A stretch of DNA of 64,000 bases, taken from assembly GCF_003867075.1 (NCBI RefSeq), contig NZ_CP032544.1, positions 1,482,001 to 1,546,000 of the forward strand. The letters run 5' to 3'. This document shows, piece after piece, positions 1-64,000 of the stretch (positions within the stretch are counted from its first letter, which is position 1; every line of letters starts with the position of its first letter). This stretch comes from Tenacibaculum mesophilum. Its GTDB lineage: Bacteria > Bacteroidota > Bacteroidia > Flavobacteriales > Flavobacteriaceae. The notes below the pieces were generated by a model. It searched no databases. It saw only the letters and a list, made by a program, of their open reading frames with translations, and was not told the DNA's origin. The position numbers and the translations under genes are program-made.

Positions 1-1037
1 ATGCTAATATAGGAGGTGATGAAACTTTAGAGTTAGGTTTAGGTAAATCAAAATCATTATGCGACTCTATTGGTAAAGGAAAAGTATATTTAAATTTTTT
101 AAAAAAGTTAAACACTGAGATTATAAAAAATGGAAAAAAAACTCAGTTTTGGGGTGATATTGTACTAAATCATCCTAAATTAATAAAGGATATTCCTAAA
201 AATATGACTGCTTTAGTTTGGGGTTACGATGCTACTTATCCTTTCGATAAAAATTTAGCTAAATTCCATAAAGCTAACTTAAATTTTTACGTGTGCCCTG
301 GTACGTCTAGTTGGCGTTCTGAAATTGGTAGAAACGCCAATGCCTTTATAAATCTTAAAAAAGCTGCAGTAGCAGGAAAAAAATATAAAGCCAAAGGTTA
401 TCTCATAACAGATTGGGGAGATTTTGGGCATTTTCAACCAAAATCTGTCAGTTATCCCTCCTTAATTTTAGGAGCTAATTATGCATGGAATTACTCTGAT
501 AAAACAGAAAAAAATTTAGCCTTTCTTTTAAACAAGTTTGTATTTAAAGATGCTACAGGTTATGCTGCCAAAGCTGTCTTAACTTTAGGAAATTCTTACT
601 TAAAAGCTAAAATACCTGAAGGAAATGCTAACGCTTTTCATTTAATGATTAGACGATTTAGATGGACTATAAAAGGACATTACCAAACCAAACATATTAC
701 CAAAAGTGGTTTATTAGCTTCTAAAGTTGAAATTAAAAAAGGACTCGCATTATTACATAAAGCACAACCAACAGCTTTAGATTCTTTAATCGTTATTAAA
801 GAACTAGAACAAGCTTCTAAACTGGCTCTTTTTGGAATTGATTTAGGTTTAGCAAGATTAACAGCTAAAAATACGGCTACAAAAAATATTCCACAGAAAA
901 AAAGAAAGGAATTAGCTTCTGAACTTACAACTTTAATAGAAAACCATAAAACAATTTGGTTACTTAGAAACCGAAAAGGAGGGCTACAAGATTCTACCGA
1001 AAAACTAGAAGACTTACTAAATTATTTAAAAGGATGA
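1..1037 (+). CDS. Glycoside hydrolase family 20 (beta-N-acetylhexosaminidase-like), C-terminal part
   Basis: The reading frame is open from base 3 and runs off the left edge, so only about the last 344 residues are visible. The catalytic GH20 motif GGDE is encoded at 12-23, where Asp and Glu form the substrate-assisted catalytic pair. It is followed by Trp-rich stretches (FWGD, VWGYDA, TSSWRSE) that in this family line the sugar pocket. Family knowledge: GH20 enzymes release terminal N-acetylhexosamines from chitin oligomers or glycans. An internal ATG at 204 could be mistaken for the start, but it lies after the catalytic motif and is not the real one. The stop overlaps the start of the next gene (ATGA), so the two are probably co-translated. 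The signal peptide and N-terminal domain lie outside the window. Confidence 0.85.
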   Translation, partial: ANIGGDETLELGLGKSKSLCDSIGKGKVYLNFLKKLNTEIIKNGKKTQFWGDIVLNHPKLIKDIPKNMTALVWGYDATYPFDKNLAKFHKANLNFYVCPGTSSWRSEIGRNANAFINLKKAAVAGKKYKAKGYLITDWGDFGHFQPKSVSYPSLILGANYAWNYSDKTEKNLAFLLNKFVFKDATGYAAKAVLTLGNSYLKAKIPEGNANAFHLMIRRFRWTIKGHYQTKHITKSGLLASKVEIKKGLALLHKAQPTALDSLIVIKELEQASKLALFGIDLGLARLTAKNTATKNIPQKKRKELASELTTLIENHKTIWLLRNRKGGLQDSTEKLEDLLNYLKG

Positions 1038-1612
1038 CAGAAAAACAAAAAATGCTAAATGGTGACTACTATAATTCAAGAGATCCTGAATTAATTAAAG
1101 TTTACCACAAAGCCAGAAAGTTATTAAAAGAATATAATTTCTTAAATTCAGAGTTAACACTAGAACGAGATAGAATTTTATCTGAACTCTTTGCTTCAAA
1201 AGGTAATGGAGTTTGGATAGAAACGCCTTTTTTTTGTGATTATGGTGAAAATATTTCTATAGGAGAAAATACTTTTATAAACACTAACTGTATGTTTTTA
1301 GACAATAATAAAATTACCATTGGTAAAAATTGTTTAATAGCTCCTTATGTACAAATTTATACCGCTACACACCCCATAAAAGCTTCTGATCGTATTATTA
1401 ACTCCAATAACACAACTCATTATCTAACTTCAACCAAACCAGTAACTATTGGAGATAATGTTTGGATTGGTGGTAATTCTATAATTTTTCCTGGAGTATC
1501 TATTGGAAATAATGTAACTATTGGTGCTGGTAGTACTGTTACTAAAAACATCCCCAGTGATGTGCTGGCTTTCGGCAACCCATGTGAAATAAGAAAAAAG
1601 TTAGATAGTTAA
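1034..1612 (+). CDS. Sugar O-acetyltransferase (Maa/LacA/NodL type)
   Basis: 192 residues, the usual length for maltose or galactoside acetyltransferases. Residues about 5-55 match the N-terminal Mac domain. From about 73 onward there are hexapeptide repeats of the left-handed beta-helix (IGENTF, IGKNCL, IGDNVWIGG, IGNNVTIGAG). His113 in TATHPI matches the catalytic histidine of the family. It would transfer acetyl from acetyl-CoA to a sugar hydroxyl in the cytoplasm. It overlaps the upstream GH20 gene by 4 bp, which suggests a link with amino-sugar catabolism. The true substrate cannot be told from sequence. Confidence 0.85.
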   Translation: MTEKQKMLNGDYYNSRDPELIKVYHKARKLLKEYNFLNSELTLERDRILSELFASKGNGVWIETPFFCDYGENISIGENTFINTNCMFLDNNKITIGKNCLIAPYVQIYTATHPIKASDRIINSNNTTHYLTSTKPVTIGDNVWIGGNSIIFPGVSIGNNVTIGAGSTVTKNIPSDVLAFGNPCEIRKKLDS

Positions 1613-1639
1613 CTATTAAAAAATAAAGAAGTTTATTCC

Positions 1640-2239
1640 TTAATATATTACGAAATCAATATTTTCAATATCTGATCCTCTAAAAGCTCCAGTAATACTA
1701 TCTTCTAATTTTTGAGGTAAAGTTACCTTTTTTAACTTTTTGCTATCCTTAAAGGAGTCGCTCCCTAAGGTTGTTATGTGCTCTGGAATTGTAAGTTCTT
1801 CAAAATTATTTTCAGCAAAACAATCATTACATAATTTAGTGACCGATTTTGGTAAATCTATACTCGTAAGTGCATTTCCTACAAAGCAAAACATATGAAT
1901 TGTTGTTAATGATCCTTTTATAATGAGTTTTTCAATTTTATTTCTTCCAAAAGCTCCACCTCTTATTTCTGTAACTTTTGACGGTATAACTAACTCTTTA
2001 ATTTCATTTTTATAAAAGGCATCCTCGTCTATATATTCTAAAAATTTTGGTAAGATTACTGCTTTGAGCCCTTTATCATCAAAAGCCTCCCTTAATATAT
2101 ACGTTACAGGTTTATTGTTTATATAGTCGGGCATCACAACACTTGTTGATTGTCCTATATAATCTAAAATTGCAATACCTCCGTTGAACTCTCTAAAAGA
2201 ATACTCTTCATTTTTTAAAATCGTAACCTGCTCTTTCAT
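1640..2239 (-). CDS. Leucine-rich repeat protein (BspA/LRR_5 type)
   Basis: 199 residues built of about seven repeats of the BspA-like LRR_5 pattern, with a recurring I-x-L/I-P-x-x-L/V-T-x-I plus an A/C-F consensus (for example VILPKFLEYIDEDAF, LVIPSKVTEIRGGAF). No signal peptide or sorting domain is visible, which is unusual because many BspA-like proteins are surface exposed; this one looks cytoplasmic or non-classically located. It is convergent with the acetyltransferase gene, 27 bp away. The function is likely protein-protein interaction, but no partner can be named. Confidence 0.75.
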   Translation of the reverse strand: MKEQVTILKNEEYSFREFNGGIAILDYIGQSTSVVMPDYINNKPVTYILREAFDDKGLKAVILPKFLEYIDEDAFYKNEIKELVIPSKVTEIRGGAFGRNKIEKLIIKGSLTTIHMFCFVGNALTSIDLPKSVTKLCNDCFAENNFEELTIPEHITTLGSDSFKDSKKLKKVTLPQKLEDSITGAFRGSDIENIDFVIY

Positions 2240-2547
2240 TCTGTTTATTTTGTTTTATTGATAATTACAAATACTAAAATTATATAGAAGAAAGTGATTT
2301 TTGAAAAGTAATTTGTTTTCGTTGCTATTGTTTTTATATTCGTTTCAAAAAATATTGTTTTATAGTATGAAAAAACTGCTCACAACAATATTTCTTATAA
2401 TTTAAATTTTTCTTTTAGTTAATCCAGGAATCAGGCTCTGTAATAACTGATAGTAAAACAAAGAAAAAAATCCGGTATGTAAGTTATTTAAATAGTTTAA
2501 GTAAAACACCGACACATTGTTAAAAAAGAAATAATAAACTTTTATCT
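2240..2547. other. Intergenic region with an abortive leader-like mini-ORF
   Basis: 308 bp between divergent genes. At 2367-2405 there is a 12-codon ORF (MKKLLTTIFLII then stop) that looks like the start of a signal peptide, but no coding continuation is visible in any frame. It could be a decayed secreted-protein gene or chance. No clear TAnnTTTG promoter was found for either flanking gene. Confidence 0.3.
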
Positions 2548-2925
2548 ATGAATAAAATTGAAATAGCAAAAAAATATATAATGCATCTCCAAAACGGAAA
2601 CATAAAAGAGATTATTAGTTTATTTAATAGTAATGGGATTGTTGAATCACCTATTTATGGAATAAGAAAAGCCGACGAATTTTATCTTGAATTAAATAAT
2701 GACACTTCTAACTCTGAACTTTTCATAAAAGGAATTTTTGAACAAAATAACTCTAATAATTTAGCACTCTACTTTACTTACAAATGGACTTTAAAGAATA
2801 ATAAAAAAGTAGAATTTGATGTTGTTGATATTATTGAGTTTGATTCTGAGTACAAAATAATGAAACTAAAAATAATTTATGACACAGTGACTTCTAGAAA
2901 ATTTGTCAATGAATTAAAAAAATAA
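2548..2925 (+). CDS. SnoaL/NTF2-like small protein
   Basis: 125 residues with the layout of the NTF2/SnoaL cone fold. An N-terminal helix (IAKKYIMHLQNGNIKEIISLFNS) is followed by VESPIYGI, a further helix, and a set of beta strands ending in a segment like YKIMKLKIIYD. This fold is used by small polyketide cyclases, isomerases and many uncharacterised single-domain proteins. No catalytic residue set can be assigned. The next gene starts 10 bp downstream, so the two may be co-transcribed. Confidence 0.65.
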   Translation: MNKIEIAKKYIMHLQNGNIKEIISLFNSNGIVESPIYGIRKADEFYLELNNDTSNSELFIKGIFEQNNSNNLALYFTYKWTLKNNKKVEFDVVDIIEFDSEYKIMKLKIIYDTVTSRKFVNELKK

Positions 2926-2935
2926 AAACTATGAA

Positions 2936-3493
2936 ATGAATACTATGATTTGCGGAATTGGAACGTCTAAAATTTTAAGTACTGAAATAGAAATAGTAAA
3001 GTACCCCTTTAAACCTTCATTAGTATTTCCTAATAAAAAAATTAAAGCTTGTGAAATAGACGCTATATGCTACCAATCTTATCCTCCTTTAATCAAAATT
3101 AAGGATGAAGTAATTTTTATCCAAAAAGAAAAAGCTGAACTTTTAAAAAGTTTTGTTAAAAAAAACAATATTACAACCTTTAAAGAGTCTAAAAACTGGA
3201 ATTGGCTGTTAGAGCCTTACCTTGACACAGTTTATACACATGAAGATGATTTAAATATAATTAACTTGTTAAATACAAACGGTATTTCTACCCCTGAAAT
3301 CTTGCAAATAAGAAATGAAGTAGGTAAACAAATGTATAAATACAATTTTAACACCATGCTTTGGAATTGGTTTAGCTTAGGGCTGCCTGATGTTTTAGCT
3401 GCAATGAGAGTAAAATATAGAGAAAAAGAGTTTGCTAACTTTTATAAAAGAGCAATGGAAATTGAGTTAAGAAAGCCCTATCTAATTAAATAG
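2936..3493 (+). CDS. Hypothetical protein
   Basis: 185 residues; I do not recognise the family. It has no signal peptide and no hydrophobic segment. The middle is rich in Trp, Asn and Tyr (SKNWNWLLEPYLDT, TMLWNWFSLGLPDV). The C-terminal third is helical and charged. The start could be 2936 or the ATG three codons later at 2945. A tiny ATG-AAA-TGA lies at 2931-2939, overlapping the start. It sits 10 bp after the SnoaL-like gene and may be in the same transcript. Confidence 0.6.
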   Translation: MNTMICGIGTSKILSTEIEIVKYPFKPSLVFPNKKIKACEIDAICYQSYPPLIKIKDEVIFIQKEKAELLKSFVKKNNITTFKESKNWNWLLEPYLDTVYTHEDDLNIINLLNTNGISTPEILQIRNEVGKQMYKYNFNTMLWNWFSLGLPDVLAAMRVKYREKEFANFYKRAMEIELRKPYLIK

Positions 3494-3548
3494 CACACCA
3501 AACTTTTAGGAACTAAATTAGTTAATACTATTTTCACGTAACATTAAC

Positions 3549-3576
3549 ACAATTAAATAGCACGCAATTTAATTGT
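3549..3576 (+). promoter_or_regulatory. OhrR-type operator
   Basis: Perfect 10-bp inverted repeat ACAATTAAAT / ATTTAATTGT with an 8-bp spacer. The right half also forms its own near-palindrome CAATT-T-AATTG at 3565-3575. It closely resembles the ACAATTAAATTGT core of Bacillus OhrR operators. It lies just upstream of the -7 element of the ohrR promoter, so a bound repressor would block RNA polymerase. Confidence 0.7.
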
Positions 3577-3580
3577 AAGG

Positions 3581-3588
3581 TATTTTTG
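3581..3588 (+). promoter_or_regulatory. Bacteroidota -7 element TATTTTTG for the ohrR operon
   Basis: Exact TAnnTTTG match 20 bp before the ohrR start codon and directly after the OhrR-like operator. No clear TTTG -33 box is seen at the expected spacing. Confidence 0.6.
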
Positions 3589-3608
3589 TGTTGTTATTTA
3601 AGTAAATT

Positions 3609-4037
3609 ATGTCAGAACAATTAAAATTAAAAAATCAAGTATGTTTTCCTGTATATACACTTGCCAAGGAAATTATTAGTTTATACAGACCTTTATTAAA
3701 AGAGGTAGATTTAACCTATCCTCAATATTTAGTAATGATGGTTTTATGGGAAGAAGGCAATCAAAGTGTATCTGAAATTGGCACTAAACTAAACTTAGAC
3801 AGTGGCACTCTTACTCCTTTATTAAAAAGACTAGAGCAAAAACACCTTATAGAAAGGAAAAGAGAAACCACCGATGAACGTGTTGTAAAAATTAACCTTA
3901 CAGATAAAGGTAAAAGCATACACAAAAAAGCAACTTGTATTCCTGATCAAATGATGACTTCATTAAATGTTTCTACAGAAAAATTAATAGAGCTTAAAAA
4001 CACAATAGAATATATTTTAAATCAAATTAATAAATAA
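3609..4037 (+). CDS. ohrR: OhrR, MarR-family organic peroxide sensor and repressor
   Basis: 142 residues with the MarR winged helix-turn-helix (about residues 35-100). Cys12 in NQVCFPVY matches the peroxidatic cysteine of OhrR. The tyrosines that hold it are in YPQYLV. A second cysteine, Cys110, could act as the resolving partner as in 2-Cys OhrR proteins. The gene is directly followed by ohr (TAATG overlap) and preceded by an OhrR-like dyad, so it very likely represses its own operon until organic hydroperoxides oxidise Cys12. Confidence 0.9.
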   Translation: MSEQLKLKNQVCFPVYTLAKEIISLYRPLLKEVDLTYPQYLVMMVLWEEGNQSVSEIGTKLNLDSGTLTPLLKRLEQKHLIERKRETTDERVVKINLTDKGKSIHKKATCIPDQMMTSLNVSTEKLIELKNTIEYILNQINK

Positions 4038-4459
4038 TGAAAACAATTTATAATATCAGCGCCAAAGCAACTGGTGGAAGAAATGGGCATGTAAAAAGTG
4101 AAAACGGAGTTTTAGAACTTGATGTTAGACACCCTAAAGCCCTTGGAGGCGCTAATGACGACTATCCAAATCCTGAAATGCTTTTTGCAGCAGGATATTC
4201 GGCTTGTTTTGACAGTGCATTAAACCTAGTTATTAAAAAATCTAAAATTAACACTGGTACAACTACCGTTAAAGCAACAGTAAGTATTGGCCAAATAGAA
4301 AATGGAGGCTTTGGACTTGCAGTAGCCTTAGATGTAAATATTCCTGAAGTTTCTTTAGAAGAAGCTAAAAATTTAACCGAAAAAGCACATCAAGTATGTC
4401 CTTATTCAAATGCTACAAGAGGAAATATTGAAGTAACATTAAATACAACAAATAATTAA
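4037..4459 (+). CDS. ohr: Ohr, organic hydroperoxide reductase (OsmC/Ohr family)
   Basis: 140 residues, typical length. Two catalytic cysteines are visible: Cys57 in GYSACFDSAL (peroxidatic) and Cys121 in QVCPYSNATRG (resolving). Arg15 in TGGRNGH and the Glu in NPEMLF match the residues that activate the peroxidatic cysteine. Ohr is a cytoplasmic thiol peroxidase that reduces organic hydroperoxides with lipoylated partners. Its ATG overlaps the stop of ohrR by one base, indicating translational coupling. Confidence 0.95.
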   Translation: MKTIYNISAKATGGRNGHVKSENGVLELDVRHPKALGGANDDYPNPEMLFAAGYSACFDSALNLVIKKSKINTGTTTVKATVSIGQIENGGFGLAVALDVNIPEVSLEEAKNLTEKAHQVCPYSNATRGNIEVTLNTTNN

Positions 4460-4470
4460 ATATTAATACA

Positions 4471-5106
4471 ATGTCATTAATAGAAAACCTTAACTGGAGA
4501 CATGCTGTAAAAGCTTTTGACCCAAATAAAAAAGTAAACGAAGAACATATTGAAAAAATTATAGAAGCTGCTAGATTAGCACCAACCTCATCAGGACTAC
4601 AACAGTTTAGAGTCATTTCAATATCTAATCAGGAAGTTAAAGAAAAATTAGTACAAGGAGCCTTAAACCCTGACTCTATGAAAGACTGCTCACATGTATT
4701 AGTTTTTGCTGCTTGGGATAACTATACCGCAGAAAGAATAGATAAAGTATATGATTTTACTACTGATGAAAGAGGTTTACCTAGAGGAAGATTTAGCAGT
4801 TATACAGATATGCTTAAAAAAGCATATTTAAATCTTCCTAATGAAGTTAATTTTGCACATACCTCAAGACAAACTTATATTGCTTTAGGCTTAGCTCTAG
4901 CACAAGCAGCAGAGTTAAAAGTAGACACTTGTCCTGCTGAAGGATTTGACAATAAAGTGGTTGATAAAGTTTTAGAGTTAGATAAAATAGGCTTAAAAAG
5001 TGTATCATTGATGTACATTGGATATGCCGATGATGAAAAGGACTGGATTAAACCAATGAAAAAAGTTAGAATTCCTAGAGATGAGTTTGTTATTGATGTA
5101 AAATAG
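4471..5106 (+). CDS. NAD(P)H-dependent nitroreductase family flavoprotein (NfsB-like)
   Basis: 211 residues of the nitroreductase fold. The N-terminal segment NWRHAVKAFDPNKKV supplies the FMN phosphate contacts, followed by RLAPTSSGLQQFRV and the conserved late segment TCPAEGFDNKVVDKVL. The family uses FMN and NAD(P)H to reduce nitro compounds or quinones. It lies 11 bp after ohr and shares its terminator, so it is probably induced by organic peroxides along with ohr. The physiological substrate is unknown. Confidence 0.88.
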   Translation: MSLIENLNWRHAVKAFDPNKKVNEEHIEKIIEAARLAPTSSGLQQFRVISISNQEVKEKLVQGALNPDSMKDCSHVLVFAAWDNYTAERIDKVYDFTTDERGLPRGRFSSYTDMLKKAYLNLPNEVNFAHTSRQTYIALGLALAQAAELKVDTCPAEGFDNKVVDKVLELDKIGLKSVSLMYIGYADDEKDWIKPMKKVRIPRDEFVIDVK

Positions 5107-5150
5107 TACAGCAATAAACACCGTTTTATTAAAAAGTAAAACACTTAACT

Positions 5151-5200
5151 AAATGCTTTTCTTACAACTTTGCCTGTTTATAGAAAAGCATTTGTTTTTT
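5151..5200 (+). terminator. Terminator of the ohrR-ohr-nitroreductase operon
   Basis: 12-bp stem AAATGCTTTTCT / AGAAAAGCATTT (5151-5162 with 5182-5193), a 19-nt loop, then GTTTTTT. It lies 44 bp after the nitroreductase stop. Confidence 0.75.
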
Positions 5201-5246
5201 ATTAATATAAATTCCATACTTCATTTTACAATGAAATAAGATATAA

Positions 5247-5525
5247 AAACGCAATGTACTTTTACACTCAAATAAACACGTAAGTAACTATAAACACTTT
5301 AGAAAACACATTATTAATCTATTCAATAAAAAAAAACGTTCTTTTGTGCATCAATGTTTAGATTGGAGTGAAAGAAAACATCACATTGCAGGAGCATTAG
5401 GTGCTTCTCTTCTCAAAGCAATGATTAAAAAAGATTGGTTACGTAAAAAACCAAACTCTAGAGAAATTATTATTACCTCTTTTGGTAGAATAGAATTGAA
5501 AAATAAGTTAAATTTAGAGGTATAA
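5247..5525 (+). pseudogene. Decayed ArsR-family regulator (C-terminal remnant)
   Basis: The frame is open from 5247 after a stop at 5244 and ends in TAA at 5523-5525. The translation holds CLDWSERKHHIAGALGASL followed by DWLRKKPNSREIIITSFGR. This is the distinctive C-terminal signature of the larger ArsR-type regulators (C-x-D-W-S-E-R-x-x-H-x-A-G-x-L-G). These proteins normally have about 200 residues with an N-terminal winged helix. Here the helix-turn-helix is missing, and the residues before the motif are low complexity and Lys-rich. No good start codon is present until the ATG at 5421, inside the motif region. This is most likely a relic left by deletion. Confidence 0.7.
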
Positions 5526-5543
5526 AACATAATACTAACTTCT

Positions 5544-6221
5544 TTGAAAAAACTACTTTACTTACTTCTCTTTCTTCAACTTCCAGTTCAAGCACAACAA
5601 ATATTATTCATTGGAAATAGTTTAACCTATATGAACAACATGCCTAAAATGTTGGAGTATATTGGTAAACAACATGGTGTTACTATTAAAACCAAGAGCT
5701 TATGTTACCCTAATTACGCTATTATTGATCATATTAACGAAGGAAAACTTCAAAAATTACTAGCTAAAAAACAATTCGATTATCTAATTATTCAACAAGG
5801 TCCTTCCTCACAAGCAGAAGGAAAAAGAATGCTAGTACAAGATGGAGCTACAATAAAAGCCTTTTGCGAGCAATATAACACCAAACTTGGTTACTTTATG
5901 GTATGGCCATCCGTTAGATATTACCATACTTTTGATAAAGTAATTGAAAATCACAAATCTGCCGCCAAACAAAATAATGCTTTGTTATTTCCTGTAGGTA
6001 ATCTATGGAAAGAATACAATACTTATAAAGGCAAAGAGTCTTTATATAGCTTAGATAACTTTCATCCTTCAACAACTGGAAGTTTTGCAGCTGCCCTTAC
6101 TATTTTTCATCAATTATATCCAACAAAAAACCTTCAACAACTCCCTTTTAAAAAGTATAAAAAATGGGTAGCTAATGAAGATTCTTTTAACTTGTTAGTT
6201 CAGTTAATAGAAAAGTATTAG
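5544..6221 (+). CDS. Secreted SGNH/GDSL-type hydrolase
   Basis: 225 residues. The start is TTG at 5544: it directly precedes a signal peptide (KKLLYLLLFLQLPVQAQ) and no ATG is in frame upstream. Block I, LFIGNSLTYMNNMP, carries the nucleophile Ser, and the C-terminal DNFHPS carries the Asp/His pair, completing the SGNH triad. QQGPSSQ sits in the middle. The exact family resembles DUF4886-like SGNH hydrolases; the substrate (acetylated glycan or lipid) is unknown. Its stop overlaps the convergent TPR-like gene by 4 bp. Confidence 0.8.
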   Translation: MKKLLYLLLFLQLPVQAQQILFIGNSLTYMNNMPKMLEYIGKQHGVTIKTKSLCYPNYAIIDHINEGKLQKLLAKKQFDYLIIQQGPSSQAEGKRMLVQDGATIKAFCEQYNTKLGYFMVWPSVRYYHTFDKVIENHKSAAKQNNALLFPVGNLWKEYNTYKGKESLYSLDNFHPSTTGSFAAALTIFHQLYPTKNLQQLPFKKYKKWVANEDSFNLLVQLIEKY

Positions 6222-6844
6222 GACTTCATACACTTTTTCAACACCTGTTCTGCCCTTTGTATATTAAATTTAGGATAAAATTTTTCTTTTATTTTTTCTT
6301 CCTTTCCTAGTTCAATGGCTCTTTTTACATTATTACAAAAAGGCTCTGTAGACTGCCCGAAAAAACGAGCTGCTCCCATATCTGACTCTGCTTTACTCAA
6401 AATAACTCTCGGATTATTAGGAGCTATTTTCAATGCTTTTTCATACAACGCCGCATTTTTCATAGACATCGTCATTCCATATTTCTGTCCATCAAAAGCC
6501 ATATATGAAACATGTAATAATGCCTGTGTAATTAATATTTCAGGGTTTTCTGGTGAAATGGATTTTGCGATATCTAAAAACTCTTGTGCCTTATTTAATT
6601 TAGCTATTAACGTTGCTTCTTCTTTTATTTGAAAACTTTCTAAAATGTTAATCATTCCTGCGTAATAAGACGGCAACCAGTTGTCTTTTTCTGCTTTAGA
6701 AATACGTTCGAATAATTGAGCTGCTTCCGTTGTTTCATTTGCTCCCCATAACTCAAATGCCTTTGTCATTCCTTTTTCGTATTTACTTTGTGCTGAAACA
6801 CTTATTGTAAATATTAATAGTACTAATGTGATTATTTTTTTCAT
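6218..6844 (-). CDS. Secreted TPR-like protein
   Basis: 208 residues. It has a signal peptide (MKKIITLVLLIFTISVSAQ), then helical repeats with the TPR-like spacing of Trp/Ala/Tyr (ALYEKALKIAPNNPRVILSKA is the clearest TPR). It is probably a periplasmic scaffold or folding helper, with no enzymatic motif. It lies between the SGNH hydrolase and the DUF2141 and TonB-receptor genes on the same strand; gaps of about 87 and 120 bp leave the operon status open. Confidence 0.7.
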   Translation of the reverse strand: MKKIITLVLLIFTISVSAQSKYEKGMTKAFELWGANETTEAAQLFERISKAEKDNWLPSYYAGMINILESFQIKEEATLIAKLNKAQEFLDIAKSISPENPEILITQALLHVSYMAFDGQKYGMTMSMKNAALYEKALKIAPNNPRVILSKAESDMGAARFFGQSTEPFCNNVKRAIELGKEEKIKEKFYPKFNIQRAEQVLKKCMKS

Positions 6845-6931
6845 CTTTTTAATCTTAATTGTTTTGTTTTTATTACTCTACAGGAAGTAGGATATCTTCA
6901 ATACTCTATCAAGTAACTAATTCTTCTTTTG

Positions 6932-7351
6932 TTAATTTATATTAATTACTAATGATATGTCTTTATTTACCAAGAATTTGGCGTCTTTATATTTTGGAGG
7001 TCCCATAAATCCTTTTGCATCGTTAGAAACTCCTATTGGCTCTTTTGGTATTCCTATAAAGTTTGTATCCATTTTTTTATTATTATTTGTATCATGAAAG
7101 CAAGAAACCGCATATGTGCCTTTTGGAATATCGTGAAACTCAACCCTAGCCTTTTTATTAGTAATCTTTACGATCTCTCCCTTATACCCTTCTTTTAAAA
7201 AACTTTTCTCCGTATTGTATAATGCCACAAATAATGCACCTTTATCTGATTTTATCCCTTTAAAATCAATTGAAACTGTATGTGTATTTTGGGCTACCAT
7301 AGCTGTTAAGCACCCAAATAAAATTATCATTGTTAAAATTGTTTTTTTCAT
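6932..7351 (-). CDS. DUF2141 secreted protein
   Basis: 139 residues with a signal peptide (MKKTILTMIILFGCLTAMVAQ). The core has the DUF2141 pattern: GALFVALYNTEKSFL, then FHDIPKGTYAVSCFHDTNNNKKMDTNFIGIPKEPIGVSN. The DTNNNKKMD segment looks like a calcium-binding-type loop common in this family. The family is abundant in Bacteroidota next to TonB receptors, as here, but its role is not established. It is located downstream of and on the same strand as a TonB receptor. Confidence 0.85.
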   Translation of the reverse strand: MKKTILTMIILFGCLTAMVAQNTHTVSIDFKGIKSDKGALFVALYNTEKSFLKEGYKGEIVKITNKKARVEFHDIPKGTYAVSCFHDTNNNKKMDTNFIGIPKEPIGVSNDAKGFMGPPKYKDAKFLVNKDISLVININ

Positions 7352-7471
7352 CTGTCTCGTATTTATTTTAGATAATATTGATTATTATTTTGACTATTCA
7401 AATATCTTTTGATTTTCGTTAATTATATAAAAAAGAATACTGAATCGTTATTTTTAATTACTGAATTGTTG

Positions 7472-9628
7472 TTATAAGTTATTTAACTGGTTGTCCTTTT
7501 TATTATCACTAATCGTCCAAAAGAATCCTACGAAAAAGAAACTATCCGCTGATGGTATTATAGCTTGTCTATTAAAAGTCCCAGCTGGATTTGGTGTGTT
7601 TTTATAATTATATCCAAACACATTTTGTGTTCCTAAAACATTATTTACTGAGAAATACAAAATTTTTTGCTGACTAATTAAGTATGCCCAATTTAAGCTT
7701 ACAGAATTATAATTTTTAGTTTTCTGATTCAGAAACCCACCTTTATTAGGGTTTGTATAACTTCGTCCAGATGCAAAATTATAACTCATTCCTACTTGAC
7801 TTTTCCAATCTGCAATCCAATGTTTTGCTACGACTGATAAGTTGTGTTTTGATGCAAAGTTTGGTGTAGCTTTTACTGGGTAGTTTTTATAATCTCTTTC
7901 AGTATCTAAAAACGAATAGGAAACCCAATAATCTGTGCTTTTTACATTTTTATTATCTCTCCAAAAAATATCTATTCCTTTTGAATACCCTTCTCCTAAG
8001 TTTGAGAAATTTGAATAGGATAATGCTCTATCATTATCATATTTTACTAAATCTTGATACTTTTTATAATATCCTTCTATTCTTAAAATCTGTTTGTTTT
8101 TAACATACTGATAGTTTGCTATAAAATGAGAAGTATTCTCTGCTTTAAATTGCATGTTGAATTTTAAATATTCATTTTTCGGATTTTGATAAAAGCGTCC
8201 GTAAGCAAATGAAAACTGTGCATTTTCTCCTGGTTTATAAGCTATAGAAGCCCTTGGTGAAATGGTGAACTCATCTAACAATTCAGAGTTTTCCATGCGT
8301 ACTCCTACTTTCGTTGCTAACTTTTTACTAAAAAAGATATCTGCTTCAATAAAACTTCCAAAGATATTATTGTCAACCCCATACGTAGTATTTCCATTCG
8401 TTTCACTGCTATAATCTTCAGAGAAATCGGTTATAAAATATTCTGCACCAAAATTCAGTTTAAATCGGTTTGAAAATCTCTTTTTCAACGTTGCCTTAAC
8501 ATGAGCTGAGTTTTCATTATCTACAACCTTATCATCCAATATGTTTATCTTTGAATTATCATTAGTAAACGATGCTCCTCCTGTAACTGTCCAGTTATTA
8601 GTTAAATGTTGTTTATAAGATCCATTGAAATACAAGTTTCTATTTTTCAACCCAAAACGAAATCCATCTTCATAATTAATATCCTCTTGAATCATATCAA
8701 AATCAGTATAACTATAAGCTCCGTACAACTTCAACAAAGACTCATTTTTAAATCTAAAACGATATACAGCTTCACCATTTAATGATTGCACTGGTTTATT
8801 CCAAGTATTCCTATCGGGAAATAATTTTTGATAGGGTGCTAAATTGATATAGGATGCGTTCACACTTAGTGAGTTTTTTCCAAATATCTGAGTGTTTCCT
8901 ACTCCTAAACCAACTGTCATTAGTGAGATATCTGTCTTCTCTTTTACTGCTTCGTCATTCGTGTTTAGTAATAAAACACTTGACAATGCTTGACCGTATT
9001 CTGCTGAATATCCTCCTGTTGAAAACGTAATTCCTTTAAATAAAAACGGAGAAAATCGACCACGTGTAGGAATGTTACGTGCCGAAGGACTATACGGAGT
9101 AAACACTCGAGCTCCATCTATAAAAATTTGTGTTTCCTCCGCCTCACCTCCACGCACAAACAAACGTCCATCTTCACTAACCGAAGAAGTCCCTGGCAAG
9201 GTTTGCAAGGCTCCAACAAAATCTCCCAGTGCGCTTGCGGTGGTTACTACATCTAAAGGTTTTAACGCTGTTACTTTGGCATTATCTCCGGCTTCAAAAG
9301 TTCCAGCGTTTATAGTTACTGAATCCAACGTATTTACATCTTCACGAAGTATTATTTTTAAATTTTTAAACGTTGATACTTCAGCTGTTTTTATATAAGT
9401 TTCAAAAGAAATAAAAGACACTGTTAATGTTTGTTCTCCTTCTTCTGAAGTTGTAAAAGAGAAGTTTCCTTTTTCGTCAGACGAAGTTCCGTCATAAGTT
9501 CCCTCTAAATATACATTTGCTCCTTCAATAGGATTTCCTTTAGTATCAGTTACTTTTCCTTTAATAGTAGTTTGTGCAATTAATAATGTATGCGTTAAAA
9601 AACATACAATAAGTAATAAATGTTTCAT
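7472..9628 (-). CDS. TonB-dependent outer membrane receptor with carboxypeptidase-like N-terminal domain
   Basis: 718 residues from the ATG at 9628. A GTG seven codons upstream also opens the frame, but the signal peptide starts at this ATG (MKHLLLIVCFLTHTLLIAQ). Residues about 20-105 are a carboxypeptidase regulatory-like beta-sandwich (IKGKVTDTKGNPIEGANVYLEGTYD). A plug domain with FVRGGEAEETQIFIDGARV follows, then a beta-barrel. There is no SusD partner next to it, so it is a stand-alone receptor. The protein ends with an unusual hydrophilic tail after the last strand (VGFFWTISD then a Lys/Asp/Asn tail) rather than with an aromatic residue. The substrate is unknown. Confidence 0.88.
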   Translation of the reverse strand: MKHLLLIVCFLTHTLLIAQTTIKGKVTDTKGNPIEGANVYLEGTYDGTSSDEKGNFSFTTSEEGEQTLTVSFISFETYIKTAEVSTFKNLKIILREDVNTLDSVTINAGTFEAGDNAKVTALKPLDVVTTASALGDFVGALQTLPGTSSVSEDGRLFVRGGEAEETQIFIDGARVFTPYSPSARNIPTRGRFSPFLFKGITFSTGGYSAEYGQALSSVLLLNTNDEAVKEKTDISLMTVGLGVGNTQIFGKNSLSVNASYINLAPYQKLFPDRNTWNKPVQSLNGEAVYRFRFKNESLLKLYGAYSYTDFDMIQEDINYEDGFRFGLKNRNLYFNGSYKQHLTNNWTVTGGASFTNDNSKINILDDKVVDNENSAHVKATLKKRFSNRFKLNFGAEYFITDFSEDYSSETNGNTTYGVDNNIFGSFIEADIFFSKKLATKVGVRMENSELLDEFTISPRASIAYKPGENAQFSFAYGRFYQNPKNEYLKFNMQFKAENTSHFIANYQYVKNKQILRIEGYYKKYQDLVKYDNDRALSYSNFSNLGEGYSKGIDIFWRDNKNVKSTDYWVSYSFLDTERDYKNYPVKATPNFASKHNLSVVAKHWIADWKSQVGMSYNFASGRSYTNPNKGGFLNQKTKNYNSVSLNWAYLISQQKILYFSVNNVLGTQNVFGYNYKNTPNPAGTFNRQAIIPSADSFFFVGFFWTISDNKKDNQLNNL

Positions 9629-9863
9629 TTTGTTCGTTTTTGACACCACAAAACTGCTTTCTTTTCAAACTTTAACAAAAAAAGAAATACTCAACTGTAT
9701 AATTTTACAGATGAATTGTTTTGCAAATCAAAACTAAGATTACTTAACTCCCTTTATTTTACCTTTCTTGCTTTTGATTATTCAAATCTTGCTAAATTTT
9801 AATATACAAGACCTACAATGCTTTTGATAAAGTTGTACTTTTACATAGTATAAATTAACAATA

Positions 9864-10511
9864 ATGGCACACGATTTAAGTGACTATAGAAAATCTTACG
9901 AAAAAAGAGAGTTACTAGAGAATAACTGTCCTGAGAATCCTATTGAATTGTTTAGGGATTGGTTTTTTGTTGCAGATGAATCTGAAATGGTAGAGGAAGC
10001 AAATGCTATGACGATTGCGTCTATCGGGTTAGATGGCTTTCCAAAAAGCAGGGTTGTTTTATTAAAAAAATACACTTGGGAAGGTTTTATTTTTTATACC
10101 AATTACAATTCAGAGAAAGGAAAGGCTATTTTAAATAACAATCATGTATGCCTATCTTTTTTTTGGGCTGGTTTAGAACAACAAATTATCATTAAAGGAA
10201 AGGCTGAGAAGCTTGCTGAGAATTTGTCTGACGGATATTTTGAATCGAGACCAGATGGAAGTAAATTAGGTGCTTGGGCTTCTAATCAAAGTGAGGTAGT
10301 TACCTCTCGTAATGAGCTGGATAACAATCTTGCTTCTTTTGAAAAAAAGTTTGAGAATCAAGAAATCCCTAGACCTAAACATTGGGGTGGTTTTTTAGTA
10401 AAACCAGTTTCTATTGAGTTTTGGCAAGGGCGCCCTAACCGTATGCACGATCGCATTCGATACACCTTACAAAAAGATTTTTCTTGGAAACTTGAACGTT
10501 TAGCTCCTTAG
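9864..10511 (+). CDS. pdxH: Pyridoxine/pyridoxamine 5'-phosphate oxidase
   Basis: 215 residues, full length. Visible are the FMN-binding block SRVVLLKKYTWEGFIFYTNYNSEKG, the SxFW block (SFFWAGLEQQIIIKG), and the C-terminal signature EFWQGRPNRMHDRIRY ending in ERLAP, which binds the PLP phosphate. The enzyme oxidises PNP or PMP to pyridoxal 5'-phosphate with FMN and O2 in the cytoplasm. It is followed 30 bp later by the SixA-like gene and then by ppx; the three probably form one transcript. Confidence 0.95.
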   Translation: MAHDLSDYRKSYEKRELLENNCPENPIELFRDWFFVADESEMVEEANAMTIASIGLDGFPKSRVVLLKKYTWEGFIFYTNYNSEKGKAILNNNHVCLSFFWAGLEQQIIIKGKAEKLAENLSDGYFESRPDGSKLGAWASNQSEVVTSRNELDNNLASFEKKFENQEIPRPKHWGGFLVKPVSIEFWQGRPNRMHDRIRYTLQKDFSWKLERLAP

Positions 10512-10541
10512 TTTTATATTTACATAGCTTTTTATAATTAA

Positions 10542-11030
10542 ATGAAAACACTTTATATTGTTCGTCACGCAAAATCATCATGGAAATATGAGAGCGTTAA
10601 AGATATTGACAGACCTTTAAAAGAACGTGGTATTAACGATGCCCATCTTTTATCTAAGTACCTAGCGGAAGAAATAAAAAGACCTGACGTATTTCTTTCT
10701 AGTAGTGCCAACAGAGCGCTTCATACAGCTGTTATTTTTTGTGAGAACTTTGGATATCCTTTATCCAATCTTAAAATAAAACGTCAATTGTATAGCTTTA
10801 GTGATGGTTATTTAGTAAAAACAGTAAAAGCTCTTGACGATAGCTTTAACAGTGCTATTGTTTTTAGCCACGACCATGGTATAAATAGTTTTGTAAATAA
10901 ATTTGGAAACAAACCTATTGCACATGTAACTACTTGTGGTGTTATTGGAATAGAGTTTGATACAAAGCACTGGAAAGATATTAAGAAAGGAAACACAGTT
11001 TTAGTAGAGTTTCCTAAAAACCATAGATAA
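10542..11030 (+). CDS. SixA-type histidine phosphatase
   Basis: 162 residues. It begins with the RHG-type catalytic motif LYIVRHAKSSW, followed by DRPLKERG and SSSANRALHTA, and has the second catalytic His in FSHDHGI. This is the short single-domain layout of SixA, the phosphohistidine phosphatase of the phosphotransferase and phosphorelay systems. In Bacteroidota it often lies next to ppx, as here (11 bp apart). The target phosphoprotein is not known. Confidence 0.85.
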   Translation: MKTLYIVRHAKSSWKYESVKDIDRPLKERGINDAHLLSKYLAEEIKRPDVFLSSSANRALHTAVIFCENFGYPLSNLKIKRQLYSFSDGYLVKTVKALDDSFNSAIVFSHDHGINSFVNKFGNKPIAHVTTCGVIGIEFDTKHWKDIKKGNTVLVEFPKNHR

Positions 11031-11041
11031 ATTAGTACATT

Positions 11042-11935
11042 TTGAAGATAAAGAAGTACGGCGCTATTGATATAGGATCTAATGCAGTAAGGTTATTAGT
11101 AGCCAACGTTATTGAAGAAAAAAATAAAGAACCACAATTTAAAAAGTCATCCTTAGTTCGTGTTCCTATTCGTTTAGGAGCAGACGCTTTTGTTTCTGGA
11201 AAAATATCAGAGGCGAATACTCAAAGAATGCTTGATGCAATGCAAGCCTTTAAATTAATCATGAAAATTCATGGTGTTGAAAAATACAAAGCCTGTGCTA
11301 CCTCAGCAATGAGAGAAGCTGAAAATGGAGAAGAAGTTGCCGCTACTATTTTAGAAAATACTGATGTTAAGATTGATATTATTGACGGAAAAAAAGAAGC
11401 AGCTATAATTTCTTCAACAGATTTAAATCAATTAATAGAATCTGATGCTACTTACTTATATGTTGATGTTGGTGGGGGGAGTACAGAGTTTACTTTGTTT
11501 TCTAAAGGAAAAATTATTAACTCTAAATCTTTTAAAATAGGTACTGTACGTTTACTTAATAATACAAAACCTGAAAATAAAGCGCTTTTTAAAAAGGTTC
11601 AAAAATGGATTGAAGAAAATACTGGTGACTATAAACGTATTTCTTTAATTGGTTCTGGAGGAAATATTAATAAGCTATTTAAAATGTCTGGTAGAGATAG
11701 TGGTAAACCTATTTCATACATTTATCTTAATGCTCAGTACCAATTCTTAAAAAAGATGAGTTATCATGAACGAATCTCGGAATTAAGTTTAAACCCTGAT
11801 AGGGCCGATGTAATTATTCCTGCTACAAAAATATACTTATCTGCCATGAAGTGGAGTGGTGCAAGAAAAATATATGTTCCTAAAATTGGGCTTTCTGACG
11901 GAATAATTAAAAGCCTATACTTTAATAAACTTTAG
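11042..11935 (+). CDS. Ppx/GppA-family phosphatase (exopolyphosphatase-like)
   Basis: 297 residues. The start is TTG at 11042, because the family N-terminus (KYGAIDIGSNAVRLL, phosphate loop 1) begins right there and no ATG precedes it. DVGGGSTEF is the second nucleotide-binding loop, and LIGSGGNINKL the third. It is the short two-domain ASKHA form, lacking the C-terminal HD-like domains of E. coli Ppx. Such proteins hydrolyse polyphosphate or pppGpp. Confidence 0.85.
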   Translation: MKIKKYGAIDIGSNAVRLLVANVIEEKNKEPQFKKSSLVRVPIRLGADAFVSGKISEANTQRMLDAMQAFKLIMKIHGVEKYKACATSAMREAENGEEVAATILENTDVKIDIIDGKKEAAIISSTDLNQLIESDATYLYVDVGGGSTEFTLFSKGKIINSKSFKIGTVRLLNNTKPENKALFKKVQKWIEENTGDYKRISLIGSGGNINKLFKMSGRDSGKPISYIYLNAQYQFLKKMSYHERISELSLNPDRADVIIPATKIYLSAMKWSGARKIYVPKIGLSDGIIKSLYFNKL

Positions 11936-12033
11936 ATTTACTATTACTTTTTATTTGTGACTCTTTTGGAATTGTAGTGTCTTAATAAGTATAAGTAATA
12001 TTTTATTTACTATACTTCTCTAACAAGTAATCA

Positions 12034-12063
12034 AAAAAAACCGAGCTATTTGCTCGGTTTTTT
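12034..12063. terminator. Bidirectional terminator
   Basis: Stem AAAAAACCGAG / CTCGGTTTTTT around the loop CTATTTG, flanked by A and T runs on both sides. It serves the convergent ppx-like and DUF389 genes. Confidence 0.85.
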
Positions 12064-12066
12064 ATT

Positions 12067-13515
12067 TTAGTTTCTTCTTATTTGTACTTTGTCTGTTTTT
12101 AACTCTTTCTGTATCCAACTTCTCAGTTCGTTTTCATTTTTTACAAGAATAGAGTCCTTTAACTTTGCATTCCATTTTACTGATACTACTGTTGCTGTAT
12201 CTACTTTTATAAAGTCGCTTGAAGATAGAACTTTAGCTAAACTCATTTCTTTTATATCATTGAATCTAATTTTTGCCTCTGTACTAATTTTACTAAAAGG
12301 AATTGAATTCTTATCTCTATATAAAGCTTGTTGTTCAATCGTTTGATTTAAATTAGATATGGTTCTTTTTAAATCATCAATCTCCATATGTAAACCTTTT
12401 ATAACATTGTCTTTTTCATCTAATTCTTTTACAGCTCTATCATAAGCATCTACTACTCTATCAACACTTTTAGCTTTATTTTCATTTATAACTAAAGAAT
12501 AAGAATCTATTTTAGGAAAAGCCTTTAATTCGTTACGTAAAAATGACTCTGTTGCATCACTTACATCACCATTAAAAAACAAGCTTATTGTTTTATCTTT
12601 AACTTCTAGTCTTTCACGCTGTAGCCATAAGTTAGGATTATCGTATACTTTTGCTTTTAAAAACCTTTTATAGTTTGCGTCTATTACACTCTCATTATAC
12701 ACTCCTACAAAAGTAAATACCGCTGGAACCATTACTAAAAAGGCTATAAAAGATGCTATTTGCGCTATTCTTTTACGTTTAGCTGAGTTTACATAACGAA
12801 TCATAGTAAAACCTAACAGTTTTAATACTAAGAAAGTTGCTAAAGCGATAAAAATAGTATTAATTGTAAACAAGTACATCGCACCAAGAAAGTAGTCAAA
12901 ATTACCTATTGCCAAACCATACCCTGCAGTACACAAAGGCGGCATTAAAGCTGTTGCAATTGCTACACCAAAGATTACAGAAGCAATTGTTCCTTTTTTG
13001 GTTCGTGCAATAATTAATGCTAAACCACCAAAAAAAGCTATTAATACATCTCGAATATCTGGTCTTACCCTACCTAATAACTCCGAAGTTTCTTCACGAA
13101 GTGGAAATATAAAGAAAAATAGAAATGCAGTTAATAAGCTCAATACAATCATAGTTGCTAAGTTTATTAACGATTTTCGTAATGTGTCAATATCATTAAT
13201 AGCAATAGACATTCCTACTCCTAAAATAGGTCCCATTAGTGGAGATATTAACATGGCTCCAATTACTACTGCTGTTGAGTTTGCATTTAAACCAATAGAT
13301 GCCACAAAAATAGAACAGATTAAAATCCAAGCTGTGGCTCCTTTAAAAGAAATATCACTTTTTATTGCTTCTATTGTTGCTTCTTGGTCTGTATCATCTC
13401 TAAAATCGAGTAACTCTAAAATAAACTTTTTTACTTTTTCCCATAAACCTTTTGCATCTTGCTGTATCGCTTGCTTCGATTGCTCCGCTGCTGCTTCTTG
13501 TTTATTTTCTTCCAT
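12067..13515 (-). CDS. DUF389 (TIGR00341) inner membrane protein
   Basis: 482 residues. After a charged N-terminus there are about six transmembrane segments in residues 55-270, including the conserved DUF389 stretch NANSTAVVIGAMLISPLMGPILGVGM and the segment IARTKKGTIASVIFGVAIATALMPPLCTAGYGLA. The C-terminal 200 residues are soluble, with a predicted coiled coil (IKGLHMEIDDLKRTISNLNQTIEQQ). The function is unknown; transport has been suggested for the family. It is convergent with ppx. Confidence 0.85.
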   Translation of the reverse strand: MEENKQEAAAEQSKQAIQQDAKGLWEKVKKFILELLDFRDDTDQEATIEAIKSDISFKGATAWILICSIFVASIGLNANSTAVVIGAMLISPLMGPILGVGMSIAINDIDTLRKSLINLATMIVLSLLTAFLFFFIFPLREETSELLGRVRPDIRDVLIAFFGGLALIIARTKKGTIASVIFGVAIATALMPPLCTAGYGLAIGNFDYFLGAMYLFTINTIFIALATFLVLKLLGFTMIRYVNSAKRKRIAQIASFIAFLVMVPAVFTFVGVYNESVIDANYKRFLKAKVYDNPNLWLQRERLEVKDKTISLFFNGDVSDATESFLRNELKAFPKIDSYSLVINENKAKSVDRVVDAYDRAVKELDEKDNVIKGLHMEIDDLKRTISNLNQTIEQQALYRDKNSIPFSKISTEAKIRFNDIKEMSLAKVLSSSDFIKVDTATVVSVKWNAKLKDSILVKNENELRSWIQKELKTDKVQIRRN

Positions 13516-13665
13516 AAATTCTAATTTTTGTTAACTTTGGAAAGATACGAAATTCAGTAATTAGTAAAGGCTAAAAAACTCTGAGAGACAAACTATTTTA
13601 GTTTACCTAAATAATTTCGTAACAAAGACTAATCTTTTTTAATAACCTCACTAAAAAAATTAAGG

Positions 13666-16167
13666 TTACTCTAAAATAAATAAATCGTTATTATAAACTA
13701 TTTCTCTGATACCCAATTTATATGGTAATATTTGTTCAGAGTACTCTTTGTATAAGCTAGGGTTTATTTCTCCTGTAAAGAGTAGCTTTCCTTCCTCGTT
13801 ATATGTTTGTATTGTTATAATTTCGTCTACTTTACTCATTTTTAAGTATACTTCAGATTGATATCTAGAGTTGGCTTTTAAATATACTATTCCTGTTACT
13901 AATTTACCTTTTGAGAAAACTGCAGTATATTTAGGTTTGTTTTTTTCATATTGAACAACTTCACCTTCTAATTGGTTATTTAATTCCTTATACGTTAATA
14001 GCAGCTGGTTTTGCAAATTGTAAACAGTGGTACTCGTTTCTTTTTCTGATATATATTCGGTAATTATTTTTTGATTTTTATTTTGTTCTATTTTCTTTAC
14101 TAGAGCACCATTTTTATATGTTTTTTTGGTTCCATAAAGGTCATTCTTTTGCCCTTCAAAAGGCTTTCCTTTCTTATATAATAATCGAGATATTTCTTTA
14201 CCTTTTTCATCATAATAAATACTATATCCTTCTTTTTTATTTTCGTAATAATTTTCTTCTTTTTGTTTTTTACCTCTTTTATAATAAATAAAAGTTCCAT
14301 GCTTTTTATCGTTTACGTAATTTCCAGTTTCCTTTAAAGTTTTTTCGTCGTATTCAAACTTTTTATAAACTCCTTCCTTTAATCCATTTTTTACATTTAT
14401 TTCTATTCGATCTTTATAATCATACATAACCCCTGTAGGTTTTTGATTGGTAAAAGTCGCTTGCCCTATTAATTTTCCTTCTTTAGAGTAAAATTTAGCT
14501 TCCGAATTAACATCTATATATTCTCTTAAAACATATTCATTATTCCTTGAGTTATATACTTTTTGATATCTTTTTGATTTTATAAGTTTTCCTTTATTTA
14601 ACTCTTTAACTTCTTCTATTTGATCTGTTTTATAGAAATACTTGTATTCTGTTCCTGTTTTAGTTATAAAGTTATAATTAGCGATAACTTTTCCGCTTTT
14701 ATCGTAATAAATTGCTGTTAACTTTTTTCTGTACGAATTAAGTTTATAGGTTACTTCACTTTTTTTTCCTCCATTAATATAGTAGCTAATGATTTTTGAT
14801 AAACTTCCATCTTCGTAGAATCTTGTTTCTTTATAAAGAGCGTTATCTTCTTTATAATCATACTTTGTTCTTTCTACTACTTCTCCATCTTTAAAGCTCT
14901 CTTTTTCTGAAATTTTGTTTCTATAGTTTTTCTTATACAGAGTACCTTCAATAGGAGTTGGCGAGTAATAACCTGCTTCTAAAGCTCTAGAGTTATAATA
15001 ACCTTCTTTTAGCTTTACTTTTAGTCTTCCTAACTTCTTTCCTGAAATATCATAATAGGTAATTTCTGAATTTTTTAAATGCGAAAATACCAATGTAGTA
15101 TCTTTATAATATTCTACTACTTCTTCTGCTATTCCATTTTTGTAAGTAATATCTTGTTTATTACCTCCTTTATTTTTTACAACTCTACCTTCTAATTTAT
15201 CATTTATTTGTTCTAACACCCCTATTTGAGTACCTTGATCATCGTAGCTTATTACCTTAACAAGGTTCCTTTTATCTCCAAATTCTTCTTTTTTAATTAG
15301 AATACCTCGTTTGTTAAATGTTTCAACCTTTTTTAATTTTCCTTTTTCATAAGTATTTATTTTTTTTACCACTGCTGTCTTGGTGAAAAAAAACAAGTAT
15401 TTCTTTCCTTCATAAGGAGTTTTATAATTTAATTCTTCTTCATACTTGTATTGTATAGCCCCTAACTTGTTGTTTTGTTCATCATAAAATGTTTCTGTTA
15501 AAGTACTTTTATTAAAACGATTACGAGTAATTCCATTATGATAAAAGTATTGTGTAAAAACTGGATTTCCTTGTTCATATTCTGCAATATATTTAACACG
15601 CATTGGGTTATAATAATAGCTTACTTTTTTACCATCTCTATATGCTCTTTTATCATAAGTTATCTGTCCTATTTTTTTTCCTTTTTTACCATAATATATT
15701 TCTTTAGTTATTTTTCCTTTATCATAGTAATGCTCATAACGAATATCATTTTTATCTCCTTCAAAAAATATTCTTTTTGTTATTTTTCCATTCTCGTAGG
15801 TAACCTCTTCGATTGCTATAGTCGTTTTTTTGTCTTTACTTTCTGTATAATAAGTAGATATTCCTTTTAGTTGCTTATCATCAAAACTCATTTTCTTTAT
15901 AAGTTTTCCTTCTTTAGTATACCAAAAGGCTTGTTGCAAATAAATACTATCTTTATACTTAGAAAGTCCTGTCATTTGTAATGTACCATCAATATAAAAG
16001 TCATTAACACGATATAGTTTTCCCTCCTTTTGTATAGGGTTTCTATAAAAAGAAGCATTTTCTTTATTGGTTTCTTTCCAGTTTTTATCTAACCAAAGTG
16101 TGTCTTTTTGAGCTTTAGCTATAGTTATACAACACAATAATAAAGCAATTGTAAAAAAGGATTTCAT
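13666..16167 (-). CDS. Secreted YwqK/MORN-repeat protein
   Basis: 833 residues: a signal peptide (MKSFFTIALLLCCITIAKAQ) followed by a long chain of MORN-variant repeats of about 20-25 residues. The core pattern is YY-D-x-x-G-K-x-I/L-x-x-x-x-Y-x-x-G (seen as YYDKSGKVI, YYDEKGKEI, YFYHNGI, FYEDGSLSK). Annotation pipelines often call this repeat the YwqK antitoxin, but no toxin gene is adjacent and this protein is exported, so that label would mislead. The expected fold is a long beta-hairpin ribbon. It may bind lipids or cell-surface glycans; this is not established. Confidence 0.8.
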   Translation of the reverse strand: MKSFFTIALLLCCITIAKAQKDTLWLDKNWKETNKENASFYRNPIQKEGKLYRVNDFYIDGTLQMTGLSKYKDSIYLQQAFWYTKEGKLIKKMSFDDKQLKGISTYYTESKDKKTTIAIEEVTYENGKITKRIFFEGDKNDIRYEHYYDKGKITKEIYYGKKGKKIGQITYDKRAYRDGKKVSYYYNPMRVKYIAEYEQGNPVFTQYFYHNGITRNRFNKSTLTETFYDEQNNKLGAIQYKYEEELNYKTPYEGKKYLFFFTKTAVVKKINTYEKGKLKKVETFNKRGILIKKEEFGDKRNLVKVISYDDQGTQIGVLEQINDKLEGRVVKNKGGNKQDITYKNGIAEEVVEYYKDTTLVFSHLKNSEITYYDISGKKLGRLKVKLKEGYYNSRALEAGYYSPTPIEGTLYKKNYRNKISEKESFKDGEVVERTKYDYKEDNALYKETRFYEDGSLSKIISYYINGGKKSEVTYKLNSYRKKLTAIYYDKSGKVIANYNFITKTGTEYKYFYKTDQIEEVKELNKGKLIKSKRYQKVYNSRNNEYVLREYIDVNSEAKFYSKEGKLIGQATFTNQKPTGVMYDYKDRIEINVKNGLKEGVYKKFEYDEKTLKETGNYVNDKKHGTFIYYKRGKKQKEENYYENKKEGYSIYYDEKGKEISRLLYKKGKPFEGQKNDLYGTKKTYKNGALVKKIEQNKNQKIITEYISEKETSTTVYNLQNQLLLTYKELNNQLEGEVVQYEKNKPKYTAVFSKGKLVTGIVYLKANSRYQSEVYLKMSKVDEIITIQTYNEEGKLLFTGEINPSLYKEYSEQILPYKLGIREIVYNNDLFILE

Positions 16168-16296
16168 ATATTAATTTTATATGTTTTTAATTTAAATGTT
16201 AGTTGTGACGTGCAACATTTTTTTTGAGTTTCAAAAATACAGTAATTTCAGAACGTTATTAAAATATACGTAAACCATATTTAGTTACAAATCCAA

Positions 16297-16336
16297 AAAT
16301 ATAGGGCTTTTGAGTATTACCAAAAGCCCTATATTT
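16297..16336 (-). terminator. Terminator after the C1 peptidase gene
   Basis: 15-bp perfect stem AAATATAGGGCTTTT / AAAAGCCCTATATTT with a 10-nt loop, followed on the minus strand by a T run. Confidence 0.8.
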
Positions 16337-16380
16337 ATTATTGAAGTTCTACTAATTTTTATAGTAATGTTTAAAAACTA

Positions 16381-17493
16381 TTAAATCTTTAACTTACTTT
16401 TTAAATTCGGTGAAACTGCATCTTTATGTAATAAAACAGATATTGTTTTCAATTTAAAATAAGGAACTGACATATATACATACCCCTGATTTCCTTGATT
16501 TTTACCCCAAGAGTTCTTTACTTTAAAATAGGTATTTCCTTTTTGATCTTTTACCAAACCTACAATATGCATTAAGTGATCGTCCGTTGTATTAAAGTTT
16601 TCAAATTCTGCTTGACGTAAACTTGGTGTAACAGTTCTTTCTTCAACTATTTCTGTTAGTGCTTTTTCATTTTCTGTGCTACTTGCAGGAATTATTGCTA
16701 CTCCATTTTTTGATGAAAATGTTTTTTCTGAAACATCACAGTCTAACTCTACGGTGTATCCTTTTTTAATTGCGTTTTCTGTTACTGCAACTAATTCATC
16801 TAAAGAAACATTATAAAATGCTCCGTTTGAAAAATTATCTGGAATATTTAAGATGAATTGATCATATTTTTTTGCATGCTCAAAAGAACTAATCGTTACA
16901 TAGTTTGAAGGATCTATTTTTACATACTCTGCAAACGTTTTAGGAGTATATTTTTTTCCTTCAAAAGTAAATTCCTTTTTATTTTTTCCTAAGTATACAT
17001 CCAAAACACTTTCTACTGATTGCTTCCACTTTGGACTTAATTCTCCTGCTGGATTTTTGATATAAGCATCCAACATCGATTTTAACACCGTAATCATTTC
17101 AGCGTGATTATGTTTATCTTGTCCTAAATCTAAACCAGTAAAAACTTGCTCAGGTACTAATCCGTATTTTTCTACAGAATTAATAACATCATGTGCCAAA
17201 CCTCCTTCACTAAATTGTGCTTTTCCTTGGCGGTATAAGTAATTATTTGCTTTATCTGAATACGTGTTACGAACCGTATACATCTCAGATAAATCAATGT
17301 TTTTACCTGTCAATCTAATAATTTCTGATTCTAAAAAAGAGGTTGTAGAAAAGCTCCAACATGTTCCTGTTCTTCCTTGGCTTTTAACTTCAGTATCTTC
17401 AATGTCTTTTACTGTTGAAAACTGATACTTTTGTGCTGAAGTTGAAGTTATACTTAAAAAAGTAAATGCTGCTCCTAATAGAATTTTTTTCAT
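16381..17493 (-). CDS. Secreted C1-family cysteine peptidase (PepC/bleomycin hydrolase-like)
   Basis: 370 residues with a signal peptide (MKKILLGAAFTFLSITSTSAQ). The nucleophile Cys lies in SQGRTGTCWSFST, the catalytic His in DDHLMHIVGLV, and the Asn in FKVKNSWGKNQG: the complete papain triad in the order seen in aminopeptidase C. The SEMYTVRN block and the large insertion between Cys and His are also typical of bleomycin hydrolases. Unlike cytosolic PepC, this protein is exported. It has its own terminator. Confidence 0.88.
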   Translation of the reverse strand: MKKILLGAAFTFLSITSTSAQKYQFSTVKDIEDTEVKSQGRTGTCWSFSTTSFLESEIIRLTGKNIDLSEMYTVRNTYSDKANNYLYRQGKAQFSEGGLAHDVINSVEKYGLVPEQVFTGLDLGQDKHNHAEMITVLKSMLDAYIKNPAGELSPKWKQSVESVLDVYLGKNKKEFTFEGKKYTPKTFAEYVKIDPSNYVTISSFEHAKKYDQFILNIPDNFSNGAFYNVSLDELVAVTENAIKKGYTVELDCDVSEKTFSSKNGVAIIPASSTENEKALTEIVEERTVTPSLRQAEFENFNTTDDHLMHIVGLVKDQKGNTYFKVKNSWGKNQGNQGYVYMSVPYFKLKTISVLLHKDAVSPNLKSKLKI

Positions 17494-17563
17494 ATTTAAA
17501 AATCTTATGATAATTTAAGCAAGCAATTTACTCTTTTTAAAAGACTATTAAACTTCAAAACTG

Positions 17564-19963
17564 TTAAAAATCTACAATAACACCTATACGAGGTAAGGCT
17601 CTACCTGTTGTACTTTCTATTTCTTCTAGTAAATATCTTGAACTATCGTTAGGATCGGTCACTCTTCCATTTCCATCTTCAATAGGTAATAAAAATGGTT
17701 GCTGTTTAGAGCTACTAGCATATATATTTTGAACATCTAAATACAAGTTAATAGCCGCTTTTTTTAAGAACCATGTTTTATCTACACGTATATCTAATTG
17801 TGTATACGTATCTAATCTTTCTGTGTTTAGTTTGGTATAATCTAAAATTCCGCCGTTTTGCACATCGTAATTATCTTTTAAAGAAGAAGCGTCTAAATTG
17901 TATGGCGTATAAGGTTTACCACCAACTAATCGAAATTTCGTTCCTATTTCCCAGTTTCTGTTTAGTTTTTTTCCTGCTGTAATTGTTAGTAAGTGTTTAT
18001 TATCCCAAGTTGAGGGAATATAGGCTCCTTGTGCATCTTTAAATTCACTTCTCACAAAAGTATACGACGCTATTCCGTACAATCCACTATACGATTTCTT
18101 TTGTGCTAACAACTCAAAACCATATGCTCTACCCTCAGAGGTTGAACTTACTGCTTCGTTTCCTATAATACCAAAATCAGCACCTAGGTTTGCTAGACTT
18201 ATTTTGTTTCTTATTGAAAATGGATAGTTTTTATATCCTTTATAAAACCCTTCAAAAGTTATTTTTGAACTTGTATCAGGCTTATAACTCAATCCACTTA
18301 CAAAATGATCTGATTGTATGTACTTCAATCCATTTTTATTCTCAAACTCTCCTATATCGTTTTTATATCCTAATACTGTATACGATGGTAATTGATAATA
18401 ACGACCTACTGAAGAACTCACCGTCCATTTTTCAGATAAATTATAACTTAACGACAATCGTGGTGAAAATTGGTTAAATGGATTTTTCATTTCTGAATTG
18501 TAATCAATCCCGTCCATTCTAACTCCAAAAGAAACTCCTAACTTTTCATCTAAATATCTTTTTGATACTTGTCCGAAAACTCCATATTTCACAAAGTCTA
18601 TGGCTGAATTAAAATCATAAATAATAACTCCATCTGAATTAGCATTTTTTTGATAATTACTATTCGTATACCTCGCTGTTTCTAAATTAAAACCTAAGTT
18701 AAAATCAATTTTGTTAGCAGTTTCAAAGCTATTTTCATATCGCAATTTATTTTCTATTTCTTTAGATGAATAATCTAACAATAAGTTTGCTGGTATTTCT
18801 TCATTTAAAAAGTACTTTACTGCCTTGTTTTTCCATTCATTTCTACTTAATACAACTAAGTGTGTCGAGCTTGGAGCAAAGTACTTATAACTGGCTCCTA
18901 CCGTATAATTCCATTGACTGTTTACGGGAACAGAGTTTAAAATAACTTTATTTCTCTTTATCGTTTCTAAATCTGTTTCACCATCATTTACCTCTTTATT
19001 AATTTCAAAATCATCAATAGCACCCAAAGCAACTATTGATAATTCACTGTTTTTTGATAATTGCGATTTAACATTCACTTGAAAATCGCTGTATGTTGGT
19101 AAAAAAGGAAGTTTTATCAACTTAAATAAAAATTGTAAATACGATTGTCGAGCAGAAAACATAAAGGTTGTGTTCTTTCCTAATGGACCATCTAAGGTAA
19201 TTCCTGCGTCCGAAGTTCCAATAGTTGCCCTTGTATTTAGTGAATTTGGGTTTCCTCTTTTTTGAGTAAACTCTATAACAGAACTTAAAGAGTTACCCCT
19301 ATTAGCAGGAAAAGCACTTGAATAAAAATCTACCTTACGAATTAAATCTGCATTCATAATTCCAACTGGTCCACCAGTTGCTCCTTGTGTTTGGAAGTGG
19401 TTTATTACAGGAACTTCAATTCCATCTAAATAAAACTTATTTTCAGAAGTTGCTCCTCCTCTAATAATAATATCATTTCTAAATCCAGGATTAGAAGCTA
19501 CTCCTGGAAAAGACTGAATAACCTTTAAGACATCTCTATTTCCTCCAGGGTTCTTTTCTATTTCTGCTATACCCAAACTTTGAAGCGATAAAGGGCTATC
19601 TACAGACTCTTTAAATAGTGGTGCTTGTATTTCAACTTCTTTTAACTGTGTTGCATCTTCAATTAACTCCAAGGTTATATATGGCGAATTATCTTTAGTA
19701 ACTAAATACTCGTCAGAAATTAACGTTTTATAACCTACAAACGATGCTTGTATTTTATTATACCCTAAAGGGACATTACTCAATTCAAACTCTCCATTTT
19801 CATTTGAAACTGTCCCTATTTCTGTTCCGTGTACTAAAATATTTACAAAAGGAAGCACTTCTCTTGTTTTAGAATCAATAACCTTCCCTGAAATTCCTCC
19901 TTCATTTTGGGACATTCCAGTAAACGACTGAAGTAAAACTAAGAATATCAACACTTTTTTCAT
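17564..19963 (-). CDS. TonB-dependent outer membrane receptor with carboxypeptidase-like N-terminal domain
   Basis: 799 residues from the ATG at 19963, where the signal peptide MKKVLIFLVLLQSFTGMSQ begins; a longer frame start at 19987 would put eight residues before it. The carboxypeptidase-like domain is at about 25-110 (ISGKVIDSKTREVLPFVNILVHG). The plug carries IIIRGGATSENKFYLDGIEV, and the barrel ends in the aromatic residue Phe (IGVIVDF) as required for insertion by BAM. No SusD-like gene is adjacent. The substrate is unknown. Confidence 0.88.
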   Translation of the reverse strand: MKKVLIFLVLLQSFTGMSQNEGGISGKVIDSKTREVLPFVNILVHGTEIGTVSNENGEFELSNVPLGYNKIQASFVGYKTLISDEYLVTKDNSPYITLELIEDATQLKEVEIQAPLFKESVDSPLSLQSLGIAEIEKNPGGNRDVLKVIQSFPGVASNPGFRNDIIIRGGATSENKFYLDGIEVPVINHFQTQGATGGPVGIMNADLIRKVDFYSSAFPANRGNSLSSVIEFTQKRGNPNSLNTRATIGTSDAGITLDGPLGKNTTFMFSARQSYLQFLFKLIKLPFLPTYSDFQVNVKSQLSKNSELSIVALGAIDDFEINKEVNDGETDLETIKRNKVILNSVPVNSQWNYTVGASYKYFAPSSTHLVVLSRNEWKNKAVKYFLNEEIPANLLLDYSSKEIENKLRYENSFETANKIDFNLGFNLETARYTNSNYQKNANSDGVIIYDFNSAIDFVKYGVFGQVSKRYLDEKLGVSFGVRMDGIDYNSEMKNPFNQFSPRLSLSYNLSEKWTVSSSVGRYYQLPSYTVLGYKNDIGEFENKNGLKYIQSDHFVSGLSYKPDTSSKITFEGFYKGYKNYPFSIRNKISLANLGADFGIIGNEAVSSTSEGRAYGFELLAQKKSYSGLYGIASYTFVRSEFKDAQGAYIPSTWDNKHLLTITAGKKLNRNWEIGTKFRLVGGKPYTPYNLDASSLKDNYDVQNGGILDYTKLNTERLDTYTQLDIRVDKTWFLKKAAINLYLDVQNIYASSSKQQPFLLPIEDGNGRVTDPNDSSRYLLEEIESTTGRALPRIGVIVDF

Positions 19964-20049
19964 ATCAAAATATTTAAGATTTAACAAAAATACACATTAT
20001 GTTTAACAAAAAACAAAAAATATTAAACAACATAATTATACAAACAAAA

Positions 20050-20076
20050 AAACTCAATCGATATGATTGAGTTTTT
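20050..20076 (-). terminator. Terminator after tRNA-Tyr
   Basis: 10-bp stem AAACTCAATC / GATTGAGTTT (20050-20059 with 20065-20074), then a T run on the minus strand. It lies directly after the tRNA-Tyr 3' end. Confidence 0.75.
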
Positions 20077-20077
20077 G

Positions 20078-20160
20078 TGGGGAGAGCAGGATTCGAACCT
20101 GCGAAGTCGTAAGACAACGGAGTTACAGTCCGTCCCATTTGGCCGCTCTGGAATCTCCCC
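20078..20160 (-). tRNA. tRNA-Tyr (anticodon GTA)
   Basis: 83 nt with a long variable arm, as expected for tRNA-Tyr. The acceptor stem GGGGAGA pairs with TCTCCCC and the discriminator is A. The anticodon loop reads CTGTAAC (GTA). The T-arm contains GGTTCGAATCC. CCA is not fully encoded. Confidence 0.95.
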
Positions 20161-20173
20161 AAAGCTTTTTAAA

Positions 20174-20202
20174 AAAGCTTCTCATTTGTTAAGAGAAGCT
20201 TT
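20174..20202 (-). terminator. Hairpin after tRNA-Lys
   Basis: 10-bp stem AAAGCTTCTC / GAGAAGCTTT (20174-20183 with 20193-20202) followed on the minus strand by a T run. It lies between the two tRNAs, so it is likely a terminator or a processing site. Confidence 0.6.
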
Positions 20203-20206
20203 ATAG

Positions 20207-20279
20207 TGACCGGGCTGGGGCTCGAACCCAGGACCCTCTCCTTAAAAGGGAGATGCTCTACCAACTGAGCTACCCGGTC
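20207..20279 (-). tRNA. tRNA-Lys (anticodon TTT)
   Basis: 73 nt. The acceptor stem GACCGGG pairs with CCCGGTC and the discriminator is A. The D-arm reads GCTCAGTTGGTAGAGC, the anticodon loop CTTTTAA (TTT), and the T-loop GGTTCGAGCC. CCA is not encoded. Confidence 0.95.
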
Positions 20280-20412
20280 ATTTTTTGCTTTTGCTATTCT
20301 GCGTTTGCGGGTGCAAATATAGAAGCTTTTATTGTTCCCACAAACATTTTTTAGAAGTTTTTTTGAAAATTTTTTAATGTTTTTTGTTACCTATTAATTA
20401 ACAGAAAGTTAC

Positions 20413-21177
20413 CTAAACATCATTTAAGTATGCTTTTCTTACTTTTTTAAATAAATTAGATGAATACACAAAATCTACCACTGCTTCATTATCTGTTTTG
20501 AAGATTTCTTTATGTGATCCTTCCCATGCTTTGACTCCATTTTTTAGAAAAACAATCTTATCTCCTATTTCCATCACCGAATTCATATCATGTGTATTTA
20601 TTACTGTAGTAATTTTATACTCATCGGTAATTTCTTGAATTAGGTTATCTATAACAATAGACGTTTGCGGATCTAAACCTGAGTTAGGCTCATCACAAAA
20701 CAAATATTTAGGCTTCATTACAATTGCACGGGCAATTGCTACACGTTTTTGCATTCCTCCAGATAATTCAGCAGGAAACTTTTTATTTGAATTTTCTAAG
20801 TTTACACGGTTCAACACAAAATTCACCCTGTCTAGCATTTCACTTTCGGGTTGTTTGGTAAACATTTTTAAAGGAAACATTATATTCTCTTCTACTGTTT
20901 GAGAATCAAACAAGGCACTTCCTTGAAATACCATTCCTAATTCTTGACGAAATTGACGTTTATCTTCTATCGTCATATCAGTATTCGCAAGTCCATCATA
21001 AACAATGGTTCCTTGCTCTGGTGTGTGTAAGCCAATTAATGATTTTAAAAATACTGTTTTACCTGAACCACTCTGACCAATAATTAAACTTGTTTCTCCT
21101 GGTTTAAATGAAGTTGTTATCCCCTTTAAAATCTCAACACCATTAAATCCTTTGTGTAAATTATTTACTTCTATCAT
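20413..21177 (-). CDS. MlaF-like ABC transporter ATP-binding protein
   Basis: 254 residues from the ATG at 21177 (MIEVNNLHKGF). The frame is open further upstream, but that part overlaps the permease gene. Walker A is GQSGSGKT, the signature motif is LSGGMQKR, and Walker B is YLFCDEP; the H-loop His is in INTHDM. It is the ATPase of an Mla/MCE-type lipid transporter that moves phospholipids between the membranes. Its start overlaps the stop of the MlaE-like gene (TAATG), so translation is coupled. No MCE substrate-binding gene is adjacent in this window. Confidence 0.9.
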   Translation of the reverse strand: MIEVNNLHKGFNGVEILKGITTSFKPGETSLIIGQSGSGKTVFLKSLIGLHTPEQGTIVYDGLANTDMTIEDKRQFRQELGMVFQGSALFDSQTVEENIMFPLKMFTKQPESEMLDRVNFVLNRVNLENSNKKFPAELSGGMQKRVAIARAIVMKPKYLFCDEPNSGLDPQTSIVIDNLIQEITDEYKITTVINTHDMNSVMEIGDKIVFLKNGVKAWEGSHKEIFKTDNEAVVDFVYSSNLFKKVRKAYLNDV

Positions 21178-21917
21178 TAGGTTAATAACATTTGAGTTAA
21201 GAAATAGTTCGCTATAACAATAAGCACTGTAGTCCAAACTACAGACTGTGTACTTGCTTTTCCAACTTCTAATGAACCTCCTTTTACATAATATCCATGA
21301 TAGGAAGGCACTGTAGCAATTAAAAAAGCAAAAACCACTGTTTTTATCAACGCATAGGTTATAAGAAACGGATCAAAATCTAATTGAACTCCTGCTATAT
21401 AATCTGCTCCAGAAAACAAACCCGATAATACCCCTGCCATCCATCCGCCAAAAATTCCTAAAAACATTCCTAGAATTATTAAAAACGGATAAAAGAAAAC
21501 TGTAGCTATTATTTTAGGAAGCACTAAATAGTTTAATGAGTTAATTCCCATCACCTCAAGTGCATCAATTTGCTCTGTAACACGCATAGTTCCAATACTT
21601 GAAGTTATATACGAACCTACTTTACCTGCTAAAATAATAGAACAAAATGTAGGTGCAAACTCTAAAATTACTGATCGTTTTGCTGCAAAACCAATCAACG
21701 ATTTTGGTATAAACGGACTTTCTAAATTCAATGCTGTTTGCAAGGCGATTACCCCTCCAATAAAAAACGATATAAAAGCTATAATTCCTATCGACTTATG
21801 CCCCAACTCATCTACTTCTCTAAATAAAGCTTCCCGAAATACTCTTGCTCTTTGTGGCTTTGAAAAAACCTGTTTTAGCATTGAAAAGTATTTACCAATA
21901 TGCTCAATGTAATTCAT
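21177..21917 (-). CDS. MlaE-like ABC transporter permease
   Basis: 246 residues with five predicted transmembrane segments. It carries the MlaE signature around FAPTFCSIILAGKVGSYITSSIGTMRVTEQIDALEVMGINSL (a family-wide conserved stretch). It forms the inner-membrane part of an Mla-type lipid transporter with the coupled downstream ATPase. It is divergent from pafA, 119 bp away. Confidence 0.9.
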   Translation of the reverse strand: MNYIEHIGKYFSMLKQVFSKPQRARVFREALFREVDELGHKSIGIIAFISFFIGGVIALQTALNLESPFIPKSLIGFAAKRSVILEFAPTFCSIILAGKVGSYITSSIGTMRVTEQIDALEVMGINSLNYLVLPKIIATVFFYPFLIILGMFLGIFGGWMAGVLSGLFSGADYIAGVQLDFDPFLITYALIKTVVFAFLIATVPSYHGYYVKGGSLEVGKASTQSVVWTTVLIVIANYFLTQMLLT

Positions 21918-22005
21918 TAAATGAAATATATTTTTTCTTTTTGCTAAAGTATTAAAAAACCATTAACTCATCGCCTTATTTATAAGTTTTAGCTTGCTTT
22001 TTATG

Positions 22006-22013
22006 TACCTTTG
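22006..22013 (+). promoter_or_regulatory. -7 element TACCTTTG of the pafA promoter
   Basis: Exact TAnnTTTG match 23 bp before the ATG. No good TTTG is found at the -33 position. Confidence 0.5.
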
Positions 22014-22036
22014 AGTTTTAATTTTCAAAAAACAAA

Positions 22037-23674
22037 ATGAGAAAAATAGCTTTTTTAGCAGCTATAATATGTTTAACCAGCTGCTCTGTTAATAAAAAAA
22101 CAAATACTCAAAAACCAAAACTAGTAGTTGGTGTTGTTGTTGACCAAATGCGTTACGATTACCTTACTCGTTTTGCTAATAGATATGGTAACGACGGTTT
22201 TAAACGTTTACTTAGAGAAGGATACTCTTTAGAAAACGCTCATTACAATTATATTCCTACTTACACTGCTGTAGGGCATACTTCTATTTACACAGGAACA
22301 ACGCCTACTAATCATGGAATTATTAGCAACCATTGGTATGATAAATATTTAAAGAAAACTATTTATTGTGTTGATGATAATAACTATAACACTGTTGGTA
22401 ATAACGGTGAAGGAGGAAAAAAGTCTCCTTATAGAATGTTAACTACTACAGTAACCGATCAGTTGAAACTAGCTCAAAACATGAATGGTAAAACCATTGG
22501 TATTGCCATAAAAGATCGTTCTGCTATTTTACCTGCAGGACACACAGCTAACGCTGCTTATTGGTTTGACGGTGGTGATAAAGGGCAATGGATTTCTTCT
22601 TCTTTTTACTTAAATGAATTACCTACTTGGGTACAAGAGTTCAATGCTTCAGGGAAAGCTGATGAATATTTAAGTAAACCATGGGAAACTTTATATGATA
22701 TTAGTACGTATACCCAAAGTATTGATGATGATAATAACTTTGAAGTAACTTTCAAAGGGGAGGAAAAGCCAGTTTTTCCGCACGACATTCCAACGTTAAG
22801 AAAGAGCAATAATAATTACAGTATAATAAAAGGGATTCCTGCTGGTAATTCTATTACTACTGATTTTGCTAAAGCGGCTATTATTGGTGAAAACTTAGGA
22901 AAATCTGAGTACACTGACTTTTTAGCAGTTAGTTATTCTTCAACCGATTATGTTGGACATCAGTTTGGAGTTGCTTCCAAAGAAATTGAAGATACGTATT
23001 TACGCTTAGATCAAGATTTAGCTGATTTATTTAAGTTTTTAGACACACAGGTTGGAAAAGACAACTATACATTATTCTTAACTGCCGATCATGCTGCAGT
23101 ACAAGTTCCTTCATACTTAGAATCTTTAAAAATACCTGCTGGTTATGTAAAGCCTGTTGCTTTCAAAAACTTTTTAAATGAAATTACCTTAAAACATTTT
23201 AAATCGGATGAAATCATTGAAAACGTTTCAAACTTTCAAGTGTTCTTAAATAAAGATAAGATTAGAGAGTTAAACCTTGACTATGAAAATGTAGCACAAA
23301 CCATAGCGGATGAAGCTATTAATCATAAAAAGATATACAAATCGGTAACTGCTAGAACCATGCAAACCACAACGTTTACTAACGGAATTTTACATGTATT
23401 ACAAAACGGTTACAATCAAAAGTTTTCGGGTGATGTTATTTTAATCCCTAATCCGTCAACTATTGCTAGTAGTTCAAAAAAAGGGACTACGCATGGTTCT
23501 GGATACTCGTACGATACACACATTCCGATGATTTTTTATGGAAATGGAATTAAGCAAGGAGTTTCTAAAAAGAAATATGAAATTGTAGATATTGCTCCAA
23601 CGATTTCTAATTTATTACAGATAGAATTCCCTAATGGATGTTCTGGAAAGATTATTGAAGAGGTTCTTGAATAA
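22037..23674 (+). CDS. pafA: PafA-type alkaline phosphatase, lipoprotein
   Basis: 545 residues with a lipoprotein signal (ICLTSC, Cys16). VGVVVDQMRYDY supplies metal-binding Asp38. The nucleophile is probably Thr77 in NYIPTYTAVGHTS. Asn98 in IISNHW and the K-x-R pair in AIKDRSAIL match the phosphate-binding Asn, Lys and Arg of Elizabethkingia PafA. The second metal site is in TADHAA and HGSGYSYDTHIPM. PafA is a broad phosphomonoesterase of Bacteroidota. It is often expressed even when phosphate is present, giving access to organic phosphorus. It has its own promoter and a strong terminator. Confidence 0.92.
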   Translation: MRKIAFLAAIICLTSCSVNKKTNTQKPKLVVGVVVDQMRYDYLTRFANRYGNDGFKRLLREGYSLENAHYNYIPTYTAVGHTSIYTGTTPTNHGIISNHWYDKYLKKTIYCVDDNNYNTVGNNGEGGKKSPYRMLTTTVTDQLKLAQNMNGKTIGIAIKDRSAILPAGHTANAAYWFDGGDKGQWISSSFYLNELPTWVQEFNASGKADEYLSKPWETLYDISTYTQSIDDDNNFEVTFKGEEKPVFPHDIPTLRKSNNNYSIIKGIPAGNSITTDFAKAAIIGENLGKSEYTDFLAVSYSSTDYVGHQFGVASKEIEDTYLRLDQDLADLFKFLDTQVGKDNYTLFLTADHAAVQVPSYLESLKIPAGYVKPVAFKNFLNEITLKHFKSDEIIENVSNFQVFLNKDKIRELNLDYENVAQTIADEAINHKKIYKSVTARTMQTTTFTNGILHVLQNGYNQKFSGDVILIPNPSTIASSSKKGTTHGSGYSYDTHIPMIFYGNGIKQGVSKKKYEIVDIAPTISNLLQIEFPNGCSGKIIEEVLE

Positions 23675-23704
23675 CAGATTTGGAAAAGCATAGACAAGAA
23701 ATAG

Positions 23705-23742
23705 AAAACGCCATTTTGATAAAATCAAAATGGCGTTTTTAT
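23705..23742 (+). terminator. Terminator after pafA
   Basis: 16-bp perfect stem AAAACGCCATTTTGAT / ATCAAAATGGCGTTTT with a 3-nt loop and a T run on the plus strand; A's on the other side let it act both ways. Confidence 0.85.
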
Positions 23743-23782
23743 TTAATTAATTCATTTCCTAATTATCAAATTAACATATTGT

Positions 23783-23938
23783 TTAATTCGGATTGTTTAA
23801 TATAATTAGCGCTGCTATAACTCCTGGGACCCATCCACAAAGTGTTAATAAAAACACTATTATAATTGATCCACAACCTTTACCTATCACTGCCAACGGT
23901 GGAAAAAATATTGCTAATAAAACTCTTAATAAACTCAT
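23783..23938 (-). CDS. YqaE/Pmp3-family small membrane protein
   Basis: 51 residues, two hydrophobic segments. It matches the Pmp3 pattern: LLAIFFPPLAVIGKGCG, then TLCGWVPGVIAALII. These small inner-membrane proteins are linked to stress tolerance and membrane potential in bacteria, yeasts and plants. It is a stand-alone gene between the pafA terminator and the DoxX-like gene. The start is an ATG at 23938. Confidence 0.9.
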   Translation of the reverse strand: MSLLRVLLAIFFPPLAVIGKGCGSIIIVFLLTLCGWVPGVIAALIILNNPN

Positions 23939-24073
23939 AGTACTTTTTTAGTTAGTATACTTAAAAGACGAGTTAATTAGAATTTTGTTACACTTGTGTT
24001 AAAAACATATAAGTTTACTTAATCTAACTAATATATTCTGCTAATGCATGCAAACTGCTTTAAAAGGAAATTA

Positions 24074-24105
24074 TTTGCTGTGATATAGGAATGTCAATAT
24101 ATTTG
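24074..24105 (+). promoter_or_regulatory. Full Bacteroidota promoter for the DoxX-like gene
   Basis: TTTG at 24074-24077, a 20-bp spacer, then TATATTTG at 24098-24105. This is the best -33/-7 pair seen in the window, 29 bp before the proposed TTG start. Confidence 0.65.
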
Positions 24106-24134
24106 AGAATTATTTAAATTTAAATTCAAAAAAA

Positions 24135-25109
24135 TTGACATTTTCGAAAAAGAATATTTTGTATCTATTAAGAGTATTTTGTAGGTACTACATTGCCCTT
24201 CAAATGTTTTCTTATGCATTTGCTAAAATCCTTAAAACACAATTTAATTTAGGTTTTTCATCAACCATTGATGAGAATGTAAACAGCTTTAATGGTTTAA
24301 TGCTCACTTGGCATTATTATGGTTATTCTAGAACTTATGGATTAATCATTGCTGGCGTTCAAATAGCATCAGCTTTATTCTTATTATTTAGAAAAACTGA
24401 ACGTATTGGAGTCATACTTTTCCTCAGTTTCATGGTTAATATCTTATTGATAAATTACTTTTATGAAATTGATGGCGCTAAACCTATGTCAATTAGATTG
24501 ACAATCATGGGATTCTTCCTTTTGCTTTCAGATTGGAAAGCCTTGACAAACTACTTTTTAAAATCTACCTCAAAAGAGTCTCTTATTCCTGAATTAATAC
24601 CTACTAAACTAAAAGTTTTTTATTGGGGTAAATTTCTAATCATTCCTTGTATGATACTATACGGGTATATACACATCAATAACCTCAAAGAAGAATACAT
24701 GGTTAAAAACGAGCTTTTTGGAGTATGGGAGATTACCCCAAGAAATACTAAAACCAAAATTGACAAACTTTATATTGAATTTAACAATAGAGTAAAGGTT
24801 AGGGATACATCTGATAATTTCTATTATGGAAAAATAGAACTCGATGATAAAAACAAAAAATTAAAGCTAAAAGTAAAACATTACTCCGATAGAGCCTATA
24901 ACTTTATTCAAGATAGTTTAAAAAAATTGACTATTAAAGAAGATAATCTTAAAGAAACTAAGAGTAATATTCGAGAGTATTATAACTCCAGAAAAAATAC
25001 GCTACCCATAGAACTGTGTTTTAAATATGAGTTAAAAAATGATTCTTTGAATTTAATTGGAAAAAGAAGAAACACTTATTTAAATATTACTCATAAGTAT
25101 AAAAATTAA
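24135..25109 (+). CDS. DoxX-like multi-pass membrane protein with C-terminal soluble domain
   Basis: 324 residues from a TTG start; the promoter 30 bp upstream and the first helix beginning at residue 8 support it. The next ATG is at residue 24, inside the first helix. Four or five membrane segments in residues 8-190 resemble DoxX-type quinone-reductase-like membrane proteins (YYIALQMFSYAFAKIL). The C-terminal 120 residues are charged and soluble. This is a weak family call; the function is unknown. Confidence 0.6.
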   Translation: MTFSKKNILYLLRVFCRYYIALQMFSYAFAKILKTQFNLGFSSTIDENVNSFNGLMLTWHYYGYSRTYGLIIAGVQIASALFLLFRKTERIGVILFLSFMVNILLINYFYEIDGAKPMSIRLTIMGFFLLLSDWKALTNYFLKSTSKESLIPELIPTKLKVFYWGKFLIIPCMILYGYIHINNLKEEYMVKNELFGVWEITPRNTKTKIDKLYIEFNNRVKVRDTSDNFYYGKIELDDKNKKLKLKVKHYSDRAYNFIQDSLKKLTIKEDNLKETKSNIREYYNSRKNTLPIELCFKYELKNDSLNLIGKRRNTYLNITHKYKN

Positions 25110-25193
25110 TACTTTATCAACATAAATAATAGCTGCTTAAAATTAAGCAGCTATTACACTACTAGTTTATATCCACCTAGCCTACACAAACCA

Positions 25194-27692
25194 CTACATC
25201 AACTTTCCAAAGAAAATAGCGTTCATTAATAATTTGTTAGTTCCAAACCAAAACGCTCTAAAGTTGGTGTTATCTGTAAAAACAATCACTCTACCACTAC
25301 CTAATCGCTGAACTTTAAACGGAACTGTGTTTTTTAATTCTTTTAAATTTTCTTTTGAAATATAACCACTCAATAATGGATTGTTTGTGTACTGAATTGG
25401 ATTGTTAAAACTTTTTGCATCCGCTTGAATGAATTGCTTGGTGTTTCTAAACAAAGCTATCTTATCGTTTTTATATCCAAAGTTGATTGGATGTGAGCGA
25501 TCTACCTTTGCTTCAAAAATTGCTCCTCCAATTACTTGCGCTCCAAATTGTAACGAACGATTTTCAAATGATACATTATTTACAGAATCTATTTTAGCTT
25601 TATTAAACTTTACATTAATAAACCCTCTGTTAGACAACCAATTTACTGTATTTCTATACCCGATTAGCACTCCTCCATTACGTACCCATACTTTTAGTTT
25701 CTCTACTAAATTCTTATCAATAGAGCGACTATTCGGAACAATAATCGTAGTATACTTATCAAGATTTACTCTCGAAGAATAATCGGTATCTAACTTTGTT
25801 AGTTTCATATCGTAACGTTGATCTAATAAATGCCAAATTTCTCCTGCATCATAACTTGTTACTCCTTTTCCAACCAACATCGCTACTTTTTGCTTTTTTA
25901 CAGCTTCAAAGTTTCTACTTCCTAAATCAATTCCTTCATTTAACCCTGTAGACACACCTTTAATTGCAATATGATTTTCATTGGCTACTTTTCCTAAGAA
26001 ATCGAACAACTCTTTTCCTTTTAATTTTTGATTTTGAGCTGGAATAAAAATAGTTCCGTAATCATACGAATTACCATCGTTTACAAACTTTTTCATCGCT
26101 ACATTCGCTCGCAATCCTTTTTCTAAAATCGTATTTAACGCTTTAGGGGTACTATATTCATTCCAAGAAAATAAGTAGCCTACACTACTTTTTTGTTGAA
26201 TTGTTCCTTGTTTTGGTTGTAATTGAGCCACCTCAGCTCCTGCTTTTAATAACGAAACATTTTCAGCAAAATCAACTCCAAACGCATAATTAAAGGTCCA
26301 AGCAGATACGTCATAAAACAAACTATCTTTAAAGGTTGTTCGTACATCAAACATTGCTTTTACCAATCGATGATTTTTTTGGTTCATAGGTACTACGTAG
26401 CTATACCCTTTTTTGAAACGTTTTCCATTCGATGTAAAATCTTCTTTTAACTCGTGGAGTTTTATTTGATGACGTTGTAAAACCTCAGCTAAGTGATTTG
26501 TTTTCGTCGCATCTTTTTCATCACCAAACACTATCGCTTTGTTTGTTTCTGAGCTTCTTGAATTTTTATAAAAACCTTGTTGATACTGTAAGATTTTAGT
26601 TCGCATGTTTTTAGCAGCTTCTAGTGTTGACAATGCTGCTGTAAACTGATTTCGAATGGTAAATGGAAACGTTAAAACTCCATTTTCACTTTCTTGTGCA
26701 TGCCCACGAGAACTTCCTTGTTCAAACAAAATTCCGATTCCTCCATTAATATCTGGAAAAGTTGACCCTTTTCCGTAGTAAAAATCATCAAAGCTTTCCT
26801 CTGAATAATAGGTTGAACCTATTTTATCAAATGCTTTTGCGTGATAGGTTGCTATTTCTTTAGTTAACTCCTGATTCATTTTTGGAGTTAATGGATTTGT
26901 TCTACTCGGAATTCCTGGTTGGAAAAAAAAGGTAGAATTTGTTCCCATTTCATGATGATCGGTTAAAATATTAGGCAACCACTTATGGAATGTTTTAATT
27001 CGTACTCTACTCTCAGGTAATTGAACTGGCAACCAATCGCGATTCATATCAAACCAATAATGATTAGTTCTTCCCCCAGGCCAAACTTCGTGATATTCTC
27101 TATCATTCGGATCAGGATTAATATTATTTGCCTTATTTGTATTTGCCCAATATGCAAAACGTTGTAAACCATCTGGGTTCATTGCTGGATCAAAAAGTAT
27201 TACTGAGTTATTTAATAATTCCTCTATTTTTTGCCCTTCTGCTGCTGCTAAATAATACGCTGCTGCCAAGGCTGCATTTGAACCACTTGCTTCATTTCCG
27301 TGAATTGAAAACCCTTGGTATACCACAATTGGACTATTAGAAACATCTATAAAAGCATAGTTTGTTGCTTTTATATGATTTTCTCGTATTTCTTCTAAAT
27401 TTTGATGGTTTTTAGAGGAAGTAATTGTTAGCAATACTAAAGGTCTTCCTTCATAAGTTGTTCCTCTGTTTTCAAGCACTACTCTATCTGAAGCATTCGC
27501 AAGTGCTTTCATATATTCTACCAACTTATCATGTGTAACATGCCACTCTCCTACTTCATGTCCTAAAACAGATTTTGGAGTGGGAATATTGGAGTTATAA
27601 GAAACATTTTTTGGCAAGTAATAATTCAAATCGATAGTTTGAGCCGTTACTGTTGCACTAACAAACAGTAGTGATAGTAATAATTTCTTCAT
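25194..27692 (-). CDS. Secreted M14-family zinc carboxypeptidase
   Basis: 832 residues with a signal peptide (MKKLLLSLLFVSATVTAQ). The zinc ligands are visible as HGNEASG (His and Glu) and TDHHEMG (His). The RNRD-like segment FDMNRDWLP follows the family. The catalytic Glu would be in GILFEQGSS. After the peptidase domain (to about residue 370) there is a long region with a class I glutamine-amidotransferase-like fold as in other large Bacteroidota M14 proteins. It probably degrades peptides in the periplasm or outside the cell. Confidence 0.88.
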   Translation of the reverse strand: MKKLLLSLLFVSATVTAQTIDLNYYLPKNVSYNSNIPTPKSVLGHEVGEWHVTHDKLVEYMKALANASDRVVLENRGTTYEGRPLVLLTITSSKNHQNLEEIRENHIKATNYAFIDVSNSPIVVYQGFSIHGNEASGSNAALAAAYYLAAAEGQKIEELLNNSVILFDPAMNPDGLQRFAYWANTNKANNINPDPNDREYHEVWPGGRTNHYWFDMNRDWLPVQLPESRVRIKTFHKWLPNILTDHHEMGTNSTFFFQPGIPSRTNPLTPKMNQELTKEIATYHAKAFDKIGSTYYSEESFDDFYYGKGSTFPDINGGIGILFEQGSSRGHAQESENGVLTFPFTIRNQFTAALSTLEAAKNMRTKILQYQQGFYKNSRSSETNKAIVFGDEKDATKTNHLAEVLQRHQIKLHELKEDFTSNGKRFKKGYSYVVPMNQKNHRLVKAMFDVRTTFKDSLFYDVSAWTFNYAFGVDFAENVSLLKAGAEVAQLQPKQGTIQQKSSVGYLFSWNEYSTPKALNTILEKGLRANVAMKKFVNDGNSYDYGTIFIPAQNQKLKGKELFDFLGKVANENHIAIKGVSTGLNEGIDLGSRNFEAVKKQKVAMLVGKGVTSYDAGEIWHLLDQRYDMKLTKLDTDYSSRVNLDKYTTIIVPNSRSIDKNLVEKLKVWVRNGGVLIGYRNTVNWLSNRGFINVKFNKAKIDSVNNVSFENRSLQFGAQVIGGAIFEAKVDRSHPINFGYKNDKIALFRNTKQFIQADAKSFNNPIQYTNNPLLSGYISKENLKELKNTVPFKVQRLGSGRVIVFTDNTNFRAFWFGTNKLLMNAIFFGKLM

Positions 27693-27755
27693 TATTTTCT
27701 TGGTTTCATTTTGCGATTGGTTATAAAATTAGGTAATTAATAGCACTAATAGACA

Positions 27756-27780
27756 AAATCCCGCATAAACCGCGGGATTT
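27756..27780 (-). terminator. Terminator after the redoxin pair
   Basis: 9-bp stem AAATCCCGC / GCGGGATTT followed on the minus strand by a short T run. It separates the thioredoxin-fold genes from the M14 gene. Confidence 0.65.
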
Positions 27781-27806
27781 ATTAGTTTTAAATATTTAAC
27801 TGTTAA

Positions 27807-28427
27807 TTATCTGTTTCTTTTATCTTTAATAGAGCAACCTATTGCTCTTGTATCAGTTTTTGTTGGTTTTTCTCCTTTTATCAAAGCATCTACAGCATTT
27901 TCAACAAAACGTTCTTTTACATTGCTTTCATCACGAGAATTATCGTCAATAGCACCAATATATTCTACAATTAATTTATTATTTTCTTTATTTAAAATAT
28001 AAACATGTGGGGTTCTTGTTGCTCCATATTTAGGATATACTTTTTGCCCTTCATCAAACAGATAAGGAAATGTAAATCCTTTTTCTTTCGCACGTACCTT
28101 CATTGCTTCAAAACTATCTCCTTTTGATACTTCCGGGTCATTTGGGTTGATAGCTATGACAGGAAAGCCTTTCTTTTTATATTTTTTATCTAGAGCAATT
28201 AATCTATCTTCATTAGCTACAGAATACGGACACATATTACATGTAAACACAACAATAAATCCTTTTGCGTCTTTATAATTTGCCAAAGAAACCATTTTAT
28301 CATCTATATTTTTTAATGTAAAATCAGAAGCTTCATCTCCTACTTTATAACCTCTAGAGTTATCACTAGTAAATGCTGAAATAGATGCCACCACCAATAA
28401 CATCAATATTATTTTAATTGTCTTCAT
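27807..28427 (-). CDS. Secreted thioredoxin-fold protein (redoxin/AhpC-TSA-like)
   Basis: 206 residues with an N-terminal export signal. The redoxin domain has VVFTCNMCPYSVANEDRL (Cys-Asn-Met-Cys in the active-site position) and the cis-Pro in GATRTPHVYILN. This CxxC variant of peroxiredoxin-like proteins is common in Bacteroidota. The activity (disulfide reductase or peroxidase) is not certain. It is 6 bp downstream of the TlpA-like gene in the same operon. Confidence 0.85.
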   Translation of the reverse strand: MKTIKIILMLLVVASISAFTSDNSRGYKVGDEASDFTLKNIDDKMVSLANYKDAKGFIVVFTCNMCPYSVANEDRLIALDKKYKKKGFPVIAINPNDPEVSKGDSFEAMKVRAKEKGFTFPYLFDEGQKVYPKYGATRTPHVYILNKENNKLIVEYIGAIDDNSRDESNVKERFVENAVDALIKGEKPTKTDTRAIGCSIKDKRNR

Positions 28428-28433
28428 AATTAT

Positions 28434-28946
28434 TTAGTTTAAAAAGGTTTGTAATTCGTTTTGTAACTCTACATAGCTAAAAGTTCGTTCGTAAAATTTT
28501 CTCTTTTGCTTATTGTAAATTAGGGTTGCTGGTATTGAACCTGACCAGCTTTCTGCAATATCTCTAATCCAAAACTGCTCATTTGAATCTTCAAAATGAA
28601 GTATTTTAGATTGTAGTTTTTTCTTTTTGATAAATGGTATCAAATTCGTTTCTATTTGCTTAGAAAAATCTAAACTTACCAAAACAACTTCAACATTTTT
28701 ATCTTTATATTTCTTATGAAGTTTTTCAAAAGCAGGTAACTCTTTTACACAAGGCATACACCATGTAGCCCAAAAATTAACTACATACGTTTTATCGTTG
28801 CTTTTATGTAAAAATGGTTTTAACTCTTCGTAATTTAACGTAGTAATTTTAACTTTTTTAGATGTGTCATTTACCTGAGCTTTGGCTGTTGTTCCACTAA
28901 AAAAAGCGGTTATTATAAGTATGAGTAAGAATTTACTTCTATGCAT
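28434..28946 (-). CDS. TlpA-family periplasmic thiol-disulfide oxidoreductase
   Basis: 170 residues with a signal peptide (MHRSKFLLILIITAFFSGTTAKAQ). The active site is NFWATWCMPCVKELPAF (WCxxC), and the cis-Pro is in GSIPATLIYN. It would reduce disulfides of exported proteins, for example during cytochrome c maturation. First gene of a two-gene redox operon. Confidence 0.9.
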   Translation of the reverse strand: MHRSKFLLILIITAFFSGTTAKAQVNDTSKKVKITTLNYEELKPFLHKSNDKTYVVNFWATWCMPCVKELPAFEKLHKKYKDKNVEVVLVSLDFSKQIETNLIPFIKKKKLQSKILHFEDSNEQFWIRDIAESWSGSIPATLIYNKQKRKFYERTFSYVELQNELQTFLN

Positions 28947-29020
28947 TTTAAAACGATTTCTCTCAAAATTAACTGTTTATCGTATTAAAAAGATAGAATT
29001 AACTAAATATTAACAAGAAA

Positions 29021-29054
29021 AAAGCTCGGAAAATATATTTCCGAGCTCTTTATT
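29021..29054 (-). terminator. Terminator after the S1/P1 nuclease gene
   Basis: 10-bp stem AGCTCGGAAA / TTTCCGAGCT (29023-29032 with 29038-29047) followed on the minus strand by TTTTTT. Confidence 0.8.
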
Positions 29055-29075
29055 TTATCACTGTATTTTGTTGTA

Positions 29076-29864
29076 CTAACAAAAAATTTCATTCAGTAAT
29101 TTAGCTAAACGTAAACCTCCTTTTTGTAACTGTTCTCTCACTACAGGAAAGTATACATACGAATAACGGTAACGTAAGTTCTCTCCTACTTCAGCAGATT
29201 TGTATACTTCTTTAGTAATCTTATGTGTATCATGTAGCCAATCTACAACAGTTCCTTTTTGAATTACTTTGATTTGTTCTTTAGATAAATCTCTTGCATT
29301 ATCAGCTAATTCAACATAACTCATGTCCCATTTATTAATTAAATCTTCATCCCAAACTCTGTGTAAATTAGAGCCTTTTCCATGCCACTGAACCTGAATT
29401 TTATTACCTCCTAAATCTTCTTTTTGCCCAACATGCATGGGTTGATGTAAATCACCTACCAAGTGTACTAGCATTTTTAAGTAAAAACGCTTGTCTTCAA
29501 TTGAACTATTTTCATCTTTTAATACTTTTACACATTGCTCTATACCAGTAATCATATCTCCTTTCGGATTTTTTTCGGTATCTTCATAACGAGCATCTAA
29601 CGGCATGTTTACATAATGCCAAGTATAAAACTTTCCATATTTCTTTCTATCAGACTTTATTTCATCTGCAAAAGTAGATACAAACGCTAAACTCTCACCT
29701 TGTAGTAATTTTTCAATTTTCTTTCTAGCTTTCTTAGTCAAATGTTTTTCTGCAATTTTTCCAGTAGCTCTGTGACCTGTTGGCCCCCAAACATCTTCGT
29801 TATTAGCTATTGATGAAATACTCACTAACAATGCAACTAGTACTATTAAAAATTTTGTTTTCAT
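29076..29864 (-). CDS. Secreted S1/P1-type nuclease
   Basis: 262 residues with a signal peptide. The tri-zinc site of the family is visible: Trp26 (the metal-binding residue near the mature N-terminus) with His31 in DVWGPTGHRATG, Asp in FADEI, His in TWHYVN, and the cluster HLVGDLHQPMH followed by GGNKIQVQWHGKGSNLHRVWD. The enzyme cleaves single-stranded DNA and RNA and can act as a 3'-nucleotidase. With pafA nearby it could supply phosphate and nucleosides from external nucleic acid. Confidence 0.93.
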   Translation of the reverse strand: MKTKFLIVLVALLVSISSIANNEDVWGPTGHRATGKIAEKHLTKKARKKIEKLLQGESLAFVSTFADEIKSDRKKYGKFYTWHYVNMPLDARYEDTEKNPKGDMITGIEQCVKVLKDENSSIEDKRFYLKMLVHLVGDLHQPMHVGQKEDLGGNKIQVQWHGKGSNLHRVWDEDLINKWDMSYVELADNARDLSKEQIKVIQKGTVVDWLHDTHKITKEVYKSAEVGENLRYRYSYVYFPVVREQLQKGGLRLAKLLNEIFC

Positions 29865-29986
29865 GAATGGTTTAAATTATAATCGGAAGCTAAATTATAA
29901 AATATAATCATCAAAAATTTGGATTTAACAAAAATTAATTTATATCTTTATGATATCATTTTAACATCAATTTAATTAAAACAAAT

Positions 29987-30847
29987 ATGAAGGCAGAAAA
30001 AATTATCAAACCAGCAAATGGGTACCTAATGTTTTTTATTGTACTTATTCTTTTTATTGGCGGAATCGCATTAGCCGTTAAAACAGAAAATCCAATATTT
30101 ATATTAATGTCTGTAATAGCATTTATTTTAGCATTGGGCTTTATTTTAGTAAACCCTAATTCTTCAAAAGTTCTATTATTCTTCGGTAAATATGTAGGTA
30201 CTGTGAAGCAAAATGGTTTATACTGGGCTAATCCATTATACAAAAAGAAAACTGTTTCGTTAAGAGCTAGTAATTTTGATAGTGAGCGTTTAAAGGTTAA
30301 TGATAAACTAGGAAACCCGGTAATGATAAGCACTATTTTAGTTTGGAGAGTTACCGAAACCTATAAGGCTGCTTTTGATGTTGATAATTATGAGAATTTT
30401 GTTCGTGTACAAACAGATGCTGCTGTACGAAAACTAGCTAGTATGTATCCATACGACAATTTCGCAGATGAGGGACACGAAGAAGATATTACACTACGTT
30501 CTAGTGTAAACGAAGTCAGTGAAGCTTTGGAAAAAGAATTAGAAGAACGATTAGCCATTGCAGGTATTGAGGTTCTAGAAGCACGAATTGGTTATTTAGC
30601 CTATGCACAAGAAATTGCAAGCGCCATGTTAAAGCGTCAACAAGCTACAGCCATCGTTGCTGCTCGACATAAAATTGTGCAAGGTGCGGTGGATATGGTG
30701 GACATGGCTTTAGAAGAGCTAAACAAAAAAGAAATTGTGGAGTTAGACGAAGAACGCAAAGCTGCCATGGTTAGTAACTTATTAGTTATTTTATGTGGAG
30801 ACAAAGAAGCGTCTCCTGTGGTAAATGCTGGTACTTTAAACCATTAA
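29987..30847 (+). CDS. SPFH/prohibitin-family membrane protein
   Basis: 286 residues. Two hydrophobic segments (about 12-30 and 35-50) anchor it, followed by the SPFH domain (LLFFGKYVGTVKQNGLYWANPLYKK, DAAVRKLASMYPYDN) and a helical C-terminus (EIASAMLKRQQATAIVAARHKIVQGAVDM). SPFH proteins form membrane microdomain scaffolds and control proteases or stability of other membrane proteins. A ribbon-helix-helix gene follows 159 bp later, a pairing that recurs in Flavobacteria to my knowledge. Confidence 0.88.
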   Translation: MKAEKIIKPANGYLMFFIVLILFIGGIALAVKTENPIFILMSVIAFILALGFILVNPNSSKVLLFFGKYVGTVKQNGLYWANPLYKKKTVSLRASNFDSERLKVNDKLGNPVMISTILVWRVTETYKAAFDVDNYENFVRVQTDAAVRKLASMYPYDNFADEGHEEDITLRSSVNEVSEALEKELEERLAIAGIEVLEARIGYLAYAQEIASAMLKRQQATAIVAARHKIVQGAVDMVDMALEELNKKEIVELDEERKAAMVSNLLVILCGDKEASPVVNAGTLNH

Positions 30848-30955
30848 GTTATCAACACAAAATCAATTAACGTGGTACAAATTATAAACACTATTATAGT
30901 ATATATCTTAATTTTTATGAGCTCTTTACTATAAACTAAAAGAATTTTGAAATTG

Positions 30956-30963
30956 TATTTTTG
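30956..30963 (+). promoter_or_regulatory. -7 element TATTTTTG of the RHH gene
   Basis: Exact TAnnTTTG match 43 bp before the ATG at 31007. It shows that the RHH gene can be transcribed apart from the SPFH gene. Confidence 0.5.
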
Positions 30964-31006
30964 TAACCATTTTTGCGTTTCAAAAAACACTATTATAAAA
31001 CACAAC

Positions 31007-31174
31007 ATGGCAAAAAAGAAAGCTTTTGCACTCCGTATTAATGAAGAAATGTTAAAAGCCATTGAAAAATGGGCTTCCGATGAATTTCGATCTACCAATG
31101 GACAGATTGAATGGATGCTTATGCAAGCCCTTAAAGAAGCTAAAAGAGAGCCAAAAAAGAAAGAAGAAGAATAA
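31007..31174 (+). CDS. Arc-like ribbon-helix-helix DNA-binding protein
   Basis: 55 residues from ATG 31007; the frame is open to 30947 but that extension contains the promoter element. KKKAFALRINEEMLKAIEKWA is the beta-strand and first helix, and STNGQIEWMLMQALKEA the second helix, as in Arc-type repressors. A Lys/Glu-rich tail ends the protein. It probably acts as a dimer. The target is not known; the upstream SPFH gene is the natural guess. Confidence 0.85.
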   Translation: MAKKKAFALRINEEMLKAIEKWASDEFRSTNGQIEWMLMQALKEAKREPKKKEEE

Positions 31175-31197
31175 CAAATCTTAAGAACTTGTTAAAA

Positions 31198-31226
31198 AAA
31201 ACGTCCAATTTTATTGGACGTTTTCT
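31198..31226 (+). terminator. Terminator after the RHH gene
   Basis: 12-bp stem AAAACGTCCAAT / ATTGGACGTTTT with a 3-nt loop and a T run. Confidence 0.8.
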
Positions 31227-31229
31227 ATT

Positions 31230-31244
31230 TTGTACATTGTACAA
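31230..31244 (+). promoter_or_regulatory. Dyad TTGTAC-N3-GTACAA upstream of the VPS10-like gene
   Basis: Perfect 6-bp inverted repeat with a 3-bp spacer (31230-31235 and 31239-31244). It sits between the RHH terminator and the ATG at 31271, next to a degenerate -7 (TATTTTG). It could be an operator or a leader hairpin. Confidence 0.4.
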
Positions 31245-31270
31245 TCTTAAATTACAAGCAACTAACTCTT

Positions 31271-34200
31271 ATGAAAAACCTTTTTTATCTACTATTTATA
31301 ACCTTCTCTTGCGCTACTTTTTCTCAAGAATTCTCAATGGATTTAGTCAAAAACATGAAACCGAGAAACATTGGTCCCGGTGGAATGAGTGGACGTGTCA
31401 CAGCAATTGATGTTGTTGAATCCAATCCTGATATTATGTTCGTTGGTACAGCTTCTGGAGGTATTTGGAAATCTACTTCAGGAGGCATTAAATGGGAACC
31501 TATTTTTGATAAAGAAGTAACAGCCTCTATTGGTGCTTTAGCCATACAACAATCAAACCCTAGTGTAATTTGGGCAGGAACAGGTGAGGGAAACCCTCGT
31601 AATAGTTTAAATGGTGGTTACGGAATATTCAAATCTCTTGATGGAGGAAGATCGTGGAAATCGATGGGGTTAGAAAAAACACGTCATATACATCGTGTAG
31701 TGATACATCCAGACAATCCAGACATTGTTTACGTTGGTGCTATTGGATCACCTTGGGGTGAACATAAAGAACGTGGTGTATACAAAACTACCGACGGCGG
31801 TAAAACTTGGAAACAAATTTTATTCAATAATAATAAAACCGGTGCTGCAGATTTAATTATGGATCCATCCAATCCAAACAAACTAATAGCTGCTATGTGG
31901 GAACACAAACGTGATCCTTGGTTTTTTAAATCAGGAGGTAAAGGAAGTGGTTTATACATTACCCATGATGGTGGAGAAAACTGGAAAAAAATTACCGAAA
32001 AAGAAGGTTTTCCAAAAGGAGAATTGGGGAGAATTGGAGTAGCAATCGCTCCCTCTAACCCAAACACTGTTTATGCTTTGGTAGAAGCAAAAAAAAACGC
32101 TTTATATAAAAGTGAAGATGGTGGTTTTTCTTGGAAAAAAATTAATGATAAAAAAGGCATTGGAAATCGCCCTTTTTATTATTCAGAAATTTATGTAGAT
32201 CCTCAAAACGAACATAAACTATACACTGTTTTTACCTATGTAAATGTTTCTATTGATGGAGGAAAGAACTTTAAGCAACTCATGCCTGCTTATGGTGTTG
32301 ATAATGGTATTCACCCAGACCATCACGCTTGGTGGATTCATCCTAAAAATGGAAAATTCATGATTGATGGAAACGATGGTGGAATGAATGTTACCAAAGA
32401 TGGAGGTAAAACTTGGCGTTTTATTGGGAATTTGCCTGTTGCACAATTTTATCATATTAATGTAGATAATGAGTTTCCTTACAATGTGTATGGCGGTATG
32501 CAAGATAATGGCTCTTGGCGCGGACCTGCTTATGTATGGAAAGACCAAGGAATACGAAATTCTTATTGGCAAGAGATTAGTTTCGGTGATGGTTTTGATG
32601 TTATTCCAGACAAAGACGACTCGCGTTATGGTTGGTCTATGAGTCAACAAGGTTATGTATCTCGTTACGATTACAAAACAGGTAATAATTACACTGTTCG
32701 TCCTACACATCCTGATGCTACTATAAAACTACGCTTCAATTGGAATGCAGCTATTAATATTGACCCGTTTGATAACAGCACTTTATATTTTGGAAGCCAA
32801 TTTGTACACAAATCAACCGATAAAGGTTTAACGTGGAAAGTAATTTCTCCAGACTTAACTACGAATGATAAAAGCAAACTCAAGCAATCAGAAAGTGGTG
32901 GGTTAACCATGGACGCTACCGGAGCAGAAAATCACTGTACTATCTTAGTAATTGAACCTTCTCCCCTAGAAAAAGATATGTTATGGATTGCTACGGATGA
33001 TGGACAAGTACATATTACTAAAAATGGAGGTACAACTTGGACAAATGTTGCCAAAAACTTGAAAGGTTTACCTGAAAATAGTTGGATTACGCAAATAAAA
33101 GCATCTAATAAAAATAAAGGAGAAGCTCTACTAGTTGCTAACGATTATCGTCGTTTTAACTATAAACCTTATGCATACAGAACAAAAGATTACGGAGCAA
33201 CATGGGAACGTATTGTTGATGAAAGCGATGTAAAAAGCTTTACACAATGTATTATCGAAGACCCAATTGAGCCAAATTTACTATTCTTAGGAACTGATGA
33301 CGGTTTATATATTTCTATCAACGCAGGAAAAAAATGGACAAAATGGACGGAAGGCTTCCCTACTGTTCCTGTAAAAGATTTAGTAATTCACCCAAGAGAG
33401 CACGATTTAGTTATTGGCACTTTTGGTAGAGCTGCTTGGGTGTTAGATGACATTCGTCCGTTAAGAGCAATAGCTAAAAACAAAAACATTCTTACCAAAA
33501 ATATTGAGTTATTCACACCTCCAACAGCATATCAAGCAGCATACCAACAACCCACTGGTAGCCGATTTGGTGCTGATGCTATGTTTAATGGAACTAATAG
33601 AAGTCGTGGTGCTTTGGTTCAATTTTATGTGAATAAACCGAAATCAACAAAAAAAACTGAAGTAAAAGGCAAAGATTCTATTAAAAAAGAAGACGAGAAT
33701 ACCATAAAATGGGATTCTATCAAATTTGAAGTTTTTGATGGTAACAGACTTATTAGAACCTTTAAAAGAAAAACTCCCAAAGAAAATGGTATTCATAAAG
33801 GTGTTTGGTTTATGAGTGAAAAAGGTGTTGCCAGACCTTCTAGAACTATCAGGAAACAAAAAAGAGAACCTAGAGGTGTTAGAGTAAAACCTGGAACCTA
33901 CAGCATAAAAGCTACGTTTGGTAATCAAACATCAGAACAAAACATTACTGTAAAGTTTGACCCTAGACTGCATATTTCTCAAAACGCAATCGATCAAAAA
34001 TATGCAGCAGCCAAAGATCTTGAAGCTCAGCAAAAAATTATAGCTGATGCAGTAAAACAGTTAGTTGAGAGTAAAAATATTGCAAATAGTTTCAACCAAA
34101 AACTATCTAAAAAAGACAAAAAACTTTATAAAGAATCAATTAAAGATTCTAAAGATATTATTAAGAAAATAGATACACTTTTAGCTGTTTATTTAGGAAA

Positions 34201-34465
34201 GGTAGATAAAAGACAAGGAATTACACGAAACCCAGAAGTAAATGTTATGCAACGTTTAGGAACTGCTAGTAGATATGTGAATAGTAGATTTGGCGAACAA
34301 ACTTCTACAGAAAAACAGTTAATTATTCAATTTAAAGAAGCTTTAAAACCTGCTTTAGAAAAAACCAATGCTTTCTTTAATAAAGATTGGAAAGAGTATA
34401 AGGCAGAAGTTGAGAAAATAGATTTATCTCCTTTTAAAGAAACCAAGCAGTTTAGCTTAGAATAA
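31271..34465 (+). CDS. Secreted VPS10/sortilin-like beta-propeller protein
   Basis: 1064 residues from the ATG at 31271; the frame extends to a TTG at 31214, but the signal peptide (MKNLFYLLFITFSCATFSQ) begins at this ATG. The propeller has repeated BNR/Asp-box motifs (SLDGGRSWK, TTDGGKTWK, THDGGENWK, SEDGGFSWK, TKDGGKTWR). The C-terminal part after about residue 780 is a beta-domain and a helical tail. This is the VPS10-type ten-bladed family abundant in Bacteroidota, lacking an enzymatic signature. It is 45 bp upstream of an S9 peptidase gene and probably co-transcribed with it. Confidence 0.85.
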   Translation: MKNLFYLLFITFSCATFSQEFSMDLVKNMKPRNIGPGGMSGRVTAIDVVESNPDIMFVGTASGGIWKSTSGGIKWEPIFDKEVTASIGALAIQQSNPSVIWAGTGEGNPRNSLNGGYGIFKSLDGGRSWKSMGLEKTRHIHRVVIHPDNPDIVYVGAIGSPWGEHKERGVYKTTDGGKTWKQILFNNNKTGAADLIMDPSNPNKLIAAMWEHKRDPWFFKSGGKGSGLYITHDGGENWKKITEKEGFPKGELGRIGVAIAPSNPNTVYALVEAKKNALYKSEDGGFSWKKINDKKGIGNRPFYYSEIYVDPQNEHKLYTVFTYVNVSIDGGKNFKQLMPAYGVDNGIHPDHHAWWIHPKNGKFMIDGNDGGMNVTKDGGKTWRFIGNLPVAQFYHINVDNEFPYNVYGGMQDNGSWRGPAYVWKDQGIRNSYWQEISFGDGFDVIPDKDDSRYGWSMSQQGYVSRYDYKTGNNYTVRPTHPDATIKLRFNWNAAINIDPFDNSTLYFGSQFVHKSTDKGLTWKVISPDLTTNDKSKLKQSESGGLTMDATGAENHCTILVIEPSPLEKDMLWIATDDGQVHITKNGGTTWTNVAKNLKGLPENSWITQIKASNKNKGEALLVANDYRRFNYKPYAYRTKDYGATWERIVDESDVKSFTQCIIEDPIEPNLLFLGTDDGLYISINAGKKWTKWTEGFPTVPVKDLVIHPREHDLVIGTFGRAAWVLDDIRPLRAIAKNKNILTKNIELFTPPTAYQAAYQQPTGSRFGADAMFNGTNRSRGALVQFYVNKPKSTKKTEVKGKDSIKKEDENTIKWDSIKFEVFDGNRLIRTFKRKTPKENGIHKGVWFMSEKGVARPSRTIRKQKREPRGVRVKPGTYSIKATFGNQTSEQNITVKFDPRLHISQNAIDQKYAAAKDLEAQQKIIADAVKQLVESKNIANSFNQKLSKKDKKLYKESIKDSKDIIKKIDTLLAVYLGKVDKRQGITRNPEVNVMQRLGTASRYVNSRFGEQTSTEKQLIIQFKEALKPALEKTNAFFNKDWKEYKAEVEKIDLSPFKETKQFSLE

Positions 34466-34510
34466 CAAACCCTATCAAAAAAACGAAATTAATAACCCAA
34501 ACACACACTT

Positions 34511-36430
34511 ATGAAAAAACATTTCTTATTACTTGCCATTGCCGTTTCGGTAATTGCTTGTAAAACGGATAAAAAAGAATCTGTTAAAACCAGTACAGCT
34601 CCCAAAAAATATTCTATTGAGCAAATGATGGATAACGAAAACGTTTTTGGTGGAAGTTTTTCTCCTGATAATTCTAAGTTACTTGTAACTAGTAATCGTT
34701 CAGGAATCTATAACATGTACACCGTTTCAACATCTGGAGGAGAATTTGAACCTATTACAAAATCAGATAGTTCTTCCGTTTTTGCAACATCTTATTTCCC
34801 AAAGGATGAAAGAATGTTATTTAGAATGGATAATAATGGAGATGAAATTTATCATATCTTTTTAAGAGAACTTAACGGTGATATTAAAGATTTAACACCA
34901 ACTAAAGGTGCCAGAGCAAGCTTTTTTGGTTGGGCTAAAGATGAAAAAAGTTTCTTTTTTACTTCAAATGAAAGAGACAATCGTTTTATGGATCTCTATG
35001 AAATGGATGTGGAAACGTTTACTCCAAAAATGATTTATGAAAATAAAGAAGGTTATAACGTAGCAGCAATATCAAACAATAAAAACATACTAGCCCTAAG
35101 CAAAACGGTTAATACTAACGATAGTGATTTATTTTTGTTTGATAGAACCACCAAAGTAATCACCAAAATTAACCTAAGATTAAGTGGTAATTCTGCTGCT
35201 GATTTTTCTATTGATGATACCGAGTTCTACTATACAACAGATGCTGAAGGTGAATTTGCTACTTTAATGAAATATACAATTAGTACTAACGAAACAGAAA
35301 AAGTACTAGCCAAAGATTGGGATATTTCCGGAAGCTACTTTACAAACAATGGTACCTATAGAGTAACATACATTAATGAAGATGCTAAAAATGTAATTGA
35401 AGTTTATGATGTTAAAGCTGGTAAAAATATTGAGCTTCCTAATGTTGATGGAAAAAGTATTACTAGCGTTGGTTTTTCTAGAGACGAAAGTATGATGCGT
35501 TTTTATGCTGGTGGTTCTAATACTCCTTCAAACTTATATGTGTATGACTTAAAAACAAAAAAACAAACGCAGCTAACCGATGTGTTAAATAAAGAAATTA
35601 ATCCTGCTGATTTAGTAAAAGCGAAAGTAATTCGTTACCCTTCTTTTGATGGAGTAACTATTCCTGCAATTTACTATGTACCTCATCAAGCTTCAGAAGA
35701 CACTAAAGTTCCTGCTTTAGTTTGGGTTCATGGAGGTCCTGGAGGACAATCACGTCAAAATTTCAGTTCTAGAATTCAATATTTAGTAAACCATGGCTAT
35801 GCTGTTTTAGCTGTAAACAATCGAGGTAGTAGCGGATACGGTAAAACCTTTTTTACTATGGATGATTTAAACCATGGAGAAAAAGATTTGCAAGATTGTG
35901 TAGAAGGGAAAAATTGGTTAGCAAAACAACCAGAAATTGATGCTGAAAAAATAGGTATTATTGGAGGATCTTACGGTGGTTATATGACCATGGCTGCTTT
36001 AACATACACTCCAGAAGAATTTGCTGTTGGTGTAAACATTTACGGAGTTACAAACTGGATGCGCACCTTAAAAAGTATTCCATCTTGGTGGGAATCTTTT
36101 AGAGAGGCTTTATATAAAGAACTAGGAGATCCACACTCTGCAGACTCAGTAAGATTGAAAAGAATTTCTCCTTTATTCCATACAGACAAAGTAACCAAGC
36201 CATTAATGGTATTACAAGGAGCTAAAGACCCAAGAGTTTTACAGGTAGAATCTGATGAAATTGTAGCTGGTGTTAAGAAAAATGGAGTTCCTGTAGAATA
36301 TGTGCTGTTTGATGATGAAGGGCATGGTTTTGTTAAAAAGGAAAATCAAATAGAAGCTAATAGTAGAATCTTACAATTTTTAGACACCTACTTAAAGAAA
36401 GAAGAACCTATAAAAAACGACCAATTATAA
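34511..36430 (+). CDS. S9-family prolyl oligopeptidase-like peptidase, lipoprotein
   Basis: 639 residues with a lipoprotein signal (Cys17 in VIACKTD). The N-terminal half is a beta-propeller (GGSFSPDNSKLL and similar blades). The alpha/beta hydrolase domain has the oxyanion motif WVHGGPGGQS, the nucleophile Ser in GGSYGGYMT, Asp in GAKDPRV, and His in DDEGHGF. It cleaves short peptides, often after Pro or Ala. It would be anchored to a membrane facing the periplasm. Confidence 0.92.
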   Translation: MKKHFLLLAIAVSVIACKTDKKESVKTSTAPKKYSIEQMMDNENVFGGSFSPDNSKLLVTSNRSGIYNMYTVSTSGGEFEPITKSDSSSVFATSYFPKDERMLFRMDNNGDEIYHIFLRELNGDIKDLTPTKGARASFFGWAKDEKSFFFTSNERDNRFMDLYEMDVETFTPKMIYENKEGYNVAAISNNKNILALSKTVNTNDSDLFLFDRTTKVITKINLRLSGNSAADFSIDDTEFYYTTDAEGEFATLMKYTISTNETEKVLAKDWDISGSYFTNNGTYRVTYINEDAKNVIEVYDVKAGKNIELPNVDGKSITSVGFSRDESMMRFYAGGSNTPSNLYVYDLKTKKQTQLTDVLNKEINPADLVKAKVIRYPSFDGVTIPAIYYVPHQASEDTKVPALVWVHGGPGGQSRQNFSSRIQYLVNHGYAVLAVNNRGSSGYGKTFFTMDDLNHGEKDLQDCVEGKNWLAKQPEIDAEKIGIIGGSYGGYMTMAALTYTPEEFAVGVNIYGVTNWMRTLKSIPSWWESFREALYKELGDPHSADSVRLKRISPLFHTDKVTKPLMVLQGAKDPRVLQVESDEIVAGVKKNGVPVEYVLFDDEGHGFVKKENQIEANSRILQFLDTYLKKEEPIKNDQL

Positions 36431-36503
36431 ATAAACTCGAAGAACTTTAACAATATAACTTTTCATACAAATTATTGAGTTTATATTTTTGTCAATACAA
36501 CAT

Positions 36504-36540
36504 AAAATCTCCCGTATATTTATTTATGTGGGAGATTTTT
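36504..36540 (+). terminator. Hairpin terminator after the S9 peptidase gene
   Basis: 10-bp stem AAAATCTCCC / GGGAGATTTT (36504-36513 with 36530-36539) with a T run. A promoter-like TATTTTTG lies at 36484-36491, just before it, so the hairpin could also sit in the leader of the next gene. Confidence 0.65.
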
Positions 36541-36570
36541 AATATGACAAAGAACTACAACACTATTATT

Positions 36571-37230
36571 ATGCGAAAATTATTCTTATTAATTGTCTCT
36601 TTACTTTCATTAAACAGTTTTTCACAAAATCAACCTGATCCAACAAAAGAATTAGGGGTTTGGTACATGTATAACGGATCACACCAAATTTCAGATAAAT
36701 TTGGTTTAAAATCTATGGCACATTTTCGCTTTTTTGAAGTTGGAGATGACATGCAGCAGTTTATCGGGCGTTTGGGAGCTAATTATAAGTTCAATAAAAA
36801 TATCAACGCTACTATAGGGTATGCCTTCTTAAACACTGATGAAACTTTTAATGTTAATGCAGGCGACTTTAACGAACATCGTATTTATGAAGACCTAAAT
36901 GTAAATCATAAAATAGCTAGTTTAAACTTAGCACATCGTTTTAGAGGTGAACAACGTTTTTTTAAATCAACTACCAGTAATTTCTTTCGATATCAACTTG
37001 CATTGGGACATCCTATCAATGAAAAATGGTCTACATACCTATACAATGAAACCTTTTTAGATTTTGAGGGAGAAGCTTATAATCAAAACTGGTTTGGAGC
37101 TGGTTTTAAATATAAAGTATCTGACGTAGTTAAGCTTCAAGCAGGATATCAACTAATACATGTAAACGAGGTTGGTAACTTTAATAGAATTCAATTAGGA
37201 GTTGCAATAAGTACAGATCATAGAAAATAG
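36571..37230 (+). CDS. DUF2490 outer membrane beta-barrel protein
   Basis: 219 residues from the ATG at 36571, where the signal peptide MRKLFLLIVSLLSLNSFSQ begins; the upstream TTG at 36475 lies in the hairpin region. The mature protein has alternating amphipathic strands and the DUF2490 blocks ELGVWYMYNGSHQIS, FIGRLGANYKFNKN and YNQNWFGAGFKYKVSD. It is predicted as a small porin-like barrel of unknown function. The gene is followed 42 bp later by the DUF819 gene. Confidence 0.85.
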   Translation: MRKLFLLIVSLLSLNSFSQNQPDPTKELGVWYMYNGSHQISDKFGLKSMAHFRFFEVGDDMQQFIGRLGANYKFNKNINATIGYAFLNTDETFNVNAGDFNEHRIYEDLNVNHKIASLNLAHRFRGEQRFFKSTTSNFFRYQLALGHPINEKWSTYLYNETFLDFEGEAYNQNWFGAGFKYKVSDVVKLQAGYQLIHVNEVGNFNRIQLGVAISTDHRK

Positions 37231-37272
37231 AACTAACTAATATTTCATACTTTAGCGACAAATTATTTTTAA

Positions 37273-38580
37273 ATGGAAGCACCTCTTTTTACAAACGATG
37301 CAATCGTATTTGGTATTTTAATGATTTCGTTAGGTTTTGTATTTTATACAGAATCAAAAACCTCAGGATTTTGGCCTAAGTTTTATAAAATAGTCCCAGG
37401 TTTATTCATGGCTTATTTTATCCCTGCAATATTTACTACTTTAGGAGTTATTTCTCCAGAATGGGAAACTACCAGTGCTGCTGGCGAAGTCGTAAAAAAC
37501 AAATCACAACTATACTATGTTTCTAGTAGGTTTTTATTACCTGCTGCCTTAGTTTTAATGACATTAAGTATTGACTTAAAAGCTATTTTCAACTTGGGCT
37601 CAAAAGCTTTAATCATGTTTTTTACAGGAACTGTTGGTATTGTTATTGGAGGACCAATTGCCATTTTATTAATTTCTACTGTTTCACCAGAAACAGTAGG
37701 AGGAGCTGGATTTGATGCTGTTTGGAGAGGACTTTCTACCTTAGCTGGTAGTTGGATTGGTGGTGGAGCTAACCAAACTGCTATGCTAGAAATTTATCAA
37801 TACAATCCAGCTAAATATGGAGGAATGGTGTTTGTTGATATCGTAGTAGCTAATATTTGGATGGCTATCATTTTAATTGGAATTGGTAAAAAAGACAAAA
37901 TAGATAAATGGTTAAAAGCTGATACTTCAGCTATTGAAGATTTAAAACAAAGAGTTTCTAACTTTACACAAAGTGTAAAAAGAACTCCTACTTTAACCGA
38001 CTTTATAATTATGCTTGCCATTGCTTTTGGTACTGTTGGTTTTGGTCATTTTGCAGGAGCGTATTTAAGTGACGTTTTTGCTTCGTTAACAGCAACTATG
38101 GAATCTCAAACTACAAAAAACATTTTCTCTTTCTTGGGATCAAACTTTTTCTGGTTAATTAGTATATCAACAATTGCTGCTGTTATTTTATCTTTTACTA
38201 AAGCTAAAAATTACGAAGGTGCCGGTGCTAGTAAATTAGGAAGTATTTTTATTTATGTACTGGTAGCAACTATTGGTATGAAAATGGACTTAACGCTAAT
38301 TTTTGATAATTTCAATTTAATTTTTATTGGTTTGGTATGGATGGCAATTCATGCTGGATTATTAATCTTAGTAGCTAAATTAATTCGCGCTCCATATTTC
38401 TTCTTAGCAGTAGGAAGTCAGGCAAATGTTGGTGGGGCTGCATCTGCCCCAATCGTAGCGCAAGCTTTTCATCCATCTTTAGCAACTGTAGGTGTTTTAT
38501 TAGCTGTTTTCGGATACGCTATCGGTACCGTAGGCGCAATCCTATGTACAATTTTAATGGAAATAGCCTCAAAAGTTTAG
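37273..38580 (+). CDS. DUF819 (YjcL-like) membrane protein
   Basis: 435 residues with about twelve hydrophobic segments. The conserved DUF819 motifs are present: LAGSWIGGGANQTAM and GSQANVGGAASAPIVAQAF. It is a probable inner-membrane transporter; the substrate is not established. The spacing to the DUF4369 gene (40 bp) allows one transcript. Confidence 0.87.
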   Translation: MEAPLFTNDAIVFGILMISLGFVFYTESKTSGFWPKFYKIVPGLFMAYFIPAIFTTLGVISPEWETTSAAGEVVKNKSQLYYVSSRFLLPAALVLMTLSIDLKAIFNLGSKALIMFFTGTVGIVIGGPIAILLISTVSPETVGGAGFDAVWRGLSTLAGSWIGGGANQTAMLEIYQYNPAKYGGMVFVDIVVANIWMAIILIGIGKKDKIDKWLKADTSAIEDLKQRVSNFTQSVKRTPTLTDFIIMLAIAFGTVGFGHFAGAYLSDVFASLTATMESQTTKNIFSFLGSNFFWLISISTIAAVILSFTKAKNYEGAGASKLGSIFIYVLVATIGMKMDLTLIFDNFNLIFIGLVWMAIHAGLLILVAKLIRAPYFFLAVGSQANVGGAASAPIVAQAFHPSLATVGVLLAVFGYAIGTVGAILCTILMEIASKV

Positions 38581-38620
38581 GAGAAATCTGCATATTTGCA
38601 ACAGACAAATTTTGAATTCA

Positions 38621-39325
38621 ATGAAGAAAATTATTGCTTTTTTCGCAATTGCACTTGTTGCTTTTGCTTGTTCCTCTAAAAAAGAAGGAAACATGGTTGT
38701 TAAAGGTCAGATTAAAGGATTAAAAAAAGGTACTTTATATCTTCAAAAGATGAAGGACACATTATTGGTATCTGTTGATTCTATGGCGTTGTTAGGTGAT
38801 GATAAATTTATATTAACAGATAATGTTGAGTCTCCTGTAATGTATTACTTAACTTTTGATGGTAATACAACAGATAAACACATTATGTTTTTTGGGGAAG
38901 AAGGTGAAATTACCATCAACGATAAAATTGAAGAGTTTGGTTTTAAACCTGAAATTAAAGGTTCTAAAAATCAAGAAGTAATGAATGAGTATCGTAAAAT
39001 AAACCAACGTTTTATGGAGCAACGTCTAGATTTTGTAAAAAAAGAAGTAGAAGCTCGTCAAGCTCAAGATGAGGTACAATTAGAACAAGTAGAAGCAGAT
39101 TATAAGAAAATGGTACGTCGTCGTTTCTTATTCTCTACAAACTTTGCTATTGCAAACGCTGATAGTGAAGCTGCACCATACATTGCATTATCTGAACTAT
39201 ATGATGCTAACATTCAGCTTTTAGATACTATTAATAATAGTTTAACTGATAAAGTTAAAAATTCTGAATACGGTAAACGTTTACAAAAGTTTGTAGATGA
39301 TATAAAAACTAAAGAAGGAAAGTAA
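38621..39325 (+). CDS. DUF4369 lipoprotein
   Basis: 234 residues from the ATG at 38621, where the lipoprotein signal begins (Cys17 in VAFACSS); a TTG at 38612 also opens the frame. The DUF4369 beta-domain is at about 25-125 (MVVKGQIKGLKKGTLYLQKMKDT), followed by a long charged helix. In other Bacteroidota this domain precedes a thioredoxin domain, but here that domain is absent. A CATATTTG sequence (one mismatch to TAnnTTTG) at 38591 may be its promoter. Confidence 0.8.
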   Translation: MKKIIAFFAIALVAFACSSKKEGNMVVKGQIKGLKKGTLYLQKMKDTLLVSVDSMALLGDDKFILTDNVESPVMYYLTFDGNTTDKHIMFFGEEGEITINDKIEEFGFKPEIKGSKNQEVMNEYRKINQRFMEQRLDFVKKEVEARQAQDEVQLEQVEADYKKMVRRRFLFSTNFAIANADSEAAPYIALSELYDANIQLLDTINNSLTDKVKNSEYGKRLQKFVDDIKTKEGK

Positions 39326-39346
39326 ATATTCTTTTCTTTAAAAGAA

Positions 39347-39383
39347 GTAAAAAAGCTCATTCAGTTTGAATGAGCTTTTTTAC
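39347..39383. terminator. Bidirectional terminator
   Basis: 13-bp stem AAAAGCTCATTCA / TGAATGAGCTTTT with a 3-nt loop, extended by A/T pairs. It lies between the convergent DUF4369 and usp genes. Confidence 0.85.
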
Positions 39384-39392
39384 TTTTATATT

Positions 39393-40229
39393 CTAAATTT
39401 TAAAAGACAATACTGGTAACTTACTGTGATTGGCAATATCTTCTGAAATACTACCTTCAAAAAAGTGTGCTATTCCCTTTCTACCATGCGTAGCTACTAC
39501 TAAAACATCTGAGTTTATTTTGTCTGCATAATAGAACACTCCCTTTTCTACAAAATAATCAGAAATTATTTTTACTTTATGAATGTTTTCATCATAACTT
39601 TCATTTGTTTGATTAAAAAAATGCTTCATTCTTTCTTCTAACTCTTCGGTGCTTTTAAACTTAGACGTTGGTGTACTTACATATACCAGCTCCATATCTG
39701 CATTAAACTTCTTAAGAAACTCTTTCGCTTCCATATATGGTTGTACATCGTCATCAGAAAAGTCACAAGCAAACAGTATCTTTTCTATCTGTTTTACTAT
39801 CGGTTCCTCTTTTATTACTAATACAGGTACATGCGCATAACGGATTACCTTTTCTGTATTAGAACCAATAAACATTTCTTTTAAACCACTAGCTCCTTTA
39901 GATCCCATAACAATCAAATCTGCTCCTTCATTTCTTGCCAACTGGTCTATTTCGCTAAAGATTTTAAAATGCTTTATAATTGGAGTTACTTTTATACCCG
40001 ATAAATACTCTTTCTCTAAAAATTCTGCTAACTTTTTCTCAGACATTTGTAAATAAAACAACATTTCTTGTTGTAAATAACTTTCTGATCTACTTAAAAC
40101 AGCATTAGATAACTCAAGCATATGTACTACCAACACCTCAGCGTCTGACTTTTTTGCTAAAAAAGCTGCTGTTTGTAAAGCATTTTCAGAATATTTAGAA
40201 AAATCAACTGGGACTATAATTTTTTTCAT
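39393..40229 (-). CDS. Tandem universal stress protein (two UspA domains)
   Basis: 278 residues with two UspA domains (about 1-145 and 146-278). The first ends with the ATP-binding pattern GSKGASGLKEMFIGSNTEKV (G-x2-G-x9-G-S/N) and the second with THGRKGIAHFFEGSISEDI. Both domains look competent for nucleotide binding. Its promoter carries an FNR-like dyad in the same position as in the cco promoters, suggesting induction at low oxygen, as known for many Usp proteins. Confidence 0.92.
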   Translation of the reverse strand: MKKIIVPVDFSKYSENALQTAAFLAKKSDAEVLVVHMLELSNAVLSRSESYLQQEMLFYLQMSEKKLAEFLEKEYLSGIKVTPIIKHFKIFSEIDQLARNEGADLIVMGSKGASGLKEMFIGSNTEKVIRYAHVPVLVIKEEPIVKQIEKILFACDFSDDDVQPYMEAKEFLKKFNADMELVYVSTPTSKFKSTEELEERMKHFFNQTNESYDENIHKVKIISDYFVEKGVFYYADKINSDVLVVATHGRKGIAHFFEGSISEDIANHSKLPVLSFKI

Positions 40230-40260
40230 GATTAATTACTTTTAGGTTCTACGTCTTCTA

Positions 40261-40268
40261 TAAAGTTA
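40261..40268 (-). promoter_or_regulatory. -7-like element TAACTTTA of the usp promoter
   Basis: TAnnTTTG with one mismatch (last base A). It is located 36.5 bp from the centre of the FNR-like dyad, exactly as for ccoS and ccoI. No -33 TTTG is present. Confidence 0.5.
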
Positions 40269-40290
40269 CCTAAATTTTATCAGTAAAGCT

Positions 40291-40304
40291 ATGATTTTTG
40301 TCAC
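40291..40304. promoter_or_regulatory. FNR-like dyad of the usp promoter
   Basis: TGAT-TTTT-GTCA core at 40292-40303, centre 40297.5. One base differs from a perfect dyad. It is placed between usp and the divergent gene at 40359. Confidence 0.6.
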
Positions 40305-40327
40305 TTTATAAACCACTATATATTCTA

Positions 40328-40335
40328 TACATTTG
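40328..40335 (+). promoter_or_regulatory. -7 element TACATTTG for the 40359 gene
   Basis: Exact TAnnTTTG match, 23 bp before the ATG. Its last base is 37.5 bp from the centre of the FNR-like dyad, one base more than the other sites. Confidence 0.45.
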
Positions 40336-40358
40336 CTTTCTTAAATTTTACATTTGTT

Positions 40359-41654
40359 ATGGATAAAAACTCTTCTAAATTTGTAGGCGTTGTTGTACGT
40401 GCCTTTATTTCTTTAATGGTCGTTTCTATTTTAGGTATTTTATTAAAGTTTTTTATTACCATACCCAATCGTATTTTTTTTAATAGATCTATAGCATATA
40501 CTAGTACACATTATTCATATAAACCAGGACAAAATGGATGGACTTTTGATTTTTTTGTATTAAACAATGATGGTTTATATGTAGCCTTACCCTTACTTCT
40601 AGTGATTTTTATTGCTTTAGTTTTTTACTTTGGAGTATTTTCTGCTATTGCAACATTTTTAAATTTTAAAGCACAAAACACGCAATTAGCCAAAAGAGAT
40701 TTTATTTTAACACTACTTGTTGTTAGCTTCTACTTTATGCCCAAATACATAAATATTGATTCTTTTTTAAACATCAATGAAAGAGGTGATTATGTACTTA
40801 AAGAGCGCATATATAATCCTAATAATGAAATTTGGGAAATAGGTGTTCAAAAAATAAGAGGTAACTATATTAAAGAACATAAAACCGTAAGCAATGACTC
40901 TTCATTTTTAGTTGTAAGAAAATTTAACACTAAAAAAATAGATACAGTTTTATTTGAAAAATTAGTTATTCCAGGCAATAATGTTTACGTTTTTAGTGCA
41001 AAAGATACCTTATGGTTATTTGAAACTTCTAATAATTATATAAAAGCTTTTAACATGGTTAACAGCAACATGGTTATAAAAAACAAAGAAGACTTAAACC
41101 GTATGATGCCCAAAAAACATCAAAAAAGTGGTATTGCCGAATTAAGTTATTCTCCTGCTCAAAAAAATAGTGTCTATGTAAAAACTAATTACGGTGAGGT
41201 GTTATACTTGCATACAGATGATAATTTAATTACTGATAGATACAAATACACTAACAGCACATACTATCTAAGACGCATAAACGAACATAGATATAAATTA
41301 TATGCAAAAAAGAAACAGCTAGCTACTACCTTACAAGAAACTATCTTTTTAAATGCTGAAATTATTTCTTATAGAAATAATGTTGTTGTTATTAGATACA
41401 AAGTCAACATAAAAAAAGAAACTCCTTATATCATTTCAGCATATGATACTATAACAGGAAATAAACTATGGGATTTTAATGAAGAAAACAATCCTTTTTT
41501 AAATAATGCTTATGGTAAAGTTACTGTGAATGCAACTTTTTTACCAAACAAAACAATTCTTAGTTTTTATGATGTTTTTACATTAAAAGGAAATGTAATA
41601 ATAGACAATCAAGGAAACTATATAAAACAGGAAATTAACATAACCAACTATTAA
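40359..41654 (+). CDS. Hypothetical membrane protein with C-terminal beta-rich domain
   Basis: 431 residues; no family recognised. Three hydrophobic segments lie at about 8-34, 73-96 and 112-127. The remaining 300 residues are soluble and beta-rich, with repeated strands around VPGNNVYVFSAKDTLWLF and ISAYDTITGNKLWDF. The latter resembles a PQQ-like or WD-type propeller blade (D-x-x-T-G-x-x-L-W). It is divergent from usp and shares the intergenic FNR-like dyad. It is convergent with the end of the cco operon with only 30 bp between. Confidence 0.6.
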   Translation: MDKNSSKFVGVVVRAFISLMVVSILGILLKFFITIPNRIFFNRSIAYTSTHYSYKPGQNGWTFDFFVLNNDGLYVALPLLLVIFIALVFYFGVFSAIATFLNFKAQNTQLAKRDFILTLLVVSFYFMPKYINIDSFLNINERGDYVLKERIYNPNNEIWEIGVQKIRGNYIKEHKTVSNDSSFLVVRKFNTKKIDTVLFEKLVIPGNNVYVFSAKDTLWLFETSNNYIKAFNMVNSNMVIKNKEDLNRMMPKKHQKSGIAELSYSPAQKNSVYVKTNYGEVLYLHTDDNLITDRYKYTNSTYYLRRINEHRYKLYAKKKQLATTLQETIFLNAEIISYRNNVVVIRYKVNIKKETPYIISAYDTITGNKLWDFNEENNPFLNNAYGKVTVNATFLPNKTILSFYDVFTLKGNVIIDNQGNYIKQEINITNY

Positions 41655-41684
41655 ACAAGTTTTTTACACTTTTCAAAATTATGA

Positions 41685-42383
41685 TTAATGGCAACCTTCA
41701 ACTGAATTATGAAGATCAGATACAGGAAGTGGAGAAACATAAGGTATTCCTAACCCTAGTCCTCTAAGAATAAACAATACTCCAATAATAATTACAACAT
41801 AAGGTATTGCTTGTTGAATTCTTTTTCGCACCAAACCATTTGCAAAATTCCCTACATAAACCACTGCCGTCATTAATGGTATTGTTCCTAATCCGAAGAG
41901 AAACATATATAGGCTTCCTGATAACATATTAGTTGTACTCAACGCTCCAAAAACTGCCATATAAACTAATCCACAAGGCAAAAATCCATTTAGAAAACCG
42001 ATGGTAAAAAAAGTATCATTTCCTTTTTTCTTTAATTCTTTCCCTAAAGAAGACTTTACTTTCATTACCAATTTATTTATTGGATTTGAAAAGTTATATT
42101 TCTGAAAAGTTTTAGGTATTAAAACTGCAAAAATCATTAATACACCAACAATAATTGATAGTTGTTGCTGAAACCCAAAAAAATAAAACCCTTTACCTAG
42201 TAAACCAAATAAAAAGCCTATTAAACTATAAGTAAATAAGCGTCCTAAATGATAACTAGTTATTTGAAAAAACTGTTTTACTTTATTCGTTCTGTCTACA
42301 GGTAACATAAAGGCTATAGGACCACACATGCCTATACAGTGAAAACTACCTAATAAACCAAATATGATTGCTGAAAGAAACAT
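41685..42383 (-). CDS. SafE/TauE-like membrane protein of the cco cluster
   Basis: 232 residues with about six membrane segments. The family signature GSFHCIGMCGPIAFMLP with its Cys/His pair is at the N-terminus, and GFLNGFLPCGLVYMA in the middle. The protein belongs to the sulfite exporter TauE/SafE-like group that is always found after ccoH in Bacteroidota. It likely helps copper delivery or oxidase assembly rather than sulfite export. Its ATG overlaps the ccoH stop (TAATG). Last gene of the operon. Confidence 0.85.
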   Translation of the reverse strand: MFLSAIIFGLLGSFHCIGMCGPIAFMLPVDRTNKVKQFFQITSYHLGRLFTYSLIGFLFGLLGKGFYFFGFQQQLSIIVGVLMIFAVLIPKTFQKYNFSNPINKLVMKVKSSLGKELKKKGNDTFFTIGFLNGFLPCGLVYMAVFGALSTTNMLSGSLYMFLFGLGTIPLMTAVVYVGNFANGLVRKRIQQAIPYVVIIIGVLFILRGLGLGIPYVSPLPVSDLHNSVEGCH

Positions 42384-42829
42384 TAAAACACTAACTCTTT
42401 CTGAAATAAATAATCTTTATTTTTGTAGTTCCAGGAAACTGTTATGTTCCAACGACCACCCAACAAACGTTTCTCAGGCACGAGCAAATATGTTTCGGAA
42501 ATCGAAATAGGTATTTCGAAATCCAATTGTTTATCAGATGGTCTGTATAGGAACACTTTTCCTTTTATATCTTTAGGGTTAAAGTCCGTTGGAAAATGGA
42601 CTTTAATTCCTTCAGTTACTTTTTCTATTTTAATATTCTTTTTTAATGCTTTCGCATTTTTAGTAGCATCTAATTTGTTCTGAAATTCTAATTCTTGTTG
42701 GTAGTATTTTTCAGTTACTAAATCGTGATTAAAGTTTTTACCTGTACTCATCGTAATTACGAAATACATAATAAAGCCTATAAATCCTATTATTGCTATT
42801 ACTATACCCGTGCCCCAGTTTAGTTTCAT
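42383..42829 (-). CDS. ccoH: CcoH/FixH cbb3 oxidase assembly protein
   Basis: 148 residues: one N-terminal membrane anchor (WGTGIVIAIIGFIGFIMYFV), then the periplasmic FixH domain with YYQQELEFQNKLDATKNA and the terminal GGRWNITVSWNYKNKDYLFQ. FixH helps to assemble the oxidase core complex. It lies 76 bp after ccoG and is coupled to the SafE-like gene. Confidence 0.9.
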   Translation of the reverse strand: MKLNWGTGIVIAIIGFIGFIMYFVITMSTGKNFNHDLVTEKYYQQELEFQNKLDATKNAKALKKNIKIEKVTEGIKVHFPTDFNPKDIKGKVFLYRPSDKQLDFEIPISISETYLLVPEKRLLGGRWNITVSWNYKNKDYLFQKELVF

Positions 42830-42905
42830 TTTAATTTGTTTTTAGTCTTTGGTTCTTAATCTTTATTCATACTTACTCCTAAAAGCTAATGAACTTTAGA
42901 CTGAT

Positions 42906-44327
42906 TTATCTATAACTTCTTGGTCCTAAAAAGTTGGTTGTAGTAGTTTCAATAAGTTTATCACCACTATACACTCCTATTTTTAGTTTTTCTTTTTCAT
43001 TTTTCATTTCAGACTGATGTAACTCTATAAATAAGGTTCCTTCTGCTAATCCTTGTTTAGGTACTTCAAAATCTTGATGTGTTACTGTTTCTATTTTTCC
43101 TTTATGAGATAACAATTTATAACTCACATTATCTATTTGTTTTGTTGTTTTATTTACTACTTTAAAAGTGTAAATATTACTAATAACTCCGTTTTCTTTG
43201 TGTTGATACAACTGCCCTGGCAATCGTAAAATTGTTGCTTCTACATCGTTCCTCAAAAACAGCATCCCTATTAAAATTCCTATTAAAATAAACAAAACTG
43301 CTGAGTACCCTTTCATTCTTGCAGTGAATTTAAAAGGTGCTTTCTTTACAATATTTTCTTCACTTGCATAACGAATAAGTCCTTTTGGCAATCCTACCTT
43401 TTCCATTATATGGTCACATTCATCAATACAAGCTGTACAGTTTACACATTCTAATTGCGTACCGTTTCGAATATCTATTCCTGTAGGACATACATGCACA
43501 CATTGAAAACAATCTATACAATCTCCTTTTCCAGACGCTGCTCTATCTTCTTTTTTATTAAACTTTCCTCTCCCTGCTTTTCCTTCTCCTCTTACATGAT
43601 CGTAAGCCACATTAATAGTTTTATTATCTAACAGCACTCCTTGCAGTCTACCATAAGGGCAAGCTATAATGCAAACTTGCTCTCTAAACCATGCAAAAAT
43701 AAAATAGAAAACTCCTGTAAAAATTAGCAATGATATTAAAGTACTAATATGGTCTAATGGGTTACCTGTTATGTAACTTATTAATTTATCACTTCCTATT
43801 AAATATGCTAAGAAAACGTTTGCTATAATAAAAGAGATGATAAAAAAGACTATCCATTTTAAGACTCTTTTTCTTATTTTTTCTGCATTCCAAGCTTGTT
43901 TTGCTAAACGAATTTGTTTTCCTCTATCTCCCTCTATTAAATATTCAATTTTCCTAAAAACCATTTCTAAGAAAATAGTTTGCGGACAAATCCAACCGCA
44001 AAAAATTCGACCAAAAACAACAGTAAATAGAATGATAAACACCACTCCTATTATCATTGAAATCACCATTAAATGAAAGTCTTGTGGCCAAAAAGGAAAT
44101 CCGAAAATGTTAAATTTACGTTCTAAAACATTAAATAGTAAAAACTGATTTCCGTTAATTTTAATAAACGGTGCTAGTAATAAAAACGCTAATAAAAAAT
44201 AGCTTATATAGCTTCGATACTTATAAAACTTTCCGCTTGGTTTTTTTGGAAACACCCAAGCCCTTTTTCCTTCATCATTTATAGTACCAATACTATCTCT
44301 GAATTGTTCGTTTTTGGGTGTTTCCAT
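42906..44327 (-). CDS. ccoG: CcoG/RdxA ferredoxin-like cbb3 assembly factor
   Basis: 473 residues from the ATG at 44327; a TTG two codons upstream is less likely. About five membrane segments. The NosR/NapH-type CGWICPQTIF motif and the double [4Fe-4S] motif CIDCFQCVHVCPTG plus CVNCTACIDECD are present. The C-terminal part is an Ig-like periplasmic domain. CcoG reduces Cu(II) for the CuB centre of cbb3 oxidase. Confidence 0.93.
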   Translation of the reverse strand: METPKNEQFRDSIGTINDEGKRAWVFPKKPSGKFYKYRSYISYFLLAFLLLAPFIKINGNQFLLFNVLERKFNIFGFPFWPQDFHLMVISMIIGVVFIILFTVVFGRIFCGWICPQTIFLEMVFRKIEYLIEGDRGKQIRLAKQAWNAEKIRKRVLKWIVFFIISFIIANVFLAYLIGSDKLISYITGNPLDHISTLISLLIFTGVFYFIFAWFREQVCIIACPYGRLQGVLLDNKTINVAYDHVRGEGKAGRGKFNKKEDRAASGKGDCIDCFQCVHVCPTGIDIRNGTQLECVNCTACIDECDHIMEKVGLPKGLIRYASEENIVKKAPFKFTARMKGYSAVLFILIGILIGMLFLRNDVEATILRLPGQLYQHKENGVISNIYTFKVVNKTTKQIDNVSYKLLSHKGKIETVTHQDFEVPKQGLAEGTLFIELHQSEMKNEKEKLKIGVYSGDKLIETTTTNFLGPRSYR

Positions 44328-44363
44328 AATCAACTATTAAAAACTAATTTGTAACTTCTATTT

Positions 44364-45287
44364 TTATTGAATACTATCTTTTACTTGCTCTTCTACTGGT
44401 TCTGCAACAGTTGATGCTTGACCTTCTTCTTTATATAACTCTCCTTGAGGTTCTTTTGGTTTTGCTGGTGTAGTTCCTTGTAAAGAAATTATATAACTCG
44501 CAACCTTTTGAATGTCTTTAGGTTTTAATGTTTTGTTCCAAGCAACCATACCTTTACCATCTCTACCTCCATTAGCAACTGTATTAAAAATATTCTTCAT
44601 TCCTCCTCCTAAAATCCAATACTCATCTGTCAGATTAGGTCCTATACCTCCTCCTCCATCAGCCATATGACATGCTGCACAGTTTAAATTAAATACAGCT
44701 TTACCTCTACTTAAATCGGCATCAGAAGTTAATACTGTAGCAGTTTCTGCATCAATAATAGCTTCCTTTGAGTTTGATTTAAATGCTGCTAATTCTCTTT
44801 TAGCTTCTGCTACTGCTTGAGCATACTCCATTTCTTGGTTATCTGCTCCTAATACATGATATCTTACTAAATATACTGCTGCAAAAATGATTGTTGCATA
44901 GAACATATATAGCCACCATGGTGGTAAGTTATTGTCTAACTCTTTAATTCCATCATAATTATGATCAAGAATAATTTCATCTTCTTGCTCAATTGCTTTG
45001 GCCTCTGTCCATTTACTAATAAGTTTTTTAGCCCAAGCCCATTTATCAACTTCTTCTGGTTTAATTCCATCTTTTTCCATTTGAAGTTGCTCTGCTCTTT
45101 GCTGAGCCACAATATTTAAAACTTCTTTTAAAACTACAACAGTTATAAGCCCTACAATCGCTATCCAAACTAATGGGTGTTCATATAGACTAAATGGATT
45201 TTGATATGATTTAATTGCAGTAGCAATAGCAAAAAAGGTTACTGCAACAAAAATGATATATACTATAGACTGAAAATATTTTTTCAT
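44364..45287 (-). CDS. ccoP: cbb3 oxidase subunit CcoP, mono-haem type
   Basis: 307 residues with two membrane segments: an N-terminal hairpin (SIVYIIFVAVTFFAIATAI and VWIAIVGLITVVVLKEVL), then LPPWWLYMFYATIIFAAVYLVRY in the middle. Only one haem c motif is present (Cys203-x-x-Cys206-His207 in NLNCAACHMADGGGG). Proteobacterial CcoP has two. The single-haem version with an extra N-terminal region is the Bacteroidota form. The C-terminal tail is acidic. Confidence 0.93.
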   Translation of the reverse strand: MKKYFQSIVYIIFVAVTFFAIATAIKSYQNPFSLYEHPLVWIAIVGLITVVVLKEVLNIVAQQRAEQLQMEKDGIKPEEVDKWAWAKKLISKWTEAKAIEQEDEIILDHNYDGIKELDNNLPPWWLYMFYATIIFAAVYLVRYHVLGADNQEMEYAQAVAEAKRELAAFKSNSKEAIIDAETATVLTSDADLSRGKAVFNLNCAACHMADGGGGIGPNLTDEYWILGGGMKNIFNTVANGGRDGKGMVAWNKTLKPKDIQKVASYIISLQGTTPAKPKEPQGELYKEEGQASTVAEPVEEQVKDSIQ

Positions 45288-45301
45288 CTTTTTAAATTTT
45301 A

Positions 45302-45469
45302 CTAATTATCTAAAGGCAATTCACTTACCCTACTTATATATTCTTTCTTGGCTGTAAATACCCACCAAAACAACACTACAAAAAATGTAAAGAATATGGT
45401 TAGTGAAATAATTGGGTATATTTCAATACCTGCAATAGTTTCCATATGATTTTTTACAAACTTTAACAT
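45302..45469 (-). CDS. ccoQ: CcoQ/FixQ-like small subunit
   Basis: 55 residues with one membrane segment (YPIISLTIFFTFFVVLFWWVF) followed by AKKEYISRVSELPL, the form of CcoQ. It sits between ccoNO (5 bp) and ccoP (14 bp), the usual position for this gene. Confidence 0.88.
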   Translation of the reverse strand: MLKFVKNHMETIAGIEIYPIISLTIFFTFFVVLFWWVFTAKKEYISRVSELPLDN

Positions 45470-45474
45470 AATTT

Positions 45475-47676
45475 CTAGTTTTTAGCGCTTAATTGGTCTT
45501 GAACATCTTTAATCTTAATATCGGTACCTAATCGTTGTAAATAAGCGATTAAGGCTACGATTTCCCTATCTTTCATTTCTATGAAAGTTTGTCCATTTTC
45601 TTGAGCATACTTTTTATCTGCTTCATAGTTTGTTGCAAAGTCTGGATCAGCATACAAGTTCTCTTGAATTTTAGCTCCTTGCTCTTCCATGCTTGTTTGT
45701 GCATTTGCAATATCTTCTTCCGTATAAGGAACTCCTAAGCTAACCATTGCTTTCATTTTGCTTTCGGTATCACTCTTATCTAACTTATTTCTTACTAACC
45801 ATTGGTATGCTGGCATAATAGATCCTGGAGATGTACTTTGTGGATCATACATATGATTTAAATGCCAACTATCGTTATACTTTCCTCCAACTCTTAATAA
45901 ATCTGGACCTGTACGTTTAGAACCCCATAAAAACGGATGGTCGTATACAAACTCTCCTGCTTTTGCAAATTCTCCATAACGTTCTACTTCCGATCTAAAT
46001 GGACGTACCATTTGTGAGTGACATCCCACACATCCTTCACGGATATAAATATCTCTACCTTCTAATTCTAGAGGAGTATAAGGTTGTACGCTTGTTATTG
46101 TTGGAATATTAGATTTTACTAATAATGTTGGAATAATTTGAACAACTCCTCCTATTAAAATCGCCACTGTAGCATATATAGTTAATTTTACAGGCCTTCT
46201 TTCTAACCAAGTATGCCAACCTTCTTTAGAAGTTCTGTATTTAGATACTTTTGTTAATGCCGCTGCTTCTGCTAGTTCATCTGTTACTCCACTTCCTGAT
46301 CTTACCGTTTTAACAATGTTATATAACATTACAAATGCTCCAAGGATAAATAAGCTTCCTCCAATAGCACGCATCCAATACATTGGAATAATTTCGTTTA
46401 CTGTTTCTAAGAAGTTACCATAAGTTAACGTTCCATCTGGATTAAACTGTTTCCACATTGAAGCTTGTACAAATCCTGCAACATACATTGGTAGCGCATA
46501 CATAATAATACCTAAAGTTCCAATCCAGAAATGGAAGTTAGCCAATGCTGTAGAATATAATTTTGTTTTGAACATTCTTGGTACTAACCAGTATAACATA
46601 CCGAAAGTTAAGAATCCGTTCCAAGCTAAGGCTCCTACGTGTACGTGAGCGATAATCCAATCACTAAAGTGCGCAATTGCATTTACATTCTTTAATGATA
46701 ACATTGGTCCCTCAAAAGTTGCCATACCATAACCTGTAATTGCAACTACCATGAATTTTAATACTGGATCTACTCTTACTTTATCCCAAGCTCCACGAAG
46801 AGTTAACAATCCGTTAATCATACCTCCCCAAGATGGTGCAATTAACATTACTGAGAACGCAACTCCTAAATTTTGAGCCCAATCTGGTAATGATGTATAT
46901 AATAAGTGGTGAGGCCCTGCCCAGATGTAGATAAAAATTAATGACCAAAAGTGCACAATAGATAATCTATATGAATATACTGGACGATTAGCCGCTTTAG
47001 GAACAAAGTAATACATTAATCCTAAGAACGGAGTCGTTAAGAAGAATGCCACAGCGTTGTGTCCGTACCACCATTGTACCAGTGCATCTTGAACCCCTGC
47101 ATACACTGAGTAACTTTTCATGAAACTTACTGGCAACTCTAAACTATTAAAAATATGTAATACTGCTACGGTTACAAAAGTTCCTAGGTAAAACCAAATT
47201 GCTACATATAAATGACGTTGTCTTCTTTGTAAGATTGTCCAAATCATGTTAGCACCAAAAGCCACCCAAACTAGGGCTATGGCAATATCGATTGGCCATT
47301 CTAATTCAGCGTATTCTTTTGAAGTGGTATACCCTAGCGGAAGTGTTATGGCTGCTGCAACAATTATTAACTGCCATCCCCAAAAGTTAAAGTTACTTAA
47401 AAAATCACTCGCCATACGGGCTTTCAGTAATCGCTGTAGTGAGTAGTAAACTCCTGCAAAAATGGCATTTCCAACGAATGCAAAAATTACTGCGTTCGTA
47501 TGTAATGGTCTTAAACGTCCAAAACTTAACCACGAAATACCGTCAGTTAAATTTGGGAATAAAAACATAAAAGCCAATAACAATCCCACTGAAAAACCTA
47601 CTATTCCCCATAGTAAGGTTGCGTAGATGAATTTTTTTACGATCTTATTATCGTAATAAAATTGTTGCATTTCCAT
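45475..47676 (-). CDS. ccoNO: Fused cbb3 cytochrome c oxidase CcoN-CcoO
   Basis: 733 residues in one chain. Residues 1 to about 480 are CcoN, with twelve helices and the haem b / CuB histidines (for example LRPLHTNAVIFAFVGN, QWWYGHNAVAFF, WAGPHHLLYTSLP, IAHVHVGALAWNG). Residues about 500-733 are CcoO, with a helix and one haem c site (Cys549-x-x-Cys552-His553 in REGCVGCHSQMVRP). The fusion is the usual Bacteroidota arrangement. It reduces O2 to water with high affinity. Start is the ATG at 47676, or the ATG two codons later. Confidence 0.96.
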   Translation of the reverse strand: MEMQQFYYDNKIVKKFIYATLLWGIVGFSVGLLLAFMFLFPNLTDGISWLSFGRLRPLHTNAVIFAFVGNAIFAGVYYSLQRLLKARMASDFLSNFNFWGWQLIIVAAAITLPLGYTTSKEYAELEWPIDIAIALVWVAFGANMIWTILQRRQRHLYVAIWFYLGTFVTVAVLHIFNSLELPVSFMKSYSVYAGVQDALVQWWYGHNAVAFFLTTPFLGLMYYFVPKAANRPVYSYRLSIVHFWSLIFIYIWAGPHHLLYTSLPDWAQNLGVAFSVMLIAPSWGGMINGLLTLRGAWDKVRVDPVLKFMVVAITGYGMATFEGPMLSLKNVNAIAHFSDWIIAHVHVGALAWNGFLTFGMLYWLVPRMFKTKLYSTALANFHFWIGTLGIIMYALPMYVAGFVQASMWKQFNPDGTLTYGNFLETVNEIIPMYWMRAIGGSLFILGAFVMLYNIVKTVRSGSGVTDELAEAAALTKVSKYRTSKEGWHTWLERRPVKLTIYATVAILIGGVVQIIPTLLVKSNIPTITSVQPYTPLELEGRDIYIREGCVGCHSQMVRPFRSEVERYGEFAKAGEFVYDHPFLWGSKRTGPDLLRVGGKYNDSWHLNHMYDPQSTSPGSIMPAYQWLVRNKLDKSDTESKMKAMVSLGVPYTEEDIANAQTSMEEQGAKIQENLYADPDFATNYEADKKYAQENGQTFIEMKDREIVALIAYLQRLGTDIKIKDVQDQLSAKN

Positions 47677-47709
47677 AATCTATTTGAATTTAATATCTAT
47701 TGTTAATTG

Positions 47710-47874
47710 TTAGTTCTTTGTTTCCTCTTTTACCAATTCATCATCAAACAACATGCGAACCGACGGCGTGTACGAATCATCGTACTGCCCTTTTTTTACT
47801 GAAACAATAAATGCTATAAAGAAAATAATAGCCACTAAAATACTTAGTGATAATAGTAAGTAAATAACGCTCAT
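47710..47874 (-). CDS. ccoS: CcoS cbb3 oxidase maturation protein
   Basis: 54 residues, one membrane segment (IYLLLSLSILVAIIFFIAFIVSV), then the typical KKGQYDDSYTPSVRMLFDDE. It is the first gene of the oxidase operon, 33 bp upstream of ccoNO. CcoS is needed for cofactor insertion into CcoN. Confidence 0.92.
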   Translation of the reverse strand: MSVIYLLLSLSILVAIIFFIAFIVSVKKGQYDDSYTPSVRMLFDDELVKEETKN

Positions 47875-47880
47875 ATCTTG

Positions 47881-47892
47881 CCTGATAATTAT
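47881..47892 (+). promoter_or_regulatory. Second FNR half-site in the ccoS leader
   Basis: CCTGATAATTAT, a 12-nt copy of one side of the ccoI/fnr dyad (minus strand 53258-53247). The other half-site is broken (ATAG instead of ATCA). It lies between the predicted transcription start and the ccoS ATG. Confidence 0.35.
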
Positions 47893-47896
47893 AGTT

Positions 47897-47904
47897 CAAA
47901 GATA
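47897..47904 (-). promoter_or_regulatory. -7 element TATCTTTG of the ccoS operon promoter
   Basis: Exact TAnnTTTG match on the minus strand, 22 bp before the ATG. No TTTG is present at -33, as expected for an activator-dependent promoter. Confidence 0.65.
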
Positions 47905-47926
47905 CTTGTGAAGATTCTCTTAAAAT

Positions 47927-47940
47927 ATGACTTTTGTCAT
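47927..47940. promoter_or_regulatory. FNR-like dyad of the cco operon promoter
   Basis: Perfect dyad ATGAC-TTTT-GTCAT, centre 47933.5, which is 36.5 bp from the last base of the -7 element. This places it near -41.5, the class II activator position. Confidence 0.7.
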
Positions 47941-47958
47941 GTTTCAAGTTTTTTACAC

Positions 47959-47988
47959 AAAAAAACTCGAAGATTTTTTCTTCGAGTT
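47959..47988 (-). terminator. Terminator after hemN
   Basis: 9-bp stem AACTCGAAG / CTTCGAGTT (47964-47972 with 47980-47988) followed on the minus strand by a T run. Confidence 0.8.
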
Positions 47989-47997
47989 ATTTGTTGT

Positions 47998-49359
47998 TTA
48001 AATTGTCATTGAAAACAGTTGGGTTTCAGGTTGTTTTTTGTGTAACTTTTTATCAAATGCCATACAAATATTACGCACATAGGGTCTTGCCTTTTCTGGA
48101 ACGGTTAACTTACTCCCTTTTATAGAAACCAAACCATCAGCCATCATTTCTTCTAATTTTTCTATATGTGTTTCTATATTTTCAATCTGTAACTGCTCTT
48201 CTTCCCACGAAGTGGAAAAGTGACACATGATATTTAAAATATGTTTTCTAATTTTTAAATCTTCTTCAGATAATATATGCCCTCTAAACACAGGAATTTC
48301 TCCTTCGTTTACAACGCTTTCATACTCTTTTACCGTTTTTACATTTTGTGCAAACCCGTACCAAGAATCAGATATTGACGACATTCCTAAACCAATCATT
48401 AATTGTGTTTTATTGGCGGTATACCCCATAAAATTACGATGCAACGTTTTCTTTTTTGTGGCTTCATACAAGCTATCAGTAGGTAATGCAAAATGATCCA
48501 TTCCTATTTCTATGTAACCCATTTCTGCAAACAATTTCTTTCCTATTTCATACAACTCTCGCTTTTCTTCATTTTTTGGTAGGTCATTTTCATTAAATCC
48601 TCGCTGTCCAACTCCTTTTACCCACGGAACATGCGCATAACTATAAAACGAAATTCTATCAGGTTCTAGCTCTTTTGTTTTATTAATAGTATGAATTACA
48701 TTTTCCTTGGTTTGAAACGGAAGTCCAAATACCAAATCGTGACTGATAGATGTATATCCTATTTCTTTTGCCCAATTATGTACGTTTTGAACATTTTCAA
48801 AAGGCTGAATTCGATGAATTGCTTCTTGTACTTTTGGATTGTAATCTTGCACTCCAAAACTTACTCGTGTAAATCCTAAGTCATACAAAGTTTGTAGGTG
48901 TTCTTTTGTGGTGTTGTTTGGATGCCCTTCAAAACTAAATTCATGATTGGGATGTTTTTCTGCGTTCATAAAAATCCCATCAATTAATCTTTTTAATTGT
49001 TTTTCTGAAAAGAATGTTGGAGTCCCTCCTCCTAAATGGATTTCTTTTATTATAGGTGTTTCATCTACCAAATTAACATATAGCTGCCATTCTTTTAAAA
49101 CAGTTTCTATATACGGATCTTCCATTTCATGACGTTTTGTTATATGTTTATGGCATGCACAAAACGTACATAAACTCTCGCAAAATGGTAAGTGAATATA
49201 TAAGCTAATTCCTTCTGATGAGTTACTTTCGATAAACGATTGTTTAAAAGTTTTAATCCATTTTTCTTTTGAGAAGCTATCATTCTCCCAATACGGAACG
49301 GTTGGATAACTTGTATATCTTGGTCCTGGAATATTATATTTTTGAATAAGTGAATTCAT
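47998..49359 (-). CDS. hemN: Oxygen-independent coproporphyrinogen III oxidase
   Basis: 453 residues. The radical SAM cluster motif CxxxCxxC is in LPFCESLCTFCACHKH, preceded by PGPRYTSYPTVPYW, the HemN N-terminal signature. EIHLGGGTPTF and FEGHPNNTTKEHL follow. The enzyme makes protoporphyrinogen IX without O2, so it feeds haem synthesis for the oxidase when oxygen is scarce. It is the last gene of the likely ccoI-deoC-deoD-hemN operon. Confidence 0.96.
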   Translation of the reverse strand: MNSLIQKYNIPGPRYTSYPTVPYWENDSFSKEKWIKTFKQSFIESNSSEGISLYIHLPFCESLCTFCACHKHITKRHEMEDPYIETVLKEWQLYVNLVDETPIIKEIHLGGGTPTFFSEKQLKRLIDGIFMNAEKHPNHEFSFEGHPNNTTKEHLQTLYDLGFTRVSFGVQDYNPKVQEAIHRIQPFENVQNVHNWAKEIGYTSISHDLVFGLPFQTKENVIHTINKTKELEPDRISFYSYAHVPWVKGVGQRGFNENDLPKNEEKRELYEIGKKLFAEMGYIEIGMDHFALPTDSLYEATKKKTLHRNFMGYTANKTQLMIGLGMSSISDSWYGFAQNVKTVKEYESVVNEGEIPVFRGHILSEEDLKIRKHILNIMCHFSTSWEEEQLQIENIETHIEKLEEMMADGLVSIKGSKLTVPEKARPYVRNICMAFDKKLHKKQPETQLFSMTI

Positions 49360-49412
49360 ATTCTATGCTACTGTTTTGTTTCATTCTTCATCAAAACCTC
49401 TTAAAATGACGA

Positions 49413-50111
49413 TTAAGCCAATTCTAAAGCGATTTCAATCATTTCTTTAAAGGTTTGTTCTCTTTCTTCAGCAGTTGTTCTTTCTCCAGTAACTAAACTA
49501 TCTGAAATGGTTAAAATTGACAGTGCATTTACTTTGTGTTTTGCTGCAACAGTATATAATCCATTTGTTTCCATCTCAACACAAAGCACCCCATAATCTG
49601 CCCACTTTTTATAGCTTTCAAATTCATCAGCATAAAACTCATCTGAACTTAAAATATTTCCTGATTTTAGCGGAATTCCTTTGTTTTTTGCTACATCAAC
49701 TGCTTTTTGGAATAGTTCAAAACTTGCTGTCGGCGCATAGTCGGCTCCGTTGAAACGTATGGTATTTAATCCAGAATTTGTCGATGCTGCCATGGCTATA
49801 ACAATATCTCTAATTTTTACATCTTCTTGATAAGAACCAGCTGAACCTACTCTTATTAAATTTTTAACTCCATACTCTGTAATTAATTCATGACAATAAA
49901 TTAATGTGGAAGGAATTCCCATTCCAGTTCCTTGAACAGATATTCGCTTTCTTTGATACGTCCCTGTAAAACCTAGCATTCCACGAACATCATTGTAACA
50001 CGTTGGATTTTCTAAAAATGTTTCTGCTATCCATTTTGCGCGCATAGGATCACCTGGTAATAAAACAGTTTCTGCTATTTCTCCTTTCTTTGCTTCTATA
50101 TGTACGCTCAT
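49413..50111 (-). CDS. deoD: Purine nucleoside phosphorylase, DeoD type
   Basis: 232 residues, the normal size for the hexameric trimer-of-dimers type. [33 protein letters not shown] and the [11 protein letters not shown] block with the substrate Glu and Met are visible; the catalytic Asp lies in [10 protein letters not shown]. It splits purine (deoxy)nucleosides with phosphate to base and (deoxy)ribose 1-phosphate. It is 39 bp after deoC. Confidence 0.94.
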
Positions 50112-50150
50112 TCTTTGTTCTTTTAGATTTTGAGTTATTAAAAACTTATT

Positions 50151-50816
50151 TTAATACTGATTCTTATCTGAAATACCACTCGTTACTAATGAAACACCTG
50201 ACGAGGTTCCTAAACGAGTTACTCCCATTTCTATGTACCTCTTAGCTGTTTCAATATCTCTAATACCACCAGCTGCTTTTATCTGTGCTTTTCCATCTAC
50301 AACACTATCCATTATCGCTACATCTTTAAAAGTAGCCCCTCCAGTACCAAAACCTGTAGATGTTTTTACAAAATCAGCCCCGGCTTCTACCGCTAATTGA
50401 CTTGCTATTTTTATTTGTTCCTTAGATAGATAACAGTTTTCAAAAATTACTTTTAATATATTTTCTCCTATTTCTTCTTTAATCAACCGAATTTCTTTTT
50501 CTACATAATTTTCTTCACCATCTAACAACTTACCTATATTGATAACCATATCTATTTCTGAAGCTCCATTTTTTATACATTCTTTGGCTTCAAAAATTTT
50601 AGCTTTGGTAGTCATTGCTCCTAAAGGAAAACCTACTACAGCTGCTATTTTTACATCCGAACCTTTTAACTCTTTGGCTACCAATTCTACATAACATCCA
50701 TTTACACAAACTGCATAAAAGTTATATTTTTTGGCCTCATTACACAGCTTTACTATATCTGCTTTAGTTGCTGTAGCTTTTAATAAAGTATGATCTATAT
50801 ATTTATTAATCTGCAT
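50151..50816 (-). CDS. deoC: Deoxyribose-phosphate aldolase
   Basis: 221 residues. The Schiff-base Lys lies in ADFVKTSTGFGTGGAT and the second catalytic Lys in AQIKAAGGIRD. It begins with KYIDHTLLKATATKADI. The enzyme converts deoxyribose 5-phosphate to acetaldehyde and glyceraldehyde 3-phosphate. Only 4 bp separate it from the upstream ccoI, so the two are in one transcript. Confidence 0.95.
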   Translation of the reverse strand: MQINKYIDHTLLKATATKADIVKLCNEAKKYNFYAVCVNGCYVELVAKELKGSDVKIAAVVGFPLGAMTTKAKIFEAKECIKNGASEIDMVINIGKLLDGEENYVEKEIRLIKEEIGENILKVIFENCYLSKEQIKIASQLAVEAGADFVKTSTGFGTGGATFKDVAIMDSVVDGKAQIKAAGGIRDIETAKRYIEMGVTRLGTSSGVSLVTSGISDKNQY

Positions 50817-50820
50817 CTTT

Positions 50821-53193
50821 TTATTTTATTTTTCTACCTAAAATATTGGTAGCTATTGTTGTAAATACTACTACACTAATTGAACTCAACGGCATTAAAA
50901 TAGCTGCTATTACTGGCATCAACTGCCCCGTTACCGCAAAATAAAGTCCAACAACATTATACATTAAAGATAATAAAAAACAATACTTAATAATTTTTAT
51001 CGCTTTTTGCGATGCTTTTATATAGTTTCCTATTTCACTAAACTTTGTGGCATCTAAAATAGCATCGCAAGCAGGTGAAAACACATTGATATTTTCCGAT
51101 AAAGCTATTCCTACATTGCTTTGAGCTAACGCTCCTGCATCATTTAATCCGTCACCAATCATCAATACACTTTTGTTTTTTTCTTGTAGTTCCTCTACAT
51201 AATGTAGCTTATCTTGCGGTTTTTGATTGAATAAAAATGTTGTTTCTTTAGGTAATAACTCTTCTAAAAACTTCTTTTCCCCTTCATTATCTCCAGAAAC
51301 TACAGATAATTCATATTTTTTATTTAAGCTTGAAAACAGGTTTTCAACTCCTTTTCTATAAGCATTTTTAAACACAAACTTTCCTTTATACTTATCGTTA
51401 ACACTAATATGAACAGAAGTATCAAAATTTAATCGTTCTTCTGCATTTTTTACAAAAGAAGACGAACCTATTTTTAATCTTGTTTGTTGATAACTTGTCT
51501 CAATTCCCTTTCCTACATATTCTTGGTAATTATCAACTGGTAACATTTCTTCTTCTAAAGAAGCATATAACATTCTACTTAGTGGATGATTTGAGGCTCT
51601 TAATGAGCTTTTTAATATCGCTTTTTGGAGTTTATTTAGATCTTCACCTTTATATGTTATCGTATTTTCTTTATTGGTGGTAAGCGTACCTGTTTTATCA
51701 AAAATAACTGAGTTTATAGCTGCTAATTGTTCTACTACTGTAGCATTCTTTAAATAAAATTTCTTTCTCCCAAAGATTCGTAGGATATTCCCTAAAGTAA
51801 ACGGTGCTGCTAAGGCTATGGCACAAGGACATGCAATAATTAGTACTGACGTAAATACGTTTAATGCTACACTTGAATCATAGTATAACCAAAATGCTGT
51901 AGACAAAAACGCTATTGACAATACGATGATGGTAAAATTCTTACTGATTTTATCAGTTAACGTTTTAAACGATGAATTTTTATCTTTTTGAAATACATCA
52001 TTACTCCACAACTGTGTTAAATAGCTTTGTGAAACCGAAGCTAGTACCTCCATCTCTATACTTCCTGACAGTTGCTTTCCTCCTGCAAATAATTTATCTC
52101 CTGACTTTTTATTTACAGGAACAGCCTCACCTGTAACAAAGCTGTAATCTATTTTCGCTTCTCCATTAATTAAAATTCCATCAACAGGAATTAATTCTTG
52201 GTTTCTAATTAATAATCTGTCTCCTTTATTGACATCATAGATTTGCGTGTTTTCTTCTTTTTTATCCGTAGTTATTCTTGTTACTGCAATTGGGAAGTAC
52301 GATTTGTAATCGCGTTCGAATGACAAGAAATTATAAGTTTTTTGTTGAAAAAACTTCCCTAGTAATAAGAAGAACACTAGCCCTGTTAAACTATCAAAAA
52401 AGCCTGTCCCTAAATCCAACATAATCTCTGCTGTACTACGTACAAATAGCACTAAAATTCCAAGAGCAATAGGAACATCAATGTTTAAAATTTTAGAGCG
52501 AATTCCTTTGTATGCTGAAATAAAATAATCAACTCCAGCATAAAACACTACAGGTAACGAAAATATAAACATTAACCAACGGAAGATTCCTTTGTATTGC
52601 TCTAACCAATATTCTGATACTTCAAAATATTCCGGGAATGATAAAAACATAACATTTCCAAAAGCAAAACCTGCTATTCCTAGTTTATAAATTAAACTAC
52701 GGTCTACCTTCTTTTTCCCTACCTCATAATCTTCAAGACTTATGTAAGGTTCATAACCAATAGAACTTAATAGTAATACTATTTCTTTAAGTGATGTTTT
52801 TTCGGAATTGTAAGTAATTCGTACTGTTTTCTTTGGGAAATTAACTTGAGATGAAGATACAAACTCTTGTAGTTTGTGTAAGTTTTCTAATACCCAAATA
52901 CATGAACTACAATGTATATGTGGAATGTATAAATTTACCACTTGTACATTGCCATCGTTAAACTCTAATAGTTTATCTACAATGGATTCATTATCCAAGA
53001 AATCATATTTTCCTTGTATCTCTTCAGGTATTGCTCCTGGGTTGTTTTGAAAATCGTAATAACAAGTTAAATCGTTCTCTGAAAAAATTTCATAAACCGT
53101 TTTGCATCCATTACAACAGAAAAATTTATCTTCTTTTGTAATTGTTTTTGTGTCGCACTCGTTACCACAATGAAAACATGTTGTGCTTTCCAT
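50821..53193 (-). CDS. ccoI: CcoI/FixI-type copper-transporting P1B ATPase
   Basis: 790 residues from the ATG at 53193. A longer frame would start at a TTG at 53235, which lies in the regulatory region. The N-terminus has a CxxC zinc-ribbon-like domain (CFHCGNE, CCNGCKTVYE), then a heavy-metal domain with HIHCSSCIWVLENL. The transmembrane metal site is IACPCAIALAAPF. DKTGTLT, SNHPLSR and GDGLNDAGAL are the P-type catalytic motifs. It supplies copper for the oxidase CuB. First gene of the ccoI-deoC-deoD-hemN cluster and divergent from the Fnr gene. Confidence 0.95.
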   Translation of the reverse strand: MESTTCFHCGNECDTKTITKEDKFFCCNGCKTVYEIFSENDLTCYYDFQNNPGAIPEEIQGKYDFLDNESIVDKLLEFNDGNVQVVNLYIPHIHCSSCIWVLENLHKLQEFVSSSQVNFPKKTVRITYNSEKTSLKEIVLLLSSIGYEPYISLEDYEVGKKKVDRSLIYKLGIAGFAFGNVMFLSFPEYFEVSEYWLEQYKGIFRWLMFIFSLPVVFYAGVDYFISAYKGIRSKILNIDVPIALGILVLFVRSTAEIMLDLGTGFFDSLTGLVFFLLLGKFFQQKTYNFLSFERDYKSYFPIAVTRITTDKKEENTQIYDVNKGDRLLIRNQELIPVDGILINGEAKIDYSFVTGEAVPVNKKSGDKLFAGGKQLSGSIEMEVLASVSQSYLTQLWSNDVFQKDKNSSFKTLTDKISKNFTIIVLSIAFLSTAFWLYYDSSVALNVFTSVLIIACPCAIALAAPFTLGNILRIFGRKKFYLKNATVVEQLAAINSVIFDKTGTLTTNKENTITYKGEDLNKLQKAILKSSLRASNHPLSRMLYASLEEEMLPVDNYQEYVGKGIETSYQQTRLKIGSSSFVKNAEERLNFDTSVHISVNDKYKGKFVFKNAYRKGVENLFSSLNKKYELSVVSGDNEGEKKFLEELLPKETTFLFNQKPQDKLHYVEELQEKNKSVLMIGDGLNDAGALAQSNVGIALSENINVFSPACDAILDATKFSEIGNYIKASQKAIKIIKYCFLLSLMYNVVGLYFAVTGQLMPVIAAILMPLSSISVVVFTTIATNILGRKIK

Positions 53194-53213
53194 ATTTACT
53201 CTTTTGCCTAGTA

Positions 53214-53221
53214 CAAATGTC
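53214..53221 (-). promoter_or_regulatory. -7-like element GACATTTG of the ccoI promoter
   Basis: TAnnTTTG with one mismatch (first base G). The last base is 36.5 bp from the centre of the FNR-like dyad. No -33 TTTG is present. Confidence 0.5.
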
Positions 53222-53244
53222 GGATAACATCTCAAATTAAAACA

Positions 53245-53256
53245 TGATAATTATCA
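53245..53256. promoter_or_regulatory. FNR-like dyad between ccoI and the Fnr gene
   Basis: Perfect palindrome TGATAATTATCA (core TGAT-N4-ATCA, identical to the FNR core), centre 53250.5. The fnr -7 element ends only 22.5 bp away, the ccoI one 36.5 bp. Confidence 0.75.
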
Positions 53257-53265
53257 GGTTTTCCG

Positions 53266-53273
53266 TATATTTG
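53266..53273 (+). promoter_or_regulatory. -7 element TATATTTG of the Fnr-type regulator gene
   Basis: Exact TAnnTTTG match 25 bp before the ATG at 53298. The FNR-like dyad overlaps the -33 region. Confidence 0.6.
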
Positions 53274-53297
53274 AGTAGCAAAAAAAAGGGCATATCT

Positions 53298-53984
53298 ATG
53301 AGCAAGTGTGAGCAATGTATCATCAGAGAATTTAATTCTTTAAAGGCTTTAACAAAAGATGAATTGATAAGAATAACAGGATGTAAAACGTCTAAAAAAA
53401 TAAAAAAAGGAGAAGTTCTCTTTGATGAAGGCGAATACATAAATGGTGTTTTTTGTGTTAAAGACGGTGTTTGTAAAGTGTCTAAAATGAGTGATAATGG
53501 TAGAGACCAAATTATTCATTTAATAAAAAAAGGAGATATTTTAGGAGAGCGAAGTTTGATTAACAATGAGGCTTCCAATTTAAAAGCTATTGCCGTTAAT
53601 GATATGGAAGTATGTTTTATTCCTAAAGAAGAAATTATTAGAGATTTAGAAAACAATTCTAACTTTTCTATGGACATTTTGAAAAAAATGGCCAATTCTT
53701 TAAAGAAAGCAGATGATATTATAGTAGATATGGCTCAAAAAACCGTAAAACAACGTTTAGCTGCTACTCTTTTACTTTTAGACTCTAAGTTTGATAAGAA
53801 CGAAAATGGCTCTATAAATATTAATTTATCTCGAGAAGATATGGCTAATATTATTGGAACAGCAACGGAAAGTGCTATTCGTTTACTTTCAGAGTTTAAA
53901 AAGAAAAAACTAATTGATTTAAAAGGTAAAGAAATCTATATAACTGATATAAAAGCTTTAAAAGAGCTTTCGGAAGGTTTTTAA
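53298..53984 (+). CDS. Crp/Fnr-family regulator, FNR-like oxygen sensor
   Basis: 228 residues from the ATG at 53298; an ATG at 53244 also opens the frame but lies inside the operator. Residues 30-130 form the cNMP-like beta-roll and 150-215 the winged helix. Cys4, Cys7 (CEQC), Cys29 and Cys106 are candidate [4Fe-4S] ligands; Cys106 aligns with E. coli FNR Cys122 (MVCEIP versus EVCFIP). The recognition helix TATESAIRLLSEF keeps the Glu and Arg that read TGA half-sites. It is divergent from ccoI and probably controls that operon, the cco operon and usp. Confidence 0.9.
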   Translation: MSKCEQCIIREFNSLKALTKDELIRITGCKTSKKIKKGEVLFDEGEYINGVFCVKDGVCKVSKMSDNGRDQIIHLIKKGDILGERSLINNEASNLKAIAVNDMEVCFIPKEEIIRDLENNSNFSMDILKKMANSLKKADDIIVDMAQKTVKQRLAATLLLLDSKFDKNENGSININLSREDMANIIGTATESAIRLLSEFKKKKLIDLKGKEIYITDIKALKELSEGF

Positions 53985-53989
53985 AACAA

Positions 53990-54018
53990 AAAAATCGTCT
54001 ATATAGACGATTTTTTTT
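53990..54018. terminator. Bidirectional terminator
   Basis: 11-bp stem AAAAATCGTCT / AGACGATTTTT with a 4-nt loop, and a long T run on the plus strand. It lies between the convergent fnr-like and DUF3467 genes. Confidence 0.85.
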
Positions 54019-54329
54019 TAAGCTTCCCCTGTGGTTCCACCAAAGTTCATTGGAATTGGTGGTTGCTCATAATCTTTTATTTCTCCATGTGCTTGTTCAA
54101 ACTTACGAATATTGTCTGCTAACGCTTTTGACAAACGTTTAGCGTGTTGTGGAGTTAAAATAATTCTTGATTTTACTTTTGCCTTAGGAACTCCTGGCAT
54201 AATATTAATAAAATCTACTATAAACTCAGAAACTGAATGGTTTATAATAGCTAAATTACTATACGTTCCTTCTGCTATTTCTTGGTCTAGCTCTATATTT
54301 AATTGCGGCTCTTTCTTATTATCTTCCAT
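54018..54329 (-). CDS. DUF3467 protein
   Basis: 103 residues, full length for this family. The conserved segment is AIINHSVSEFIVDFINIMPGVPKAKVKSRIILTPQHAKRLSKAL (only pieces given here as landmark). The function is unknown. In Bacteroidota it is regularly located just downstream of rpoC, as here. Confidence 0.85.
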   Translation of the reverse strand: MEDNKKEPQLNIELDQEIAEGTYSNLAIINHSVSEFIVDFINIMPGVPKAKVKSRIILTPQHAKRLSKALADNIRKFEQAHGEIKDYEQPPIPMNFGGTTGEA

Positions 54330-54364
54330 AATTAAGTCTCTTAATATGTTTTAGTTAAAAAAAT

Positions 54365-54397
54365 AAGGGTTTAGAGTTCTAAGAACTCTAAACCCTT
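54365..54397 (-). terminator. Strong terminator after rpoC
   Basis: 16-bp perfect inverted repeat AAGGGTTTAGAGTTCT / AGAACTCTAAACCCTT with one central base, followed on the minus strand by a T run. Confidence 0.85.
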
Positions 54398-54421
54398 GAT
54401 ATTATTTATAAATTTAAGTTT

Positions 54422-57400
54422 TTATAAACTTTGTTCAATCTCATCCTTAGGTCCAACTACGATATCTTCGTAAGCTCTCATTCCTGTACCTGCTGGTATA
54501 CGTTTACCAACAATTACGTTTTCTTTTAATCCTTCTAAGGTATCAATTTTACCATTTACAGCGGCTTCATTTAATACTTTAGTTGTTTCCTGGAATGATG
54601 CAGCTGAGATAAATGACTTCGTTTGTAACGATGCTCTTGTAATACCTTGTAATACTTGCTCAGCTGTTGCTGGTTGAGCATCACGTGCTACTACTAAGTT
54701 TTTATCTTCTCTACGTAATAAAGAGTTTTCATCTCTTAATTGACGAGCTGAAACTATTTGTCCTGGTTTCAAGTTAGCAGAATCTCCTGAGTCTTCAACA
54801 ACTTTCATTCCATAAATAGCGTCATTTTCTTTGATGAAATCCGTTTTATGAACTAATTGATTTTCTAAGAATAAAGTATCTCCTGAATCAATAATTCTAA
54901 CTTTACGCATCATTTGACGTACTACTACTTCAAAGTGCTTGTCGTTAATTTTTACCCCTTGTAAACGGTATACTTCTTGGATCTCGTTTACTAAGTATTC
55001 TTGAACTGCTGAAGGTCCTTTGATATTTAAGATATCAATAGGAGTAATTGCTCCATCAGATAATGGCATTCCTGCTTTGATAAAGTCGTTTTCTTGAACT
55101 AAGATTTGATTAGATAACTTAATTAAGTATTTCTTAATCTCTCCTGTTTTAGATTCGATAATAATTTCACGGTTACCACGCTTAATCTTACCAAATGACA
55201 CAACTCCATCAATTTGTGCTACTACAGCTGGGTTAGAAGGGTTACGCGCTTCGAATAACTCAGTTACACGTGGTAAACCTCCTGTAATATCTCCTGCTTT
55301 ACCAGACTTACGAGGAATCTTAACTAATGTTTTACCAGTTTCTACTTTATCTCCATCATTTACCATTAAATGAGCTCCTACAGGTAAACTATACGAACGT
55401 AAAGCATTACCATCAGCATCTTCAATAATTAATGAAGGAATGATTTTTTTATTCTTAGAATCTGTTATTACTTTTTCTTGGAATCCTGTTTGTTCATCGA
55501 CTTCTACAGAATAGTTAATTCCTTGTTCTAAATTATCGAACTTAACTTTACCTCCAAATTCAGAAACAATAACTCCGTTAAATGGATCCCATTGACATAC
55601 TGCATCTCCTTTCTTGATCGTCTTTCTTTCTTTATCAAAGATAATAGAACCGTAAGGAATTATGTTAGTACTTAATACGATGCCTGTTTTCTTATCAGTA
55701 ATTTTAATTTCTGCAGTACGAGAAATTACGATATCTACTTCTTCGCCTGCTGAATCTTTACCTTTTACAGTACGTAAGTCATCAATAGTTACAGAACCGT
55801 CGAATTTTGCGATTAACTTATTGTCTTCAGAAATGTTTCCTGCTACCCCTCCAACGTGGAATGTACGTAATGTTAACTGTGTACCTGGTTCTCCAATAGA
55901 CTGTGCAGCAATTACACCAACTGCTTCACCTCTTTGAACTTTTTGACCTGTTGATAAACTTTGTCCGTAACATTTCTCACAAATTCCTCTTTCAGATTCA
56001 CATGTTAATGCTGAACGAACTTCAACTTTATCTACGCCTGATGCTTCAATTTTGTCAGCTAAAATTGGAGTAATCAACTCTCCTGCTTCAACTAATAATT
56101 CATCTGTAGTTGGAGCATAAACATCATATAATGCTGTACGTCCTGAAATTCTTTCACTTAAAGGTTCAACGATTTCATCGTTTTTCTTTAAGGCAGAAAC
56201 TTCTAATCCTCTTAATGTACCACAATCTTCTTCGTTTACGATAACATCTTGAGATACGTCTACTAAACGACGTGTTAAATATCCTGCATCGGCTGTTTTT
56301 AATGCGGTATCGGCAAGTCCTTTACGTGCACCGTGCGTAGAGATAAAGTATTCTAAAATTGATAACCCTTCTTTAAAGTTCGATAAAATTGGGTTTTCAA
56401 TAATTTCTCCACCTCCTGCGGTCGATTTTTTAGGTTTTGCCATTAATCCACGCATACCAGTTAACTGACGAATCTGCTCTTTCGATCCACGTGCTCCAGA
56501 ATCTAACATCATAAACACTGAGTTAAATCCTTGCTGGTCTTCACGTAAACGCTTCATAGATAATTCAGTTAATCGGTTGTTGGTAGATCCCCAAACATCA
56601 ATTACCTGATTATAACGTTCTTTTTGCGTTAACATACCCATGTTATAATTCATAACAATTCCATCCACTTCTTCGTTCGCTTCAGCAATCATGGTATGTT
56701 TTTCTTCCGGAATAATGATATCTCCTAATGAGAAAGATAAACCACCTTGGAAGGCAAATTTATACCCCATTCCTTTGATATCATCTAAGAACTTACCTAT
56801 TGATGGAATATCTGTTACTTTTAGGATATTACCAATAATTCCACGTAATGATTTCTTTGTTAATACCTCATTAATATACCCTGCTTGTTCAGGTACCACT
56901 TCGTTAAATAATACTCTACCAACAGTAGTTTCTATTAATTGAGTTACTAACTCACCATTCTCGTTAAAGTCTTTAGTTCTTACTTTTATTCCAGCATTTA
57001 AGTCTACTTGCTCCTCATTATAAGCAATAGTTACTTCTTCTGGAGAATAGAAAGTTAATCCTTCACCTTTAATAGGTACTTCTGGAGTTGACTTTCTTTC
57101 TTTTGTCATATAATATAACCCTAAAACCATATCCTGAGATGGTACCGTAATTGGTGCTCCATTTGCAGGGTTTAAAACATTATGAGAAGCTAACATTAAT
57201 AACTGTGCTTCTAAAATTGCTTCTGGTCCTAATGGTAAGTGAACCGCCATTTGATCCCCATCAAAATCGGCATTAAATGCCGTACATACTAATGGGTGTA
57301 AACGAATTGCCTTTCCTTCAATTAATTTTGGTTGGAAAGCTTGAATACCTAAACGGTGTAAGGTAGGGGCACGGTTTAATAAAACAGGGTGTCCTTTAAT

Positions 57401-58696
57401 TACATTTTCTAAGATATCCCAAACAACTGGTTCTTTTCTGTCAATTATTTTCTTTGCAGATTTAACTGTCTTAACAATTCCTCTTTCGATTAACTTACGA
57501 ATAACGAAAGGTTTGTATAATTCAGCTGCCATATCTTTTGGCAATCCACATTCGTATAATTTTAATTCTGGTCCAACAACAATTACCGAACGTGCAGAGT
57601 AATCAACACGCTTACCTAATAAGTTTTGACGGAAACGTCCTTGCTTACCTTTTAAACTATCAGATAATGATTTTAATGGTCTGTTAGACTCTGTTTTTAC
57701 AGCTGATGATTTACGTGTGTTATCAAATAATGAATCTACTGATTCTTGTAACATACGTTTTTCATTACGTAAAATTACTTCTGGTGCTTTAATTTCCATT
57801 AATCGTTTTAAACGATTGTTACGGATAATTACACGACGATATAAATCATTTAAGTCAGAAGTAGCAAAACGACCTCCATCTAATGGTACTAATGGACGTA
57901 ATTCTGGTGGAATAACCGGAATTACCTTCATAATCATCCATTCTGGATTGTTTTCTCTATTTTTTTGAGAATCTCTGAATGCTTCTACAACATTTAGACG
58001 CTTTAATGCTTCATTTTTACGTTGCTTAGAAGTTTCAGTGTTTGCTTTATGACGCAATTGATATGATAACTCGTCTAAATCGATTCTTTCTAATAAATCA
58101 ATTAAACACTCTGCACCCATTTTAGCGATAAACTTATTAGGGTCAGAATCTTCTAAATACATATTTTCTTGTGGAAGCTCATCTACGATATCTAAGTATT
58201 CTTCCTCAGTTAAGAAGTCCATTTTTTGTAATGGTTCTCCTTCGGCATTCTTAGCAATACCTGGTTGAATTACTACGTAACGTTCGTAGTAAATAATCAT
58301 ATCTAACTTCTTAGATGGTAACCCTAAAAGGTATCCCATTTTGTTAGGTAATGATCTAAAGTACCAAATATGTGCAACTGGTACTACTAAGTTAATATGA
58401 CCTACTCTATCTCTACGTACTTTTTTCTCAGTAACTTCAACACCACAACGGTCACAAACGATACCTTTATATCGAATTCTTTTATATTTACCACACGCAC
58501 ACTCATAGTCTTTTACAGGACCAAAGATACGCTCACAAAACAATCCATCTCTTTCTGGTTTGTGTGTACGGTAGTTTATAGTTTCTGGTTTTAACACCTC
58601 TCCTTTAGAAGCCTCTAAAATAGACTCAGGTGATGCTAAACCTATTGAAATTTTGTTAAACTTCTTAACAGTGTATTTTTCGTTTTTTCTTGCCAT
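54422..58696 (-). CDS. rpoC: RNA polymerase subunit beta-prime
   Basis: 1424 residues. The zinc ribbon [20 protein letters not shown] is near residue 70, the catalytic [12 protein letters not shown] near 465, and the second zinc site ([13 protein letters not shown]) near 900. It forms the active centre with RpoB. It lies 98 bp after rpoB, with hairpins in the spacer. Ends with a strong terminator. Confidence 0.98.
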
Positions 58697-58794
58697 GATA
58701 ATGGATTCGAATTAAAAATAAATGTCTTATAATAAGACTGATATTGAAAAAATGATTTGCCTCAGAGCTTACACTCTGAGACATTTCACTGTGA
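58697..58794 (-). promoter_or_regulatory. rpoB-rpoC spacer with two hairpins
   Basis: GTCTTAT-A-ATAAGAC at 58724-58738 and CTCAGAG-N6-CTCTGAG at 58761-58780 (extended to 10 bp with a G-U pair). They are probably RNA processing or stability elements; there is no T run for termination. Confidence 0.45.
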
Positions 58795-61700
58795 TTATTC
58801 TTCTAATTTAACGTCTAATCCTAAACCTTTAAGTTCGTGCATTAATACGTTAAATGATTCTGGTAAACCTGGTTCTGGCATTGCTTCTCCTTTAACGATA
58901 GACTCGTAAGTTTTTGCTCTACCTAATACATCATCAGACTTAACAGTTAAGATTTCTCGTAAGATACTTGATGCACCATATGCTTCAAGTGCCCATACCT
59001 CCATCTCACCAAAACGCTGACCTCCAAACTGTGCTTTACCTCCTAATGGTTGCTGAGTAATTAATGAGTAAGGTCCAATAGAACGCGCGTGCATCTTATC
59101 TTCAATCATGTGACCTAACTTAATCATATAAATTACTCCTACCGTTGCAGGCTGATCGAAACGTTTACCTGTACCTCCATCATATAAATATGTGTGTCCG
59201 TAACGTGGTATTCCTGCTTCATCAGTTAAAGCATTGATTTGATCAATTTTTGCACCATCAAAAATTGGTGTTGCATACTTTTGACCTAATTTTTGACCTG
59301 CCCATCCAAGAACAGTTTCATAAATCTGACCAATGTTCATACGAGATGGTACCCCTAATGGGTTTAATACGATATCTACTGGTGTTCCGTCTTCTAAGAA
59401 AGGCATATCTTCTTGACGTACAATACGTGCAACAATACCTTTATTTCCGTGACGTCCTGCCATCTTATCTCCTACTTTTAATTTACGTTTCTTAGCTACA
59501 TAAATTTTAGCAAGTTTTAAGATACCTGCTGGTAATTCGTCTCCTACAGAGATTGTAAATTTCTCACGACGTAAAACTCCTTGTAGGTCGTTTACTTTAA
59601 TCTTGTAATTGTGAACTAATTCTACAACTAATTGATTTAAGTCTTTATCAGTAGTCCAAGTTCCACTTAAATGTGTAAAGTCTTCTACAGAGTTTAACAT
59701 TTTTTGTGTAAACTTTTTACCTTTTGGCAATACTTCTTCTCCTAAGTCGTTATACACTCCTTGAGAAGTTTTTCCTGATACTAAGTTGAATAACTTTTCA
59801 ACTAAAACATCTTTTAATTCTTCAAACTTAGACACATAAGATGCTTCTAAAGCTGCTATTGCTTCTTTATCACGAGCACGCTTATTCTTATCTTTTACTG
59901 CGCGTTTGAATAATTTTTTGTTAATTACAACTCCTCTTAATGATGGAGACGCTTTTAATGATGCATCTTTTACATCTCCTGCTTTATCACCAAAGATAGC
60001 ACGTAATAACTTTTCTTCTGGGGTAGGGTCAGATTCTCCTTTTGGTGTAATTTTACCAATTAAAATATCACCAGGATTTACTTCTGCTCCAATACGAATC
60101 ATTCCATTTTCATCTAAGTCTTTTGTAGCCTCTTCAGAAACATTAGGAATATCGTTTGTTAATTCTTCAGCTCCTAATTTAGTATCACGAACATCTAATG
60201 AATATTCATCAATATGAATAGAAGTAAAGATATCTTCACGAACTACTTTTTCAGAAATCACAATCGCATCCTCAAAGTTATACCCTTTCCAAGGCATAAA
60301 GGCTACTTTCATGTTTCTACCTAAAGCTAATTCTCCTTTTTGTGTTGCATATCCTTCACAAAGTACTTGACCTTCTTCTACTCTATCACCTACTTTTACA
60401 ATCGGTTTTAAGTTGATATTAGTACCTTGGTTTGTTTTTCTAAACTTAATTAAGTCGTACGACACTTCATCAGAATCAAAGCTAACCATGCGCTCTTCTT
60501 CTGTCCTATCGTACTTAATTGTTATTTTATTGGCGTCTACATATTCTACAACTCCTGCTCCTTCAGCATTGATTAAGATACGAGAATCTTTTGCTACTCT
60601 ACGTTCTAAACCAGTACCAACAATTGGAGACTCTGGACGTAATAATGGAACTGCTTGACGCATCATGTTCGATCCCATCAGTGCACGGTTCGCATCATCA
60701 TGCTCTAAGAAAGGAATTAATGATGCCGAAATCGAAGCAATTTGATTAGGAGCAACGTCCATATAATTAATTGCTTCAGGGTTTTCCACTGGAAAATCTC
60801 CTTCTTCACGTGCAATAACTCTTTCGCTCTCTATTTTACCATCATTTGCTACTGGTAAATTAGATTGAGCAATTTTCATTCCTTCTTCTTCTTCTGCTGA
60901 TAAATAAATTGGTTCTTCAGAAGAGACTGAACCATTATCTACCTTTTTGTATGGAGTTTCAATGAATCCCATATTATTTACTTTAGCATAAACCGCTAAA
61001 GAAGAAATAAGTCCAATGTTTGGTCCTTCAGGTGTTTCAATCGGACATAAACGACCATAATGCGTATAGTGAACGTCACGAACCTCGAAACCTGCTCTTT
61101 CACGTGATAAACCTCCAGGTCCTAAAGCTGATAAACGACGCTTATGAGTAATCTCTGCTAATGGATTTGTTTGATCCATAAATTGAGATAACTGGTTGGT
61201 ACCAAAGAAGGAGTTAATTACTGAAGATAACGTCTTAGCGTTAATTAAGTCGATTGGAGTAAAGACCTCATTATCACGAACATTCATTCTCTCACGAATA
61301 GTACGTGCCATACGAGCTAAACCTACACCAAATTGACCTGCTAATTGCTCACCAACAGTTCTAACACGACGATTAGATAAGTGATCGATATCATCTACTT
61401 CAGCCTTTGAATTGATTAATTCAATTAAGTACTTAATGATTGTAATGATATCATTCTTAGTTAATACTTTTTGATCTAAATCTTCATTTAACTGAAGTTT
61501 AGTATTCATTCTAAAACGTCCTACTTCACCTAAACTATAACGTTGCTCTGAGAAGAATAATTTTTCAATAATACCTCTTGCAGTTTCCTCATCTGGCGGT
61601 TCAGCATTACGTAATTGTCTATATACATGCTCTACAGCTTCCTTTTCAGAGTTTGTAGGGTCTTTTTGTAATGTATTGTGAATGATGGCATAATCAGCTT

Positions 61701-62604
61701 GCTGATTGTCTTCTTTATGTAACAAGACTGTTTTTGCACCTGCTTCAATTATTTCATCAATATGTTCTTTTTCTATAATAGTATCACGGTCGAAAATGAT
61801 TTCGTTACGCTCAATAGAGACAACTTCTCCTGTATCTTCATCTACGAAATCTTCATGCCAAGTTTTTAATACTCTTGCTGCTAATTTACGCCCTAATACT
61901 TTCTTTAATCCAGCTTTAGAAACTTTTACTTCTTCAGCTAAATCAAAAATCTCTAAAATATCTTTATCTCTTTCAAAACCTATGGCTCTGAATAACGTTG
62001 TTACTGGTAATTTTTTCTTTCTATCAATATAAGCATACATTACTTGATTGATATCGGTAGCAAATTCAATCCAAGAACCTTTGAATGGAATTACTCTTGC
62101 AGAGTATAACTTGGTTCCATTAGCGTGGAAAGATTGCCCAAAGAATACACCTGGTGAACGGTGTAATTGTGACACTACAACTCTTTCTGCACCATTAATA
62201 ATAAAGGTACCAGAGTTTGTCATATAAGGAATTGTACCTAAATACACATCTTGAACGATTGTTTCGAAATCTTCGTGTTCTGGGTCAGTACAATATAATT
62301 TTAAACGTGCTTTTAGAGGTACACTGTGAGTTAATCCACGCTCGATACATTCTTGAATGCTATACCTTGGAGGATCTACAAAGTAGTCTAAAAATTCTAA
62401 TACAAATTGATTACGTGTATCTGTAATCGGGAAGTTATCCATGAAAGTTTTATACAAACCTTCTTCTCCTCGCTCTTCAGCTTTAGTTTGCAATTGGAAG
62501 AAATCTTGAAAAGACTTCACCTGAATATCTAAAAAGTCTGGATAATCAGCTCCTAACTGCGATGACGCGAAGTTAATTCTTTCAGTAGTATTTATCGTTG
62601 CCAA
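58795..62604 (-). CDS. rpoB: RNA polymerase subunit beta
   Basis: 1269 residues. The start is TTG at 62604 ([15 protein letters not shown]...); no ATG is in frame upstream before a stop. The rifampicin-binding region [33 protein letters not shown] (in pieces) carries the usual wild-type residues Asp, His, Arg and Ser. The C-terminus [15 protein letters not shown] is conserved. It lies in the order rplL-rpoB-rpoC with a 240-bp leader. Confidence 0.98.
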
Positions 62605-62844
62605 AAGAGATGCTATTTTTAATTAAAAATATTATTTTTGAAACTTAATTGTTTCAATACTGCAATTTTAATTGCTCTTACTGATTAAAAATCAGCACTT
62701 TATAATCGTAAATTCACAAATACAAAAAATGTGAAAAATAAAGAACGAATATATACACAAAATGGTTTAGGCCTAAAAACATGAGTCTTTAGTACCTAAA
62801 CCTTTATTGTTTTTTCCCGTTTTTCTATAATTCGGGAGTATAGC
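62605..62844 (-). promoter_or_regulatory. rplL-rpoB leader with a chain of hairpins
   Basis: Four short inverted repeats lie within 82 nt (62614-62631, 62640-62655, 62662-62675, 62681-62695), and a longer hairpin GGTTTAGG / CCTAAACC at 62764-62802 follows rplL. They may act as attenuator, RNase site or translation control of rpoB. A degenerate -7 element (TGTATTTG on the minus strand, near 62725) might be an internal promoter. Confidence 0.5.
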
Positions 62845-63219
62845 TTACTTAAGCTCTACCTCAGCTCCTGCTTCTTCTAAAGACTTTTTAAGACCTTCAG
62901 CCTCATCTTTAGATACACCTTCTTTGATTGGTGCTGGTGCGCTATCTACAATACCTTTAGCTTCTTTTAATCCTAATCCAGTTAATTCTTTAACTAATTT
63001 TACAACTGCTAATTTAGATCCTCCAGCTGCTTTTAAGATTACATCAAACTCAGTTTTCTCTTCTGCTGCATCTCCACCACCTGCTGCTGGTCCTGCTACT
63101 GCTACTGCTGCTGCTGCTGGCTCAATACCATACTCTTCTTTTAAAATATCAGCTAATTCATTAACTTCTTTTACTGTTAAGTTAACTAATTGTTCTGCGA
63201 AATCTTTTAAATCTGCCAT
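62845..63219 (-). CDS. rplL: Ribosomal protein L7/L12
   Basis: 124 residues. N-terminal dimerisation domain ([17 protein letters not shown]), Ala/Gly-rich hinge ([15 protein letters not shown]), and the C-terminal factor-binding domain with [24 protein letters not shown]. It forms the stalk that recruits translation factors, binding to L10. Confidence 0.98.
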
Positions 63220-63269
63220 TTTAATTGTTTTTTAAAAATTTTATTTATTTAGTTTATTAGTGCGCGAAA

Positions 63270-63788
63270 TTATTTTTCTGATAATGTCTTTAAGATACCT
63301 GATAATTTACCTCCACCTGACTGTAATGCTGAAACAACATTCTTAGCAGGAGATTGTAATAAGGTAATAATATCTCCAATAAGTTCTTCTCTAGATTTGA
63401 TGTTTACAAGAGCATCTAATTGGTCATCTCCAATATAAACTGCCTCTTCTACATACGCTCCTTTTAATAAAGGACGGTCTTTTGATTTTTTTCTGAACTC
63501 TTTGATAACTTTTGCTGGTGCATTTGCTGCTTCAGCAATTAACATTGAAGTGTTACCTTTTAATACCTCTGGTAATTCTCCGAAATCTTTATCAGAAGCT
63601 TCCATTGCTTTTGAAAGCAATGTGTTTTTAACAACAGCCAATTGTACGTTCGCTTTAAAACATGCTCTACGTAAGTTAGATGTAGTAGCTGCATCTAAAC
63701 CAGAAATATCTGCTAAATAGATCGTGCTAGTATCTGCTAATTGTGCTGTTAAATCTTGTATTACTTGTGATTTTTCCTCTCTAGTCAT
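63270..63788 (-). CDS. rplJ: Ribosomal protein L10
   Basis: 172 residues. Starts MTREEKSQVIQDL, with TIYLADISGLDAATTSNLRRACF and LAVVKNTLLSKAM typical of L10. It anchors L7/L12 dimers. It starts 21 bp after rplA, so the classical L10 leader site would have to lie in or before rplA. Confidence 0.97.
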   Translation of the reverse strand: MTREEKSQVIQDLTAQLADTSTIYLADISGLDAATTSNLRRACFKANVQLAVVKNTLLSKAMEASDKDFGELPEVLKGNTSMLIAEAANAPAKVIKEFRKKSKDRPLLKGAYVEEAVYIGDDQLDALVNIKSREELIGDIITLLQSPAKNVVSALQSGGGKLSGILKTLSEK

Positions 63789-63809
63789 AATTAAAAAGTT
63801 TTAACTGCC

Positions 63810-64000
63810 TTACGATACTGTTTTAACATCTACAGCTACACTAGGACTCATAGTAGAAGACATAAAAATACTTTTAATATAAGTTCCTTTAGCCGCTGTT
63901 GGCTTTAATTTAATTAATGTTTGAATTAACTCGTTTGCATTTTCTTCAATCTTTGCAGCATCGAAAGATGCTTTTCCGATTGCAGCGTGTACAATACCAG
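63810..64000 (-). CDS. rplA: Ribosomal protein L1, C-terminal end (partial)
   Basis: Reading from the right edge, the translation begins IVHAAIGKASFDAAKIEENA and ends FMSSTMSPSVAVDVKTVS, the C-terminus of L1. The beginning is outside the window. It lies 21 bp before rplJ in the conserved rplA-rplJ-rplL-rpoB-rpoC order. Confidence 0.95.
   Translation of the reverse strand, partial: GIVHAAIGKASFDAAKIEENANELIQTLIKLKPTAAKGTYIKSIFMSSTMSPSVAVDVKTVS

Follow-up and report, generated by a model that had tools for sequence, protein, structure and literature searches.

An FNR-like dyad at a fixed distance from the -7 element recurs at respiration promoters of Tenacibaculum mesophilum and other Flavobacteriaceae

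FNR-type activators occupy class II promoters at a fixed position, -41.5, and the targets of such promoters include OmpW and the high-affinity oxidase type; in alphaproteobacteria, FixK or FixLJ-FixK controls ccoNOQP and ccoGHIS. The Tenacibaculum mesophilum locus described here resembles the FNR system of E. coli and A. fischeri in combining a CRP/FNR protein, a palindromic operator with a 4-nt centre and a probable control of respiration, and resembles FixK in having the same cbb3 and FixGHIS genes as predicted targets. It differs from FNR in its promoter, which is of the TAnnTTTG rather than the -35/-10 type; in its operator core, TGAY-N4-RTCA, which lacks the outer TT/AA of the FNR site TTGAT-N4-ATCAA and carries flanks AAAACA...TATTTT instead; in the third Fe-S cysteine, which is displaced or replaced; and in the recognition helix, ATESAIR instead of VETISR. 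Within the same superfamily and phylum, HcpR, PgRsp and CrpPg of P. gingivalis and MalR/Cur of B. thetaiotaomicron are set apart by their descriptions, which in the excerpts available concern heme, NO or carbon signals and contain neither a cbb3 regulon nor a fixed class II distance to a -7 box; Flavobacteriales homologs have been assigned to carbon sensing in one report (PMC8510549). The transcription start map of F. psychrophilum, which belongs to the same family, places the -7 element at -12 to -5 and records strong cbb3 induction under oxygen limitation, and neither Fnr nor Crp occurs in its main text (PMC9723704). The open-access literature matches listed included no description of the fixed-spacing design.

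The window (the whole 64,000-nt stretch of DNA analysed) carries three dyads ahead of usp, ccoS and ccoI (Table 1). At all three promoters the dyad centre stands 36.5 bp from the final base of the -7 octamer, with a 23-nt spacer, and the common distance claimed in the original prediction proved exact in coordinates, sequences and spacing. The octamer matches TAnnTTTG perfectly at ccoS and with one mismatch at ccoI (G for the first T) and at usp (final A). The -33 consensus of Bacteroidota promoters, TTTG, is absent from the three promoters, as had also been noted, its place being taken by TATT, TGTT and TAGC at usp, ccoS and ccoI, respectively; it is likewise absent from the ccoI and ccoS consensus of relatives. 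Among the 12 dyad orientations in the window, NANNTTTR stands at spacer 23 in four, namely the three claimed promoters and one case inside a coding gene (binomial P = 1.4e-6; 8e-5 corrected for 61 spacings), and the three promoters alone give P = 0.005 after the 61-spacing correction.

Table 1. Features of the locus, in window coordinates.
Feature	Position	Strand	Remarks
usp, universal stress protein	39393-40229	-	two Usp stretches
usp -7 element TAACTTTA	40261-40268	-	N23 from dyad
usp dyad TGACAAAAATCA	40292-40303	.	site read on minus strand
DsbD_2-type membrane protein	41685-42383	-	last of oxidase run
ccoH/fixH	42383-42829	-	Pfam FixH
ccoG	42906-44333	-	
ccoP	44364-45287	-	
ccoN-ccoO fusion	45475-47676	-	PRK14485
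ccoS/fixS, 54 aa	47710-47874	-	opens oxidase run; Pfam FixS, E 1.5e-19
ccoS -7 element TATCTTTG	47897-47904	-	N23 from dyad
ccoS dyad TGACAAAAGTCA	47928-47939	.	site read on minus strand
Terminator-like hairpin ACTCGAAGA/TCTTCGAGT and T run	47959-47987	-	between hemN and ccoS promoter; read by eye
hemN, oxygen-independent coproporphyrinogen III oxidase	47998-49359	-	
deoD, purine-nucleoside phosphorylase	49413-50111	-	
deoC	50151-50816	-	second gene in ccoI run
ccoI/fixI, copper P-type ATPase	50821-53193	-	ATG at 53193
ccoI -7 element GACATTTG	53214-53221	-	N23 from dyad; predicted centre -41.5
Dyad TGATAATTATCA	53245-53256	.	between ccoI and fnr, facing both
fnr -7 element TATATTTG	53266-53273	+	9 nt from dyad; predicted centre -27.5
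fnr-type regulator, 228 aa	53298-53984	+	cNMP-binding and Crp HTH domains; Cys 4, 7, 29, 53, 59, 106

Across the T. mesophilum genome, the pattern in its strict TAnnTTTG form was found 29 times over 31 spacings (10-40), eight of these at spacer 23 (corrected Poisson P = 2.4e-5), against 18 over all 31 spacings in the reversed control; this peak is independent of the sites originally chosen. In the looser form, 16 matches at spacer 23 compare with 12 summed over the four adjacent spacings, with none reversed and with 26 over spacings 25-29 (5.2 per spacing), the last being a weaker contrast than the strict-form peak. Fifteen of the 16 lie upstream of an ORF, against two of the 12 at adjacent spacings (P = 5e-5), and the genes behind them include ccoS (FixS/CcoNO), ccoI, usp, FumC, OmpW, two PAS proteins, a CBS protein, the copper nitrite reductase CuNIR (TIGR02376 above cut-off) and a group III truncated haemoglobin (PDB 2ig3, E 8e-13). 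The genome-wide enrichment that had been put up for testing was found, with sites ahead of genes for low-oxygen and nitrogen-oxide respiration. The oxidase, copper-pump and usp promoters do share the layout, but the regulon, which had been envisaged as compact, is larger, with 15 promoters in the genome.

The same pattern yielded 2212 matches in 120 family genomes, where its reversed form gave 224 and the off-spacings averaged 348.4 each, and at least nine matches occurred in 91 of the 120 genera examined, the species being non-independent samples. Relatives with an Fnr ortholog hold a median of 19 matches, where about 2-3 per genome would be expected by chance. A chance alignment in AT-rich DNA might be suggested by TGAYN4RTCA alone, which is near chance in the T. 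mesophilum genome (207 matches, 191 reversed); it is refuted by the spacing controls, the conservation of the ccoI and ccoS sites also stands against it, and its probability is negligible. The equal spacing was rightly judged improbable by chance, given the window binomial test, the genome peak at 23 and the 120-genome controls, and the earlier observation was correct and understated.

Conservation in related genomes, which had been expected of all three dyads, was found at ccoI and ccoS and less so at usp. In the ccoI-fnr gap the dyad is kept in 26 of 30 genera (T. mesophilum's own included), always with the 23-nt spacer to the -7 element of ccoI; in 24 of these 26 it also stands 9 nt before the -7 box of fnr. 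Among 80 named loci, dyad and ccoI octamer are present in 73, and three further loci have the dyad and lack the strict octamer; the dyad before fnr is missing from four of the 30 genera and four of the 80 loci. The ccoS site is present in all 72 of the named loci that include ccoS. In both alignments TGA, TCA, the -7 A and TTTG carry 1.8-2.0 bits, whereas the middle of the spacer lies mostly below 0.6 bits, with few columns near 1; relatives keep A and TTTG nearly invariant in the -7 element at ccoI, and TA and TTTG at ccoS. Conservation is lowest for the usp site, which lies within 300 nt of only 6 of 30 usp genes; usp lies behind hemN in 21 of 30 genera, and a site precedes hemN in 11 of those 21.

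If the last octamer base is placed at -5, a register borrowed from the F. psychrophilum map (PMC9723704), the dyad centre falls at -41.5. The proposed class II fit agrees with that register and with the 120-genome spacing peak, and the original interpretation is supported. In low oxygen, a dimer of the adjacent CRP/FNR-family protein would bind TGAY-N4-RTCA at this position, directly against the place of the -33 box, and would recruit Bacteroidota sigma-A RNA polymerase, which would then need just the -7 TAnnTTTG. Activation would reach the cbb3 oxidase run that ccoS opens, ccoI together with its downstream genes, usp and some dozen further promoters. The ccoI-fnr dyad overlaps the fnr promoter at -27.5, within the -33 to -7 interval, and its 9-nt distance suggests autorepression, so that the regulator probably also limits its own synthesis. 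Binding by the Fnr protein, activation and autorepression are steps that we infer. That repressing position before fnr would also suit a reading of all the dyads as repressor sites, at which the protein blocks promoters in air and leaves in low oxygen. We consider this very unlikely, since the rigid -41.5 spacing without a -33 box is a class II activation layout and a repressor would tolerate shifts, yet spacers 22 and 24 hold one and two nAnnTTTG octamers in the 80 named loci, against 147 at 23. In the same histogram spacer 9 holds 43 and the other spacers 0-5 each, except for 17 at spacer 59; these last lie inside conserved coding DNA, mostly in a stretch reading as rpoC antisense, showing that common ancestry by itself suffices to produce such a peak there.

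The putative activator has a cNMP-binding fold and a Crp-type HTH (Pfam PF00027 and PF13545) and aligns with A. fischeri FNR over residues 3-223 (E about 1e-26). Its predicted model (pLDDT 75) matches 5e44 (TM 0.71, rank 12), and the closest solved sequence is P. gingivalis 2gau (E 2.5e-34). In a 115-sequence alignment, which counts T. mesophilum's own protein twice, Cys 4, 7, 53 and 106 are invariant and C29 is kept in 111; C4, C7 and the internal C106 are matched in A. fischeri FNR by cysteines that serve as cluster ligands. The full CX2CX5C motif is absent from the protein and its relatives, its third place (position 13) being Asn in 109 of 115 sequences and never Cys, and C53 or C29 may substitute for it. 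In the recognition helix, E..SR in FNR, E191 and R195 are each kept in 114 of 115 sequences and the Ser is replaced by Ile in all 115; this Ile, the missing third cysteine and the operator's lack of an outer TT...AA speak against the FNR-type reading. The description as a probable Fnr-type regulator stands as regards family and the distribution of sites, which tracks the gene; since the canonical third iron-sulphur cysteine is missing, the protein counts as FNR-like and not as a proven FNR. We infer oxygen sensing by an iron-sulphur cluster on a non-canonical cysteine set. The missing cysteine also favours a variant with the same protein, operators and class II geometry, responding to another signal, e.g. 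nitric oxide, heme, cysteine redox state or a nucleotide, and it would accord with nitrite reductase and a globin among the targets and with the Bacteroidota relatives HcpR and PgRsp, heme proteins according to the available excerpts of their descriptions. Such a signal seems unlikely given the invariant and FNR-aligned cysteines and the core targets, a high-affinity oxidase and its copper pump, the former being induced in F. psychrophilum when oxygen is limiting (PMC9723704).

The pattern follows the adjacent Fnr-type gene or a near equivalent: of 98 genomes that encode Fnr or a receiver-CRP fusion, 90 have at least nine sites, as does one of the 22 with neither. The exceptions, with eight matches or fewer, comprise seven genomes that have an Fnr ortholog and one whose only such protein is a receiver-CRP. 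One assembly (G048), 82% complete, has 32 matches, yet searches at E 1e-20 for Fnr and at E 1e-50 for receiver-CRP found neither, the best homolog scoring E 5.9e-13. As in FixLJ-FixK, a receiver domain belongs to the system in some relatives; unlike there, receiver and CRP are joined in one fusion protein, found in 53 of the 120 family genomes, and Pfam confirmed REC and CRP domains in the two examined (L171, L172). The recognition helix of the fusion, e.g. ATESLIR, resembles ATESAIR, and in 27 family genomes that lack an Fnr ortholog the fusion seems to act on this pattern instead. That substitution, together with the 15 cNMP-domain proteins that the T. mesophilum genome holds besides Fnr (16 in all), one of which (at genome position 1407239) adjoins a spacer-23 site and carries the similar helix VETVIR, could mean that another paralog binds the dyads and fnr is a mere neighbour. 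We give this little credence: among the 16, the ATESAIR helix, like that of the receiver-CRP group, occurs only in Fnr (L160 was read as a 132-aa piece without HTH); the dyad lies in the fnr promoter itself; and no receiver-CRP was found at E 1e-50 in this genome, the 228-aa Fnr of the locus having no REC domain. The dyads, their fixed spacing, their enrichment in genome and family, their conservation and their association with Fnr or receiver-CRP are established by sequence comparison.

Taken as a whole, the dyads are probably operators of the adjacent CRP/FNR protein, which would combine low-oxygen class II activation with repression of fnr. More tentatively, and with rather more doubt than confidence, the data can be read as one rigid low-oxygen promoter design shared by Flavobacteriaceae and, less clearly, by the whole class, in which a dimer at -41.5 stands in for the -33 contact of the Bacteroidota polymerase, an FNR-type sensor carries an Fe-S cluster on Cys 4, 7, 53 and 106, and one dyad activates ccoI and represses fnr; receiver-CRP fusions could take over the operators, and direct oxygen sensor and two-component input would therefore be interchangeable on one regulon. 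Bacteroidota promoters depart from the textbook type, and little has been mapped of how activators start transcription from them. In 91 of 120 genera, a genome offers roughly 20 predicted operators whose geometry is open to single-base tests, and the cysteine pattern makes an unusual candidate Fe-S site directly testable. The layout most likely turns on low-oxygen respiration across the family, whose members are marine and freshwater bacteria, and its regulator is a concrete candidate for low-oxygen sensing in Flavobacteriaceae.

The ccoI, ccoS and usp promoters, all read on the minus strand, are identically built: each comprises a 12-bp dyad (TGAY-N4-RTCA), a 23-nt spacer and a TAnnTTTG-like -7 octamer, and the dyad centre lies 36.5 bp from the last base of the octamer in every case, the equal distance that the original prediction had claimed. 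The position directly after the dyad, where the -33 consensus TTTG would stand, reads TGTT, TATT and TAGC in the three promoters, in line with the claimed absence of a TTTG -33 box. In a start-mapping study of F. psychrophilum, TAnnTTTG is placed at -12 to -5 and cbb3 is described as strongly induced by oxygen limitation (PMC9723704). In that -7 register, 36.5 bp becomes a dyad centre at -41.5; as far as sequence can tell, the class II position proposed near -41.5, and with it the earlier interpretation, appears right.

Positions of the genes, promoters and sites discussed in the text (leaders are predictions that assume a start 5 nt past the octamer)
Feature	Position	Reference	Remark
fnr	53298-53984	window	divergent from ccoI
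ccoI, ATG	53193	window, minus strand	leader 16 nt
ccoS, ATG	47874	window, minus strand	leader 18 nt
ccoN and ccoO, fused	45475-47676	window	one 733-aa protein (PRK14485)
usp, ATG	40229	window, minus strand	leader 27 nt
usp dyad with the octamer facing away from usp	40292-40335	window	dyad also faces the divergent 431-aa gene; octamer on that side TACATTTG, 24 nt from the dyad, not 23
431-aa gene divergent from usp	40359	window	no Pfam match
L023	768750	own genome	small PAS-domain protein with spacer-23 site (Pfam PAS_3)
L042	2583954	own genome	small PAS-domain protein with spacer-23 site (Pfam PAS_3)
L028	1407152	own genome	spacer-23 promoter beside a CRP-family gene
L035	1851963	own genome	spacer-23 promoter beside a CRP-family gene
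L044	3246597	own genome	spacer-23 promoter beside a CRP-family gene
L038	2446469	own genome	strong site TGATAAAAATCATGTTTTT at locus positions 1501-1543

Within the window, a NANNTTTR octamer occurs at spacer 23 in 4 of the 12 dyad orientations (P 8e-5 after correction for 61 spacings; with the same correction, P 0.005 for the three claimed sites alone). The bare TGAYN4RTCA pattern was not enriched in the T. mesophilum genome (207 matches vs 191 for the reversed pattern), and the dyad by itself is thus no evidence. Dyad and octamer combined are enriched: spacers of 21-25 nt gave 28 matches against 13 for the reversed control, of which 16 fall at exactly 23 nt and 12 over the other four spacings together. 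Fifteen of the 16 lie upstream of an ORF whose predicted leader spans 12-146 nt, and the sixteenth lies inside a coding gene; only 2 of the 12 off-spacing matches precede an ORF. Strict TAnnTTTG at spacers 10-40 yielded 29 matches against 18 reversed, 8 of them at spacer 23, and a gapped N25-30 pattern, whose range excludes these sites, gave 11 against 10 controls. With the loose octamer, spacers 25-29 produced 26 matches, so that this contrast is about threefold in this genome.

Across 120 genomes of the family, one per genus, the spacer-23 pattern occurred 2212 times, compared with 224 for the reversed pattern and 348.4 per average off-spacing (25-29). The histogram of nAnnTTTG spacers over 80 named loci contains 147 matches at 23, 43 at 9 and 17 at 59, with 0-5 at all others. 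Spacer 59 was rejected as a further promoter peak, given that 16 of its 17 matches are one conserved stretch reading as rpoC antisense, the seventeenth sits some 4 kb beyond it, and none is any promoter described here. Common descent can thus produce a peak by itself, but at the spacer-23 sites the spacer sequence shows no such conservation. Information content reaches 1.8-2.0 bits at TGA, TCA, A and TTTG and stays below 0.6 in most mid-spacer columns, with a few near 1; the consensus is about AAAACATGAYAAATRTCATATTTT-N17-nAnnTTTG. Conservation of the dyads in relatives was upheld at ccoI and ccoS. The ccoI-fnr interval holds the dyad in 26 of 30 genera (own included), in all 26 cases with the ccoI octamer at 23; the 80 named loci include 76 with the dyad and 73 with the 23-nt octamer. 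By a homology-based count, ccoS is present in 72 of the 80 loci and bears the site in all 72, the remaining eight having neither ccoS nor ccoN in the fetched stretch.

A survey of 395 genomes outside the family returned 75 matches against 6 controls in eight genomes of the same order and 464 against 58 in 49 of the same class. In other classes, whose rows were judged by eye, most genomes had 0-6 matches and a few 7-13 (G410 13, G308 12). Two genomes of one genus in another class of the phylum, G387 and G422, had 33 and 40 spacer-23 matches against 2 and 3 controls.

Conservation of the usp site held only in part. A set of 30 usp genes, the best relatives from as many genera (own included) among the matches listed, has a spacer-23 site within 1.5 kb in 20 cases but within 300 nt in only 6, and usp was therefore rejected as a conserved single-gene target. 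It stands directly behind hemN in 21 of the 30, and the 11 sites found some 1.4 kb from usp stand immediately in front of hemN, an arrangement that places both genes in the predicted regulon in many genera, via one promoter or two; in the window, hemN is part of the ccoI run. All ten usp relatives with no site within 1.5 kb are hemN-linked: for nine, the stretch covered stops too near the start of hemN for a decision, and the tenth (L205) has no strict match.

On the fnr side of the dyad common to both genes, TAnnTTTR stands at a distance of 9 nt in 24 of 26 genera and of 10 nt in one more; on the same side, 59 of 76 named loci have it at 9 nt, or 67 counting 8-10. The predicted dyad centre of -27.5 falls inside the fnr core promoter, so that a single operator probably serves to activate ccoI and to repress fnr, the latter role being suggested by position. 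In Polaribacter L108 and L125 (locus position ~9950), an nAnnTTTA octamer also lies 23 nt from the dyad on the fnr side; fnr might be activated through it there, or the match may be due to chance.

Spacer-23 sites in the T. mesophilum genome precede the ccoS run (ccoS, Pfam FixS, with ccoNO, ccoP, ccoG and fixH), ccoI, usp, and genes for a copper nitrite reductase, a group III truncated haemoglobin (match 2ig3), OmpW, a class II fumarase, two PAS proteins, a CBS protein, a cold-shock protein, a thioredoxin-reductase-like flavoprotein, a metallo-hydrolase-like protein and two small proteins, one of them with no Pfam match. Judged from this gene list, it reads as a low-oxygen and nitrogen-oxide set in which several members have an unclear role. 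The PAS proteins at L023 and L042 resemble the PAS part of aerotaxis receptors. After the L038 site, the nearest ORF of at least 30 aa encodes a 44-aa membrane-like product, MVQLMNIPMVSW...

The fnr product is a CRP/FNR protein; among solved sequences, P. gingivalis 2gau is the closest, ahead of A. fischeri FNR, and the Fnr of T. discolor is 97% identical. Fnr orthologs are clearly apart from paralogs in the 120 genomes; at a cut of E 3e-50, 71 of these, own included, carry one. A model with the Fnr ortholog as sole regulator was rejected, since the pattern was equally present in 29 genomes whose homologs were all weaker. Twenty-seven of these carry fusions of a REC domain to a CRP-type protein (receiver-CRP), found at E 1e-50 in 53 of the 120 genomes, and the two that lack them, G010 (1 match) and G051 (7), had no clear enrichment. 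The helices of eight receiver-CRPs read ATESLIR (four), ATETLIR, ATETAIR, ASETLIR and APESLIR; that of Fnr reads ATESAIR. With enrichment defined as 9 or more sites, a cut set after the counts were seen, the enriched genomes were 26/26 with both proteins, 38/45 with Fnr only, 26/27 with receiver-CRP only and 1/22 with neither (Fisher 6e-16 for enrichment vs regulator presence, a value that ignores descent). The exception is G048, whose 82% complete assembly yielded weak homologs only. Small genomes make up a disproportionate share of those lacking both proteins, yet G010, G023, G039, G073, G079, G086 and G087, at 2.6-3.5 Mb, have 0-3 sites. Two small genomes, G020 and G043, encode an Fnr relative (L185, L184) with an altered N-terminus, in which C29 is aligned to a gap and C4 and C7 are kept; they have only 3 and 2 sites. 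The T. mesophilum genome encodes 16 cNMP-domain proteins (L155-L170), and most of the other 15 stop right after a short PESLSRIRK-type helix, apparently with no usual wing. One of the CRP-family genes at L028, L035 and L044 is divergent from the group III haemoglobin.

Across 115 Fnr sequences, a set that includes the own protein twice and omits the distant homolog L186, the cysteines C4, C7, C53 and C106 are invariant, and C29 and C59 are kept in 111 and 110. Three of them, C4, C7 and C106, line up with cysteines that serve FNR as cluster ligands, and the third canonical FNR ligand position is Asn in 109 of the 115. The simplest reading of these alignments is that Fnr would hold an iron-sulphur cluster for which C53 or C29 supplies the fourth ligand; it may instead sense NO, heme or thiol state. 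The structure model is moderate in quality, with a mean pLDDT of 75.

The available parts of PMC1274295, PMC12040651, PMC6955866 and PMC8510549 treat other signals, the last assigning Flavobacteriales homologs to carbon sensing, and neither Fnr nor Crp occurs in the main text of PMC9723704. Among the matches listed from an open-access library, which leaves out most subscription journals, no account of this promoter design was found. Judging by sequence, the design would be the familiar class II activation placed in a new setting, to which a non-canonical regulator, an apparently exchangeable receiver-CRP and a dual-facing operator would belong.
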